Shown here: in pieces, positions 1 through 37,916 of the stretch
How the letters are laid out: every line of letters begins with the position of its first letter
How positions within the stretch are numbered: position 1 is the stretch's first letter
DNA from: a virus
Virus record (IMG/VR): IMGVR_UViG_3300037485_002027
Span: 1-37,916 of that record
Strand: one strand, 5' to 3'
DNA length: 37,916 bases
The notes under the pieces: model-generated
Told to the model about the DNA's origin: nothing
Databases searched by the model: none
What the model saw: the letters and a program-made list of their open reading frames with translations, nothing else
Program-made: the position numbers and the translations under genes

Positions 1-45
1 AGGTCCATATCGATAATTGTGATTTCCGATATTTATCATACTGTC
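1..45. other. DNA flanking the left end of the element
   Basis: These bases lie outside the terminal TGT of the element. The five bases before the end (CTGTC) do not match the five bases after the right end (GCCAG), so no target-site duplication is visible. They are probably host DNA or assembly tail. Confidence 0.5.
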
Positions 46-77
46 TGTTAAGCGCAAGGGGAAATGGCAAAGCGCAC
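46..77 (+). repeat. Left terminus of transposable phage (L1 end site)
   Basis: Reading inward, the left end starts TGTTAAGCGCAAGG and continues with GAAATGGCAAA. The right end read inward on the minus strand starts TGTAGTGCGCAGG and continues with CGAAATGGCGAA. The two agree at 19 of the first 26 positions with no gaps, including the outermost TGT, GCGCA at positions 7-11 and GAAATGGC at 16-23. TG...CA ends with an inner transposase-binding core are what MuA-family transposases act on, and a MuA-type transposase is encoded in the element. Confidence 0.75.
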
Positions 78-80
78 ACC

Positions 81-110
81 TTTGCGGGAATGGGCGGGAA
101 TGGGCGGGAA
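81..110 (+). repeat. Three direct 10-bp repeats (TKGGCGGGAA) inside left end
   Basis: TTTGCGGGAA is followed by two exact copies of TGGGCGGGAA, with no spacing. A 10-base period puts each copy on the same face of the helix. It sits just inside L1, where Mu-like ends hold further transposase or DNA-bending protein sites. Function is inferred only. Confidence 0.5.
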
Positions 111-170
111 AAAGCGGTTTACGGGGCTGTTAGACGGGATTTACAGGGTTTTGGCGGGGCTAAATAAAAT

Positions 171-190
171 CGGGGCAAGATGGCGAAGAA
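171..190 (+). promoter_or_regulatory. Candidate internal transposase site L2
   Basis: The stretch GGGGCAAGATGGCGAAG resembles L1 (GGGGAAATGGCAAAG) and even more closely the inner right-end site R2 (GGCAAGATGGCAAA on the minus strand). All share the core ATGGCRAA. Weaker ATGGC matches follow near 221 and 279. Multiple spaced sites per end are normal for MuA-type transposases. Confidence 0.5.
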
Positions 191-430
191 TTCAGATTTC
201 AATTTTCAGCGAAAGCTATATGGCATTTTTCAGTATTTTTTATCACATCGTTTAAACCCGCTTTAAAACTACTACTTATGGCGATTTTTGACCATTTTAA
301 AAAGACCTCCGCGCACGCTGATGGGGTGTGCGCGCGTGCGCTCAACGTGCGCGTTATTATGGATGTTTTAAATCCAATAAAGGCCTATGCGCAAACTTAC
401 TCCGGCGAGGTTTTGCTCCATTTTTTATTA
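191..430. other. Noncoding left-end DNA
   Basis: No convincing gene is present. The stretch is AT-rich around 190-300 and then has an alternating GC run (TGTGCGCGCGTGCGCTCAACGTGCGCG region, about 325-352). Plus-strand open frames at 64-255 and 278-721 have no recognisable protein features; the second runs antisense into the methyltransferase. Confidence 0.5.
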
Positions 431-474
431 AAATGCTACATTCCGCGTAGCATTTGCTACATTGGGCGTAGCAT
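430..474 (-). terminator. Two tandem hairpins after the methyltransferase
   Basis: AAATGCTAC-N7-GTAGCATTT forms a perfect 9-bp stem. It is followed at once by a second TGCTAC-N7-GTAGCA hairpin, so the pair is a 21-bp tandem repeat of a hairpin. They lie about 90 bases past the methyltransferase stop, at the end of the leftward late operon. The base run after the stem on the minus strand is TTTTAATAAAAA, a poor U-tract, so this may be a terminator or a protein-binding repeat. Confidence 0.4.
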
Positions 475-563
475 TGTGAGCACAAGCCTCGTCGGCTGCC
501 AAACTCTCTCCGGTGATCTGCGCCGGGACATATTCGTCATTTTTCTGCAAAGAGCGAAATTTA

Positions 564-1355
564 TTAAACGCTGCGGGGCAGCGGATAGTTTGCAATCAGT
601 AATTCTTTGCGACAGGTCGCCTGATCCGACTTGTCGCGGGAAACGGTATATCGAACTTGAATCGGACGGATCGTCAGACCTTTATAAAGACTCCGGATTT
701 CCGTGTGGTCGTTTATACTGAGCAGGAATTTGCCTTTTATATCCCGTAACTGGCGGCATAACCGCTTGTGATCAGCTAATCCAAAATCCGACTGATACCC
801 CGTTGTTTCCAAATATGGAGGGTCGCAGTAGAAAAAGCTGTGCGGGCGATCATAACGTGAAATACAGTCATCAAAAGGCAAATTCTCGACATAAACGCCA
901 CTTAATCGCTTGTGGCAGCGGTGTACCGCAGACAGGCTAAGGCGGTTAAACCGAGCCTTTCCGCTGGTTCCATATCCAAAATTACAGCAGGTTGTCCCGC
1001 CTTTTCCGCCAAAACAAGTCTTTAAAATCAGGTAAAAACGGGCTGCTTTTTGGATGTCGGTTAAGCCCGGCTGGGACTTAACGTCCGAGAACTCACGGCG
1101 ACTGTGCGTCATTAAAATTAACTGGCTCAAAAATTCACGCCGGTGGTATTTGACCACGCGGAACAAATTGACCAGGTCACCATTGATGTCATTGATCACT
1201 TCGCACGGGCTTAACGGCTTTGCAAATAATAAGTTAGCCGCTCCAGCAAAGACTTCGACGTAACATTCGTGCGGCGGGATCGCTTTAAGCAGCGTGGCAA
1301 CCATACGGGATTTACCGCCCATCCAGGCAAAAAAAGAACTCATCAGGGTGTCCAA
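564..1355 (-). CDS. Dam-type (D12 class) adenine-N6 DNA methyltransferase
   Basis: This protein transfers a methyl group from S-adenosylmethionine to adenine N6 in DNA. All expected motifs are present: FAWMGGKSRM near residues 9-18, the SAM-binding YVEVFAGAANLLF at 32-44 and the catalytic DPPY at 178-181. At 263 residues it has the usual length of the D12 family. It is the last gene of the leftward late operon, where a phage methyltransferase could protect packaged DNA or mimic host modification; the recognition sequence cannot be read from the protein. The start shown is TTG, with GGAG only 3 bases upstream. An ATG at 1343 (MSSFFAWMGG) is the alternative, with a spacing of 15. No restriction enzyme partner is nearby. 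Confidence 0.9.
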   Translation of the reverse strand: MDTLMSSFFAWMGGKSRMVATLLKAIPPHECYVEVFAGAANLLFAKPLSPCEVINDINGDLVNLFRVVKYHRREFLSQLILMTHSRREFSDVKSQPGLTDIQKAARFYLILKTCFGGKGGTTCCNFGYGTSGKARFNRLSLSAVHRCHKRLSGVYVENLPFDDCISRYDRPHSFFYCDPPYLETTGYQSDFGLADHKRLCRQLRDIKGKFLLSINDHTEIRSLYKGLTIRPIQVRYTVSRDKSDQATCRKELLIANYPLPRSV

Positions 1356-1369
1356 TTTCTCCGATAATT

Positions 1370-1393
1370 TTTATTCGCGCCGACGCGAATAAA
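1370..1393. promoter_or_regulatory. Perfect 10-bp palindrome before the methyltransferase
   Basis: TTTATTCGCG and CGCGAATAAA are perfect inverted copies separated by 4 bases, about 15 bases upstream of the methyltransferase start. There is no U-tract, so it looks more like an operator or mRNA hairpin than a terminator. A regulatory role is inferred. Confidence 0.45.
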
Positions 1394-1495
1394 GTCATTG
1401 CAGGGTCGATCTGCTCTGACAGGCGGTTATTCCGATAATCCGCCCGCGTCGGCGTTGTATCTATTTAGTTTTTAAAGAGCGAAATATTTAAACAG

Positions 1496-1666
1496 CTATG
1501 ATTTTTCAGGTTTTCTTAAAACACGATAACATTCCTGGCAATACATGGTTGAGCCGACCATGACCCATGCGTCGCGATCCTCGTGATTGATGCACGGGTA
1601 CGAGGTTGTGCGGCCTGCGGGCCAGTTTGGTTTACCATTTTCAATTTTCAATTTTCCATTTCCCAT
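1496..1666 (-). CDS. Small Cys-rich protein (56 aa)
   Basis: This short frame begins with ATG one base after the stop of the preceding gene and ends at TAG. It encodes 56 residues with a compact cysteine/histidine region (YPCINHEDRDAW, then MYCQECYRVLRK) that could bind zinc. Its first twelve residues, MGNGKLKIENGK, are encoded by the AATTGAA-type heptamer repeat, and the mature sequence starts at about PNWPAG. The tight spacing and biased content make it a likely real member of the late operon. No family is recognised. Confidence 0.55.
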   Translation of the reverse strand: MGNGKLKIENGKPNWPAGRTTSYPCINHEDRDAWVMVGSTMYCQECYRVLRKPEKS

Positions 1667-1667
1667 T

Positions 1668-2243
1668 TTAGGCTAATCTCCCCGGCAGGGTTGCGGTTGA
1701 GCCTTCAAATCCTGTTTCGGCCTCTGCGCCGATCCGCGAGGGGAAGAGGAAGCGGGGTTCGGCGTTTTGGTCGATAACCGCCAGCGTCAGGACGCCGGTG
1801 GTTTTGTTGTAACTGACCTTTTTGAGCCCAACTGGGGCGGGAGGGGCAACGTGGACATTGGCGGCGGCCTGGCCGGGTGTACCGACGTTTTCATTGCCCG
1901 CCGCGTCAAAAGTCTTAAAGGCCAGCAGCCAGTTTCCGCATTCTTCGACGGTTACGGTTCGCTCAATGAGCACACCGCCATAACCCCAGGGGAAGTAGCC
2001 AAACGGCAGCAGGCTAAATCCCTGCGTATTAACCGAGCAGGCCAGCCCGAAGGGGAACTCGCCAAACGGCGCCAAACCAAAACCGTAATTGCCGCCGCCC
2101 TGCGGGAATAAATCGATTTGCTCTTGGGTCAGCGGCGAGGTAAAGTTGATGGCGCCGTCGCCGTTATTGGAATAGAGCTTCGCAATATCGCCTGGGCGGG
2201 CGGTTAGCGGAACAATGAATTTTACTTTAATTGTGGCGGACAT
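1668..2243 (-). CDS. Hypothetical tail-end protein with Gly/Phe-rich middle
   Basis: The 191-residue protein starting MSATIKVKF has a beta-rich N-terminus. A distinctive Gly/Phe/Pro/Trp-rich stretch follows (GNYGFGLAPFGEFPFG, then LLPFGYFPWGYGG), and then a fibronectin-like segment with KTFDAAGNENVG. It lies downstream of the baseplate hub gene in the leftward operon, so it is probably a virion tip component. An upstream in-frame start at 2294 would add MSPENRKWKIENHKSKK, which is encoded by the heptamer repeat and overlaps the previous gene; the later ATG is preferred although no clear Shine-Dalgarno is seen. Function unknown. Confidence 0.65.
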   Translation of the reverse strand: MSATIKVKFIVPLTARPGDIAKLYSNNGDGAINFTSPLTQEQIDLFPQGGGNYGFGLAPFGEFPFGLACSVNTQGFSLLPFGYFPWGYGGVLIERTVTVEECGNWLLAFKTFDAAGNENVGTPGQAAANVHVAPPAPVGLKKVSYNKTTGVLTLAVIDQNAEPRFLFPSRIGAEAETGFEGSTATLPGRLA

Positions 2244-2262
2244 TTTTTTTGATTTATGATTT

Positions 2263-2610
2263 TCAATTTTCCATTTTCGATTTTCTGGCGACACAGGTTA
2301 GGCACGTTCGATTGTCAATCAAACACGGTGTTACGGTCTTTCCTTTGATATACTGACAATCCCGGTACCAGTGGACTTTACTGGTCGTTGAAATTGACCA
2401 GCCGAACGGAGGCATCAGGCTATTATAAAGATCGCTGTCGGCCTGATCAACCTGGCCATCTAAGTTTAGGTCACCGTACTGGATTTGGTGCTGTTGCCAT
2501 CGATGGCCAAGGTTGTGCTGGCTGAGCCAGTTGTCGGTAATCAGCGTATAGCTCGGCTGGCCGGTAAACGAGGTATAAGATAATAATAGCGATACAATAT
2601 AGGTATTCAT
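2263..2610 (-). CDS. Small protein with dockerin-like EF-hand and Cys cluster
   Basis: The 115-residue protein has a short hydrophobic N-terminus and one dockerin-type calcium loop (GDLNLDGQVDQADSDLY, about residues 46-62). The C-terminal part has Cys/His (HWYRDC, C96, CLTC at 103-106) that may bind zinc. Its start overlaps the stop of the hub gene (TAATG), indicating translational coupling. Its last residues (KSKMEN) and its TGA stop come from the heptamer repeat. Only one EF-hand repeat is present, whereas classical dockerins have two. Dockerins bind cohesins in host surface complexes; what this one binds is unknown. Confidence 0.65.
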   Translation of the reverse strand: MNTYIVSLLLSYTSFTGQPSYTLITDNWLSQHNLGHRWQQHQIQYGDLNLDGQVDQADSDLYNSLMPPFGWSISTTSKVHWYRDCQYIKGKTVTPCLIDNRTCLTCVARKSKMEN

Positions 2611-4724
2611 TATGCGGTTTCCGCCAATCGTAGGTCGCGGGTGATTAGTTTTTGTTTTTGCTGGACGGGCAGATAGGTGATCTGGATGATCTCCGGATAG
2701 ACCGTCCGACCTGCTACCTGCGTCTTAAAGTTCATTTCGCGGCCTGTAATCTTCTCGATGCAGTCGCCGAGGGCGAAATCCGGCACTCCGGCGCCGTCAC
2801 CGAGCCAGAGACGATCCAAGGTAAAGCTGCCATTGATGGATAAATCCTCGTTGGCCTGGCGGATTCCGTCGATGTGCTTTGCCAGCTTGTCAGACTCGTC
2901 GGTTTCCCACGCGGGAAGATTTTGTCCGTAATAGCTGCTCGATGAGGTACGCTGGGTCAGCGAGTAACGGTCTTTGAAATTATAGATCGCGGCCTGAAGG
3001 AACGGGCTTCCGGAATAGCCTGCAGGGCGGGAGTCTTTGATCAGGCGGTTATCCATCTCGACGCAGGCGGTGACGCGGACGCGGGTTTTCCAGCCGCCAG
3101 TTTTAAAGACGCGGGAAGCAATCTTGTCGTCGGCAAGACTGCTAAAGTAATTTAGCTCAAATCCGGCCAGCGTTCCGGAAGCAATCGTGCTTTTATTTAA
3201 GTCCACCAACTCGGCTAAATTCTGTGTGGTGATGCGGACACCGCACTCGGCGGTCAGCGACGAGAGGGTGGCCGGCAGAACCTGCCAAGTTGAGCCGCTA
3301 TCGAAGGAGAATTCAACCTTGATTCCAACGCTGTTTAACGAGTCTTTATCGAAGGTTAAACAGGGCAAAAACCTGCGGTTAAAGGGGCCATAAAGACGCT
3401 TTCCGGTTTTGGAATCCTTGATATAGGCATCCGGGATGACGGCGGCAAAGTCAAACGTATCGCCGCGATCATAGCTGCCGCCGGAATAGGCGCCGACTTC
3501 GTTTAAGACCCACTTGCGGCCAATATCCCGCTGGAACGCATTGCCGCGTGCGTGGTAACGCTGAAAGAAGCTGAACTGGTTGGGGTTGGTCTCGGTCGCC
3601 AGATCGGCGTCGGTCTTAAAGACGTTGGCATAGCTGCTTGCGCTATCTAAGGTTAATTCGGAATCGGCCCAGCCTGGAACTAAATTAACCGTAATCTCAA
3701 AGGTATGCACATCACCAAGGCCCCAAGGGTTATTGACCACCGAATCGATATCCTCGGCAAAGTTGGCGGCGGCTAACAATTTGGCCCCGGCTGCCACGGC
3801 GATATCGATGGTGTCCTGGACGGCGGGAGCGTGGAGGGTATGCAGGATGGTCTGCTGATTGGATATACGCTGATACCCAGTCGCTTCGCCGGGTTTATAG
3901 AAGACCCAACGCGGGCCTTCGGCGGTGTATTCCTCACGCCAGGTGAGGCCGATGTTTTTGCAGATTTTTTCAATGGCATCCGGAATGGTCATCCCCTCGC
4001 AATCAACCGAGTGGATGACGCGGTTAAAATCGTCGCCTGAATGGACGATGCACTTAGTCGTTAAGATGGGGAAGATGTTGTAAACGCGGTTATACAGATA
4101 GTTCAATATGTACCCGATCATCTCGCCCGCCATCCAGTATTCGGCGCGGTTTTTGTCGGCGAAAATAGGTGCCGTAAACGCATCGCCGCGAACGGAATAA
4201 GTCAGACTCGTGGGGTCTTTGTCCGGCTTGCCACTGGCGTTAAAAACCAGCTTTCGCGCGGAAAAGAACGTGACCTCGTTGCACGGCGTGCTTCCGTTAT
4301 AATCATCGACGCCGCGAGCATACTGGCCGTAGCATGGCGAGGTCTTGGCTAAAAGCCAGCGGAAGTCGCGGCATTCGACGGCGACCTCTTCGCGGGCGTC
4401 GGATGAGCCATTGCCGCCGGCAAAGGAGGGACGATATCCAGAGGCAAAACCGTGGAAAAGAATCGTCGAATCATCCACCTGGTCGGTGCGGATGCGAATC
4501 TGCCAGCCGAAGGTGATGGGAAGCTGCTCATTCCAGCGGACGGAATTAAACCGGATGGTTGCCCGGTTGGATTTTGCGCCATGGTTGATCTCAATTTCTT
4601 CAACCACCACATCCCAGAGGATTATCCACGCAGGATCGACGCCGGTCATGGTGCAGCGGCGGGCCTCAACGACCAGCGGCTGGGCGGTGCGGAGCATGAA
4701 ATTTCGATCTGTCTTATTATTCAT
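2610..4724 (-). CDS. Baseplate hub / tail tip protein (putative)
   Basis: This 704-residue protein lies directly downstream of the tape measure and a small tail gene, the usual place for the hub that links the tail tube to receptor-binding proteins. The N-terminal 110 residues (VEEIEINHGAKSNRATIRF and following) look like the beta-barrel domain of gp27/gpD-type hub proteins. The later parts are beta-rich with mixed alpha/beta insertions. No lysozyme or peptidase motif is visible. The ATG follows a run of AAGAACT heptamers and has no strong Shine-Dalgarno; a second ATG lies at residue 10. The hub assignment is by position and general character, not a specific motif. Confidence 0.6.
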   Translation of the reverse strand: MNNKTDRNFMLRTAQPLVVEARRCTMTGVDPAWIILWDVVVEEIEINHGAKSNRATIRFNSVRWNEQLPITFGWQIRIRTDQVDDSTILFHGFASGYRPSFAGGNGSSDAREEVAVECRDFRWLLAKTSPCYGQYARGVDDYNGSTPCNEVTFFSARKLVFNASGKPDKDPTSLTYSVRGDAFTAPIFADKNRAEYWMAGEMIGYILNYLYNRVYNIFPILTTKCIVHSGDDFNRVIHSVDCEGMTIPDAIEKICKNIGLTWREEYTAEGPRWVFYKPGEATGYQRISNQQTILHTLHAPAVQDTIDIAVAAGAKLLAAANFAEDIDSVVNNPWGLGDVHTFEITVNLVPGWADSELTLDSASSYANVFKTDADLATETNPNQFSFFQRYHARGNAFQRDIGRKWVLNEVGAYSGGSYDRGDTFDFAAVIPDAYIKDSKTGKRLYGPFNRRFLPCLTFDKDSLNSVGIKVEFSFDSGSTWQVLPATLSSLTAECGVRITTQNLAELVDLNKSTIASGTLAGFELNYFSSLADDKIASRVFKTGGWKTRVRVTACVEMDNRLIKDSRPAGYSGSPFLQAAIYNFKDRYSLTQRTSSSSYYGQNLPAWETDESDKLAKHIDGIRQANEDLSINGSFTLDRLWLGDGAGVPDFALGDCIEKITGREMNFKTQVAGRTVYPEIIQITYLPVQQKQKLITRDLRLAETA

Positions 4725-4729
4725 TGTTA

Positions 4730-4768
4730 AAGTTCTTAGTTCTTAGTTCTTAGTTCGGAGTTCGAAGA
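4730..4768 (-). repeat. AAGAACT heptamer array
   Basis: Four consecutive copies of a 7-base unit (AGTTCTT on the plus strand, AAGAACT in the sense of the genes) followed by degenerate copies fill the gap before the hub gene. The same family occurs near 7620, 12744, 21866, 25540 and 30018. Confidence 0.8.
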
Positions 4769-4775
4769 AAAAACA

Positions 4776-4798
4776 GCATGGGCTAAAGCCCATCCTAC
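4776..4798 (-). repeat. REP-like palindrome with GTAG head
   Basis: On the minus strand the sequence reads GTAG-GA-TGGGC-TTTA-GCCCA-TGC, a GTAG tetranucleotide followed by a perfect hairpin. This is the design of bacterial REP elements moved by RAYT (Y1) transposases. The TAG of the GTAG head is the stop codon of the 4795-5187 gene. A second member lies at 26573-26594. Confidence 0.65.
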
Positions 4799-5187
4799 AG
4801 AAGGCTCCTGAAGTAAGCAATAAATCGGGTTACGCAGTAGCCTTCGGAGGTGTACATAAACTCCTTGCCATTGGAATCGAGCAACTGGAGCTTTTCAAAT
4901 ACGACATACATGTACAGTTCGTCGCCGTAGGTATAGGTCTGCTCGGCGTAAAACTGGAGCTTTTCGATATTGGCGATAAGCTGAATCATCGCTGTGCGGG
5001 CGGCGCGGTAATTGGCGCCGCCAATCCGCAACTGGCCGGTAATGATAATCGGATAGCCACGCGAACCCATCATCATGCCGGTAATGCCGTGAGCACCTGG
5101 AAAACCGGCGTACTGGTTGTTCGGCTCGCGGCATTGAAAGCCGACCTTGATTTCGGATCCGAAAACTTGTGTAAAGTTGATACTCAT
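4795..5187 (-). CDS. Tail protein between tape measure and hub
   Basis: The 130-residue protein follows the tape measure by 4 bases and precedes the hub, the position of distal tail or tail assembly proteins of siphoviruses. It is alpha/beta in character (MMMGSRGYPIIITGQLRI, then YTYGDELYMYVVFEKLQLL) without a recognised motif. Its TAG stop is supplied by the REP-like palindrome that follows. The start ATG has no good Shine-Dalgarno, so translation is probably coupled to the tape measure gene. Confidence 0.65.
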   Translation of the reverse strand: MSINFTQVFGSEIKVGFQCREPNNQYAGFPGAHGITGMMMGSRGYPIIITGQLRIGGANYRAARTAMIQLIANIEKLQFYAEQTYTYGDELYMYVVFEKLQLLDSNGKEFMYTSEGYCVTRFIAYFRSLL

Positions 5188-5191
5188 ATTT

Positions 5192-6643
5192 TTATTCGAC
5201 GTCCTTTTGGGTTACACGCGGTTTGGCGGGCGTCTCGCCACGGTTATAAACGACATTGTTATTATTGATGATGGTTGTGCCGCCGGATAAGTAATTTTTT
5301 GGAAGAATCCCTTGATTTTTTGCACTTTCAACATCATTTGGATCAAAACTTGCCATAGTATTAGGGTCCATACCTAAACCCAAAAACGTATTGACAATGT
5401 TATTTGCAAGCGACTGATTATAAGGTGAAACATCTCCGCGTCGCAGATCATATTCCATTCTTCTTTTTAATTCTTCGGCTTGTAATGCTTTAGGGTCATT
5501 TGCCTTTTGATTGGCAATGGCGATATTTAGCAGGCGGATGTTTTCTTCGCTGCGGGCGGTTGGGTCAGAACCCATCAGTTCATTAATCATCGATCCTGTG
5601 ATGTCGATGTCGCCGCGATCAGCGCCGACGACGTTGCCAATGATCTTATTCATGTCATCTGGATTTTGCAGCATAGATAGCAAAATCGAAGCGCCTTCGC
5701 GGCCTGCGATCTGTTCGGCTGCAGCCAGGTCAAACTTTCCCGACTTATAGGCCGCCGACAGCGTGTTGATTTTATATGTAAAGCTCTGGTTGTCGGATAC
5801 ACCATACTTTTTCAGCATCTTGGCCGATTCCGGAGAGCCTTTGCCCTGGAGGCCCATAAATGTCGCTCGCAGTCCGGTTGTCGCAATTGACGGACTTGCC
5901 GTCTGGGTGGTGACATACGACCACAGGCCCGCTGACTGGGCTCCGGAAAGACCGCCGGATAAACCAATAGGCAAAAACTGCGGCATATAGTTGGCCACAT
6001 CGGCTCCGTTACTGCCAGCCTGCTCGACGGTTTTCTGAAGGACGTTCTGGACTTTATTCATATCCTTTTCGCCGGTCAGCTTGGCGTAAAGGCTGAACAT
6101 ATCGACTAAGGTATTAAGCTCCACCGCCGGGTCGGTACGGCCCATTTCCAGCGCCTCCTGCATGATCGAGGACTGCTGCTCTTTGGATAGATTGCCCGCC
6201 TTGCTGCGCAGATTGTAATAGGCTCCTGCAACCTGCTCAAAGGGCCTGCGGCCATATTCGGCATAGGCAGCGACTTCCTGCCGCAGTTCGGGTTTTTCTT
6301 TGAAAAACTCGCCGAGAAACTGAAGACGCAATAAGCTGTTTTGCTGGCTTTCGGCGACGCGGGCATTTTCCTCGAGCGCCGCCGTCTGCATCTGGATCGC
6401 CTTGGTGATTTCGCCAATGGCCTTAGAAACGCCGATAAGACCTATCGCCCACTTGCCAATTTTACCAAAATAGGATTCAGATTTGGCATCGGCTTTTTCG
6501 TATCCGTCCGCCTGCTTTTTGTTCCCCTGATCGATGGTGTCGGTCAGTTTCTGGCTGGCTGCGGAAACGCGGTCGAGATCGGTTTTGGCCTGCTCGACGC
6601 CGGGGACTTTTACGTGTATATTGTAATCTTTTTCTTTGGCCAT
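5192..6643 (-). CDS. Tail tape measure protein
   Basis: The 483-residue protein sets tail length and is threaded through the tube during assembly. It has the expected layout: a charged coiled-coil N-terminus (VPGVEQAKTDLDRVSAASQK), a hydrophobic helix near residues 63-85, then a TP901-type helical core with conserved segments for minor tail proteins (AYYNLRSKAGNL, LPIGLSGGLSGAQ). The C-terminus is Asn-rich (GGTTIINNNNVVYN). At about 1.5 angstrom per residue this predicts a tail of about 70 nm. A GGAGG six bases before the ATG is provided by the upstream CCAGC heptamer repeat. It directly follows the tube gene; the frameshifted tail-chaperone gene pair usual at this position is not seen. Confidence 0.85.
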   Translation of the reverse strand: MAKEKDYNIHVKVPGVEQAKTDLDRVSAASQKLTDTIDQGNKKQADGYEKADAKSESYFGKIGKWAIGLIGVSKAIGEITKAIQMQTAALEENARVAESQQNSLLRLQFLGEFFKEKPELRQEVAAYAEYGRRPFEQVAGAYYNLRSKAGNLSKEQQSSIMQEALEMGRTDPAVELNTLVDMFSLYAKLTGEKDMNKVQNVLQKTVEQAGSNGADVANYMPQFLPIGLSGGLSGAQSAGLWSYVTTQTASPSIATTGLRATFMGLQGKGSPESAKMLKKYGVSDNQSFTYKINTLSAAYKSGKFDLAAAEQIAGREGASILLSMLQNPDDMNKIIGNVVGADRGDIDITGSMINELMGSDPTARSEENIRLLNIAIANQKANDPKALQAEELKRRMEYDLRRGDVSPYNQSLANNIVNTFLGLGMDPNTMASFDPNDVESAKNQGILPKNYLSGGTTIINNNNVVYNRGETPAKPRVTQKDVE

Positions 6644-6650
6644 GATGAGC

Positions 6651-6678
6651 CTCCAGCCGCCAGCTTCCAGCGGCCAGC
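6651..6678 (-). repeat. CCAGCTT/CCAGCGG heptamer array carrying a ribosome binding site
   Basis: Seven-base units (CCAGCCG, CCAGCTT, CCAGCGG, CCAGCAA on the plus strand) fill the space between the tube and tape measure genes. The last unit reads GGCTGGAGGC in the sense direction and supplies the GGAGG used by the tape measure start. The same arrangement recurs at 13365-13393. Confidence 0.8.
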
Positions 6679-6684
6679 AATCCT

Positions 6685-7602
6685 TTACGCGAAAGCGATA
6701 ATCTTGTTGGCTCCGGCCAGCGTTAGCGGCGTGGTGGAGTTATTGGTTACGGAAAAGCTGATTGAACCGTCATTAAAGGCTTTGCCGGCATCGAGCGAAC
6801 GTCCGCCGGTACCGAACTGGACGCCGTTGATGGTGATGGTCTTGTTGGCTCCGCCTGCGCCCTGCTGGACGGTTAAGACCAGCGTTCCGCGTGCGGCAAG
6901 CAGCAGGGTTGCCGCCAGGATAACCGTGGAGGTAATCGTCGAATCTTCCAGCGTCAGCGAGCCGGAGGCGTCGATGCCCGCTTCCAGGTCGGCGTCGACG
7001 GCGGTATAGCCCTTGTCGGAGTCGTTGCTGGCTTTGGCCAAGGCGATCGCCAGCGAGAAATTAAACGACCGCAGGTGATAGAGATTGATCGCCGAACCGC
7101 CCGATGGAGTAAAGGCAGCCGAGATAATCCGCCAGCCTCCGCGTGCTGCGGCGTTAAAGGTCGGGGCGGCCTGCGAATCGGTCATCGCCCAGGCATCAGA
7201 GATCACGGCGGTTTCGGAAGCGAAACGGCATTCAAACTCGGCGGAGGCGGTCATATACTGACCCTGCGACTGGCTGAGGCTGGCCCGGTGGATGACCGGA
7301 GCGTTTAGCTGATGCTTGATGTATCCGGTGGCGGCGGCGACGCCGGACTTGCGTTCGTAGAACACGTTGGTGCCGACTGTGCCATTTAACAAGTTGATCA
7401 TCTCAGCCCAGCACTCCCACGTCTGCGAGCCGCGAACAAACTGTGTGGCGCGTTCGACAAATGGAATCTGCAGGCCGTCAGGGGTGGATTTAACGATCTC
7501 ATCGTATCCGGCGTCGATGCGGGCGGTGGTGGCCCCGCCGGCGGTAACGCCGTTGATGACGTTGGATAAAATCAGTTTTGAACGCTTGTTTACAGTAGCC
7601 AT
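6685..7602 (-). CDS. Major tail tube protein (putative)
   Basis: The 305-residue beta-rich protein sits just upstream of the tape measure in the transcript, as tube genes do. The N-terminal 150 residues have the alternating strand pattern of siphovirus tube subunits. The last 80 residues (GTLVLTVQQGAGGANKTITI and following) look like an added Ig-like domain as seen on many tube proteins. A GGAG lies eight bases before the ATG. No sheath gene is found near it, which supports a non-contractile tail. Confidence 0.7.
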   Translation of the reverse strand: MATVNKRSKLILSNVINGVTAGGATTARIDAGYDEIVKSTPDGLQIPFVERATQFVRGSQTWECWAEMINLLNGTVGTNVFYERKSGVAAATGYIKHQLNAPVIHRASLSQSQGQYMTASAEFECRFASETAVISDAWAMTDSQAAPTFNAAARGGWRIISAAFTPSGGSAINLYHLRSFNFSLAIALAKASNDSDKGYTAVDADLEAGIDASGSLTLEDSTITSTVILAATLLLAARGTLVLTVQQGAGGANKTITINGVQFGTGGRSLDAGKAFNDGSISFSVTNNSTTPLTLAGANKIIAFA

Positions 7603-7617
7603 ATAAAAATCTCCGAT

Positions 7618-7703
7618 TTTTAGTTCTTAGTTCTTAGTTCTTAGTTAAACTGGATTCCCGCCTGCGCGGGAATGACAATGAATCTCAATTTTCAATTTAA
7701 TTT
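7618..7703 (-). repeat. Composite repeat block: AAGAACT array, dRS3-like palindrome, TTGAAAA units
   Basis: The gap between the tail terminator fusion and the tube gene contains three repeat types in a row. First are AGTTCTT heptamers at 7622-7644. Next is a 20-bp ATTCCC-N8-GGGAAT palindrome at 7654-7673 (followed by GACAA). Last are CAATTTT units at 7684-7703, which reach into the end of the terminator gene. The palindrome matches the layout of the Neisseria dRS3 repeat. No gene fits here. Confidence 0.75.
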
Positions 7704-9079
7704 GGAATCCACTGGGCTTCAAAGGATAGTTCTACGCCGTGTTTACGCGGGGCGTCGACCACTTCGCTGCCTCCGGTATAGTAGAAGTCGTCGCAGCATG
7801 CTCCGGGGTTGGAACCCTCTATCGCGGCGATGACGCTATCCCGCAATTCAATGGTGCCGACCGTCTGGTCGTCGCCGACACGGGCGGCGCCGTCTTCGTG
7901 TGATTTCTGGCCGATTAGGATCACGATGCGGATTTTGCGATTGAGATCGTAACCCCCTTCGCGGTCGGGGCCGGTGGGCTCTTCGCCGACAAACGCAAAC
8001 GGGGCGTATTTATCCCAGGCTTCCAGACCGCCTTTGTCAGCGGCAATCTGATGCTTCCAGACGCCAACGGTCTTAAAAACGCCAAGGGCAGCCAAAGAGG
8101 CCACGGCCCAGTTTTCAATATTGACAATCGCCGGGGCATCCGGGTCTTCGACGAATTCCCCTTCAGGGAGCGGATCGGAGACAAACCGATCTAAATCTGT
8201 GAGCATTAGACGCTGATACGATGTGGCGTTGATTGCAAGCTCATTCGTCGAGTCGTCGGCTACGGCGGCTGCCATCGAGGGGAACGCCCCGCCGATATAA
8301 ATCGTCGAATCCCCTGCGGGAGCGGCGATGTAATCCAGATCGAGCGTGATATGTGAATCAGTTCTCTCGGTGATCCGGTACACGCCGCTGGGATAGGTAT
8401 CGGCAAAGATGCAGCGAATCAGGCTGCCAGGTACCGCTATCCAAGAATTAAAAGAGCCATGCAGCTTTAATTTTCCAGAGCCAGTTTGGTGATCATAAGG
8501 CGTCACAACCCTTGTCTGGATTGGGCCGCCATTGGCGTCCATGTGCGTGGCAAGGTCTGGATAGGCAGCCAATGCAGTCAGCGTGACGCCGCCTGCTGAG
8601 TTGGCCGATCCGGCCTTGGTGCCGATGCCGCCGATAAAGTGGACGGTGTCCTCTTTAAGGTTGCTGGCAAGGCCGTCCGGATCGCGGCGATAGACGCCGG
8701 GCAAGGCGGGCGTGGCCGTCTGTGTTGCCGTGATGGCGCCGTATAGGATGCGGTAGTCCTCGTGCGATGGCAGGATATAGTCTGTTGGATAGCCGCCGAC
8801 TACGGCGTTGGTTATGGAGATTCGCAGGCTGCCTTCGGTGTCGGTGTTGGCAGCCGAGAGCGTGAGGGTCGCAAGTCCGTGCCCGGTTAAGGTGATAATG
8901 TTATCGCCAGTGGTTTTCGACAGCGTTAAAATCTGCGACGTTGCGTTTTTGACCAGCTCGCAGGTTAGCTTGGTTGGATCAAAGGTCGCATTATCGGTCA
9001 GGAGCGTCTTGCCATCGGCCCAATCAACCAAGGGGCCTACTACGACGGTGACGGCGGTATTTTTTCGGAGGTATCTCAT
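7697..9079 (-). CDS. Fused tail terminator-like protein
   Basis: The 460-residue protein appears to join two parts. The first 120 residues (MRYLRKNTAVTVVVGPLVDW and on) are a beta-rich domain widespread in phage virion proteins. The last 150 residues (NIENWAVASLAALGVFKTVG and on, ending ELSFEAQWIPN) look like Mu gp37/DUF1834-type tail terminator proteins that close the head-proximal end of the tail. Position between connector genes and the tube gene fits that role. The ATG overlaps the preceding TGA (ATGA) and has GAGGGG four bases upstream. The central part is unassigned. The terminator call rests on general similarity and position. Confidence 0.6.
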   Translation of the reverse strand: MRYLRKNTAVTVVVGPLVDWADGKTLLTDNATFDPTKLTCELVKNATSQILTLSKTTGDNIITLTGHGLATLTLSAANTDTEGSLRISITNAVVGGYPTDYILPSHEDYRILYGAITATQTATPALPGVYRRDPDGLASNLKEDTVHFIGGIGTKAGSANSAGGVTLTALAAYPDLATHMDANGGPIQTRVVTPYDHQTGSGKLKLHGSFNSWIAVPGSLIRCIFADTYPSGVYRITERTDSHITLDLDYIAAPAGDSTIYIGGAFPSMAAAVADDSTNELAINATSYQRLMLTDLDRFVSDPLPEGEFVEDPDAPAIVNIENWAVASLAALGVFKTVGVWKHQIAADKGGLEAWDKYAPFAFVGEEPTGPDREGGYDLNRKIRIVILIGQKSHEDGAARVGDDQTVGTIELRDSVIAAIEGSNPGACCDDFYYTGGSEVVDAPRKHGVELSFEAQWIPN

Positions 9080-10395
9080 TTTGCCCCTCGGTAGTTTTGC
9101 TGGACTGACACATCCTGAAATGGGTCAAAGTACGGCAGCCATGAGACGTGATCGAGCCCTGACAGCGTACCGGTTAAATGCGACGCCCGAATATCGGTGA
9201 TCGTTGTGCCAGTTCCTTCGCCCAATGGAAACAAGACGACACTGGCTACGCCAGCGAACATTATCACCTCACTGCTGTCGCCTGTACGCGGGTTAATTGA
9301 ATCGTCGATGATGAACGCATATTCATTGTTAAAATAAGCGGAAAAGAATCGCAGCTTGTCGATTTTACCCCGATAGCCGCCCGCCGCCGTCTTTGCGAGA
9401 ATGACCGGCTCGGAATTGGTAAAGTCACCTGTGACAACCACAGACTCAGTCACCTCTCCACAGCCGACTTGCAGCGTCGCAACTAATTGACTGTTGATTG
9501 TATATACACAAGCGGACAGTTCATACCACTTGCCGTCATCGAGCCGCTGATAACCATAATACTCTTTGGTCAGATAAGTCGCTGTCAGCACTGTCGGCTG
9601 GTTGTCGGTATTCCACAGCTTAAAGACGGGACGCCCGCCAACCAGGTCCATCTGCCAGCCTGCGCCGCTGGAACCGCGTTTGCTGATAAGCCCGCCGTTG
9701 GGACTGCAGGTATTGATAAAGAAGTGGACTGCCCACCCCGATTTGGCATCATAATAATTATTGTCGGCAAAGGTCACATATCCTTGACCGTCAAACGACA
9801 GGCAATCTTTGGGGTTTGCCGTTGCGGTAATTGTTACCGTGGCGGCACTGGACTGGCCGCCCATGGGCGATACGCCGCCATCATCGGCTTTAAATTGCAG
9901 TGTGTCCGCTCCAGCGGTGGCTGTCCAGTATGATACCGCGTTGCCCCAACTGCTTAGCGTGTACGGGACGTGGTCGATTTTACCGGATCCGGATTTAGGG
10001 TCATAGATCACGCCGACTGTCGGCAGACTGGTAATAACATACTTGAGCTTTGCTGGCGGATTGGGGTTGCCGTCATCTGTGGCGGTCAATGTGATCGTCT
10101 GCCAGATGTGCGTAACCGGGCTGGATGTGCCATTGCTTGCCGTCGGCGGAGCGCCAAAGCCGACGCAGCCATCCAGCCAGTACCCGGCAAAGATGGCAAA
10201 GTCGGCTAAGTCGGTATCGGCGTCACTATCTAAGTCGCCGCCGGCATTGGTCAGCCAGCTTGCAGCAAAGGTCTGCAAGTCCGCCGTGCCGACGCAGCCG
10301 TCTGCGTCAAAGTCGCCGGGGACGGCGATGGCGAAAGAGCTAAGCCAAAGCAAGGCGAGAGCGAAAATTTTCAATTTACAATTTACAATTTTCAA
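9076..10395 (-). CDS. Exported dockerin plus LamG-like protein
   Basis: A signal peptide (about residues 8-25, ALALLWLSSFAIA) is followed by a two-repeat dockerin: GDFDADGCVGTADLQTFAASW at 27-47 and GGDLDSDADTDLADFAIFA at 52-70, each ending in a WL pair. Next is an Ig/cadherin-like region (TLTATDDGNPNPPAKLKYVI), then a concanavalin/LamG-like sandwich beginning LSFDGQGYVTFADNNYYDAKSG. This is the typical build of a planctomycete surface protein. The start is TTG, eight bases after AGGA, and the first ten residues come from the TTGAAAA heptamer repeat. The stop overlaps the next gene, so it is part of the late operon. Secretion is hard to reconcile with a virion subunit. Confidence 0.75.
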   Translation of the reverse strand: MKIVNCKLKIFALALLWLSSFAIAVPGDFDADGCVGTADLQTFAASWLTNAGGDLDSDADTDLADFAIFAGYWLDGCVGFGAPPTASNGTSSPVTHIWQTITLTATDDGNPNPPAKLKYVITSLPTVGVIYDPKSGSGKIDHVPYTLSSWGNAVSYWTATAGADTLQFKADDGGVSPMGGQSSAATVTITATANPKDCLSFDGQGYVTFADNNYYDAKSGWAVHFFINTCSPNGGLISKRGSSGAGWQMDLVGGRPVFKLWNTDNQPTVLTATYLTKEYYGYQRLDDGKWYELSACVYTINSQLVATLQVGCGEVTESVVVTGDFTNSEPVILAKTAAGGYRGKIDKLRFFSAYFNNEYAFIIDDSINPRTGDSSEVIMFAGVASVVLFPLGEGTGTTITDIRASHLTGTLSGLDHVSWLPYFDPFQDVSVQQNYRGAK

Positions 10396-10405
10396 TTGTC
10401 AATTC
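10365..10405 (-). repeat. TTGAAAA-type heptamer array
   Basis: Units of TTTTCAA, TTTACAA and TTGTCAA on the plus strand span the gene border and encode the first residues of the LamG-like protein. Related arrays occur at about 17 gene borders in this window. Confidence 0.75.
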
Positions 10406-10918
10406 CTATACTCCGCCTTCGGACTCGACGATTTCGGCACAGATGCCGTAAAACTCCATCATCGATGCAATCTCGTTCGGGTCGTTGGGGTCGGTCATGT
10501 TATTGGGGTCGCTGGTAATGCTGTCGACCGCCTTTAAAAAGTCAGCATTGTGGAGTTTCTTTTCCAGCAGCTTTTGCTGCGATTTTTCGGCGATGACCTT
10601 GCACAGCTTGTCCCGCAGGCTAACCGGGCGTTTTGTGATGGTTACGGCCTGACTGATTTTGACCTTGGCCAGGTCGATATTGCTGTGGACGGCGTTGACG
10701 TCGGCGATGCGGGCGGTTAATACCTGCTGGATGGTGCCGGTGTAGGACTTGACCGGTAGCTGACGCCTTCCGGATTCGACCTTTTCGACCACCGCTTTAA
10801 CCTCGGCTTCAATGGCCGCAGCCGGATCGGGCTTTGCCGGGCCGCCGGTAACGACGACCGCCATCAGCCATGACGACATCAGCAGCACACAGAGCGATAA
10901 TCCTGTTTTGATATTCAT
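10406..10918 (-). CDS. Exported hypothetical protein
   Basis: The 170-residue protein begins with a clear signal peptide (MNIKTGLSLCVLLMSSWLMA). A helical charged region follows, with a C-terminal DPNNMTDPNDPNE linker typical of planctomycete secreted proteins. GAGG five bases before the ATG gives a good ribosome binding site. It is the third of four consecutive genes with signal peptides in the middle of the virion operon. No family is recognised. Confidence 0.65.
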   Translation of the reverse strand: MNIKTGLSLCVLLMSSWLMAVVVTGGPAKPDPAAAIEAEVKAVVEKVESGRRQLPVKSYTGTIQQVLTARIADVNAVHSNIDLAKVKISQAVTITKRPVSLRDKLCKVIAEKSQQKLLEKKLHNADFLKAVDSITSDPNNMTDPNDPNEIASMMEFYGICAEIVESEGGV

Positions 10919-10960
10919 AACAACCTCAATTTTTTATTTCCATTTTTTTAAAGCGAAACG

Positions 10961-11578
10961 TTATCCGCCCAGCATGACGCACCAGACTTTACGGTTGGCT
11001 GGGATCGAAACAAACTCGACATAGATTTTTGCGGCATTGGGCATTTTGGGGATGGCGATCATCGCAATACGATTGGCGCCGCTATTATAGATATATATGC
11101 CGCCCGGCCAGATATTGACGGCATTGGTCAGTGTGTCACACCATTTGGCGGTTAGCGTGATGGGTGTATTGGGATCGTTCGGATCAGCGATACTGGAATT
11201 AACCGCCTGACCGTCTGTTGGATTTGTGCCGACGACCATCGTGCCTACGATCGCATTGCCATCGGCAACCAACTGCGCGTGGCCGTACCTGGCAAACTTG
11301 ACATAGACCTTATACGGGATGACGGCATTGTCATTGGCGTCCGAGTAGAACTCCAATATTGCGGTGGTGTACTCTTTCGGCCAGGCGATGCTTTTATCGC
11401 TTGGCCATGCGGAATAATCGAATGCGGTCATCGCGGTATCGCCAATGCCATTGACGTCGCCAACGACCGCCGAGCGAATCGCAATAGGGGCCAAGGCGGG
11501 AGCGTCGAAGGACTCGGCATGTCCCGCCGCCGTCAGGCTAACCATTAGAATCCATGTGATGATACGATTTGTTTTCAT
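10961..11578 (-). CDS. Exported beta-rich hypothetical protein
   Basis: The 205-residue protein has a signal peptide (MKTNRIITWILMVSLTAAGHA), then mainly beta strands and a DPNDPNTPIT linker. GDVNGIGDTAMTAFDYSAW near residue 40 resembles a degenerate dockerin loop. AAGGA eight bases upstream of the ATG supports the start. It lies between two exported dockerin-bearing or dockerin-associated genes and probably works with them. Function unknown. Confidence 0.65.
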   Translation of the reverse strand: MKTNRIITWILMVSLTAAGHAESFDAPALAPIAIRSAVVGDVNGIGDTAMTAFDYSAWPSDKSIAWPKEYTTAILEFYSDANDNAVIPYKVYVKFARYGHAQLVADGNAIVGTMVVGTNPTDGQAVNSSIADPNDPNTPITLTAKWCDTLTNAVNIWPGGIYIYNSGANRIAMIAIPKMPNAAKIYVEFVSIPANRKVWCVMLGG

Positions 11579-11616
11579 GTTTTTTTTCCTTTATTTTAAA
11601 AATTCAATAGTGAAAT

Positions 11617-12144
11617 TTAACGATTTGGATTGAGCCGAGAACGTCGCCCCTGCAGTCTATTTTGTTGTATGGGTTCGCGAGGGAAATTTCGATTGATTGC
11701 CTCGACGTGAACCGGGAGGCTAATCGTAATGGTTCCCGTTGCACCGCTATTGGCCTGGTACTCTCCAAGCAGAGAGGCATCTTCCCTTGTCCACATCGCC
11801 GAGACTCCCGCCTCCGGACGATAGGTCAGAACCCATCTCTGTAATGGTATAGTTTTCCACTCCAGCATCCAGTTAGGATAAGTTCCAAATCCGTTGGGTG
11901 TATACAGATAGTAAGTAGGGCTCATTTCAATTAAGCCGGTTGACTCCACGGACTCCGGGGTTACACCTTGACCTGCTGCAATATGTAACGGATTGCTCAT
12001 AAGCCATTCCTCGGCGAGTATCGCCAAATCTAAAAGATTTACTTGTCCATCCTGATTAATGTCCGCACGCAAGCCGAAGCACGAGCTGACTGACAGCAGC
12101 AGCAGGACAAGCGAAATTTTCCATTTTTTATTTTCAATTTTCAT
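11617..12144 (-). CDS. Exported protein with single dockerin repeat
   Basis: The 175-residue protein has a signal peptide (about residues 9-24, ISLVLLLLSVSSCFG) and one clean dockerin repeat (ADINQDGQVNLLDLAILAEE, 27-46, followed by WL). The remaining 120 residues are mostly beta with no recognised domain and a basic tail. Its first ten residues, MKIENKKWKI, are encoded by the TTGAAAA heptamer repeat. It follows the connector gene by no gap. Single-repeat dockerins are rare and may pair with a second chain. Confidence 0.7.
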   Translation of the reverse strand: MKIENKKWKISLVLLLLSVSSCFGLRADINQDGQVNLLDLAILAEEWLMSNPLHIAAGQGVTPESVESTGLIEMSPTYYLYTPNGFGTYPNWMLEWKTIPLQRWVLTYRPEAGVSAMWTREDASLLGEYQANSGATGTITISLPVHVEAINRNFPREPIQQNRLQGRRSRLNPNR

Positions 12145-12741
12145 TTAAATCCCCGTCTTTTCGATTTCTTTATTCATCGACTCGGTAATATTGTCCAGTG
12201 ATTCGGTTACGCCGTCTAATAGGGCTTCGGAGGCGATGACGGTGACTTCTTTTTTCATCGCAAACAGCGCCCGGAACTTTCCCTTTTTGCCGTTTTTGCG
12301 GCCAAAGAGAAGCTGGCCGTTGGTCTTGAGGAAAAATCCATCCGGCACGCTGCGCGGGCCACCTAAATATTCTGCTTTAACTGCACCGGAACCCATCAAT
12401 GCTTCGCCGATGGGGATCGCCAGAAACTTGCTTTTGGTCGGGCGGATGACCTTGGTCTCATCGCCAAGCAGCCAGGCGTACTTGCTGACCGCCGAGGCGG
12501 GAGCGACGCCGACGACGCCATCGAAATCCGAATCCATCCAGCCCTGCACGGCTTTACGCAGATTGCCGGTGCGGGATTTGAGCGACTGGCCGGATAGGTA
12601 GTCAGAACTAATCTTGCTGGCTGCAAGAGCGACGCCGGTGTGCAGGCCGCGCGAGACGGCAGCGGACAGGAGTTTTCCGGCTTCGCCCATCTGGCGGATG
12701 GTCTGGCGGGTGTCGGCTGGGATTTCAAGGACGATTTTCAT
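12145..12741 (-). CDS. HK97 gp10-like head-tail completion protein
   Basis: The 198-residue protein has the pattern of HK97 gp10/virion morphogenesis proteins: an N-terminal helix pair with AASKISSDYLSGQSLKSRTG followed by a beta region (VVGVAPASAVSKYAWLLGDE). It sits between the head-tail connector and the tail genes, as expected for a head-closure or tail-completion role. An AAGAACT heptamer array precedes the ATG, and the only Shine-Dalgarno-like sequence lies within it. Confidence 0.7.
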   Translation of the reverse strand: MKIVLEIPADTRQTIRQMGEAGKLLSAAVSRGLHTGVALAASKISSDYLSGQSLKSRTGNLRKAVQGWMDSDFDGVVGVAPASAVSKYAWLLGDETKVIRPTKSKFLAIPIGEALMGSGAVKAEYLGGPRSVPDGFFLKTNGQLLFGRKNGKKGKFRALFAMKKEVTVIASEALLDGVTESLDNITESMNKEIEKTGI

Positions 12742-12761
12742 TGTCAGTTCTTAGTTCTTAG

Positions 12762-13355
12762 CTACAAGGACAGGCGACGGTAGGTTTCGAGAATCTGTTT
12801 GACCATTGGGAGAAGATCCATCGAGGCAAAGACATTGATGCTGCCACCCTGGAAGCTATTGCTCGATAGTCCGATGTCGTCGCGACGCTTAAAGATAAAG
12901 CACACCTGCTCGATGGCTGCCTCGCGCAGATCGGCGGGAAGCTCATGCTCGCCGGTTGACGGGGTAACCCCCGCCGCACAGTAGCCGCCGCGATAGGTGA
13001 TCTGGACGGCGTCGGGCAGATCCAGCCAGTTGCCCCAGGTGCGGTACAGTACGCCTTTTAAACCGCCGTTAACCAGGCGATAATCGGTGTTTGCCGTCAG
13101 CGCTTCTGCATTGGTATAGTCATAGTCGGCGGCCTCTTTGATGCTGGTAACCGCGATGATCGGATAGGCCATCACCTGCAGGAACTGGCCTAAGCCGGTG
13201 TAATACTCGGTGGCGTCGGCTGCCGGGGCAATGAGCGTCCGGCCCGTATAGGTCTTGGCAATGGCGGCAAACGAGTCGATCAGGCGGGTGAGCATCGCGT
13301 CGAACTCGCTGCCGATTCCTAATCTGGTTTTAATGTCGTCTAAGGTACAGAGCAT
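12762..13355 (-). CDS. Head-tail connector (gp6-like)
   Basis: The 197-residue protein starts MLCTLDDIKTRLGI, then FDAMLTRLIDSFAAIAKTYTG, the characteristic helical N-terminus of HK97 gp6-type adaptors. A beta insertion and C-terminal helices follow. These proteins form the ring below the portal. GGAGG nine bases upstream of the ATG comes from the CCAGC heptamer repeat. Confidence 0.8.
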   Translation of the reverse strand: MLCTLDDIKTRLGIGSEFDAMLTRLIDSFAAIAKTYTGRTLIAPAADATEYYTGLGQFLQVMAYPIIAVTSIKEAADYDYTNAEALTANTDYRLVNGGLKGVLYRTWGNWLDLPDAVQITYRGGYCAAGVTPSTGEHELPADLREAAIEQVCFIFKRRDDIGLSSNSFQGGSINVFASMDLLPMVKQILETYRRLSL

Positions 13356-13364
13356 GGTTAAAAG

Positions 13365-13393
13365 CCTCCAGCGGCCAGCTTCCAGCCGCCAGC
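13365..13393 (-). repeat. CCAGC heptamer array with embedded GGAGG
   Basis: Units CCAGCGG, CCAGCTT and CCAGCCG on the plus strand lie between the small Lys-rich gene and the connector gene. In the sense direction they end in GCTGGAGGC and provide the connector's ribosome binding site, as at 6651-6678. Confidence 0.8.
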
Positions 13394-13397
13394 AAAA

Positions 13398-13535
13398 CTA
13401 TTTGACTTTTGTTTTTTTGACCTGTTTATCCTGCTTGGGCTTTGCCTGCTTGGCAGCCTCGGCTGCCTTGGGTTTTGGCAGACCGTTTAAGATCACCTGG
13501 CCGATATTCGGTAATTCTGTTTTTTGCGTTTTCAT
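13398..13535 (-). CDS. Small Lys/Ala-rich protein (45 aa)
   Basis: A 45-residue frame with AGGA four bases before the ATG encodes MKTQKTELPNIGQVILNG and then a very basic tail (KPKAAEAAKQAKPKQDKQ, then KKTKVK). It is intergenic to the glycosyltransferase and connector genes and in line with the operon. Small basic proteins of this kind occur near head genes and may bind DNA or the capsid interior. No family is recognised. Confidence 0.55.
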   Translation of the reverse strand: MKTQKTELPNIGQVILNGLPKPKAAEAAKQAKPKQDKQVKKTKVK

Positions 13536-13545
13536 ATTGTCCTTT

Positions 13546-14124
13546 TTAAATAGGTACGGTTTTGTAATGTCGGCATATCACCTGCGGGTCAAACCGGACA
13601 CGCAAGCCTGCCGCGTTGCATTTTTTGAAAAAATAGACATCCTCGCTCTGCTGGGTACCATCTTCAAATTCTGTCCATTTAAACCACGGCCACGGCATGT
13701 TCTCTAATACGCCCCGCCGGATCAGCAGGCAGCCAGCCCCGCCCGCATCGGCCCAGAATGGGTTCTTATCATCGGGGAGTTTGTCGTGCAGATAATACTT
13801 GCCATCCCGGCAGTCGTGGGAGGCCCACTTAAACCCGGTAGGCATCGTCAGCCGATAACATCCGCTGGCCAGATCGGTGTTGCAGTCCAGCAGCCGCTTT
13901 AAGGTATTGACCGGAGGCTCAACATCGGAATCCAGCGTCAGCAGGTGCGTATATTCCGGATTTTGCAGAAATACACGGACAATGCTATTGCGGGCATAAT
14001 CAATGGGTCTGCCTTTAACAAACAGCGGAAGACCGCCAACGCTTAGAGCGATCTGCGTTGCGGCGGCGGCCACTATCGGCTCTATGGTTTCCCAGTATGG
14101 GATGGTTACTAATACTTTGGTCAT
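13546..14124 (-). CDS. Glycosyltransferase, GT-A type
   Basis: The 192-residue protein starts MTKVLVTIPYWE and contains a GT-A-like core: RPIDYARNSIVRVFLQ, then LLTLDSDVEPP with the metal/nucleotide-sugar DSD motif at residues 65-67. A later WADAGGAGCLLIRRGVLE plus EDVYFFKKCNAAGLRVRFD match the acceptor and C-terminal signature of family-2-like transferases. AGGA seven bases before the ATG supports this start over the longer one at 14148. It lies between the capsid-associated gene and the connector gene, so a virion protein is a possible acceptor. The sugar and target are unknown. Confidence 0.75.
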   Translation of the reverse strand: MTKVLVTIPYWETIEPIVAAAATQIALSVGGLPLFVKGRPIDYARNSIVRVFLQNPEYTHLLTLDSDVEPPVNTLKRLLDCNTDLASGCYRLTMPTGFKWASHDCRDGKYYLHDKLPDDKNPFWADAGGAGCLLIRRGVLENMPWPWFKWTEFEDGTQQSEDVYFFKKCNAAGLRVRFDPQVICRHYKTVPI

Positions 14125-14136
14125 TTTTGTTTCCTG

Positions 14137-14165
14137 AAAACCGCCCACCTTTTGGCGGGCGGTTT
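14137..14165 (-). terminator. Hairpin terminator inside the late operon
   Basis: AAACCGCCCGCC and GGTGGGCGGTTT pair over 12 positions (one G-U) around an AAAA loop, ending in TTTT on the minus strand. It lies between the capsid-associated gene and the glycosyltransferase. It could end much of the strong capsid transcript and lower expression of downstream genes. The U-run is short, so partial readthrough is likely. Confidence 0.6.
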
Positions 14166-14176
14166 AGCTGCGGTTG

Positions 14177-14632
14177 TTACACCTGGATCAATTCCTTCAG
14201 TCCCATCTCGTCGGCGGATTTGGGGAATACGTCGGCGGGGAAACCGATGGCGAGGATCGCCAGGTTGGCTCCGGTTATGCCGTTGGCCAGCGTGGGGGCG
14301 TTGACTTCCAGGTAGCGCTTGCGGCTCTTGGTGCGGTCGACAAAAATTCCGAAGAACTTATTGTCGTCGGTGGCCGACAAGACCGCTGCCAGATCGGAAC
14401 CGGTGATCTTGGTGTAACTGCCGTTGGTGGTGTCGCACTCTTCCAGGTACGGCGGGGTTGTGGCGGCGGTTGAGCCGAGGGCTGCATCGGTGGTGCCAAC
14501 CATGCCGAGAACCAGCACGCCGCTTAAGCCGGCACAATCAAAGTAGGTGTTGGCGTCGGCGGCGCCATTGTTTTTAAGCTGGGGGGGAACCAGCTTGCCG
14601 ACTTTGATGTTTTTCAATAGGTTTTTTAACAT
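14177..14632 (-). CDS. Capsid-associated (decoration-like) protein
   Basis: The 151-residue protein lies directly after the major capsid gene, where head decoration proteins are usual. It is beta-rich (NTYFDCAGLSGVLVLGMVGT, then SDLAAVLSATDDNKFFGIFV). I recognise this general type as a small virion protein seen beside capsid genes. The start MLKNLLKNIKVG is preferred; the upstream alternative at 14692 adds a Lys/Glu-rich run coded by poor sequence. Confidence 0.6.
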   Translation of the reverse strand: MLKNLLKNIKVGKLVPPQLKNNGAADANTYFDCAGLSGVLVLGMVGTTDAALGSTAATTPPYLEECDTTNGSYTKITGSDLAAVLSATDDNKFFGIFVDRTKSRKRYLEVNAPTLANGITGANLAILAIGFPADVFPKSADEMGLKELIQV

Positions 14633-14740
14633 TTTTTTTCTCACTTTCTTAAGGTTTAAATTTTCTTTTTTACGAGTTTCTGTCCCATCCAAGAGTTTAA
14701 AGGGGCGGGCTTATCACCCGCCCCAACGGGTTACTACTTA

Positions 14741-16093
14741 CTACGATCCTGCGGTGATCAGGCCGCAGATCGGGCCAGCCTTGCTGGTGTCGCCGACACC
14801 GTGGACATTGATCGCCACACGGTTACGGCCGCGAACGGCAATCAGGCCCTGATCAAAGTACCTGTCGGATGACTGGGCGAACTCGATGCCGCCGCGAACG
14901 CCAAGCTGGGCTCCCTGACGCAGGTTGCCGAACACGGTGCAGATCTGGCTGTTAGCCTCGGCACGGGGCATGACCTGGGTGAACTTGACCGGGTAGCCCA
15001 GATAGGACTTCTGACGGCTTGCTGCGTTGGTGATGATCTCGGTGGCTGTTACGCCTCCGGCTGCCAGGGCGAGCTTGACCATGACCGTCCAGTAGAAGTA
15101 CCGGTGGGCATACCAGCCCGCCTCACCATTGTCGGCAAAGTCGGGCAGGATGCCGACGACGGACTCGAAATCAACTAAGGCCAATTCGCTGTAGGCGTTG
15201 CCGGAGCCAACGACCAGCGACTTGATGTTGCCGATGGTTGCATTGACGCCGCGTAACGCGCCGGCGACACCCAGAAACCCGAAGTAGGTCGAGGTGCCGT
15301 CGCCGAGGAATCCGCAGAGGTCTTCATAATAGGCGAACGAGCGGGCGAACAAATCGGCCAGCATTTCGGCCAGCGGGATCGCCGAATCTTCGTCCAGCTC
15401 CAGCGAGTAGCCGGTCAGCGCCGTCAGCGCCTTGGGAATCAGCGAGACGACCCCAATCGTCGGATCGGTGTTGGTCATGGTGCCGCCTTCGCCGGGGACG
15501 TAAACGGTCAGCAGGCCGTCGATCTTCGGCTGAATGGTGGTGCCAGCGCCCATCGGCATATTCATCGCCGCCGCGCGGAAAACGCCGTAGCTTTCAAGCA
15601 GCCTGATCAGGGAGGGAACCGTCTCGACGGTGACTAAGGCGCCGCCGCCGGCCTGGGATACGCCGGTCATGGTTTTCTTGCCCTCGTTATCAACAAACAG
15701 CGGGGATTGTCCCATCTTCTCGATGGACTTAATAAAATGATCCCGCCGGGCGGCATCTTTCTGGGTGGCGGCCATGATCATCAGGCCGAGGGTTTTGGCT
15801 TCCTGTGCCGAACCCAGACGACCGGCATAACTGCCGTCGGCATGACGCGGAACGCCGCCCTGCATCAGGGCTTTAAGCTGCTTGCCAAAGCTTTCGTTCT
15901 GGGCTTTGAGCTCTGCGGCCATTTCCTGCGCTCTGGTCGCTGCATTCTCAGCGGCCTTGAGGGCCTGCTTATCGTTAGCGGTTCGTTCGTCGATGAGTTT
16001 TACGACTTCATCTTTGGTCGCCTTGCCTTTGGCAAGGTCTTCGATCGATTTCTCGATCACCTGGACTGTTTTTTCAAGTTCTAATTGAGACAT
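14741..16093 (-). CDS. HK97-type major capsid protein
   Basis: The 450-residue protein has an N-terminal charged coiled coil (residues 1 to about 75) that serves as a built-in scaffold and is normally removed by the prohead protease. The HK97 fold region follows. Typical segments are GVSQAGGGALVTVETVPSLI, SYGVFRAAAMNMPMG and YYEDLCGFLGDGTSTYFGF. GGAG lies seven bases before the ATG and overlaps the end of the protease gene. Protease and capsid genes are adjacent, as is standard. Confidence 0.9.
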   Translation of the reverse strand: MSQLELEKTVQVIEKSIEDLAKGKATKDEVVKLIDERTANDKQALKAAENAATRAQEMAAELKAQNESFGKQLKALMQGGVPRHADGSYAGRLGSAQEAKTLGLMIMAATQKDAARRDHFIKSIEKMGQSPLFVDNEGKKTMTGVSQAGGGALVTVETVPSLIRLLESYGVFRAAAMNMPMGAGTTIQPKIDGLLTVYVPGEGGTMTNTDPTIGVVSLIPKALTALTGYSLELDEDSAIPLAEMLADLFARSFAYYEDLCGFLGDGTSTYFGFLGVAGALRGVNATIGNIKSLVVGSGNAYSELALVDFESVVGILPDFADNGEAGWYAHRYFYWTVMVKLALAAGGVTATEIITNAASRQKSYLGYPVKFTQVMPRAEANSQICTVFGNLRQGAQLGVRGGIEFAQSSDRYFDQGLIAVRGRNRVAINVHGVGDTSKAGPICGLITAGS

Positions 16094-16095
16094 TG

Positions 16096-16830
16096 TTAGA
16101 CTCCATGTTTTTTGAGGGTTTTGGTAATTCGGTTTAACACAACGCTTGCCTCGGCATCCGCATCGGCGCCGGCGTCGGACAGATCGGATGATTCGCCGAG
16201 GATGGAATCATCCGCATATCCGAGCGTACCGCCATGCAGCATATCTTTGACCTGATCGAGCTGGTCGGTCAGGAAAAGTTCAAGAGTTTTAAATTGTTCG
16301 GCGACGGCGTCTTTGACCTGCTTGGTCAGCGTGTCGGTCATCGCCTTAATAACGCTGTCGTCTTTAAAGGTTTTGGTGATGGCGTCCGGATTGGCCGGAA
16401 CGCCGACGGCAGAGATCTCAAACAGGTCGATGGCTGTATGCACCTTAACCGCCTTATTATCGATGTAGCGGGTCTCGGCTTTGATCGTGTTAAAGCCGAT
16501 GGAAAAGGCACGCTGGAACTTACCGGCGTAAAGCTGCCAGTACTGGGTGGCCAGATCGGTTTCGGCGAACTCGATCTCGGCGTAGGTTGTGCCTTTGTCC
16601 TGCCGCCAGCTAATGACCTTGCCGATGACCGTCGGGGCGCCGTCCCCAAGCGAATGCTTATGGTAGGTCATCACGACGGGATTTTTCATGTAACCTGCCA
16701 TCGCGGCCTTGATGGCGGCGGCGGTAACGATCTCGCCATCGCGGTCAATCGTCTCGCTGCTGATTGCGGCGGTGATGATGCGGGCGCCATCGGCTGATTT
16801 CTCTTCGTATGTTTTATACATCTTTTCCAT
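16096..16830 (-). CDS. HK97-type prohead protease
   Basis: This serine protease of the herpesvirus-assemblin-like family (U35) matures the capsid. Catalytic residues are visible: His57 in VVMTYHKHSLG and Ser110 in FQRAFSIGF. The conserved LFEISAVGVPANPDA follows at 136-150. The C-terminal 90 residues are acidic and helical and may act as scaffold. At 244 residues it is slightly long for the family. The start lies at the edge of a TTGAAAA-type repeat. Confidence 0.9.
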   Translation of the reverse strand: MEKMYKTYEEKSADGARIITAAISSETIDRDGEIVTAAAIKAAMAGYMKNPVVMTYHKHSLGDGAPTVIGKVISWRQDKGTTYAEIEFAETDLATQYWQLYAGKFQRAFSIGFNTIKAETRYIDNKAVKVHTAIDLFEISAVGVPANPDAITKTFKDDSVIKAMTDTLTKQVKDAVAEQFKTLELFLTDQLDQVKDMLHGGTLGYADDSILGESSDLSDAGADADAEASVVLNRITKTLKKHGV

Positions 16831-16832
16831 TT

Positions 16833-19178
16833 TTAATTTTCCATTTCAGATTCGGTTAAGACCGACTTGGTCTGGTAATAGTCCTCGATGCTTAGGGCCT
16901 TGCCGCCGGCCTGCAGGGCGGTTACCATGCAGCGGCAGTTGACGCGGTTGGCAGCGGAGGCTGACGGATCGCCGGGATAACGCAGCCATTCATTGGCAAT
17001 TGAAAACGGCTGGTCGAGCGGGATGCCCTTGGCATAATCGACTTCAGCCTGACGGTGGGCGGGACGGACGATATTGTCCCGGCTGGTCAGCCAGCCTTTG
17101 AGCTCGACACCGGCGGCCTTAAAGCCTTCGTGGCGGCCTGCGGAAACTGCAGCGGCGGTTTCGGTGCGGGCAATCCGCATGGCCTTGGGCAGGTTGCCGC
17201 CCTCGCCATAGATGCCTTTGATGCGGTCAGCTAATTCCGCAAGCCCTTCTTCTTTGGCCAGCCCATCGGAAAGCTGCTTTTCAATCTGCTTTTGCGTGGT
17301 GCGGTTGACCGACTCTATGTGGTGCAGACTGGTTGCCAATATCTGGCGGACAACGGGACTGCTGACGGCCTGTTTGACGGCGGCTTTCAATACCTCACCT
17401 TCGGTGCCCTGAACTTCCGAAATCGATTGGGCGGCGCCCAGATTGACGGCACGGTCAAAAAAAGATTTGTGGATCATCTTGAGCTTGCCGTTTTCTTTAA
17501 CCAGGCTAAACTGCACCCGCATGATGATATCCGGGGTGGACTTGGTAACGGATTTTTCAACCGCGTTTAAGGCCGATTTAAGGCTGTCTAAAATCACCCG
17601 CTGCTGACGGATAAAGTATGTCCGCATGGCGGCGTTGTATTCTTTTTCCAGCGGCTGAAATGAGCGGACATAGGATTTCCATATCCGCGTGCGGCGAGAA
17701 GATTTTTCATTTTCAATTTTCAATTTTCCATTTTCAATTGATTTGGATTCCGGTTCCGTGTTGGCGGAGGCCGTTTCGTTCTCCGATTCTGCAGGTTCCT
17801 CTTCCGTCGGTTTTTCGCCCTGGCCTTCGGGGAGCGATGTAGTGCCGGTGAGCGTATCGGGGCCGCCTTCGAGAATCCATTTTGCGGGCATTAATGAGGG
17901 CTGCACCCACCAATCATCGCCCCAGGGCTGCCGCTCAAAGGGCAAATCGTAAGCGTCGATGATGGCGTTGAGGGGGATGCCGTGGTCGCGATACCTTAAG
18001 ACCTGATCGGTACGCTGGCGGGATAGCTCCTGAACCGTCGGGTGGCTATCGACGTCAAACCACGCGAACAGGTCGGCAGTCATGGCCGCCGCTTTGATTG
18101 CGGCGTGGCGATAATGGGACAGCCGCTTGAGCGAGGTGGTGCGGCCAAAGTAGGATTTAGCCTGCTGCGGGCTGACGGATTTATGGGCGGACTTGCCGAA
18201 GCGGAAACGATACAAAATCCCCAGGGTAATCTGCTCGGCGATGTAGCTAAGCAGCGGAGCGATGGTGTTGAGAATAAACCGCTGCTGTGCGGGGCCGTGG
18301 GCAAACTGGGCTTCGGTCGATAGTCCGACAATTTCCGGGGGCACGCCGAATAGCGAACAGATCGCCTTGGAATCGAACTGGCGGAGGGCAATCATATCCA
18401 TCTCGGCCATCGTCTGGGAGATCGGTTTAACATCCGCTCCGCCGGTCATCAGTGCCCATTTGCCAGCGTTGCGGGCGCCTTTGTGGCGGGACTCGAATTG
18501 GTTAATCAGCGACTGCCGCTCGGAGTCGTCGAGCTTGACGCCGGCGGGCAGCGTAATCAGTCCGGCCAGCTTGCCGCCATTGGCCAGCGTCGCCTCATTA
18601 AAGAGCGCCGCCTGATAGGCAGCCGAAATCGAAAGTTTTCCGGCGGTTGTTGGGCCTACGCCGCGCAGGTCTTTATTGGGGTTAAAGTCAATGATCGGCC
18701 AGACGTCCTGGATGAATAGATAGGTCGATTGGCCATTGGCCAGCACCATCTGGTATCCCTGCAGGACGCCATTGGTGATCTGCGGGGTGATCTGCTGCGG
18801 GCCGCAGACTAAGATCTTGGTTGGGGTTTCGATATCTTTACTGGCAAAGACCCAGTAGCATTCGCGATTGAGAGACAGATAACCGGCGGTCTCGGTAATA
18901 AACTGCGAAAAGGGCATCGCGCGGTTATTGAGCAGGAGATCATACGCCGGGCCGGACTCGACGACGTCATCGGAGCCGGTGGAGATCATCATCTGGACAG
19001 ACCGGGCGGCCTTGATAATCGCGTCGATGCAGATAAAGACCCACTCGGACTGGCTAAACGGATCGGTCGGCCTGCCGGCGGCGCCGCTGTTTAGATCATA
19101 GCCCATATCAAACAGCCGCGACAGCGGGACTGACTTGGCGTTACTTGAGGTCTGCATTTTTGTCTTTGCTTTTGCCAT
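16833..19178 (-). CDS. Portal protein fused to MuF-like head morphogenesis domain
   Basis: Residues 1 to about 430 form an HK97-type portal (FDMGYDLNSGAAGRP, then SFAQFITETAGYLSLNRECY-like core, then MIALRQFDSKAICSLFGVPP). A flexible acidic linker of about 60 residues follows. The C-terminus is a Mu gpF-type domain with RIARTETAAAVSAGRHEGF, GWLTSRDNIVRPAHRQAE and VNCRCMVTAL. At 781 residues it is close to the sum of the two families. The linker contains NGKLKIENEK, encoded by the TTGAAAA heptamer repeat. Portal and MuF are usually separate genes, so this is a genuine fusion unless a sequencing error removed a stop. MuF domains often enter the virion. Confidence 0.85.
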   Translation of the reverse strand: MAKAKTKMQTSSNAKSVPLSRLFDMGYDLNSGAAGRPTDPFSQSEWVFICIDAIIKAARSVQMMISTGSDDVVESGPAYDLLLNNRAMPFSQFITETAGYLSLNRECYWVFASKDIETPTKILVCGPQQITPQITNGVLQGYQMVLANGQSTYLFIQDVWPIIDFNPNKDLRGVGPTTAGKLSISAAYQAALFNEATLANGGKLAGLITLPAGVKLDDSERQSLINQFESRHKGARNAGKWALMTGGADVKPISQTMAEMDMIALRQFDSKAICSLFGVPPEIVGLSTEAQFAHGPAQQRFILNTIAPLLSYIAEQITLGILYRFRFGKSAHKSVSPQQAKSYFGRTTSLKRLSHYRHAAIKAAAMTADLFAWFDVDSHPTVQELSRQRTDQVLRYRDHGIPLNAIIDAYDLPFERQPWGDDWWVQPSLMPAKWILEGGPDTLTGTTSLPEGQGEKPTEEEPAESENETASANTEPESKSIENGKLKIENEKSSRRTRIWKSYVRSFQPLEKEYNAAMRTYFIRQQRVILDSLKSALNAVEKSVTKSTPDIIMRVQFSLVKENGKLKMIHKSFFDRAVNLGAAQSISEVQGTEGEVLKAAVKQAVSSPVVRQILATSLHHIESVNRTTQKQIEKQLSDGLAKEEGLAELADRIKGIYGEGGNLPKAMRIARTETAAAVSAGRHEGFKAAGVELKGWLTSRDNIVRPAHRQAEVDYAKGIPLDQPFSIANEWLRYPGDPSASAANRVNCRCMVTALQAGGKALSIEDYYQTKSVLTESEMEN
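17702..17744 (-). repeat. TTGAAAA heptamer array inside the portal-MuF linker
   Basis: Five seven-base units lie in frame inside the gene. The two units that would produce an in-frame TGA in a pure array are instead ATGGAAA and ATGAAAA, keeping the frame open and coding IENGKLKIENEK. Confidence 0.75.
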
Positions 19179-19183
19179 TTATT

Positions 19184-20548
19184 TTATGCGCCCAAAAAGA
19201 TAAGTTCAGGTTTTTCTGTTGGATTGTGCGCAGCTTCGCACGCTAAGCCAAATGCCCAGAATTCGTCCGCGTGGCCTTCGTCGGTTCGGACTGCATCGTA
19301 TCTGATACCACCTGCGCCGGTTACGGTCTTTTTAATCTTATGGAACGCCTCGCGGACTTTCCAGTCATCCGGTACACGCGCTCGCTTATCCTGAAATCGA
19401 CCCAGAACAAGCGAAGCCATGTGGTCTTTGGACTGAGAGGTAAACTTGACCTTTTGTACCCGTACTTCTCCAAATTCGCTTTGCAATCTTTCGCACACAG
19501 GATCGCCAATCCCCGTCGCATCAATTGCCATCCGCTGTACCGCTGAGCGGCGAAGCAACTCGCTTCCGGTTTGATGCTGCACTTCGTAAGGGGCTTTGTG
19601 CAGACGGATGATCTGACGTGTGACCAGGACATCACCAACCTGCTCAGCGACCCAAAATACGGTTAAATCCTTTTCGCGACCTACGTCAACGCCCACAAAT
19701 AGCGGGCCGGTTGGAATCATTGTCAAGCAGTTTGCATCCTCGCAGGATTGATACAGATCGTATGGGATCAGCGTAGATTCGCCACTGGAGGGGATACACA
19801 TGTATTCCTGGTTCCACGCATCTTCGTCTTTGCAGCGGGCCCGGCAGGACTTAATGAATTTGTCACGGTGTTCCGGGCTAATGTGATCAAGTTTAAACAC
19901 TTTTTCGGCGAGCCCCTGCTCGACGGCATCGATAATGGTTGTGCGGTGGAGCGTATAATGCAGCAGCCGCAACTCATCGTATGTCGCGTCGCCGCGAAGG
20001 ACTTTATTGATCGCGGAGATAATGCGATTAAAACGACTGGTCTCACCATTATGCGTCGAAAGGATACGGAGCTGAAAGCCCCACGTCGTTGTCGGCATGG
20101 CCGCATCGAGCATCCCCTCCGGATCATCATGCCAGGCGAACTCATCCAAAACGACATCGCCGCCTTTGGAGCGGAATCTTCGCGGGTTGCTGGACATGCA
20201 ATTAATGCGGCTGCCGTTGGGGAATTCGACGACATAGTTATTATATTTATACCCTCGTTCATCTTCGAGTGTTTCGAGGATTTCACTGGTCGCAGCTTCC
20301 ATGATTTCACACCATGTTCTGCAATATAGCGCGTATTCGTATGCTGCCGATTCATCCGCCGACGAAAACCACAGGTCGCGGCGATGGTCTATCATGTTGC
20401 GATCCCGGCAGGACTTATAGCTGTCCGCATACGTCATTCCGATACGTCGCGACTTTTCGCTCAGCATCGCATCGGAAGCATCCTTGATCCACTTGATCTG
20501 GTAATCAAGGAAGAATCCCTTTTCAATTTTTGCAAGCTGCTGGGTCAT
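19184..20548 (-). CDS. Large terminase subunit (Mu gp28-like)
   Basis: The 454-residue packaging motor has an ATPase half with a Walker-A-like segment at about 31-40 (EKSRRIGMTYA) and Walker B GDVVLDEFAW (D131, E136). The nuclease half has GVDVGREKD (D288), AIDATGIGDP (D343) and a late acidic HADEFWA. It starts inside the small terminase gene with an overlap of 4 bases. A Mu-type terminase fits packaging by the headful mechanism from integrated copies. Confidence 0.9.
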   Translation of the reverse strand: MTQQLAKIEKGFFLDYQIKWIKDASDAMLSEKSRRIGMTYADSYKSCRDRNMIDHRRDLWFSSADESAAYEYALYCRTWCEIMEAATSEILETLEDERGYKYNNYVVEFPNGSRINCMSSNPRRFRSKGGDVVLDEFAWHDDPEGMLDAAMPTTTWGFQLRILSTHNGETSRFNRIISAINKVLRGDATYDELRLLHYTLHRTTIIDAVEQGLAEKVFKLDHISPEHRDKFIKSCRARCKDEDAWNQEYMCIPSSGESTLIPYDLYQSCEDANCLTMIPTGPLFVGVDVGREKDLTVFWVAEQVGDVLVTRQIIRLHKAPYEVQHQTGSELLRRSAVQRMAIDATGIGDPVCERLQSEFGEVRVQKVKFTSQSKDHMASLVLGRFQDKRARVPDDWKVREAFHKIKKTVTGAGGIRYDAVRTDEGHADEFWAFGLACEAAHNPTEKPELIFLGA

Positions 20549-21126
20549 TTGGCAATCCCCAGTATGTCATCGATAATTTCCTGCACCTTTTTACGATCCA
20601 GCCCGGCATCGCTTAATTTCTTGCCCGCCGCTTCTGCTGTTGATTTTGTTTTGCTTGCAATCTGCTCACGCTCATAGCGGTCGGCACGCATGACCGTCTC
20701 GGCGTTGGACTTGACCGCCTGGGCGATCATGGACAGGTCTTTGGGTTTTAAATCATCTTTGGCGGCCATGTCGATAATCTGGGCGGTGATGATCTCGGCG
20801 GCGGCCTTATGGCTGGCGGAGGCGTTTTCGTCCTTGATGTCGGCCATAATCTGCTTGGCCAGCCCCGCTGCCGTGCGCATCCGCTCAAAGACCTGCAGGC
20901 CTTTGGCCCAGCGTCCCAGCGACGACAGCGACACCGGGGAGCCCCTGCGGACGCAATAGAGCACCATATCCACATAACGCGGCTTGGCATTTTTGAGCTT
21001 GTCACCATCGTCTATCGCGTCAAAGGGGAAATCCTCCGGCCAGTCAGAATCGACCACCATCCGCGTGAGGGTCTCACGCAGGTCGGGAGTTAACTGGTCA
21101 ATTGTGCTATGGACGCGACGAGTCAT
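20545..21126 (-). CDS. Small terminase-like protein (Mu gp27, DUF3486)
   Basis: The 193-residue helical protein begins STIDQLTPDLRETLTRMVVD and has VSLSSLGRWAKGLQVFERMR, a pattern of the DUF3486/Mu gp27 family thought to be the small terminase that recognises the packaging site. It directly precedes the large terminase and overlaps it. The C-terminal half is charged helix. Confidence 0.8.
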   Translation of the reverse strand: MTRRVHSTIDQLTPDLRETLTRMVVDSDWPEDFPFDAIDDGDKLKNAKPRYVDMVLYCVRRGSPVSLSSLGRWAKGLQVFERMRTAAGLAKQIMADIKDENASASHKAAAEIITAQIIDMAAKDDLKPKDLSMIAQAVKSNAETVMRADRYEREQIASKTKSTAEAAGKKLSDAGLDRKKVQEIIDDILGIAK

Positions 21127-21168
21127 TTAATTTTAAATTCCCAATTTACAATTTTAAATTTACAATTC
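21126..21168 (-). repeat. TTTAAA/TTTACAA variant heptamer array
   Basis: Degenerate units (AATTTTAAATT, CCAATTTACAATTT, AAATTTACAATT) fill the border between the 21160-21468 gene and the small terminase. It contributes the last codons and stop of the former. Confidence 0.6.
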
Positions 21169-21468
21169 GAGAGCCGGGTCGGTCATGGTCTGCTCGGCGA
21201 TCTCTTTGCCGTCGGCAGTTAACTTGATGACACGGCTTAAAAACTGGTTTTGGCCTGCTCCGCCCATCGCGGCATCGAGAAACTCGATCCAGTGTTTGTC
21301 GGAAAAGTAGCAGACGTCCTTGGCGAATAAGTCCTTGCCATAGGTCGGGTCATAGCCGCAGACGGTACGATACAGCGAGTCGAGCCTGACGGCTGTTGGA
21401 TACAGCAGGTTTAGGTTGGTTAGGATCGCACGGCGGTGCAGCACAATTTTAACTTTGTTTTCACTCAT
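21160..21468 (-). CDS. Winged-helix-like VpaChn25_0724-type phage protein
   Basis: The 102-residue protein (MSENKVKIVLHRRAILTNLN) has an N-terminal helical region and ends RVIKLTADGKEIAEQT, matching the general shape of the VpaChn25_0724 family found beside terminase genes in Mu-like phages. AGGAGG ten bases upstream of the ATG lies inside the end of the preceding gene. Exact role unknown; the family call is by pattern. Confidence 0.6.
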   Translation of the reverse strand: MSENKVKIVLHRRAILTNLNLLYPTAVRLDSLYRTVCGYDPTYGKDLFAKDVCYFSDKHWIEFLDAAMGGAGQNQFLSRVIKLTADGKEIAEQTMTDPALEL

Positions 21469-21472
21469 GGTG

Positions 21473-21868
21473 TTAATTCCTCCTGATTTCGGAAACGACC
21501 TGGCGGACAATCTGGCCGACGATTTCGGGCATCTTGTCGGTAATCTGGATCTGCCCCTGCATCTCGGCTAACTGCAGCGATACTTTTTCCAGTAACTGGC
21601 GGGTGTAGCCTTCGGCCCTGACCCAGTCTTCTTTGCTGACCATCGAGCGGTCGCAGTCGATCTTGCAGATGGACATCTTTTCGGCCAGGGCGGTAATGCG
21701 GGCCGAATCGGCTGACTGTTTGGCGGCGGTTGAGGCGATGGACTCTTTGAGTGACTGCATCGAAAACCATAAGGCTCCGGTGCAGATACCGGTTGCAATG
21801 CCGACGATGGTGGCCAAGATAGGCCAAAGTTCCGAGAAGTTGATTTGAGCAAGAGGTAGATAGTTCAT
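21473..21868 (-). CDS. Mu gp26-like membrane/coiled-coil protein (DUF2730 type)
   Basis: The 131-residue protein has one membrane helix near the N-terminus (LWPILATIVGIATGICTGAL), followed by a long coiled coil. This is the shape of DUF2730 proteins found next to gp27 in Mu-like phages. The ATG start arises inside an AACTATG/AACTACG heptamer run. Role unknown, possibly lysis-associated or scaffold. Confidence 0.6.
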   Translation of the reverse strand: MNYLPLAQINFSELWPILATIVGIATGICTGALWFSMQSLKESIASTAAKQSADSARITALAEKMSICKIDCDRSMVSKEDWVRAEGYTRQLLEKVSLQLAEMQGQIQITDKMPEIVGQIVRQVVSEIRRN

Positions 21869-21880
21869 AGTTCGTAGTTC

Positions 21881-22516
21881 TTAGACAAGGTTGGATTTGG
21901 CTGCGGTGGATTTGACGGTTTGGGGCAGTGAGCTTCGGACGGCGAAGACGGCCTGCTCGGTGGCAATCGACTGGACGCCGGTCTGGGCGGTGCGGAAGGC
22001 GCTTATTGCTTCCAAGCCGCCATTAGCCTCCAGCCATCGCTTGAATTCCTCATTGCCCTCGACGACTTCCTTGAGCGCCTTAGCTTTGGTCTGGGCTGCC
22101 TTCAGGGCGGCGGCAACCTTGAGCCCTACGCCGCCGGTAAACAGGCCTGCGATGCCAATACCCAGCGATAGCCACCCATCGGCAGCGGACGCAATGTCGT
22201 CAATCGTGGGGCGTTTGGCGGCGTCCGTCTGGGCGGCGGCCAGCGTCGTCGGGTAGTCGGTGATCGTGGGGCTGGCGGGCAGGCCGGTGTAGGCTAATGC
22301 CGACGCGGTGCCGGATACGAGTTTCTGGGTTGCCGGGGCTCCCGCCTGGGCTCCGGCGGCGTTAACCGACTGGGCTACCTGGTAGGTATCGAGGGCAATT
22401 TGCTTTTGCGGCTCGGTGGGAGCGAGGCGGAGGGAGCAACCCAGGAATACAGGAATACAGGAACACAGGAATACAGAAATACAGGAACGCAGGGATACAG
22501 GAATACAAGAATACAT
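21881..22516 (-). CDS. Lipoprotein-like first late-operon protein with repeat-coded leader
   Basis: The 211-residue protein opens with MYSCIPVSLRSCISVFLCSC, continuing to VFLGCS. This hydrophobic Cys-rich leader is encoded entirely by nine tandem octamers. It may act as a lipoprotein signal, with FLGC as an imperfect lipobox. Ala/Thr-rich sequence follows, then a membrane-like segment (WLSLGIGIAGLFTGGVGL) and a helical C-terminus. AAGGA six bases before the ATG supports the start. It is the first gene after the leader with the terminator-like hairpins, where Mu-like phages keep lysis genes, so a spanin or holin-related role is possible but unproven. Confidence 0.6.
   Translation of the reverse strand: MYSCIPVSLRSCISVFLCSCIPVFLGCSLRLAPTEPQKQIALDTYQVAQSVNAAGAQAGAPATQKLVSGTASALAYTGLPASPTITDYPTTLAAAQTDAAKRPTIDDIASAADGWLSLGIGIAGLFTGGVGLKVAAALKAAQTKAKALKEVVEGNEEFKRWLEANGGLEAISAFRTAQTGVQSIATEQAVFAVRSSLPQTVKSTAAKSNLV
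22441..22515 (-). repeat. Nine-copy octamer array (AGGAATAC)
   Basis: Eight-base units AGGAATAC with scattered changes run without interruption on the plus strand, ending at the start codon of the lipoprotein-like gene. Three units equal eight codons, so the peptide shows an eight-residue period (SCIPVSLR, SCISVFLC, SCIPVFLG). The same octamer occurs at 26017-26048. Confidence 0.85.
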
Positions 22517-22547
22517 TCGGAATCCTTTCCAGTTTCAGTTTCGGAAA

Positions 22548-22601
22548 GGGCTTTTTTACGCAAAAAGCCCGCAAACCAGTTGAGAAACCAGTCTGCGGGC
22601 T
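22548..22601 (-). promoter_or_regulatory. Terminator/antiterminator-like leader of the late operon
   Basis: On the minus strand AGCCCGCA (22601-22594) pairs with TGCGGGCT (22573-22566), followed by TTTT, giving a plausible intrinsic terminator. GGGCTTTTT (22570-22562) also pairs with AAAAAGCCC (22556-22548). The two hairpins share bases and exclude each other. They lie 30-85 bases before the first late gene. The first stem could alternatively simply end the two-gene operon 22738-23887. Confidence 0.55.
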
Positions 22602-22737
22602 AAAGATTCTTAGTCCGTTTTCGCCACAACTTTTCGGAAACGGCGGCGAAAAATTAAATTGTCAGTGTGTAATTTATAATTTTATTTCGACAAGTCAAGC
22701 GGAAAAATTGAATTTTTATTATTTTTTGTTTTGGGCT
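22602..22737. other. Short AT-rich gap
   Basis: No gene or clear promoter is seen between the membrane zinc-ribbon gene and the terminator-like hairpins. The part near 22665-22735 is AT-rich. Confidence 0.5.
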
Positions 22738-23547
22738 TTACCAAGATTGCGCAGTGATTGAGTATTCGTAAATTCGGGCATCCTGTCCAGCTTTTTTCTG
22801 CTGGTCAACGAAATTCTTGCTGCCTGAAATATATGGGGATAGTCCACGGGACACCGTAAGAATCCAGCCACCGGATTCGATAAGGCCATATTCGTTTTTT
22901 TTATCCTGTTCGAATTTTATATCTTTGATTCGCTTTAAATCGAACTTTACAAGTTTGCAAAAGCAATTTGCAACAGTTAGACCTAAAAAGACATTTTGGT
23001 TTTCTTCATAGATTTCCGCCGGATTTCCCATGAAATCTGCGTGCCAGACGGCACTGAAACCCGCAACAGAATTTTTATCATCAGACCATAACTTTAGATG
23101 TGGTATGTATTTATTAGCATCTGGGACAAAACACGTTGCCGTTAAAGATCGTCCGCGAAGAATTTCTGTCTGCGGCGGTTCGCCATTCCAAAACAATCCT
23201 TTTGATTCCAATAATCCTTTGTAACCTGAAAACGAATAAGGGTCTTGACTGACCTTGGTTTTGAAAATATTTCCATAAAAATAAAACGTGATCATTGAGG
23301 CAGAGATGACCCCAAGCGTTGACAGAAATGCGGTTTTAAATGGCACTGGCATCCGATTCCATGCCGAACGGATCGGGTTGTGTTTTTTTATCGTTTTGAG
23401 GGTTTCGGCGACAATGTCCGGCGTTGGTGGCGAAACCCACGCTGCCGCAAGAAACGCAAACTTACACTGAGGACACTTTATATTTCGACCTTGATAGGCG
23501 TCTGGACATTTAATAAAACGATTGCAATGCGGACATTGAGTTCTCAT
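22738..23547 (-). CDS. Membrane protein with N-terminal zinc ribbon
   Basis: The 269-residue protein starts MRTQCPHCNRFIKCP with CPHC (C5, C8) and CPQC (C25, C28), an MJ0042-type zinc ribbon. One membrane helix follows at about 72-92 and then a soluble alpha/beta C-terminal domain without recognised motif. GAGG five bases before this ATG supports it over the longer start at 23580. It forms a two-gene operon with the upstream regulator candidate, read leftward from the divergent promoter region and ended by the hairpin at 22566-22601. This location suggests a lysogenic function such as superinfection exclusion; that is inference. Confidence 0.65.
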   Translation of the reverse strand: MRTQCPHCNRFIKCPDAYQGRNIKCPQCKFAFLAAAWVSPPTPDIVAETLKTIKKHNPIRSAWNRMPVPFKTAFLSTLGVISASMITFYFYGNIFKTKVSQDPYSFSGYKGLLESKGLFWNGEPPQTEILRGRSLTATCFVPDANKYIPHLKLWSDDKNSVAGFSAVWHADFMGNPAEIYEENQNVFLGLTVANCFCKLVKFDLKRIKDIKFEQDKKNEYGLIESGGWILTVSRGLSPYISGSKNFVDQQKKAGQDARIYEYSITAQSW

Positions 23548-23554
23548 TTTTTCC

Positions 23555-23887
23555 TCATTTGTCTCGGAGGATTGATTCAAGGCCTTGAATCAACTGCTTG
23601 GCTGTTGCGGCAATCTGTTTCTCGTGATCAGAAAAGGCATCAGGATTATTTATATTATCCATCCAATTAACCGTATCTTTGATCCGCTGAATAGCTGTTT
23701 GAAGTTCTTCTTTGATCATTCCATGCGCAATCATAATCGCCTTCCCGCGATGCACCATATCGGATTGGTCAAACAATACAATGCCTGCATTGAGTACATC
23801 GCGCACGCGATGTTCTCGTTGTTCTAAGGAAGCCATGATCCGTTGTGTGGTTGGCGTGAAATATAATGTATATCGATTTTCTGGCAT
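23555..23887 (-). CDS. Possible ribbon-helix-helix regulator, repressor candidate
   Basis: The 110-residue protein begins YTLYFTPTTQRIMASLEQRE and RVRDVLNAGIVLFDQ, a strand-helix-helix pattern like CopG/Arc repressors. A helical C-terminus follows. It is divergent to the early operon, the classic place for a phage repressor. The predicted minus promoter is so close to the ATG that the message may be leaderless; no Shine-Dalgarno is visible. The DNA-binding call is tentative. Confidence 0.55.
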   Translation of the reverse strand: MPENRYTLYFTPTTQRIMASLEQREHRVRDVLNAGIVLFDQSDMVHRGKAIMIAHGMIKEELQTAIQRIKDTVNWMDNINNPDAFSDHEKQIAATAKQLIQGLESILRDK

Positions 23888-23897
23888 AATTAAAAAA

Positions 23898-23925
23898 ATT
23901 TTACACGTTTTTTTTGTTGACGCAA
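23898..23925 (-). promoter_or_regulatory. Candidate leftward promoter of the lysogenic operon
   Basis: On the minus strand TTGCGT (23925-23920) and TAAAAT (23903-23898) are separated by 16 bases. Transcription would begin near 23891, only a few bases before the ATG at 23887. Confidence 0.4.
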
Positions 23926-23931
23926 GTCTTT

Positions 23932-23963
23932 TTGTTAAAACAATTTAGCGTATCTGTTATGAT
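23932..23963 (+). promoter_or_regulatory. Candidate early rightward promoter with operator
   Basis: TTAAAA (23935-23940), a 17-base spacer and an extended -10 TGTTATGAT (23955-23963) form a reasonable promoter for the early genes. The -35 lies in a perfect 12-bp palindrome TTGTTAAAACAA (23932-23943) that could bind a repressor. Another possible -35, TTGACG, lies near 23918. Confidence 0.5.
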
Positions 23964-24042
23964 GCATTATTGTATTAAATAATTAAAAAGTGGTATTTTT
24001 TATGTTGCGAAATGCCGAAACAGTGATAGAAAAGGAAATTAT

Positions 24043-24276
24043 ATGGCTGGCAAAGAAAAAGATATGAATAAACGGTCGCTGCATTTCGACCGCATCCGCA
24101 AAAGCGACCAGGTCGTCATCGCCTGGGTTAATACCATTGCCGCGTGGATGCGGGTTACGCCCACCACCGTGGGTAGGCTGATGATCCTTGATGGATGCGA
24201 GGCGTTCGCGAAAAAACAGAATATCAAGTTGCCTACGGTGGCCGAAGTGAGAAACCAGTCTGCGGATGCAGACTGA
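24043..24276 (+). CDS. First early protein, small regulator candidate
   Basis: The 77-residue basic protein (MAGKEKDMNKRSLHFDRIRK) has a helical core AWVNTIAAWMRVTPTTVGRL that could hold a helix-turn-helix or ribbon-helix-helix. AAGGA six bases before the ATG gives a strong start. As the first gene after the early promoter it occupies the place of ner/cro in Mu-like phages. Its 3' end contains an 18-base segment complementary to the late leader and a 7-bp hairpin (AGTCTGC/GCAGACT at 24257-24274). Confidence 0.6.
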   Translation: MAGKEKDMNKRSLHFDRIRKSDQVVIAWVNTIAAWMRVTPTTVGRLMILDGCEAFAKKQNIKLPTVAEVRNQSADAD

Positions 24277-24328
24277 TAACCGGTGGGCGAGGGATCGGAA
24301 ACCTAAGCCCACCAAATTTTAAAACTGG

Positions 24329-24375
24329 ATTCCCGCCTGCGCGGGAATGACAAATTAAATGCGGGAATGACAAGG
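24329..24375 (+). repeat. dRS3-like palindrome plus partial copy
   Basis: ATTCCC-GCCTGCGC-GGGAAT at 24329-24348 is followed by GACAA. After a few bases comes a partial second copy, TGCGGGAATGACAAGG. It is identical in core to the copies at 7654 and 26543. Confidence 0.75.
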
Positions 24376-24403
24376 AATGAAATTTTCAAAGAACGAGGGC
24401 ATT

Positions 24404-25282
24404 ATGATTCGACAGTGGGATAAGGACAAAGGGAATTACGGGAAAAAGATTCACAAAGGGGTGGGATTTTCAATTTTCAATTTTCAATTTTCAATTTTTA
24501 TCGCCGCAGCCTCCACTGCAGCAATAATCATCATCGTTCTTAGTGCCCCCCACTGCGACGTCGCGGCTAAGTCCGCTGGTGCGGACTTAGTCTGCGACTG
24601 GGGGGATTGCAGGAATACAACTACGCACACCCTATTTCCTTCGGCGACCGCAATGGACGTCACGATGCCCCTTCAAAAGGCCTGCGCGGCTCCTAACGCG
24701 CAGGCTGATTTGAAACTTACCGGCCAGCTTCCAGCGGCCAGCTTCCAGCATAACCCAACTGCCGACAGCGAGCGTGCCGGGCAGCCTAACGACTTGACGG
24801 AACTCCGAGTGGCCACGGATGGCCGTAAGGAGGTGAACCCTGCCGCCTGTCGCGGCGGGAATGCCCGCGTCAGCGGACGCCGCTCCGCAGATCAGAAGCC
24901 AGAAGCCAGAAGCCAGAAGCCAGAAGTAAAGGAAAAGGAAATTATTTTACAGGCCGCACGACACAACGGGCTTAATGCCGACCAGACGGCGATCCTGATG
25001 GCTATCCGCCGGGCGGAAAACGGCAAGGCGGGTCGGGAGTTTGGCGTGCTGCATCCTAAGGCGGTCGATACCAACCTGCGGACACAGGCCCGGTGGGCGG
25101 CGGCGACGGTGGCGGCAAACTGGAAAAGGTTTGCGGACACAAGAACCCAAGAACTCAAGAACCCAAGAACTCAAGAATTTATTCACTTCCTGGCGGATCG
25201 GTATTGTCCGCCGTCGGTTGACCCGGTGGGGAATCGGAATTGGAAAAAGAACGTGGCTAAAATTGTAGATTGTCAATTGTAG
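24404..25282 (+). CDS. Endolysin with membrane anchor and repeat-built linker
   Basis: The last 120 residues (EIILQAARHNGLNADQTAIL and on, ending RNWKKNVAKIVDCQL) match a lysozyme/transglycosylase-like phage domain with RRAENGKAGREFGVLHP; Glu205 is the likely catalytic acid. The N-terminus has a hydrophobic helix (FSIFNFQFSIFIAAAST, then AAIIIIVLSA) suited to a signal-arrest or anchor sequence. The linker of some 140 residues is made of at least six different repeat elements in open frame. GAGG five bases before the ATG at 24404 supports this start over 24377. An endolysin among the early genes is unusual. The linker may be disordered, or it may not be translated if the true start is elsewhere; no in-frame start was found nearer the domain. 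Confidence 0.7.
   Translation: MIRQWDKDKGNYGKKIHKGVGFSIFNFQFSIFIAAASTAAIIIIVLSAPHCDVAAKSAGADLVCDWGDCRNTTTHTLFPSATAMDVTMPLQKACAAPNAQADLKLTGQLPAASFQHNPTADSERAGQPNDLTELRVATDGRKEVNPAACRGGNARVSGRRSADQKPEARSQKPEVKEKEIILQAARHNGLNADQTAILMAIRRAENGKAGREFGVLHPKAVDTNLRTQARWAAATVAANWKRFADTRTQELKNPRTQEFIHFLADRYCPPSVDPVGNRNWKKNVAKIVDCQL
24465..24500 (+). repeat. TTTTCAA heptamer array coding the endolysin membrane helix
   Basis: Four TTTTCAA units on the coding strand encode FSIFNFQFSIF. Here the array is in the opposite orientation to genes compared with most other arrays; in this orientation all three frames are free of stops. Confidence 0.8.
24546..24605 (+). repeat. 60-bp near-palindrome inside the endolysin gene
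   Basis: CCCCCCA/TGGGGGG outer arms, a GTCGC/GCGAC middle stem and a perfect CTAAGTCCGC-TGGT-GCGGACTTAG inner stem form a hairpin of about 22 pairs, with a 7-base bulge on the left. It resembles a REP or MITE-like element and is read through in frame. Confidence 0.7.
24680..24705 (+). repeat. Second palindrome inside the endolysin gene
   Basis: GCCTGCGC and GCGCAGGC are perfect 8-bp arms around a 10-base loop. It is unlike the 60-bp element and the dRS3 copies. Confidence 0.6.
24723..24749 (+). repeat. CCAGCTT/CCAGCGG heptamers inside the endolysin gene
   Basis: The array matches the family that carries ribosome binding sites at 6651 and 13365, but is in the opposite orientation to the gene. 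It codes GQLPAASFQ. Confidence 0.75.
24894..24926 (+). repeat. AGAAGCC heptamer array
   Basis: Four and a half AGAAGCC units code QKPEARSQKPE in the endolysin linker, just before the lytic domain. Confidence 0.8.
25141..25177 (+). repeat. AAGAACCC/AAGAACTC octamer array
   Basis: Four and a half eight-base units encode RTQELKNPRTQEF, an insertion inside the lytic domain before the conserved FLADRYCPPS. Confidence 0.8.
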
Positions 25283-25293
25283 ATTGCAAAAAA

Positions 25294-25521
25294 ATGATCG
25301 AACAGGTTAAAGCAAAATTGATACGGAGCGGCGGGCGGTTTTACTGGAACTTTAAGTGCCCATCCTGCGGGGATAACCGGATGAGCGACGCGGGAAACTA
25401 TACCGAAGACCCGCGCAAGCAGCTTGGCAACCGGACACTGCGGTGCGGACACCTGGCGACGATTTCTGCCGAAAGCGATGAGCAGGTTAACAAAGTTTTA
25501 AAATTGAAAATTGACAATTGA
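25294..25521 (+). CDS. Small zinc-ribbon protein
   Basis: The 75-residue protein (MIEQVKAKLIRSGGRFYWNF) has a zinc-ribbon-like pair, FKCPSCGDNRMSD and LRCGHLA. It follows the endolysin by 11 bases. Its start and its tail (LKLKIDN, then TGA) are set in TTGAAAA heptamer repeats. An upstream TTG at 25270 is possible but repeat-coded. Function unknown; probably nucleic-acid binding. Confidence 0.5.
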   Translation: MIEQVKAKLIRSGGRFYWNFKCPSCGDNRMSDAGNYTEDPRKQLGNRTLRCGHLATISAESDEQVNKVLKLKIDN

Positions 25522-25557
25522 GAATTGAAAAATAAAACTACGAACTAAGAACTTTTA
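25500..25557 (+). repeat. TTGAAAA array followed by AAGAACT units
   Basis: AAATTGAAAATTGACAATTG and further units run to 25535, followed by ACTACGAACTAAGAACTTTT. In both families the orientation relative to the gene is the same as in the minus-strand operon. Confidence 0.75.
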
Positions 25558-26049
25558 ATGCACGGATGCGACCGGATGGAACGGGACATGAGTGACGACA
25601 ACCTACTTTTGAGCCAGATATTAGAGGATGGCGGGATTACCGTCAAGCAGCTATGCCTCTACACCGGCAGATCGTCGGCGTGCGTTTATCGTTATCTGTC
25701 TGGCGAGGCGACTATTCCATCACTCGTCTGGCGGGTGCTTTATGATAAGACCGAGGACGCCCGCATCCTGACCTTGGTCGCTGGCGACCGCAAGGTGCTG
25801 GCGGTTACGCCCAAAGACGCCGGGGGGCTAAAGATGTCCTTAGAGTCACTGGTCGCTATGCGCAAGCAGCAGGTGTCGGTCGAGGCGGAACTGCTGGAAA
25901 TTCTCACCGACGGCAACCATGCCGATCACCATCAGGCGGTGGAGCGGTTTAAGATTAGCTTCCCCCGGATGGTGGGGATTCAGGCCCGGCTTTACGGGAT
26001 GATCGTGGGGGCAAATAAGGAATGCAGGAATACAGGAATAAAGGAATGA
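25558..26049 (+). CDS. CII/CP76-like HTH regulatory protein
   Basis: The 163-residue protein contains a helix-turn-helix, ITVKQLCLYTGRSSACVYRY, followed by LSGEATIPSLVW. A central beta region and helical C-terminus follow, similar in layout to phage CII-like (CP76) regulators. Starts at 25558, 25576 and 25588 are all possible; none has a strong Shine-Dalgarno. The C-terminal KECRNTGIKE is encoded by the AGGAATAC octamer repeat. It could be the activator of late genes; no separate Mor/C homologue is visible. Confidence 0.6.
   Translation: MHGCDRMERDMSDDNLLLSQILEDGGITVKQLCLYTGRSSACVYRYLSGEATIPSLVWRVLYDKTEDARILTLVAGDRKVLAVTPKDAGGLKMSLESLVAMRKQQVSVEAELLEILTDGNHADHHQAVERFKISFPRMVGIQARLYGMIVGANKECRNTGIKE
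26017..26048 (+). repeat. AGGAATAC octamers carrying the next gene's ribosome binding site
   Basis: Units AGGAATGC, AGGAATAC, AGGAATAA and AGGAATGA overlap the end of the HTH gene. The last AAGGA lies six bases before the ATG at 26052. Confidence 0.75.
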
Positions 26050-26051
26050 CG

Positions 26052-26522
26052 ATGGTTTCGATTAATACGACAGAGCAACAGCAATATCAGCCGCCTATGG
26101 TGGATGGGGTGGTGTGTCCGGAATGCTATAAACCGATTATCGCGCCGTTTATGGCGCCGGACAGCGTGCTGGAATCAAGCCCCGTCAAACGCCGCAGCTA
26201 TAATGGCTGGTGCTGCCACTGCGACAAATCGTTTCTTGTGCTGCAGTTCTTGACCTCCGACGGGCGATGGGTTATCGAGAAATTTGCAAAAATGAAAGCG
26301 GTGTATGTCTTTGACGGGGATTGGGTCGATGTACATAAGCCCCTCATCAAGCAATCACCCGCACCGCTGATCCAGACGGGGCCGGGCGGGGACTACAGCA
26401 AGCCAACCAGCGGCGATCAGGTCAACGCCACAATCCAGCAGGCCAAGGATGTGCTGATCAAGGCCGTTGGGGTTATTGGCGAAGTTAAAGATGTGCTCAA
26501 TAAATTGAAAATTGAGAATTGA
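26052..26522 (+). CDS. Zinc-ribbon-containing early protein
   Basis: The 156-residue protein has VVCPECYKPII and WCCHCDKSFLVLQF, a likely zinc ribbon. A small beta region and a helical C-terminus (QVNATIQQAKDVLIKAVGVI) follow, ending in KLKIEN from the heptamer repeat. The AAGGA in the upstream octamer repeat fixes the start. No family is recognised; it is in the early operon ahead of the transposase. Confidence 0.6.
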   Translation: MVSINTTEQQQYQPPMVDGVVCPECYKPIIAPFMAPDSVLESSPVKRRSYNGWCCHCDKSFLVLQFLTSDGRWVIEKFAKMKAVYVFDGDWVDVHKPLIKQSPAPLIQTGPGGDYSKPTSGDQVNATIQQAKDVLIKAVGVIGEVKDVLNKLKIEN

Positions 26523-26594
26523 GAATTGACAAATAAAACTGGATTCCCGCCTGCGCGGGAATGACAAGGACGGCGTGGGCGAAGCCCACCCTAC
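26501..26594 (+). repeat. Composite repeat block: TTGAAAA array, dRS3-like palindrome, REP-like palindrome
   Basis: Heptamers occupy 26501-26538, an ATTCCC-N8-GGGAAT palindrome 26543-26562 and a second GTAG-headed palindrome 26573-26594 (minus strand GTAG-GG-TGGGC-TTCG-CCCA-CGC). Three unrelated repeat types are stacked end to end between two early genes. Confidence 0.75.
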
Positions 26595-26599
26595 GAAAA

Positions 26600-26872
26600 A
26601 TGGAAAAAGAAATTGCACAACTTAATACCGACCCGACACAGTGGGATGGTTTTGCCCACGAGGTGGGAATTCCGGCGGTAAAAGTCCAGGTGGAAGTCCG
26701 GCGACAGCTTAACGAGCTGGCTCAAGCGACAGCGGCGGGAACGATGCCGAAACTGCTGCCGGGGGAAAAGGCGATGTTGGCGGCGGCGTGGCTCAATGCC
26801 AAGTGCCGGCGTCTAACAACGGTGGAGTGTATTAATGTCGAGGCAGTACGTGCTCGCCTGCGGCGAAATTGA
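26600..26872 (+). CDS. Small early protein upstream of transposase
   Basis: The 90-residue protein (MEKEIAQLNTDPTQWDGFAH) is mainly helical (VQVEVRRQLNELAQATAA, then KAMLAAAWLNAKCRRL). Its ATG is five bases after the REP-like palindrome, with no visible Shine-Dalgarno. Its stop TGA lies in a heptamer repeat that also carries the transposase start. A longer start at 26561 would code through the repeats and is unlikely. Function unknown. Confidence 0.55.
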   Translation: MEKEIAQLNTDPTQWDGFAHEVGIPAVKVQVEVRRQLNELAQATAAGTMPKLLPGEKAMLAAAWLNAKCRRLTTVECINVEAVRARLRRN

Positions 26873-26881
26873 AAATTGACA

Positions 26882-28816
26882 ATGAATAAAATGGTTGACA
26901 TCAAAACGGCAGCGACGATGCTGGGGATTAACGAAGGCCACCTGCGGCGGCAATGCTGCATGGGTAAAATGGCCGGAGCCAAACGAACCCAGCAGGGGTG
27001 GCGGATTCCTGTTTCCGCCGACTCGCGGCTGTCGGGCATTAAAAGCCCGCAGCAGCTATCGCTCGATGTTGACCTGACGGATGTGCCGGCCCATAAACGG
27101 GATGAGGCCATCCGCCGTCGCGGCATCATCGAACGGATGGAACAGTTCTGCGCGGCCGCCTGCCGCAACAACATCGGGCGGGTGATGGCGATGCAGCGGT
27201 TTAGCAACGACACTCAAATACCCGTCCGGACGCTTCAGCGGTGGCTGGATAACTGGCGGCAGCGCGGGATCGCCGGCCTGATCGATTCGCGGGGCGGACA
27301 GACGTTCGGCGAGATTATCAGCAAAGACGCTTGGGATTTATTTCTAACCATGTATTTAACGCAGCAAAGATTGTCAGTTAAACTGTGTTTAAATAATGTT
27401 GCCTATACAGCCAAAACCGGAAAGAAAAATTGGACGCTGCCATCCCTGCGGACGATGCAGACTTATATTAATGATAAAATCCCTTATCCAGTGCTTGTCT
27501 TGCACCGGGAAGGGATGGCTGCCTACGAAGCCAAGTGTGCTCCGTTTATCCTCACTGATCCGGATAGCGTTTCTCCAGGACAGGTATGGGTTGGAGATCA
27601 TCATCAGTTTAACTGCTGGATACAATATCGCGGACAGTGGGTGCGTCCGTGGATCACTGCGTGGGAAGATTACCGCAGCCGGATGATCGTCGGGTGGACA
27701 ATCACGACCAACCCCAACCAGACGACGATTTTGACAGCGTTTAAAAATGGTATCGCATCCTACGGCCCGCCGGAATCGGTCAAAATCGATAATGGCAAGG
27801 ACTACGACTCGGAGCTATTTACCGGGCAAACCAAGCTGGAACGCAAGCGGGCGATCAGCAAGGGGTATATAGACGAGGAAACCGTTGCGGGTATCTATGC
27901 CATGCTCAATATCCGGGTTTCCTTTGCCATTCCATATCATCCCCAGTCGAAGAAAATTGAACGGTGGTTTGACACGCTCGATTGCCAATTTGTTAAGACG
28001 ATGACGACCTACTGCGGCAAAGACAGCAACCGCAAGCCGGATGACCTGGTTGCGACGCTCAAATCCGAGAAAGCCCGCGCGGCGGCGATGACGCTGGAAA
28101 CCTTTGCGGTGGCGGCGGGCAGGTACATCGATAACTATAACCACTCCGCCCATACAGGCTTCGGCATGGACGGATCCGCTCCGGCGGAAGTGCTCAATCG
28201 CCGCACCAGCGTGCGGGCTATCGATAGCGATACGCTTAACCTGCTGACGCAGGTTTGGACGGGCGTACAGACGGTCGGCAAAAACGGAGTTAAGGTTAAG
28301 GGCCTGTGGTATGGTCAATATAACCCGGAACTTATGGCGATGCAGAACAAGCCCGCTCGCGTGGCTTATGATCCCGACGATGTGCGGACGGTACACGTTT
28401 ATGACGCGAGCACATACAAGCTGATTACCATTGCCGAACAGGCGACGCTGGCTGCATACGGCGCGGTGGACGAAGAGACGCTGCGCGAGGCGATGGCTAA
28501 TAAGAACCGCAGCAAGCGGATTATCAAATTGGCACGACCTGCCGAACGGGTGGCGACGATGAGCCTTGCCGACCTGACTTTGGATATGATGGCCGACAAA
28601 ACCGTCGAACGTCCACCCGCCATTTCGCGCAACGTTAAGCCCGTGCGGACTCCGATGGACGGCCAGGTCAAAGAGCACCTACGTCAAAAGCAGCAGCGGC
28701 AGCTTAAGCGGGCTGTGGGCGATGGCGTTAGTCCTAAGTACACGATCGAGGAAGAGCAAAACGACTATACACCTCCAACATGGACTATCATCGACGATGA
28801 ATTTGAAGCTAAATAA
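26882..28816 (+). CDS. MuA-type DDE transposase
   Basis: The 644-residue protein integrates and replicates the phage by transposition. The N-terminus is an excisionase-like HTH (DIKTAATMLGINEGHLRRQ), followed by a second HTH region (TQIPVRTLQRWLDNWRQRGI). The RNase-H-like core carries D239 (WVGDHHQF), D303 (KIDNGKDYDS) and E360 (HPQSKKIERWF). Spacings of 64 and 57 are close to those of MuA. A beta-barrel and a charged C-terminal region follow, as needed to contact the B protein. The ATG lies in the TTGAAAATTGACAATGAA repeat, eight bases after the preceding stop. Confidence 0.93.
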   Translation: MNKMVDIKTAATMLGINEGHLRRQCCMGKMAGAKRTQQGWRIPVSADSRLSGIKSPQQLSLDVDLTDVPAHKRDEAIRRRGIIERMEQFCAAACRNNIGRVMAMQRFSNDTQIPVRTLQRWLDNWRQRGIAGLIDSRGGQTFGEIISKDAWDLFLTMYLTQQRLSVKLCLNNVAYTAKTGKKNWTLPSLRTMQTYINDKIPYPVLVLHREGMAAYEAKCAPFILTDPDSVSPGQVWVGDHHQFNCWIQYRGQWVRPWITAWEDYRSRMIVGWTITTNPNQTTILTAFKNGIASYGPPESVKIDNGKDYDSELFTGQTKLERKRAISKGYIDEETVAGIYAMLNIRVSFAIPYHPQSKKIERWFDTLDCQFVKTMTTYCGKDSNRKPDDLVATLKSEKARAAAMTLETFAVAAGRYIDNYNHSAHTGFGMDGSAPAEVLNRRTSVRAIDSDTLNLLTQVWTGVQTVGKNGVKVKGLWYGQYNPELMAMQNKPARVAYDPDDVRTVHVYDASTYKLITIAEQATLAAYGAVDEETLREAMANKNRSKRIIKLARPAERVATMSLADLTLDMMADKTVERPPAISRNVKPVRTPMDGQVKEHLRQKQQRQLKRAVGDGVSPKYTIEEEQNDYTPPTWTIIDDEFEAK

Positions 28817-28833
28817 TAATAAGGATGTCGAGG

Positions 28834-30006
28834 ATGGAAACGAATGATAAAAATCAAAACCATCCAGGGACGGAACTAAACCAGACTTTACAACAAGACG
28901 CGTTTTTTAGAGAGGTAAGGATGCCTATTGATACAGCAGCAGATGCCGTTTCTCAAGCGGTATTTATCAAAGACCTGCGGGTCTGGATGGCTGAAAATAA
29001 GATCGGACAGGGAACGTTGGCTGAGAAGGTGGGAATCTCCACAACCCAGATCAGCCAGATTATAAACAATAAGTATCCCGGCGACGCGGGGCCGGCGATC
29101 AAGAAAATCGCCGACTATATGGATACCGTCCAGCGGCGTAAAAGAGTAGAAAAGGGCAATGGTTTTGTTTATACAAAAACAGCCAAACGCATCTTTTCAG
29201 TTATCAAAGAGACGCAGACTTATAGCGATGACGCCGAGGCACGCATTGGGATGATCATCGGCGACAGCGGCCACGGCAAATCGGTCTGCCTGAAACAGTT
29301 TGTCCGGGTTAATACCAACGCGGTCTATGTGGAACTTGACGATACCATGTCGTCAACGGCACTGTTTTCCGAGATCGCCAAGGAGCTGAAGATCGACTAT
29401 ACCGGCGGCGTTAAGACGCTGACCCAGCGGATTGTCGAACGGCTGAGCGGGCGGCTGATGACGATACTATTAGATGAGGCGTCGGCGCTGGACGTCGGGA
29501 AACTTAATCAGCTTCGGCAGATTATCTGCGTCCGCTGCAAGTGTCCGCTGATAATCGCGGGCAACGCCCACCTATTAAATACAATTAACGAGGATGTTAC
29601 CCGTAAGGGATATGAGTCGCTCGACCAGTTCCGGTCGCGACTATTAACAATACTAAATTTAAATGATTTAGCCACTGGCGGCGGAAACGACGACGATGGA
29701 CTTTACACCGAAGACGACGTTCGAAAACTTTACGAATATGGCGGAATCAGCTTGACGAAGGACGCGAAGAAAACGCTTCGCAGAATTTGTCGAACACCTA
29801 AAACGGGACGCCTTCGTACCTGCAGCATTATTATCACAATGCTTCATCGCATAACAGAAATTCGCAACAGCGAGGTGATTTCGTCCGCTGATATTTTTTA
29901 TGCCATAGAACAATTGGGTCTTCCTATTATGAATCAAAAGTCCATTAGGAAGGGTCAGAATGAGGACGAGCAGGTTGAGTCGGAAGTGCGGGCAAGAACG
30001 GCGTAG
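28834..30006 (+). CDS. MuB-type AAA ATPase with N-terminal HTH
   Basis: The 390-residue protein binds target DNA and activates the transposase. A Cro-like HTH (KIGQGTLAEKVGISTTQISQ, about 56-75) is followed by an ATPase domain with Walker A GDSGHGKS at 143-150 and Walker B ILLDEAS at 211-217. A helical C-terminal domain completes the MuB plan. Starts at 28825, 28834 and 28921 are in frame; the last has the strongest site (AGAGG five bases upstream) and would give MPIDTAADAV. It follows the transposase directly. Confidence 0.9.
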   Translation: METNDKNQNHPGTELNQTLQQDAFFREVRMPIDTAADAVSQAVFIKDLRVWMAENKIGQGTLAEKVGISTTQISQIINNKYPGDAGPAIKKIADYMDTVQRRKRVEKGNGFVYTKTAKRIFSVIKETQTYSDDAEARIGMIIGDSGHGKSVCLKQFVRVNTNAVYVELDDTMSSTALFSEIAKELKIDYTGGVKTLTQRIVERLSGRLMTILLDEASALDVGKLNQLRQIICVRCKCPLIIAGNAHLLNTINEDVTRKGYESLDQFRSRLLTILNLNDLATGGGNDDDGLYTEDDVRKLYEYGGISLTKDAKKTLRRICRTPKTGRLRTCSIIITMLHRITEIRNSEVISSADIFYAIEQLGLPIMNQKSIRKGQNEDEQVESEVRARTA

Positions 30007-30131
30007 GAAAAAGTTTGTAGTTCGTAGTTCGGAGTTCGTAGAAAAAAAATGAATATTTTGATTGAGACCTTTGGTTTTGCTTCGATGATTCTGGAAATTG
30101 AAAATTGAAAATGGACAATTGAAAATTAACG
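30007..30131. repeat. Gap with AAGAACT-type and TTGAAAA-type repeats
   Basis: GTAGTTCGTAGTTCGGAGTTC (30018-30045 region) is in the opposite orientation to the genes, and TTGAAAATTGAAAATGGACA (30091-30130 region) is in the usual one. Between them lies only a 19-codon open frame, not considered a gene. Confidence 0.65.
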
Positions 30132-30668
30132 ATGGTCAATAATGAACAAATTAAACTAATGCAGGTGGCGGCGAAGGTCGCCGGGCTGCGGACGAAAGAA
30201 CAGGATGGGCGGTACTACCTGATCTTAGCCCAGTACCGAAAGCCCAACGGGGCGATCTGCGTAAGCTGCAAAGACCTCAATAATTATCAGATCGATGATT
30301 TTCTGGCGATCTGCGAATCGATGGGGTGGCGGTATCCTGGCAAGACCGAAACGTACTGCCGCGATCGGGTTAATTCCGCTTTTGACGCGGACTTTGCCAG
30401 CTACGCCCAGCGGCAGGCCATCGACTATCTGGCTGGCGATCTGGGGATGGGCGGGGAACCGACTTCGGCCTTTATCCGGCGGATGACGCGCGGCAGGACG
30501 GATAGCATCCTCCAGCTTGCCCACGGCGAAGCCTATAAGATTATCGAGGCGCTGAAGGCTGCGATCTCACGCCAGGACGGCGTACCTTACGAGAATTTAA
30601 ACGATATTTTCACTTATTATAATAAGGATTTAAAACATGGCGAAAAGCTCCAAACGTGTCCGATCTGA
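30132..30668 (+). CDS. Mu gp16-like (DUF1018) protein
   Basis: The 178-residue protein starts VNNEQIKLMQVAAKVAGLRT, the opening pattern of Mu gp16 proteins. It has DLNNYQIDDFLAICESMGWR in the expected place. It lies between transposase B and Gam, as in Mu-like early operons. Role in the Mu cycle is not well defined. Confidence 0.7.
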   Translation: MVNNEQIKLMQVAAKVAGLRTKEQDGRYYLILAQYRKPNGAICVSCKDLNNYQIDDFLAICESMGWRYPGKTETYCRDRVNSAFDADFASYAQRQAIDYLAGDLGMGGEPTSAFIRRMTRGRTDSILQLAHGEAYKIIEALKAAISRQDGVPYENLNDIFTYYNKDLKHGEKLQTCPI

Positions 30669-31155
30669 AATGCTGCTGTACCCTATAGCCAATTGGAATG
30701 AGGCGGACGAACATCTTAAATGCATCGGCGACCTGCGGCTGCAGATTGCCTCCGAGGAACGCATTGCCAAAGACGCTATCGATGAGGCGAAACTGATTTT
30801 GCAGGAAACAACCGAGCCGCTGACCGCCGAAATCAAACGGCACGTCGAAAGCCTGGAAGCCTTCGCTGCCAACCATATTGACGACTTTGGAAAGGCCCGG
30901 AGCCGTAAGCTGGCCTTTGGGGTCGTCGGCTGGCGGGCCAGCCGGTCGATGAAGGTCTGCAAAGATATTGTTGACCGCATCAAGGGCGTATTCGGTAAAA
31001 AAGCGGACGCCTATCTGCGGATCAAAGAGGATGCGGATAAAGAAGCCTTAGCCAAACTGACCGACGAACAGCTTGTCGCGGTCGGATGCCGGTGGGAAAA
31101 CAAGGATGTATTTTACGCCGAGCCGGACTCGCCGGAAGCGGTGGATTACCAATGA
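30637..31155 (+). CDS. Gam-like host-nuclease inhibitor
   Basis: The 172-residue protein binds DNA ends and shields them from exonucleases. It has the long helical hairpin of the Gam family (EADEHLKCIGDLRLQIASEE to FAANHIDDF) and the conserved beta segment KLAFGVVGWRASRSMK. AAGGA precedes the ATG at moderate distance, inside the previous gene, which it overlaps by 32 bases. Confidence 0.88.
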   Translation: MAKSSKRVRSEMLLYPIANWNEADEHLKCIGDLRLQIASEERIAKDAIDEAKLILQETTEPLTAEIKRHVESLEAFAANHIDDFGKARSRKLAFGVVGWRASRSMKVCKDIVDRIKGVFGKKADAYLRIKEDADKEALAKLTDEQLVAVGCRWENKDVFYAEPDSPEAVDYQ

Positions 31156-31261
31156 TTGACAATTGATAATTGACAATTGAAAAATAGAAAATTAAACAGT
31201 GCCCCGTGACTGAGGGAAAGACCTCTGGCAGGCCGGAAAGACGGCTGATTTTTAATCAGGG
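31152..31261 (+). repeat. TTGAAAA-type array and short unassigned gap
   Basis: ATTGACAATTGATAATTGAC and further units cover 31152-31193. The remaining 31194-31261 has a weak GCCG/CGGC hairpin followed by GATTTTT, which may be a minor terminator. No gene is seen. Confidence 0.5.
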
Positions 31262-31270
31262 ATGATTAAA

Positions 31271-31615
31271 ATGGAAAATAGCCAATATATGGTATCGCGG
31301 TTTTTGACGCTGCTGCATTCGGCGGATGGATTTGTCTGTGCAGCCGAGGCGGCGGAAAAGCTGCATATCCCCGGAAAACGCGAGACGCAGCGTCGGGTGG
31401 TGCGGGAATTGGTTAAAACGCTTCGCCAGTCGAATCACTGGATTGTTGCCTCGCTGGCAGATGGCTACTACCTGACGACCGACAAATTAGTCTGGCAGGA
31501 TTACTTAGATGGCAGGCAGATTGATGCTAAGCGAATTCTGGGCGAAACCGGACATCGCAAGCGGATGGTTGCGGATAAGACGGGACAGGGACTATTATTT
31601 TGCTCCGCAAAATAA
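31271..31615 (+). CDS. Winged-helix-like early protein
   Basis: The 114-residue protein (MENSQYMVSRFLTLLHSADG) has an N-terminal winged-helix pattern, with VCAAEAAEKLHIPGKRETQR as a helix-turn-helix and HWIVASLADGYYLTTD as the wing. AGGG lies nine bases before this ATG; another ATG at 31262 touches the AGGG. A DNA-binding regulatory role is likely. Confidence 0.6.
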   Translation: MENSQYMVSRFLTLLHSADGFVCAAEAAEKLHIPGKRETQRRVVRELVKTLRQSNHWIVASLADGYYLTTDKLVWQDYLDGRQIDAKRILGETGHRKRMVADKTGQGLLFCSAK

Positions 31616-31655
31616 AATTGAGAATTGACAATTGAGAAATGGAAGTGAGTAAATA

Positions 31656-31808
31656 ATGAATGGCGCGGATAAAACAGTTATTGAACGGGTGATTGCAAAT
31701 ATTCAACAGTCAATAAAAATGCGAAGGTGTGGATATGGTAAAACTGCAGATGAGTTGCTGAAAGCAGCTATCGAAAATCTGGAAGAAATCATAAAAGAAA
31801 GTGAGTAA
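31656..31808 (+). CDS. Small helical protein (50 aa)
   Basis: A 50-residue frame encodes MNGADKTVIERVIANIQQSI, ending ENLEEIIKESE. It is strongly helical and follows a GTGAG-containing leader that is repeated almost exactly before the next gene (GTGAGTAAAtaATGAATG and GTGAGTAAAaaATGAATG). It fits the coding rhythm of the operon. No family is recognised. Confidence 0.45.
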   Translation: MNGADKTVIERVIANIQQSIKMRRCGYGKTADELLKAAIENLEEIIKESE

Positions 31809-31811
31809 AAA

Positions 31812-32714
31812 ATGAATGTTACTGATGCACAAAGTCGCGGATACCCGGCGTTAGCGGATATATTAACTCAGGCAGAGGCCCTTGGGCTTGAGGGGATCGC
31901 CTTAGGCAATACCAGCTTTATCAATGATTACTGGAAAAGCCTGTGGGGTCTGGTTAACTCCCTGCGGTGGGCGATGTCGCTGGGGGTGTACCCGGCAACG
32001 GCGACGACGTTTAATGTGCGAGGCGGAAACTACCTCTACGATAATACCGTCAAGACCTATACGCCGGGAGCGGCGATCAACCCGACCGACAATGATACTA
32101 CTTATATATGGATGAAAGCGGATAATACGATTGGCTCTGCGGTGGACGGCACCGGATGGACAACCGACCCGCATATCAAGCTGGCCGAAATCGACGTCGA
32201 TGCGGACGGAGTTATTACCGCTGTCCGGGATCTACGGGATAAACTGTTTCTCCGGCGTATCGGCGATGTTCCGACCGGGGTGATTGTCGGGACATCCGAC
32301 AGTCAGGTGCTGACGACCAAGACGATCAGCTCGGACAGCAATACCATTACCAACCTGGCACCGGATGATCTGAAGGTGCTGACCAGCTCGATTGCGATTC
32401 CATTTATCATCAGCGCGGCACTGACGGCGGGCAATACCGTTGCGGTGTATGCCGCCAACGCGCCGTTTAAGTTCCGGGTTGTCAATGCCTGGTCGGTCGC
32501 CAAGTCGGCGGACGCCGGGACGTGGAAGCTGACAAACGGCGCCAACGATATCACCAATGCCGTGGCGGTTACGGCAACCGATAAGACGGTCAACCAGGTC
32601 GGAACCCTTGACGACGCCTATTATGAGATTGCGGCCAACGGCAGCTTGTCGGTCGTCGGCGACGGAAGCCTGGCGGATGTGGATGTGTATATTGAGTGCA
32701 TCAAGGTCAGCTAA
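31812..32714 (+). CDS. Fibre-like virion protein (putative)
   Basis: The 300-residue protein has a helical N-terminus (LADILTQAEALGLEGIALGN), then beta-rich sequence. A central section (TYIWMKADNTIGSAVDGTGW) and IKLAEIDVDADGVITAVRD are typical of phage tail fibre or virion surface proteins. The C-terminal sandwich (AIPFIISAALTAGNTVAVYA and on) resembles a head-fibre or carbohydrate-contact domain. It opens the right-arm module and overlaps the holin start by one base. Specific role is inferred. Confidence 0.6.
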   Translation: MNVTDAQSRGYPALADILTQAEALGLEGIALGNTSFINDYWKSLWGLVNSLRWAMSLGVYPATATTFNVRGGNYLYDNTVKTYTPGAAINPTDNDTTYIWMKADNTIGSAVDGTGWTTDPHIKLAEIDVDADGVITAVRDLRDKLFLRRIGDVPTGVIVGTSDSQVLTTKTISSDSNTITNLAPDDLKVLTSSIAIPFIISAALTAGNTVAVYAANAPFKFRVVNAWSVAKSADAGTWKLTNGANDITNAVAVTATDKTVNQVGTLDDAYYEIAANGSLSVVGDGSLADVDVYIECIKVS

Positions 32715-32929
32715 TGGACAAGATTTTAGATAAGATGTTCAGTAAAAAATTCGGCGTCATTTTTCTGACGATCTGGCTGCTGAACGGACTTGCCGAGAAA
32801 TATGAAAGCCATGCGACGATTTGCATTTGGATGATATTCAGTTTGACGCTGATCTACTGCGCCTGGCAGGCGTGGTGGGATTGGCATAATTACCGTAAGG
32901 ATTGGTCGGATGATCAACTTATAAAATGA
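32714..32929 (+). CDS. Holin-like small membrane protein
   Basis: The 71-residue protein has two hydrophobic helices (FGVIFLTIWLLNGLA and ATICIWMIFSLTLIYCAW) and a charged tail, the form of class II holins. Its ATG overlaps the TAA of the preceding gene (TAATG). It would release the endolysin encoded at 24404-25282; the two lysis genes are 7 kb apart. Confidence 0.6.
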   Translation: MDKILDKMFSKKFGVIFLTIWLLNGLAEKYESHATICIWMIFSLTLIYCAWQAWWDWHNYRKDWSDDQLIK

Positions 32930-32938
32930 GTGTTCGAA

Positions 32939-34306
32939 ATGAAAACAATACTCCTTCTTTTGCTGGCATCCGTTTCGGCTGCATGGGTTTCGGCCACGGA
33001 TTTGCGGGATTTTGTGCTGCTGTCACAGTGCTGGGAAAAGCCGCGCTGTTACGAATGTGTTGGGGCGGACTGTTCCGGCAATGGGATTGTCGACGCGACA
33101 GATCTGCTGATATTTGCAGAAGGGTGGCTTAGCGTGAGTTTGCCAAATAAAATACAAGTTATGGGGATTACCAATCCGGCAGTAGTCAATGGTTTATATT
33201 TTCTTGATGAAGCAAATGGATGGTATAACAAAGGCGGGAATCCAGAAGATTGCCAGATTTTTTTAAATCTGAAGTTGCCTGAAAGCTTATTTTACTGGCA
33301 AATACAAACAGCAGATGGTGATTGGGTGGCAAATAGCGAACTTATAGCCACAGAGACATCATCTCCAGTTGACCTTGATTACACAACACTTGAACCGTAT
33401 ACAGGAACGGCGACGATCAGCCGTTTGCCAAATAAAATACAAGTTACAGGGATTACCAATCCGGCAGTAGTCAATGGTACATATTTTCTTGATGAAGCAA
33501 ATGGATTTTATAACAAAGATGCAAATCCAGCAGATTGTCAGATTTTTTTAAATCTGAAGTTGCCTGAAAGCTTATTTTACTGGCAAATACAAACAGCAGA
33601 TGGTGATTGGGTGGCAAATAGCGAACTTGTAGCCACAGAGATATCATCTCCAGTTGACCTTGATTACACAACACTTGAACCTTATACAGGCACGGCGACG
33701 ATCAGCAAATACCGTGACTACAATGTCTATCGCGGGCAGGATGGCGTCATTGATTATAATACTCCGATAGCAACAATGCTGTTGGATGATACGCAGGTTG
33801 CAATTGCTGGCCAAACGCTTCCTGCAGGGACGATATGGCATTATGTTCGCAGGCGGATTAAAAACTGCTGCGAGCTTCAGTCTCTGGATTCGCCGGTGTG
33901 CATCGTGCGGATCGGCGACGATGGGGAGATTCGCGGGGACATGCCAAATCCGCCAACCGATCTGATCGCCGAGGGAATGGCGGGCGGGAAGATACGGCTG
34001 CGATGGCGCTATTCGGCTGCCAGCCAGGAAACGCCGCCTGCGGGGTTTGCTATCTTTGTTTCCGATAGTGACACTCCGTGGGACTTTGATGACCCAGTTG
34101 GGCTGGTCGAGTCCGGCATAGGGCGGAATAATTCGTTTAGCTGGACTTCAGCGGCGATGACCCATGGGAAGCTGTATCGGTTTATTGTGCGGGCGTATTC
34201 GGCGACAGGGGAACTGTCGCAAAATACGAACGAGGTGTCATTTGCGGCGGACGCGGTCGGGCCGGAGGCGATTGCGACGGTATTTGCTGAGTGGGCGGTG
34301 GATTGA
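32939..34306 (+). CDS. Exported dockerin protein with duplicated domain and FN3
   Basis: The 455-residue protein has a signal peptide (MKTILLLLLASVSAAWVSA) and a dockerin-type region with paired half-repeats (TDLRDFVLLSQCW; GADCSGNGIVDATDLLIFAE then GWL, about 20-64). Two nearly identical 95-residue domains with ITNPAVVNG and YFLDEANG follow. After a bridging segment comes a fibronectin type III domain (PTDLIAEGMAGGKIRLRWRY and on). The duplicated part is AT-richer than the rest. The start at ATG 32939 is favoured over GTG 32930. It lies between the holin-like gene and two proteins of unknown function; receptor or host-surface binding is likely. Confidence 0.7.
   Translation: MKTILLLLLASVSAAWVSATDLRDFVLLSQCWEKPRCYECVGADCSGNGIVDATDLLIFAEGWLSVSLPNKIQVMGITNPAVVNGLYFLDEANGWYNKGGNPEDCQIFLNLKLPESLFYWQIQTADGDWVANSELIATETSSPVDLDYTTLEPYTGTATISRLPNKIQVTGITNPAVVNGTYFLDEANGFYNKDANPADCQIFLNLKLPESLFYWQIQTADGDWVANSELVATEISSPVDLDYTTLEPYTGTATISKYRDYNVYRGQDGVIDYNTPIATMLLDDTQVAIAGQTLPAGTIWHYVRRRIKNCCELQSLDSPVCIVRIGDDGEIRGDMPNPPTDLIAEGMAGGKIRLRWRYSAASQETPPAGFAIFVSDSDTPWDFDDPVGLVESGIGRNNSFSWTSAAMTHGKLYRFIVRAYSATGELSQNTNEVSFAADAVGPEAIATVFAEWAVD
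33140..33706 (+). repeat. Tandem duplication of a 285-bp coding unit
   Basis: The first copy (33140-33424) and the second (33425-33706) are nearly identical at nucleotide level, with long exact stretches, so the duplication is recent. Each encodes a domain ending in PVDLDYTTLEPYTGTATIS. The length of 95 codons keeps the frame, so copy number can change without breaking the gene. Confidence 0.9.
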
Positions 34307-34920
34307 TGAATCCAAAGTTTTCACAGCCTGAATTTATTCAATGCGACAGCCCGCCGGCCAGAGGTGGAGTTGCGGCTCCTGCCGCCGAAATCAGTTACTA
34401 TGTTTTAGCCGCAGCAGATTATGCTTATACCCATACGCCGAACAATCGATGGTATCAGCTTTTGTCTGCTGCCGAAATACTAAGCGAATATGAAAATTCG
34501 CACGCCTACACAACAGGCCAGCGGTGCAAGTTCACGGCTACGGTCAGCTACGGCGATCCTTCGCGCACAGAGCCCCTGGTTATCCGGATGACGGCCATTG
34601 ATGACTTTACCTCTCCAAGCAGCGGCTTGCCGACTACGGCACAGGTAACGTTTGACGAGTGCTGGGTCGGCGACCGGGTTAATCTGGCCAGCGGGGAACA
34701 AGACCTGCGGAACTTTCTGCCGCTTATCGCCGCCGGCAGCACCACGCCGGACTTTGTGTCAACTTCCGAAGCAGAAACAATCGTCGTCGCCAGCCGCAAT
34801 ATCACACTGCGGCACTTTCGGCTGACATCCTCGATGTATCTTGGCTCGTTGACCGAACGAAGTCTGCATCCGTTTACGACTTCATTAGACGTACCCCGGA
34901 TAGGAGCGGTATTCAAATGA
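34306..34920 (+). CDS. Hypothetical protein upstream of the 910-aa orphan
   Basis: The 204-residue protein (MNPKFSQPEFIQCDSPPARG) overlaps the preceding stop (TGATG). It is beta-rich, with VLAAADYAYTHTPNNRWYQL and RNITLRHFRLTSSMYLGSLT, and has no signal peptide. It overlaps the next start by 4 bases, so the three proteins are probably made in fixed ratio. No family is recognised. Confidence 0.6.
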   Translation: MNPKFSQPEFIQCDSPPARGGVAAPAAEISYYVLAAADYAYTHTPNNRWYQLLSAAEILSEYENSHAYTTGQRCKFTATVSYGDPSRTEPLVIRMTAIDDFTSPSSGLPTTAQVTFDECWVGDRVNLASGEQDLRNFLPLIAAGSTTPDFVSTSEAETIVVASRNITLRHFRLTSSMYLGSLTERSLHPFTTSLDVPRIGAVFK

Positions 34921-37649
34921 GTTTTCTCGATTCGATGGCATCGTATCTACGCGGTGACTGGACGGAAATCGCGGAAGGCGAAAAACGGCTCATCACGCGA
35001 TACCACATTGACGACATCCGTCGGGTTTTGTTTGCCCTGTTGAACAGTGGCAAGTACTCACACGACGCATGGGCTGTCTTTGAAACTTTTGAGTGGCTTT
35101 CAAGAGGCTATGGAACTACGCGTGATTGCCATATAGGTGCGGCGACAAAATGTAACGGAAAAGAATACTTTCAAAATATCGTCGATTTTAGCAAAAACGG
35201 TGAGGTCATTACGCCGACAATCGTCGAACCGACGGCCAATGCCGTGCAAAACACGGTGTTAATCGGCTCAACCATTTACAAGATAAAGCGGAGATTTTTC
35301 CGTCCGGCATGGGCGACACTAAGCGATATTCAATCCGCACTAAGCACAGGCGGTTACATCGAGTCGACAGGCTCACATATTAACAGTGTCAGCCCGACTG
35401 CAGTCGAGTTTAATCCGTTCACATTTCCAGAGACATTTGGCCAGTGGGGACTTGGTGTCGTATCTCCAATTGGTTGGAGTCAAGAGGTTTGTTACGACCA
35501 CTATCGGTCAACCAGTTCAAGACGATGGCGCGGCTTCGTAACCGGCGGCTGGCTTTATGCAGAATCGCCATACGGACAGATATGGAATGTGCCAGCATAC
35601 AAAAGACTGCCTTTTGAGGCTTACCGTTTCAGGAAAGCAATCTTAGACAGCGTGCTTGGCGAAGAGATATTGTCAAAAGAAGAGCTTGGCTTGATTACTA
35701 ATCCAGAGACGCTTGGGCCGAAGCTGACTTACTTCTGGGACGCAACGCCAAACTTGGGAATGCCGTTTTTGTTTCCATCCAGCGAGGATATTTCAAATCC
35801 CGGCGACTATGAATATCACTTTGGCGGATATTCGCAGTACAGTTTGTTTTTTGATTTGCCGCCAGATTCCGGCCAGCCCTTGCGGTTTGGGCAGAATCCG
35901 AAATATGATGGGACATACCATTCTTTTATCGAGATGATTCTTGACCGTGCAAGATTCGATACAGGAGACGAAGAACACCCCTATAGCGATGATAAGTACT
36001 GGAATCTGAATCAGAGCAATTTTGAGTATATAATGTCAAGGCAAGCCAGTCCAGCGGATTATTTCTTTGACACTTCCTACCCATATACCGACCTCGACCT
36101 GCTGATGGCTCTAACATGGATGGATGGTGGGGCTGGCAGTTTATACGCAAACAGCCTGCTGTGGAATTATGGTGGACATCCGGAACTACCAGATAAGCCG
36201 GAGATTTCGGACGCTACCCCATATGGCTCATGGCGAGCTACGTGGACTAATACTTATGGGCGACCGAGGCCAAAAGGTAGTGCAACACCATACCTGATGT
36301 GCCGAAGCATGTTCGTGCCCAAGACAGCCGGATTGTTTCCACCGGTATCTTCATGGAACGACCGAGCTATCTATTATGACATAGCACGTGGTTTTATGCG
36401 AATGTATCCCATTACTGACGACGCAGGTTTTCATGTGTGTTCATTCTGCAAGAACGACACCGATTTGGATGCAATGACTTTTGACGATAGATTTTACACT
36501 CATAAGGCCACCGTTGCCTCGTATAATTCAGAGTTGGAAGAGTTGACACTTACGACAAACTTGCCTTGGTTTGGCGAGGGATGGGGCTTTGTCAACTCCA
36601 CTAATTCAGCCACCCTGTCGGGCTGGATGCAGGTCTATCTCGTACAGACCGCATTAAATAAAGTGGTTGTCAAAGTCGGCAGCGGGAGCGGTGCTGGATT
36701 TGTTGCCATTCATACGGGGTTGATTGCGACGCACGACTCAAAAGAGCCGCGATTTGCTGTGGTGAAAGAAATTATGGACGTTCTTAATGCGGCTAAATGG
36801 ATGAGAGTTCCGCCGAAGCCGAAGACTCCACCCGGAATGACTGTAACCTGTTACTCCTATACATTTCAGGATAGTCTAACTGGTGGCTTGGACTTGGTAG
36901 GGACACTTGATTCTTGGGTCGAAGAGAGGTTGGAGTTCTGGAAAGACAAATGGCGTGACTTAGAGCCATTTGGCGAGTATTCATGGCATAACGAGGAGGA
37001 AACAGAGTATCACAATGGCGGAGTATACGTTGCACCCAACGAGGAAGTCGGGCAAGAGTTTTATGCCTCTGAACAACGCGTCCAAGATACTGTTTATCTT
37101 GATGTCTCGTATTCGGTGACTTGCGCAGTCGTTCATTTTGATTGGACACAAGCGTATTTTCCAGATGGTTGTTGGATATATGCACTATTGACAGCGGATT
37201 TTGGGGAAGTCACCTCGGCAGACCCTGCACCGCGTGAAATGCGCGAGAAGATTGACACTCACCCGAACTTTCAGGATACGATTGATAACATAGACCCACC
37301 AGACCCTTGCGTTTTATCACCAATGAGTGACAGCAGGAGACAGGCCTACTCGGTTGACTTTCGTTGCGAACAAAACTATGAATATATGTACATTTACCCG
37401 ACATGCGTGGGAAGTGCCAGAAAACGCCAGCTTTTTGATGAGTTCGACCAACCGTCAGGATGGGTTTATGAATATGGTGAAACCTATAGACATGTGTCTG
37501 TTTCACTACGAGCATACCCTGAAGAGGAGTGGGATTGGGAAGAGATACCCACATCCGCCAGAGGGACTTTGTTTGACACTGGAACAACGAGCGAAATTGG
37601 GACGAATTCAAGTTCGTCGTCAAAAAATACGGGATGTACAATTTTGTAA
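34917..37649 (+). CDS. Large orphan protein (910 aa), tail-tip/receptor candidate
   Basis: The protein begins MSFLDSMASYLRGDWTEIAE and has no signal peptide or membrane helix. It is rich in aromatic residues and Asp, with several Cys (HVCSFCKND). Many short motifs such as GYSQYSLFFDLPPDSGQPLR and SYSVTCAVVHFDW suggest beta-structure. It ends in a low-complexity Ser/Asn tail and a terminal CTIL. Start overlaps the previous gene (ATGA). It is the last gene before the right end, where Mu-like phages keep tail fibre genes, so a receptor-binding role is the best guess. I do not recognise any family. Codon use and base content are less GC-rich than the transposase region. Confidence 0.65.
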   Translation: MSFLDSMASYLRGDWTEIAEGEKRLITRYHIDDIRRVLFALLNSGKYSHDAWAVFETFEWLSRGYGTTRDCHIGAATKCNGKEYFQNIVDFSKNGEVITPTIVEPTANAVQNTVLIGSTIYKIKRRFFRPAWATLSDIQSALSTGGYIESTGSHINSVSPTAVEFNPFTFPETFGQWGLGVVSPIGWSQEVCYDHYRSTSSRRWRGFVTGGWLYAESPYGQIWNVPAYKRLPFEAYRFRKAILDSVLGEEILSKEELGLITNPETLGPKLTYFWDATPNLGMPFLFPSSEDISNPGDYEYHFGGYSQYSLFFDLPPDSGQPLRFGQNPKYDGTYHSFIEMILDRARFDTGDEEHPYSDDKYWNLNQSNFEYIMSRQASPADYFFDTSYPYTDLDLLMALTWMDGGAGSLYANSLLWNYGGHPELPDKPEISDATPYGSWRATWTNTYGRPRPKGSATPYLMCRSMFVPKTAGLFPPVSSWNDRAIYYDIARGFMRMYPITDDAGFHVCSFCKNDTDLDAMTFDDRFYTHKATVASYNSELEELTLTTNLPWFGEGWGFVNSTNSATLSGWMQVYLVQTALNKVVVKVGSGSGAGFVAIHTGLIATHDSKEPRFAVVKEIMDVLNAAKWMRVPPKPKTPPGMTVTCYSYTFQDSLTGGLDLVGTLDSWVEERLEFWKDKWRDLEPFGEYSWHNEEETEYHNGGVYVAPNEEVGQEFYASEQRVQDTVYLDVSYSVTCAVVHFDWTQAYFPDGCWIYALLTADFGEVTSADPAPREMREKIDTHPNFQDTIDNIDPPDPCVLSPMSDSRRQAYSVDFRCEQNYEYMYIYPTCVGSARKRQLFDEFDQPSGWVYEYGETYRHVSVSLRAYPEEEWDWEEIPTSARGTLFDTGTTSEIGTNSSSSSKNTGCTIL

Positions 37650-37819
37650 TCAATTAAAGTCGGCCGTGATTATCCGACAATATAAGTCTTCTTGGTATAG
37701 ATTTTGTGTTTTAAGGCTCTATTAAAAATATTTTAATTGGGCAAGAATTTTAATAAAAAAACTTCACGCGAGAGCCGCAAAAAGGAGAATCATGCCTTTT
37801 GCGGTTAAACTACGCGCAT
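37650..37819. other. Right-end noncoding DNA with hairpin
   Basis: The stretch is AT-rich at 37700-37760. A hairpin, CCGCAAAAAGG-N9-CCTTTTGCGG, lies at 37775-37804. It may end the right-arm transcript, although no U-run follows. Its loop holds AGGAG and an ATG with a frame that stays open through the right end. Confidence 0.5.
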
Positions 37820-37843
37820 GGGTCATTTGCCATCTTGCCGCGC
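37820..37843 (-). promoter_or_regulatory. Candidate internal transposase site R2
   Basis: On the minus strand the sequence reads GCGCGGCAAGATGGCAAATG, sharing GGCAAGATGGCRAA with L2 at 171-190. It is directly inside R1. Confidence 0.55.
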
Positions 37844-37845
37844 AA

Positions 37846-37871
37846 TTCGCCATTTCGACCTGCGCACTACA
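37846..37871 (-). repeat. Right terminus of transposable phage (R1 end site)
   Basis: The plus strand ends ...GCGCACTACA. Read inward on the minus strand it starts TGTAGTGCGCAGG, then TCGAAATGGCGAA, matching the left end at 19 of 26 positions. With the left end it bounds an element of 37,826 bases. Confidence 0.75.
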
Positions 37872-37916
37872 GCCAGCAAGTCGAGTCCACGGTCAATCTC
37901 CCCTTTATCACGGCGG
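37872..37916. other. DNA flanking the right end of the element
   Basis: These 45 bases lie outside the terminal CA. They are as long as the left flank but unrelated to it, and no short duplication is seen. Confidence 0.5.

Follow-up and report, generated by a model that had tools for sequence, protein, structure and literature searches.

Why would a phage keep genes for apparently exported proteins inside the block that builds its virion? The question is raised by a viral DNA stretch of 37,916 nucleotides from IMG/VR (the window), in which four consecutive genes, C1 to C4 (9076-12144), lie on the minus strand, codirectional with the virion genes. The first-pass annotation had given their neighbors as a head-tail completion gene on one side and the tail terminator gene on the other, and the ORF coordinates and flanks agree with this. 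The upstream neighbor, g12145 (12145-12741, minus strand), was assigned as the head-tail completion gene by synteny, its homologs preceding the terminator in 45 relatives.

Signal peptides were called from the sequence with a crude, simple rule covering the N-, H- and C-regions. All four proteins begin with a K- or R-bearing N-region, an uncharged hydrophobic core and a cleavage site of small residues. The maximum 12-residue hydropathy was 2.16-2.52 in C1-C4, whereas comparable cassette proteins that are not exported did not exceed 1.64, and the same rule was passed by 5 of 705 core virion/packaging ORFs of relatives (read from the first start codon). The earlier claim of four exported proteins inside the late virion block thus stands as a prediction, with signal-peptide-like starts in 4/4, and C1-C4 are predicted to leave the cytoplasm by Sec. 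Judging from the operon position, the cassette would be expressed late.

C1 (11617-12144, minus strand) comprises a signal peptide (~12073-12144), one dockerin repeat (12001-12063) and a ~90-aa domain with no family match. Its signal peptide-dockerin part is homologous to L067 12008-12979 (79% over 29 aa, E 1.4e-10), and L135 763-1389 is a second homolog. The 3' end of C1 is possibly frameshifted; the +1 frame at 11607-11696 is protein-like, with no backing from relatives. C2 (10961-11578, minus strand; signal peptide ~11516-11578) is a beta-rich protein, with a weak homolog adjoining C3-C4 in L140 (E 5.6e-4) and a counterpart by position in L130. C3 (10406-10918, minus strand; signal peptide ~10859-10918) is small, probably helical, and was used as the cassette marker gene; homologs were found in L130 (E 3e-12), L133 (2e-18), L135 (3e-9) and L140 (6e-25, profile search). 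Neither C2 nor C3 had a significant match in Pfam or PHROGs.

C4 (9076-10395, minus strand, TTG start) is the most elaborate member, with a signal peptide (10324-10395), two dockerin repeats (10252-10314 and 10174-10236), a cadherin-like domain (~9823-10155) and a laminin-G/ConA-like lectin domain (~9199-9807). Orthologs were found in L130 (E 1.8e-14), L133 (9e-74), L135 (1e-64) and L140, and a profile of C4 with these orthologs matched laminin G (1okq, 1.5e-5) among the solved structures of the PDB. Single-sequence searches returned no C4 or C2 relatives among viral contigs and no C4 relatives among annotated phages; the relatives of both surfaced only through neighboring-gene and profile searches. 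A scan with a two-row C4 profile gave no matches, and structure prediction of C4 from three sequences reached a pLDDT of 38.

Clear dockerin repeats had been reported in two of the genes and a degenerate loop in a third, and this held on closer analysis. C1 has one full loop (DINQDGQVNLLDL, from 12063 downwards), C4 has two (DFDADGCVGTADL at 10314 and DLDSDADTDLADF at 10236), and C2 has a degenerate dockerin-like loop (DVNGIGDTAMTAFD). We took a type I dockerin to be two D-x-D/N-x-D-G-x-V-x3-D loops with a helix after each. C4 belongs to this type by its two loops and by the match of the C4-plus-orthologs profile to solved type I dockerins (2y3n_B, 4.9e-5); C4 alone gave no Pfam dockerin match in a single-sequence search. 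C1, with one loop only, scored 21.2 bits against the Pfam dockerin model, just under the cut-off of 22.9. The strict loop pattern occurred twice in the six-frame window and 0 times in 60 codon-shuffled windows, and a looser pattern occurred 5 times against a shuffled mean of 0.03.

Further dockerin genes had been suggested near 2263 and 32930, and both were recovered. The gene at 2263-2610 (minus strand) encodes a dockerin-like protein that has one loop and lacks a clear signal peptide. It is an insert separating two tail genes, which in many relatives (e.g. L022) abut or nearly do so. The gene at 32930-34306 (plus strand), in the tail-fiber region, encodes a predicted exported dockerin protein with a signal-peptide-like start, two 94-aa repeats, an FN3 domain, one clear loop (33068) and one partial loop. 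Its C-terminal part shares 48% identity with L130 1047-2012, whose start is CBM-like and lacks a signal peptide. An apparent similarity of the C1 domain to the 94-aa repeats was not significant.

The related elements are assigned to planctomycete hosts of the class Phycisphaerae. Dockerins were present in 11/11 MAGs carrying related prophages, the host MAGs hold dockerins similar to those of the cassette, and the C4 domains also occur in host proteins. Cohesin (PF00963) was found in 0/11 of these MAGs, and across the order just 9 of 159 genomes had it; the proposal that the cassette binds virions to cohesin-bearing surfaces was therefore not borne out. With a signal peptide, a type I dockerin and binding domains, the cassette proteins resemble cellulosomal and planctomycete dockerin proteins (the 'planctosome', PMC6461901), but they are phage-borne, and the 11 MAGs with related prophages lack a detected cohesin.

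The cassette slot is empty in 32 of 40 distinct relatives, indicating that the cassette is an insertion. The first-pass annotation had proposed looking for it in other phages, and we observed that it recurs as a unit. The C3-C4 order is kept in the window, L130, L133 (= IMG/VR L139), L135 and L140. Four further Phycisphaerae elements have C3-C4 together with C1, C2 or a beta-sandwich partner. They are a related prophage (at a different site), a phage whose head genes are unrelated, an IMG/VR contig and a satellite-like island. The terminase and capsid genes of L133 are non-homologous to those of the window, and the cassette again lies among head-tail genes. Across 161 genomes of the order, C3 turned up in 3, in every case within a mobile element. 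The cassette moves as a unit, a point that the first reading had missed.

The island, L140, is 12.9 kb long, with an integrase, a 22-bp att repeat in tRNA-Pro, replication genes and TerS (Terminase_2, 1.6e-15). It has no capsid genes, and no portal gene was found anywhere in the L140 genome. We classed it as a PICI-like satellite on its integrase/att, regulators, replication module and TerS. It resembles phage-inducible chromosomal islands (PICIs) in its tyrosine integrase, tRNA att site, AlpA/Cro-type regulators, replication genes, TerS and lack of capsid and portal; it differs in carrying a predicted exported lectin cassette and in its Phycisphaerae-class host. As the island is without capsid genes, the cassette there is unlikely to serve a virion of its own.

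The downstream flank, g7697, is a tail terminator fused to a former cassette member, which had also gone unnoticed. The terminator domain (residues ~313-460; 7697-8143, minus strand) was assigned by fold match and by synteny in 45 relatives: it has the gpU/p142/Mu fold (Z 13.5 to the phage Mu terminator, 12.5 to T5 p142 and 12.4 to lambda gpU), and the gene lies just upstream of the tail tube. The N-terminal ~312 aa (8144-9079, minus strand) correspond to a beta-sandwich partner and the start of a beta-helix-type protein, are without a signal peptide and are not part of the terminator in relatives. The start of g7697 overlaps the C4 stop (ATGA). A homolog of this N-terminal part is a separate gene with its own signal peptide in L133 (12887-13837, E 3e-25), suggesting that the set can function with no anchor on the virion; other homologs occur in L074 (E 3.1e-7) and L086 (E 1.3e-10). 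The model of residues 1-312, with pLDDT <50 for most, was too poor to name the fold or to test for a BppU-like domain.

Similar three-gene cassettes in the neck block either have signal peptides on almost every member or lack them throughout. Signal peptides (26 of 51 proteins) were concordant within cassettes, with 3 discordant, and 0 of 20,000 permutations was equally concordant. The signal-peptide-bearing cassettes are those of the window, L130, L133, L135, L140, L066, L073, L082 and L100 (a scan with L082 7300-8988 gave only its self-match). Carbohydrate-binding and beta-helix domains recur in the head-tail block, with laminin G in C4, beta-helices in L066 and L100, and LamG on terminators. 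Non-exported, probably virion-borne cassettes (L074, L086, L040 and others) share slots and gene order with the exported set. In L067, a signal peptide, a dockerin and a CBM-like domain are fused in frame to the tail terminator, which points to the virion. The first-pass statement that exported proteins are barred from the usual cytoplasmic assembly may therefore not hold in every case. Both the shared slots and the L067 fusion speak against a host-surface reading.

Our leading interpretation, held tentatively and at somewhat less than an even chance, is that C1-C4 form an accessory, mobile cassette whose proteins are expressed late, exported by Sec and bind surfaces, probably coating that of the host. 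Predicted export in a late block, together with the lectin-type domain of C4, makes action on the host surface, by coating or by blocking superinfection as first proposed, the best fit. That the set recurs in an unrelated virus, and also in a parasite of viruses, suggests that the proteins are dispatched late to the outside of the infected cell. Several features can be read directly from the DNA, namely the gene set and order, the signal-peptide-like starts, the domains, the position in the virion block, the start-stop overlap with the terminator, and the recurrence; from these we propose the following course. Once the late operon turns on, C3 and C4 (together with C1 and C2) would pass to the periplasm or outer surface, where the C4 laminin-G domain may bind surface or matrix polysaccharide, and the dockerin may tether the complex to a partner on the host surface, in the manner of many host dockerin proteins; C3 would serve as a chaperone or partner. 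By covering receptors on the dying cell and on its debris, the coat would give less superinfection and less wasteful re-adsorption of progeny. The cassette would be an exported version of a neck-fiber module (a small protein, a lectin or beta-helix protein, and a beta-sandwich), and it appears to be derived from, or exchanged with, neck-fiber genes. The beta-sandwich member of the window would have stayed in the cytoplasm and on the virion, as a fusion to the terminator. We sought a comparison with a superinfection or receptor-masking gene of this type and found none.

The rival that fares best, though we consider it unlikely, is a neck collar finished outside the cell, in which exported C1-C4 remain in the periplasm or on the surface and dock onto the g7697 beta-sandwich after lysis, forming lectin whiskers that keep virions close to hosts or surfaces. 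In the window and in L135, C3 and C4 are predicted to be exported and the beta-sandwich partner is not, and the window partner is joined to the terminator. The terminators of L024, L035, L072, L085 and L067 carry fused lectin, FN3 or CBM-like domains, and the same block houses homologous cassettes that have no signal peptides. However, the beta-sandwich partner of L133 is itself predicted to be exported and is fused to nothing, L140 has neither the partner nor a virion, and the signal peptides of C1-C4 argue against virion membership. To our knowledge, no phage completes its neck outside the cell. The more particular proposal, that a neck-fiber module was re-targeted through host Sec and that the lectin and its partners meet the terminator-fused anchor only after lysis, we regard as improbable. 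If true, a phage appendage would be assembled in two compartments, and whole cassettes would gain and lose their signal peptides together.

We give a similarly low weight to unused signal peptides, that is, to ordinary neck or tail fibers with tolerated hydrophobic starts, or with an internal start that yields a working cytoplasmic protein. The L067 signal peptide and dockerin, fused to an essential tail terminator, fit this reading. So does a site at the end of the C1 dockerin helix (GAGGAATGGCTTATG, 11998-12012, minus strand), where a Shine-Dalgarno-like GAGGA stands 7 nt before an in-frame ATG. We hypothesize that this ATG is a second start for a non-exported product. The same arrangement occurs in L067 and L135, and the ATG is present in 3 of 14 dockerin motifs examined, which are all three phage copies, and absent from the other 11. 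However, these three copies are mutually related and their agreement is not independent, no internal-start pattern was found in C2, C3 or C4, and signal peptides are concordant within cassettes and across unrelated phages. Lysogenic or satellite conversion, with the cassette as host-helping cargo (polysaccharide adhesion, matrix building) expressed from an integrated element, also seems unlikely: the domains are those of host exported proteins and an integrated island carries the cassette, but its place in the window, L130, L133 and L135 is inside the virion block and codirectional with it, the window C4 overlaps the terminator start, and virion operons are normally silent in lysogens.

There are partial precedents among known phage systems. 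Lambda Lom, encoded within the tail gene region, and T5 Llp, which blocks the receptor, are phage-encoded proteins targeted to the envelope. Each is a single small beta-barrel or lipoprotein, whereas the window has a multi-gene lectin/dockerin cassette, and the likeness is one of description. The neck passage structure (NPS) collar of lactococcal 936 and P335 phages has a BppU-like beta-sandwich base, a helical part and a CBM tip (PMC6669499). Like the cassette, it belongs to the accessory, variable carbohydrate-binding or beta-helix neck proteins that are present in some group members and absent in others (PMC6669499). It differs in being one polypeptide assembled in the cytoplasm, with no signal peptide mentioned in the available text of that account (PMC6669499), while the cassette consists of separate genes with predicted signal peptides. 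Our literature search found no account of such cassettes.

The phages of Phycisphaerae are little known. A recurring, mobile lectin/dockerin set that is predicted to be exported offers concrete candidates for the management of the host surface by these viruses. The existence of cassettes with and without signal peptides allows a direct test of whether a virion fiber module has become a secreted host-surface factor, or whether a phage appendage is assembled in two compartments.

The window record (37,916 bp) is that of a tailed phage, which encodes MuA-like (26876-28816) and MuB-like (28825-30006) transposition genes, an HK97-type capsid and a portal. Its tail operon lies on the minus strand and is siphophage-like. 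A capsid profile search found 14 loci in planctomycete MAGs and 80 IMG/VR contigs. Since these MAG loci were titled Planctomycetota, Planctomycetales, Phycisphaerales, Phycisphaeraceae, Phycisphaerae or Sedimentisphaerales, the host is very probably a Phycisphaerae-class planctomycete, an assignment that rests on related prophages. A glycosyltransferase-like gene (13546-14148) was also seen downstream of the capsid-proximal gene, and before the head-tail connector where readable; it is similarly placed in seven relatives (L039, L067, L073, L076, L083, L098 and L101).

We observed that in the relatives the head-tail completion gene directly precedes a tail terminator of 150-166 aa. Both genes could be read in 40 distinct relatives, and in 32 of these the slot was empty; six others had an extended terminator and/or extra genes, and two were truncated. 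Because the slot is so often empty, the comparison indicates that the window carries an insertion, consisting of four minus-strand genes (C1, 11617-12144; C2, 10961-11578; C3, 10406-10918; C4, 9076-10395) and the N-terminal 312 residues of the following gene, g7697. Gene content, gene order, domain make-up and the terminator fusion can be read directly from the sequence, as can the recurrence of the cassette and the differences in predicted compartment between homologues described below. The C-terminal 148 residues of g7697 were predicted to adopt a tail-terminator fold (pLDDT mostly >90 there), matching the terminators of Mu (Z 13.5), T5 (12.5) and lambda (gpU, 12.4). In other relatives, different display domains extend the terminator at its N- or C-terminus: LamG in L024, L035 and L085, and, by sequence reading, FN3-like plus CBM-like domains in L072 (where Pfam gave no match) and an FN3-like domain in L073. 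As L085 has a LamG-bearing copy (11001-12164) followed in tandem by a plain copy (12157-12633), the terminator fold may serve as an anchor.

The first-pass annotation had described four ORFs with signal peptide-like starts, and all four were found at the coordinates given, with N-termini of this kind in C1 (MKIENKKWKISLVLLLLSVSSCFG-LRAD), C2 (MKTNRIITWILMVSLTAAGHA-ESFD), C3 (MNIKTGLSLCVLLMSSWLMA-VVV) and C4 (MKIVNCKLKIFALALLWLSSFAIA-VPGD). Applied to 705 core genes from relatives, the same simple signal peptide rule was positive at the first start codon in five, L067 being one of them. A more distant phage (L008) likewise has four consecutive genes with such starts (6678-9184), located downstream of its head genes.

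Several short repeats were seen in the window. Tandem repeats with the 7-bp unit AATTGAN/AATTTNN, frequently located at gene junctions, form seven arrays (10366-10400, 21143-21163, 24469-24496, 25502-25529, 26503-26530, 31161-31181 and 31616-31636; none in mononucleotide shuffles, and rare in relatives), with further sites at 1629-1668, 2244-2283, 12115-12154 and 17701-17740. Some are translated: the signal peptides of C1 and C4 owe their lysine-rich beginnings to them, and in the portal gene they encode KIENGKLKIEN in frame. Other families (8-bp GGAATACA, 7-bp GTTCTTA and 7-bp CCAGCNN), many close to gene boundaries, occur at 22424-22520 and 26007-26055; at 4738-4773, 7615-7650, 12739-12774, 21855-21890 and 30012-30047; and at 6648-6680, 13363-13395 and 24712-24758. 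A palindrome-bearing repeat, AAACTGGATTCCCGCCTGCGCGGGAATGACAA, has three 35-bp copies (7647-7681, 24322-24356 and 26536-26570; 91-97% identical to the first).

Dockerin-type loops were far more frequent in the window than expected by chance, and a profile of C4 with three orthologues matched solved dockerins in its N-terminal part; its middle part matched laminin G domains. In another predicted exported dockerin protein (at 32930), a tandem 284-bp duplication (33138-33706, 94%) encodes two 94-aa repeats. Cohesin/dockerin complexes have been proposed in one lineage of freshwater planctomycetes (PMC6461901). Dockerins are encoded by each of the 11 MAGs that carry a related prophage (1 to 30 matches at threshold); no cohesin was detectable in any of these MAGs, which leaves the proposed cohesin binding unsupported. 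Across the order, cohesin was detected in 9 of 159 genomes. Most likely, the C4 dockerin acts in the way of those in the many host dockerin proteins.

The cassette had been suggested as something to look for in other phages, and adjacent C3 and C4 homologues indeed recur in four further elements (L130/L024, L133, L135 and L140). Several of the cassettes considered here and below come from short contigs. Prophage L130/L024 has C2-like, C3 (E 3e-12) and C4 (E 1.8e-14) genes, ordered as in the window but adjoining tail-fibre genes. In L133, met again as IMG/VR virus L139, terminase, capsid and tail genes are unrelated to those of the window, and a C3-C4-beta-sandwich cassette, all members with predicted signal peptides, lies among head-tail genes (C4 E 9e-74). 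In L135, C1-like, C3 and C4 genes all have predicted signal peptides and are followed by a beta-sandwich gene that lacks one. Of 161 genomes from the order, three contained a C3 profile match, always within one of these mobile elements; of 392 sampled across the phylum, one did.

A second slot, bounded by a capsid-proximal gene and the head-tail connector, is occupied by three-gene cassettes with a comparable composition (a small protein, a beta-helix or LamG protein, then a beta-sandwich protein). Every member has a predicted signal peptide in L066, L082 and L100, and the same is true of the three additional L073 genes in the slot that the window uses; no member has one in L074, L086, L080, L040, L042, L025, L097 and L107. 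The presence of predicted signal peptides is clearly bimodal across cassettes: among 17 cassettes with 51 proteins there were three exceptions, and none of 20,000 permutations was as concordant, a value that overstates the evidence since related cassettes are not independent. One exception, C4 of L130, has the hydrophobic core and failed the charge test; the others are the beta-sandwich proteins from the window and from L135. Homologues also differ in predicted compartment. L082 7300-8988 (signal peptide) and L074 14157-14813 (none) share 61% identity over 125 residues, their neighbors L082 5775-7298 and L074 12679-14160 match over the length of the former, and the N-terminus of g7697, terminator-fused without a signal peptide, matches a separate gene of L133 (12887-13837) with its own.

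The tail terminator of L067 is joined in frame to a predicted signal peptide, to the dockerin most closely related to C1 and to a CBM-like domain; if used, this signal peptide would export an essential virion protein. The related signal peptide-dockerin modules of C1, L067 and L135 all end in GAGGA(A/G)TGGCT(T/C)ATG, in which a good Shine-Dalgarno motif is followed seven bases later by an in-frame ATG; this ATG is absent from the other 11 dockerin motifs examined. Initiation there may give a second, cytoplasmic product, which we treat as no more than a lead given that the three copies are related.

That the cassette proteins form a neck collar completed extracellularly seems unlikely to us. 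A link with the neck is favored by the terminator fusion of the window and by the non-exported cassettes; among described systems, the latter come closest to the neck passage structure known from lactococcal phages (PMC6669499). Element L140 (G730:C21:32000-50000) is, from its gene content, a PICI-like satellite carrying a predicted exported cassette (C3-C4-C2, all with signal peptides). This 12.9-kb island lies in the tRNA-Pro gene of a Phycisphaerae-class genome, where it has a direct repeat of 22 bp. It encodes an integrase, a small terminase subunit, Cro and AlpA-like regulators and, for replication, DnaD-like and DnaC/IstB-like genes; no portal gene was found anywhere in that genome. Our literature search on planctomycete prophages and phage satellites turned up no papers. 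The island favors a cassette function independent of the element's own virion. We tentatively prefer a role at the host surface, at somewhat under an even chance: the proteins would be expressed late in infection, exported, and bound to the surface, where they may mask receptors or prevent re-adsorption.

Follow-up and report, generated by a model that had tools for sequence, protein, structure and literature searches.

Why would a transposable phage carry the same 18 nucleotides twice, once across the stop signal of its late leader and once at the end of its first early gene? In known phages, late-gene timing depends mainly on proteins, namely activators, antiterminators and new polymerases. 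Here, the pairing of a late stop signal with the end of the first early gene suggests an early-late RNA-RNA switch. The DNA analysed, hereafter the window, is the 37.9-kb record of a Mu-like transposable phage (37,916 nt; IMGVR_UViG_3300037485_002027). The preliminary description placed the 18-mer, TGAGAAACCAGTCTGCGG, at 22581-22598 and 24248-24265 of the plus strand, and both copies are confirmed; they are the sole matches in the window at up to 3 mismatches, against a shuffle expectation of 0.03. The two sites lie ~1.67 kb apart as direct repeats on the plus strand and flank divergent regulatory genes. No exact match to the word was found in other IMG/VR contigs, a collection from which the window's own record may have been left out.

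The window carries the MuA transposase, MuB, Gam and MuF-type head protein by which Mu-like phages are recognised (Table 1), with Pfam matches to DDE_2, Mu-transpos_C, Phage_Mu_Gam and Phage_Mu_F and a PHROG match to a DNA transposition protein. Its divergent layout is common to relatives in IMG/VR contigs and metagenome-assembled genomes, most of them labelled Planctomycetota or Phycisphaerae. Exact repeat pairs of at least 18 nt number 37 in the window, nearly all of them low-complexity intergenic sequence, tandem copies at 33.1-33.7 kb or an interspersed palindrome; unlike nearly all of these, the TGAGAAACCAGTCTGCGG pair is neither low-complexity nor interspersed. A tandem-like block at 33138-33706 has a 285-bp period with exact stretches of up to 90 nt, and lies within a tail-fibre-like ORF (32930-34306). 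The interspersed palindromic repeat TAAAACTGGATTCCCGCCTGCGCGGGAATGACAA is intergenic at 7647, 24320 and 26534, where the three direct copies are identical over 32-34 nt, with an inverted copy of 14 nt at 33232. Runs of heptamer type (ATTTTCA, AGTTCTT, CAGAAGC) occur between genes at 1637, 4731, 7620, 17709, 24466, 30095 and other positions. In one relative, L011 (relatives are given by L numbers), a tRNA gene recognised by Rfam lies between ORF1 and MuA (4616-4700, minus strand).

Table 1. Features of the late leader, the early region and their surroundings in the window
Feature	Position	Strand	Basis or remark
Leader promoter, sigma70-like, TTGACT-16-TAAATT	22671-22698	-	Poor match in the window; several relatives have a clearer one
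hpA, first hairpin of the leader RNA	22618-22652	-	Predicted fold; hairpin predicted at the equivalent place in relatives
Late-leader intrinsic terminator (16-bp stem, TCTC loop, U-tract)	22562-22601	-	Pattern and fold; model R1 finds related terminators
Antisense segment: 13 nt of the terminator 5' arm, whole loop, 1 further base	22581-22598	-	18/18 nt complementary to the early mRNA
AAAAAAGCCC, candidate competitor for the terminator 3' arm after readthrough	22548-22557	-	Sequence; enrichment across leaders
First late ORF, 211 aa, SD-like AGGA	21881-22516	-	~45 nt past the U-tract; homologues in L004, L013 and L014
ORF1, first early gene, 77 aa	24043-24276	+	No Pfam or PHROG match
Target/effector word in the early mRNA, complementary to the leader	24248-24265	+	Sequence match
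hp1, CAGTCTGC-GGAT-GCAGACTG, early hairpin running into the ORF1 stop codon	24256-24275	+	Predicted fold
hp2, second early hairpin, GGTGGGC...GCCCACC	24282-24313	+	Predicted fold
MuA	26876-28816	+	Pfam/PHROG scans
MuB-like	28825-30006	+	Pfam/PHROG scans
Gam	30637-31155	+	Pfam/PHROG scans
Terminase, portal/MuF-type and major head genes		-	Pfam/PHROG scans

On the late side, the terminator hairpin spans 22601-22566 of the minus strand, with 16 pairs and a 4-nt loop followed by a U-tract, and is real by pattern. The shared word overlaps its first arm, as had been proposed, and the overlap originally given as five of eight bases is corrected to 13 of 16 arm bases plus the whole loop. The placement of this terminator within a late leader, with a late ORF close downstream, holds across relatives: with ORFs called mechanically, 20/23 leaders have 17-82 nt between the terminator and the start of the first late ORF, which leaves little room for another promoter, and L062, L064 and L066 have 121-176 nt. 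The leader promoter of the window scores 8.5, no better than chance (18% of shuffles are equally good); as a set, leader promoters are enriched (sum 162 versus 136.4 shuffled, sd 4.5, 19 leaders), with 7/19 at ≤0.05 singly. Competitors for the terminator 3' arm located after the U-tract are also enriched (sum 302.5 versus 235.8 shuffled, sd 10.7, 19 leaders; p ≤0.05 singly in 6/19), in line with the competing downstream hairpin of the preliminary description. As the cause of antitermination, this hairpin fails on timing, being formed after polymerase has passed the U-tract; it is retained as a possible lock.

By eye, the plus strand at 22524-22557 (CCTTTCC...GGAAAGG, then TTTTTT) resembles a second terminator facing that of the late leader, and, read on the opposite strand, its T-run gives the competing word. 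The short first late ORFs found just after the leader in L005, L014, L034 and L057 look CsrA-like by eye; the single one checked, that of L005, gave no Pfam match. The motif GCCGA lies inside the TTGAC-TATAAT spacers of the leader and ORF1 promoters in many relatives. It was set aside as a phage operator, the same arrangement being present in 6 host genomes too (50 matches versus 31 for a reversed-pattern control, summed). A known RNA family was ruled out by Rfam scans, which gave no above-gathering match around the leader and early sites (best 25 bits versus a cut-off of 99) and nothing but a tRNA in 8 relatives.

On the early side, the second copy of the 18-mer forms the 3' end of ORF1 and lies partly inside hp1, a hairpin absent from the preliminary description. 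An equivalent of hp1, read by eye, is present in the predicted folds of the early segments of 18/18 phages. ORF1 is 61-114 aa long in most phages and the pairing site overlaps or abuts its stop codon; in L056 and L039, the reading frame extends slightly beyond the site. In relatives (e.g. L004 from ~7278), hp1 precedes a GC-rich hp2, which is frequently followed by a third short hairpin ahead of the next gene. The idea that hp1 is a general intrinsic terminator was rejected: the sequence downstream is U-rich in some phages (L053, L154), but the window has no U-tract there.

Covarying complementarity in related phages, proposed at the outset as the check on the idea, is strongly borne out. A covariance model of the leader terminator (R1) was built from 9 leaders. 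Searched against 66 sources with E up to 1, it returned 29 matches, of which some were redundant or spurious, and two prophages from genomes were added with it. For each leader, the early strand was scanned over its full length between the leader and MuA (or the contig end) to find the best complement. In 17/18 main-set phages this complement lies where the first small early ORF ends, and in L014 the second best lies there. Four phages that first appeared to be exceptions (L051, L055, L039, L061) also carry the pair, in unrelated or diverged sequences with scores of 44-47, at the end of the first early ORF and with the leader 29-51 nt before the first late ORF; their terminators were hand-picked from a short late-strand list (five tested), a choice less blind than for the other 18. 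The weak model match of L061 at 7639 is the complement strand of its own early hairpin. The pair is thus present, each time with its own sequence, in 22/22 non-redundant phages that have the divergent layout and both sites on the contig, window included. Left out of the 22 were L013, whose early side lies beyond the contig, and L036, whose leader does; L003 and L032, with insufficient upstream sequence; L040, L041 and L060, where the layout was not found; MuA loci that are short or more distant; and L006, L058, L059 and L063, which are redundant (same match as L005, L034, L011 and L054).

Specificity was assessed with equal freedom for every combination, by scoring 34 nt of leader against whole early regions in all pairings of the 22 phages. 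Cognate scores average 43.5, versus 27.9 (sd 4.2) for non-cognate combinations and 27.2 for reversed leaders, and the observed cognate sum was reached by 0/100,000 re-pairings, permutations that ignore phylogeny. The cognate early region is top-ranked for 21/22 leaders (third for L007) and the cognate leader for 19/22 early regions (fourth for L014, third for L057, second for L039). In an alignment anchored on the hairpin core, columns -8 to -4, where the terminator loop faces the segment before hp1, are paired in 17, 18, 17, 18 and 17 of 18 phages and use 3-5 pair types each; columns -14 to -10 are paired in just 2-9 of 18. In cognate combinations 90% of the loop segment is paired, versus 46% in non-cognate ones, a result unchanged without L064 and L066, which are near L062; like the column counts, it is uncorrected for shared ancestry. 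The anatomy of the pairing, its conservation and its covariation are observations on these genomes. Because the sites covary in 22/22 phages with their own sequences, base pairing of the early and late-leader transcripts is, judged from these comparisons, very probably under selection. The many other window repeats of at least 18 nt might have favoured chance or a recent duplication in this single phage; such an origin is scarcely credible for a pair that has differing sequences in all 22 testable phages, and the covariation test rules out a chance repeat.

The pairing also has a sharp edge. In 17/18 phages its boundary falls -4 to +1 nt from the first 3'-arm base of the terminator (+4 in L154), and the pairing takes the terminator 5' half and loop and almost none of the 3' half. 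These details bear on whether the shared words might instead be DNA sites, either phage-specific protein operators or direct repeats that exchange or delete the immunity cassette between them. Plus-strand direct repeats flanking divergent regulatory genes are what such sites might look like, and operators, too, vary between immunity types. However, the copies lie inside hairpins (the terminator and the ORF1 end) and not at promoters, which speaks against operators; the match stops at the apex of an RNA hairpin; and a site-specific recombinase would be expected to need an invariant site, whereas the loop columns vary among phages. Differences between copies lean weakly to G-U as well (16 G-U-compatible versus 7 A-C-type, with 11 transversions; one-sided p 0.047, ancestry ignored). 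DNA sites are, on this evidence, very improbable.

Production of the two RNAs, termination, and the direction and outcome of pairing are what we infer from sequence. The direction favoured, if tentatively, is a two-RNA switch in which early RNA antiterminates the late leader. The late-strand promoter would give a leader of ~100 nt ending at the intrinsic terminator just upstream of the first late ORF, and before early transcription this leader would stop short. The end of ORF1 in the early transcript would complement the terminator 5' half and loop, with a single-stranded toehold matching the loop; accumulating early RNA would pair with the nascent leader, so that the terminator could not form. 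The freed 3' arm would then be captured by its downstream complement and late transcription would read through, the competing hairpin locking the antiterminated state at most and not triggering it. The fuller version, a natural mRNA-borne antiterminator in which the message of the first early gene would open the late operon in trans, with a loop code diversified to fit its own leader best, is put forward with greater reserve.

Antitermination is preferred because it explains the position of the terminator, the boundary at the apex and the downstream competitor. It is also supported by the failure to find a Mor/C- or Q-like activator among the 29 window proteins scanned with Pfam and/or PHROGs (proteins without an assignment remain), and by synthetic STAR RNAs, which switch on transcription via the terminator 5' half. 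Against it, the mechanism would be kinetically demanding, since early RNA must catch the nascent leader before the 3' arm exists. The early word is folded in hp1, which the model does not need and which is yet kept in 18/18 phages, and in L014 the best early complement is not at hp1. The leader, with its predicted 5' hairpin, would resemble a stable small RNA. The predicted gain of co-folding over separate folds ranges from -2.7 to -20.6 kcal/mol and is small in several phages, and the window promoter is at chance level.

These points bring in a second reading, in which the terminated leader is a trans-acting antisense small RNA on the early mRNA; it is possible if somewhat doubtful, and about as easy to defend. 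The leader would have a promoter of its own, perhaps active in the lysogen, and its loop would nucleate on the single strand before hp1 and open hp1. A duplex of ~20 bp at the ORF1 end would leave the early operon message cut by RNase III, destabilised or untranslated, providing an RNA layer of immunity or early shut-off. A leader made of two hairpins including the terminator, a target hairpin conserved at the ORF1 stop, and a loop-to-single-strand seed with the highest covariation would all suit such an RNA, for which StxS and OOP, as portrayed in the passages cited below, are phage precedents. This reading accounts neither for the halt of pairing at the terminator apex, nor for the position of the terminator in the late-operon 5' UTR, nor for a competitor downstream of the small RNA's end. 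Pairing might also do both, freeing the late operon and removing the early message (or hp1 function) in a one-step early-late handover. Both partners keep mutually exclusive hairpins, and in several phages the duplex differs little in energy from the separate folds; this is consistent with such a reciprocal switch, which is the least economical of the three RNA readings and is considered unlikely.

A conserved RNA-RNA link between the first early gene and the late terminator would act as an RNA timer, would be the natural equivalent of a device from synthetic biology, and would supply a set of naturally diversified RNA pairs. The pair would also be a concrete regulatory element for Planctomycetota phages, with nothing comparable in the literature searched. 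Antisense control of early phage genes via hairpin loops is exercised by the CI RNA of P4. The cited account of C4 RNA (P1/P7) describes an antisense RNA acting on antirepressor mRNA via hairpin loops (PMC12197685). Searches with cmscan gave no C4 match in window 22300-24500 (E up to 5) or in 8 relatives (gathering score), and unlike for C4 and P4 CI, the target here is not a ribosome-binding site but the ORF1 end. Lambda OOP, in the passages cited, pairs with the end of the mRNA of an early regulatory gene, cII, with RNase III involved (PMC5869508). Like OOP, a short terminator-ended phage RNA, the predicted leader is complementary to the end of a gene, ORF1, which has no Pfam match; OOP is cis-encoded and overlaps cII, whereas here the sites are separate and pairing would proceed via the terminator 5' half. 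Gifsy-1 IsrK is described in the cited text as having two isoforms from a single phage promoter, one short and terminated, the other reading through, of which the short one is trans-acting (PMC4825925); it differs in affecting translation of its own longer form.

The late side has its own parallels. At lambda pR'/tR', as here, a late operon has a short leader ending at a terminator; the antiterminator there is a protein, Q, whereas nothing Q-like was found among the 29 scanned window proteins (unassigned ones remain). In Stx phages, the terminated PR'-tR' late leader is itself a small RNA, StxS, according to the cited passages (PMC7873438). Unlike in lambda and with StxS, the leader here has its match within the phage's own early mRNA. 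The consulted portion of a review of small RNAs in termination describes Rho-dependent control and no phage mRNA pairing with an intrinsic terminator, and the open-licence literature searched yielded no natural precedent for an early phage mRNA antiterminating a late operon. A close design is synthetic: in the cited descriptions of STAR, an RNA acting in trans against the terminator 5' half upstream of a gene prevents termination (PMC5435934, PMC10465534). The window has the same parts, an intrinsic terminator between a (weak) promoter and a gene, and a phage early RNA complementary to the terminator 5' half. STAR is engineered, whereas the phage partner would be a natural early mRNA, folded in a hairpin and embedded in a developmental programme.
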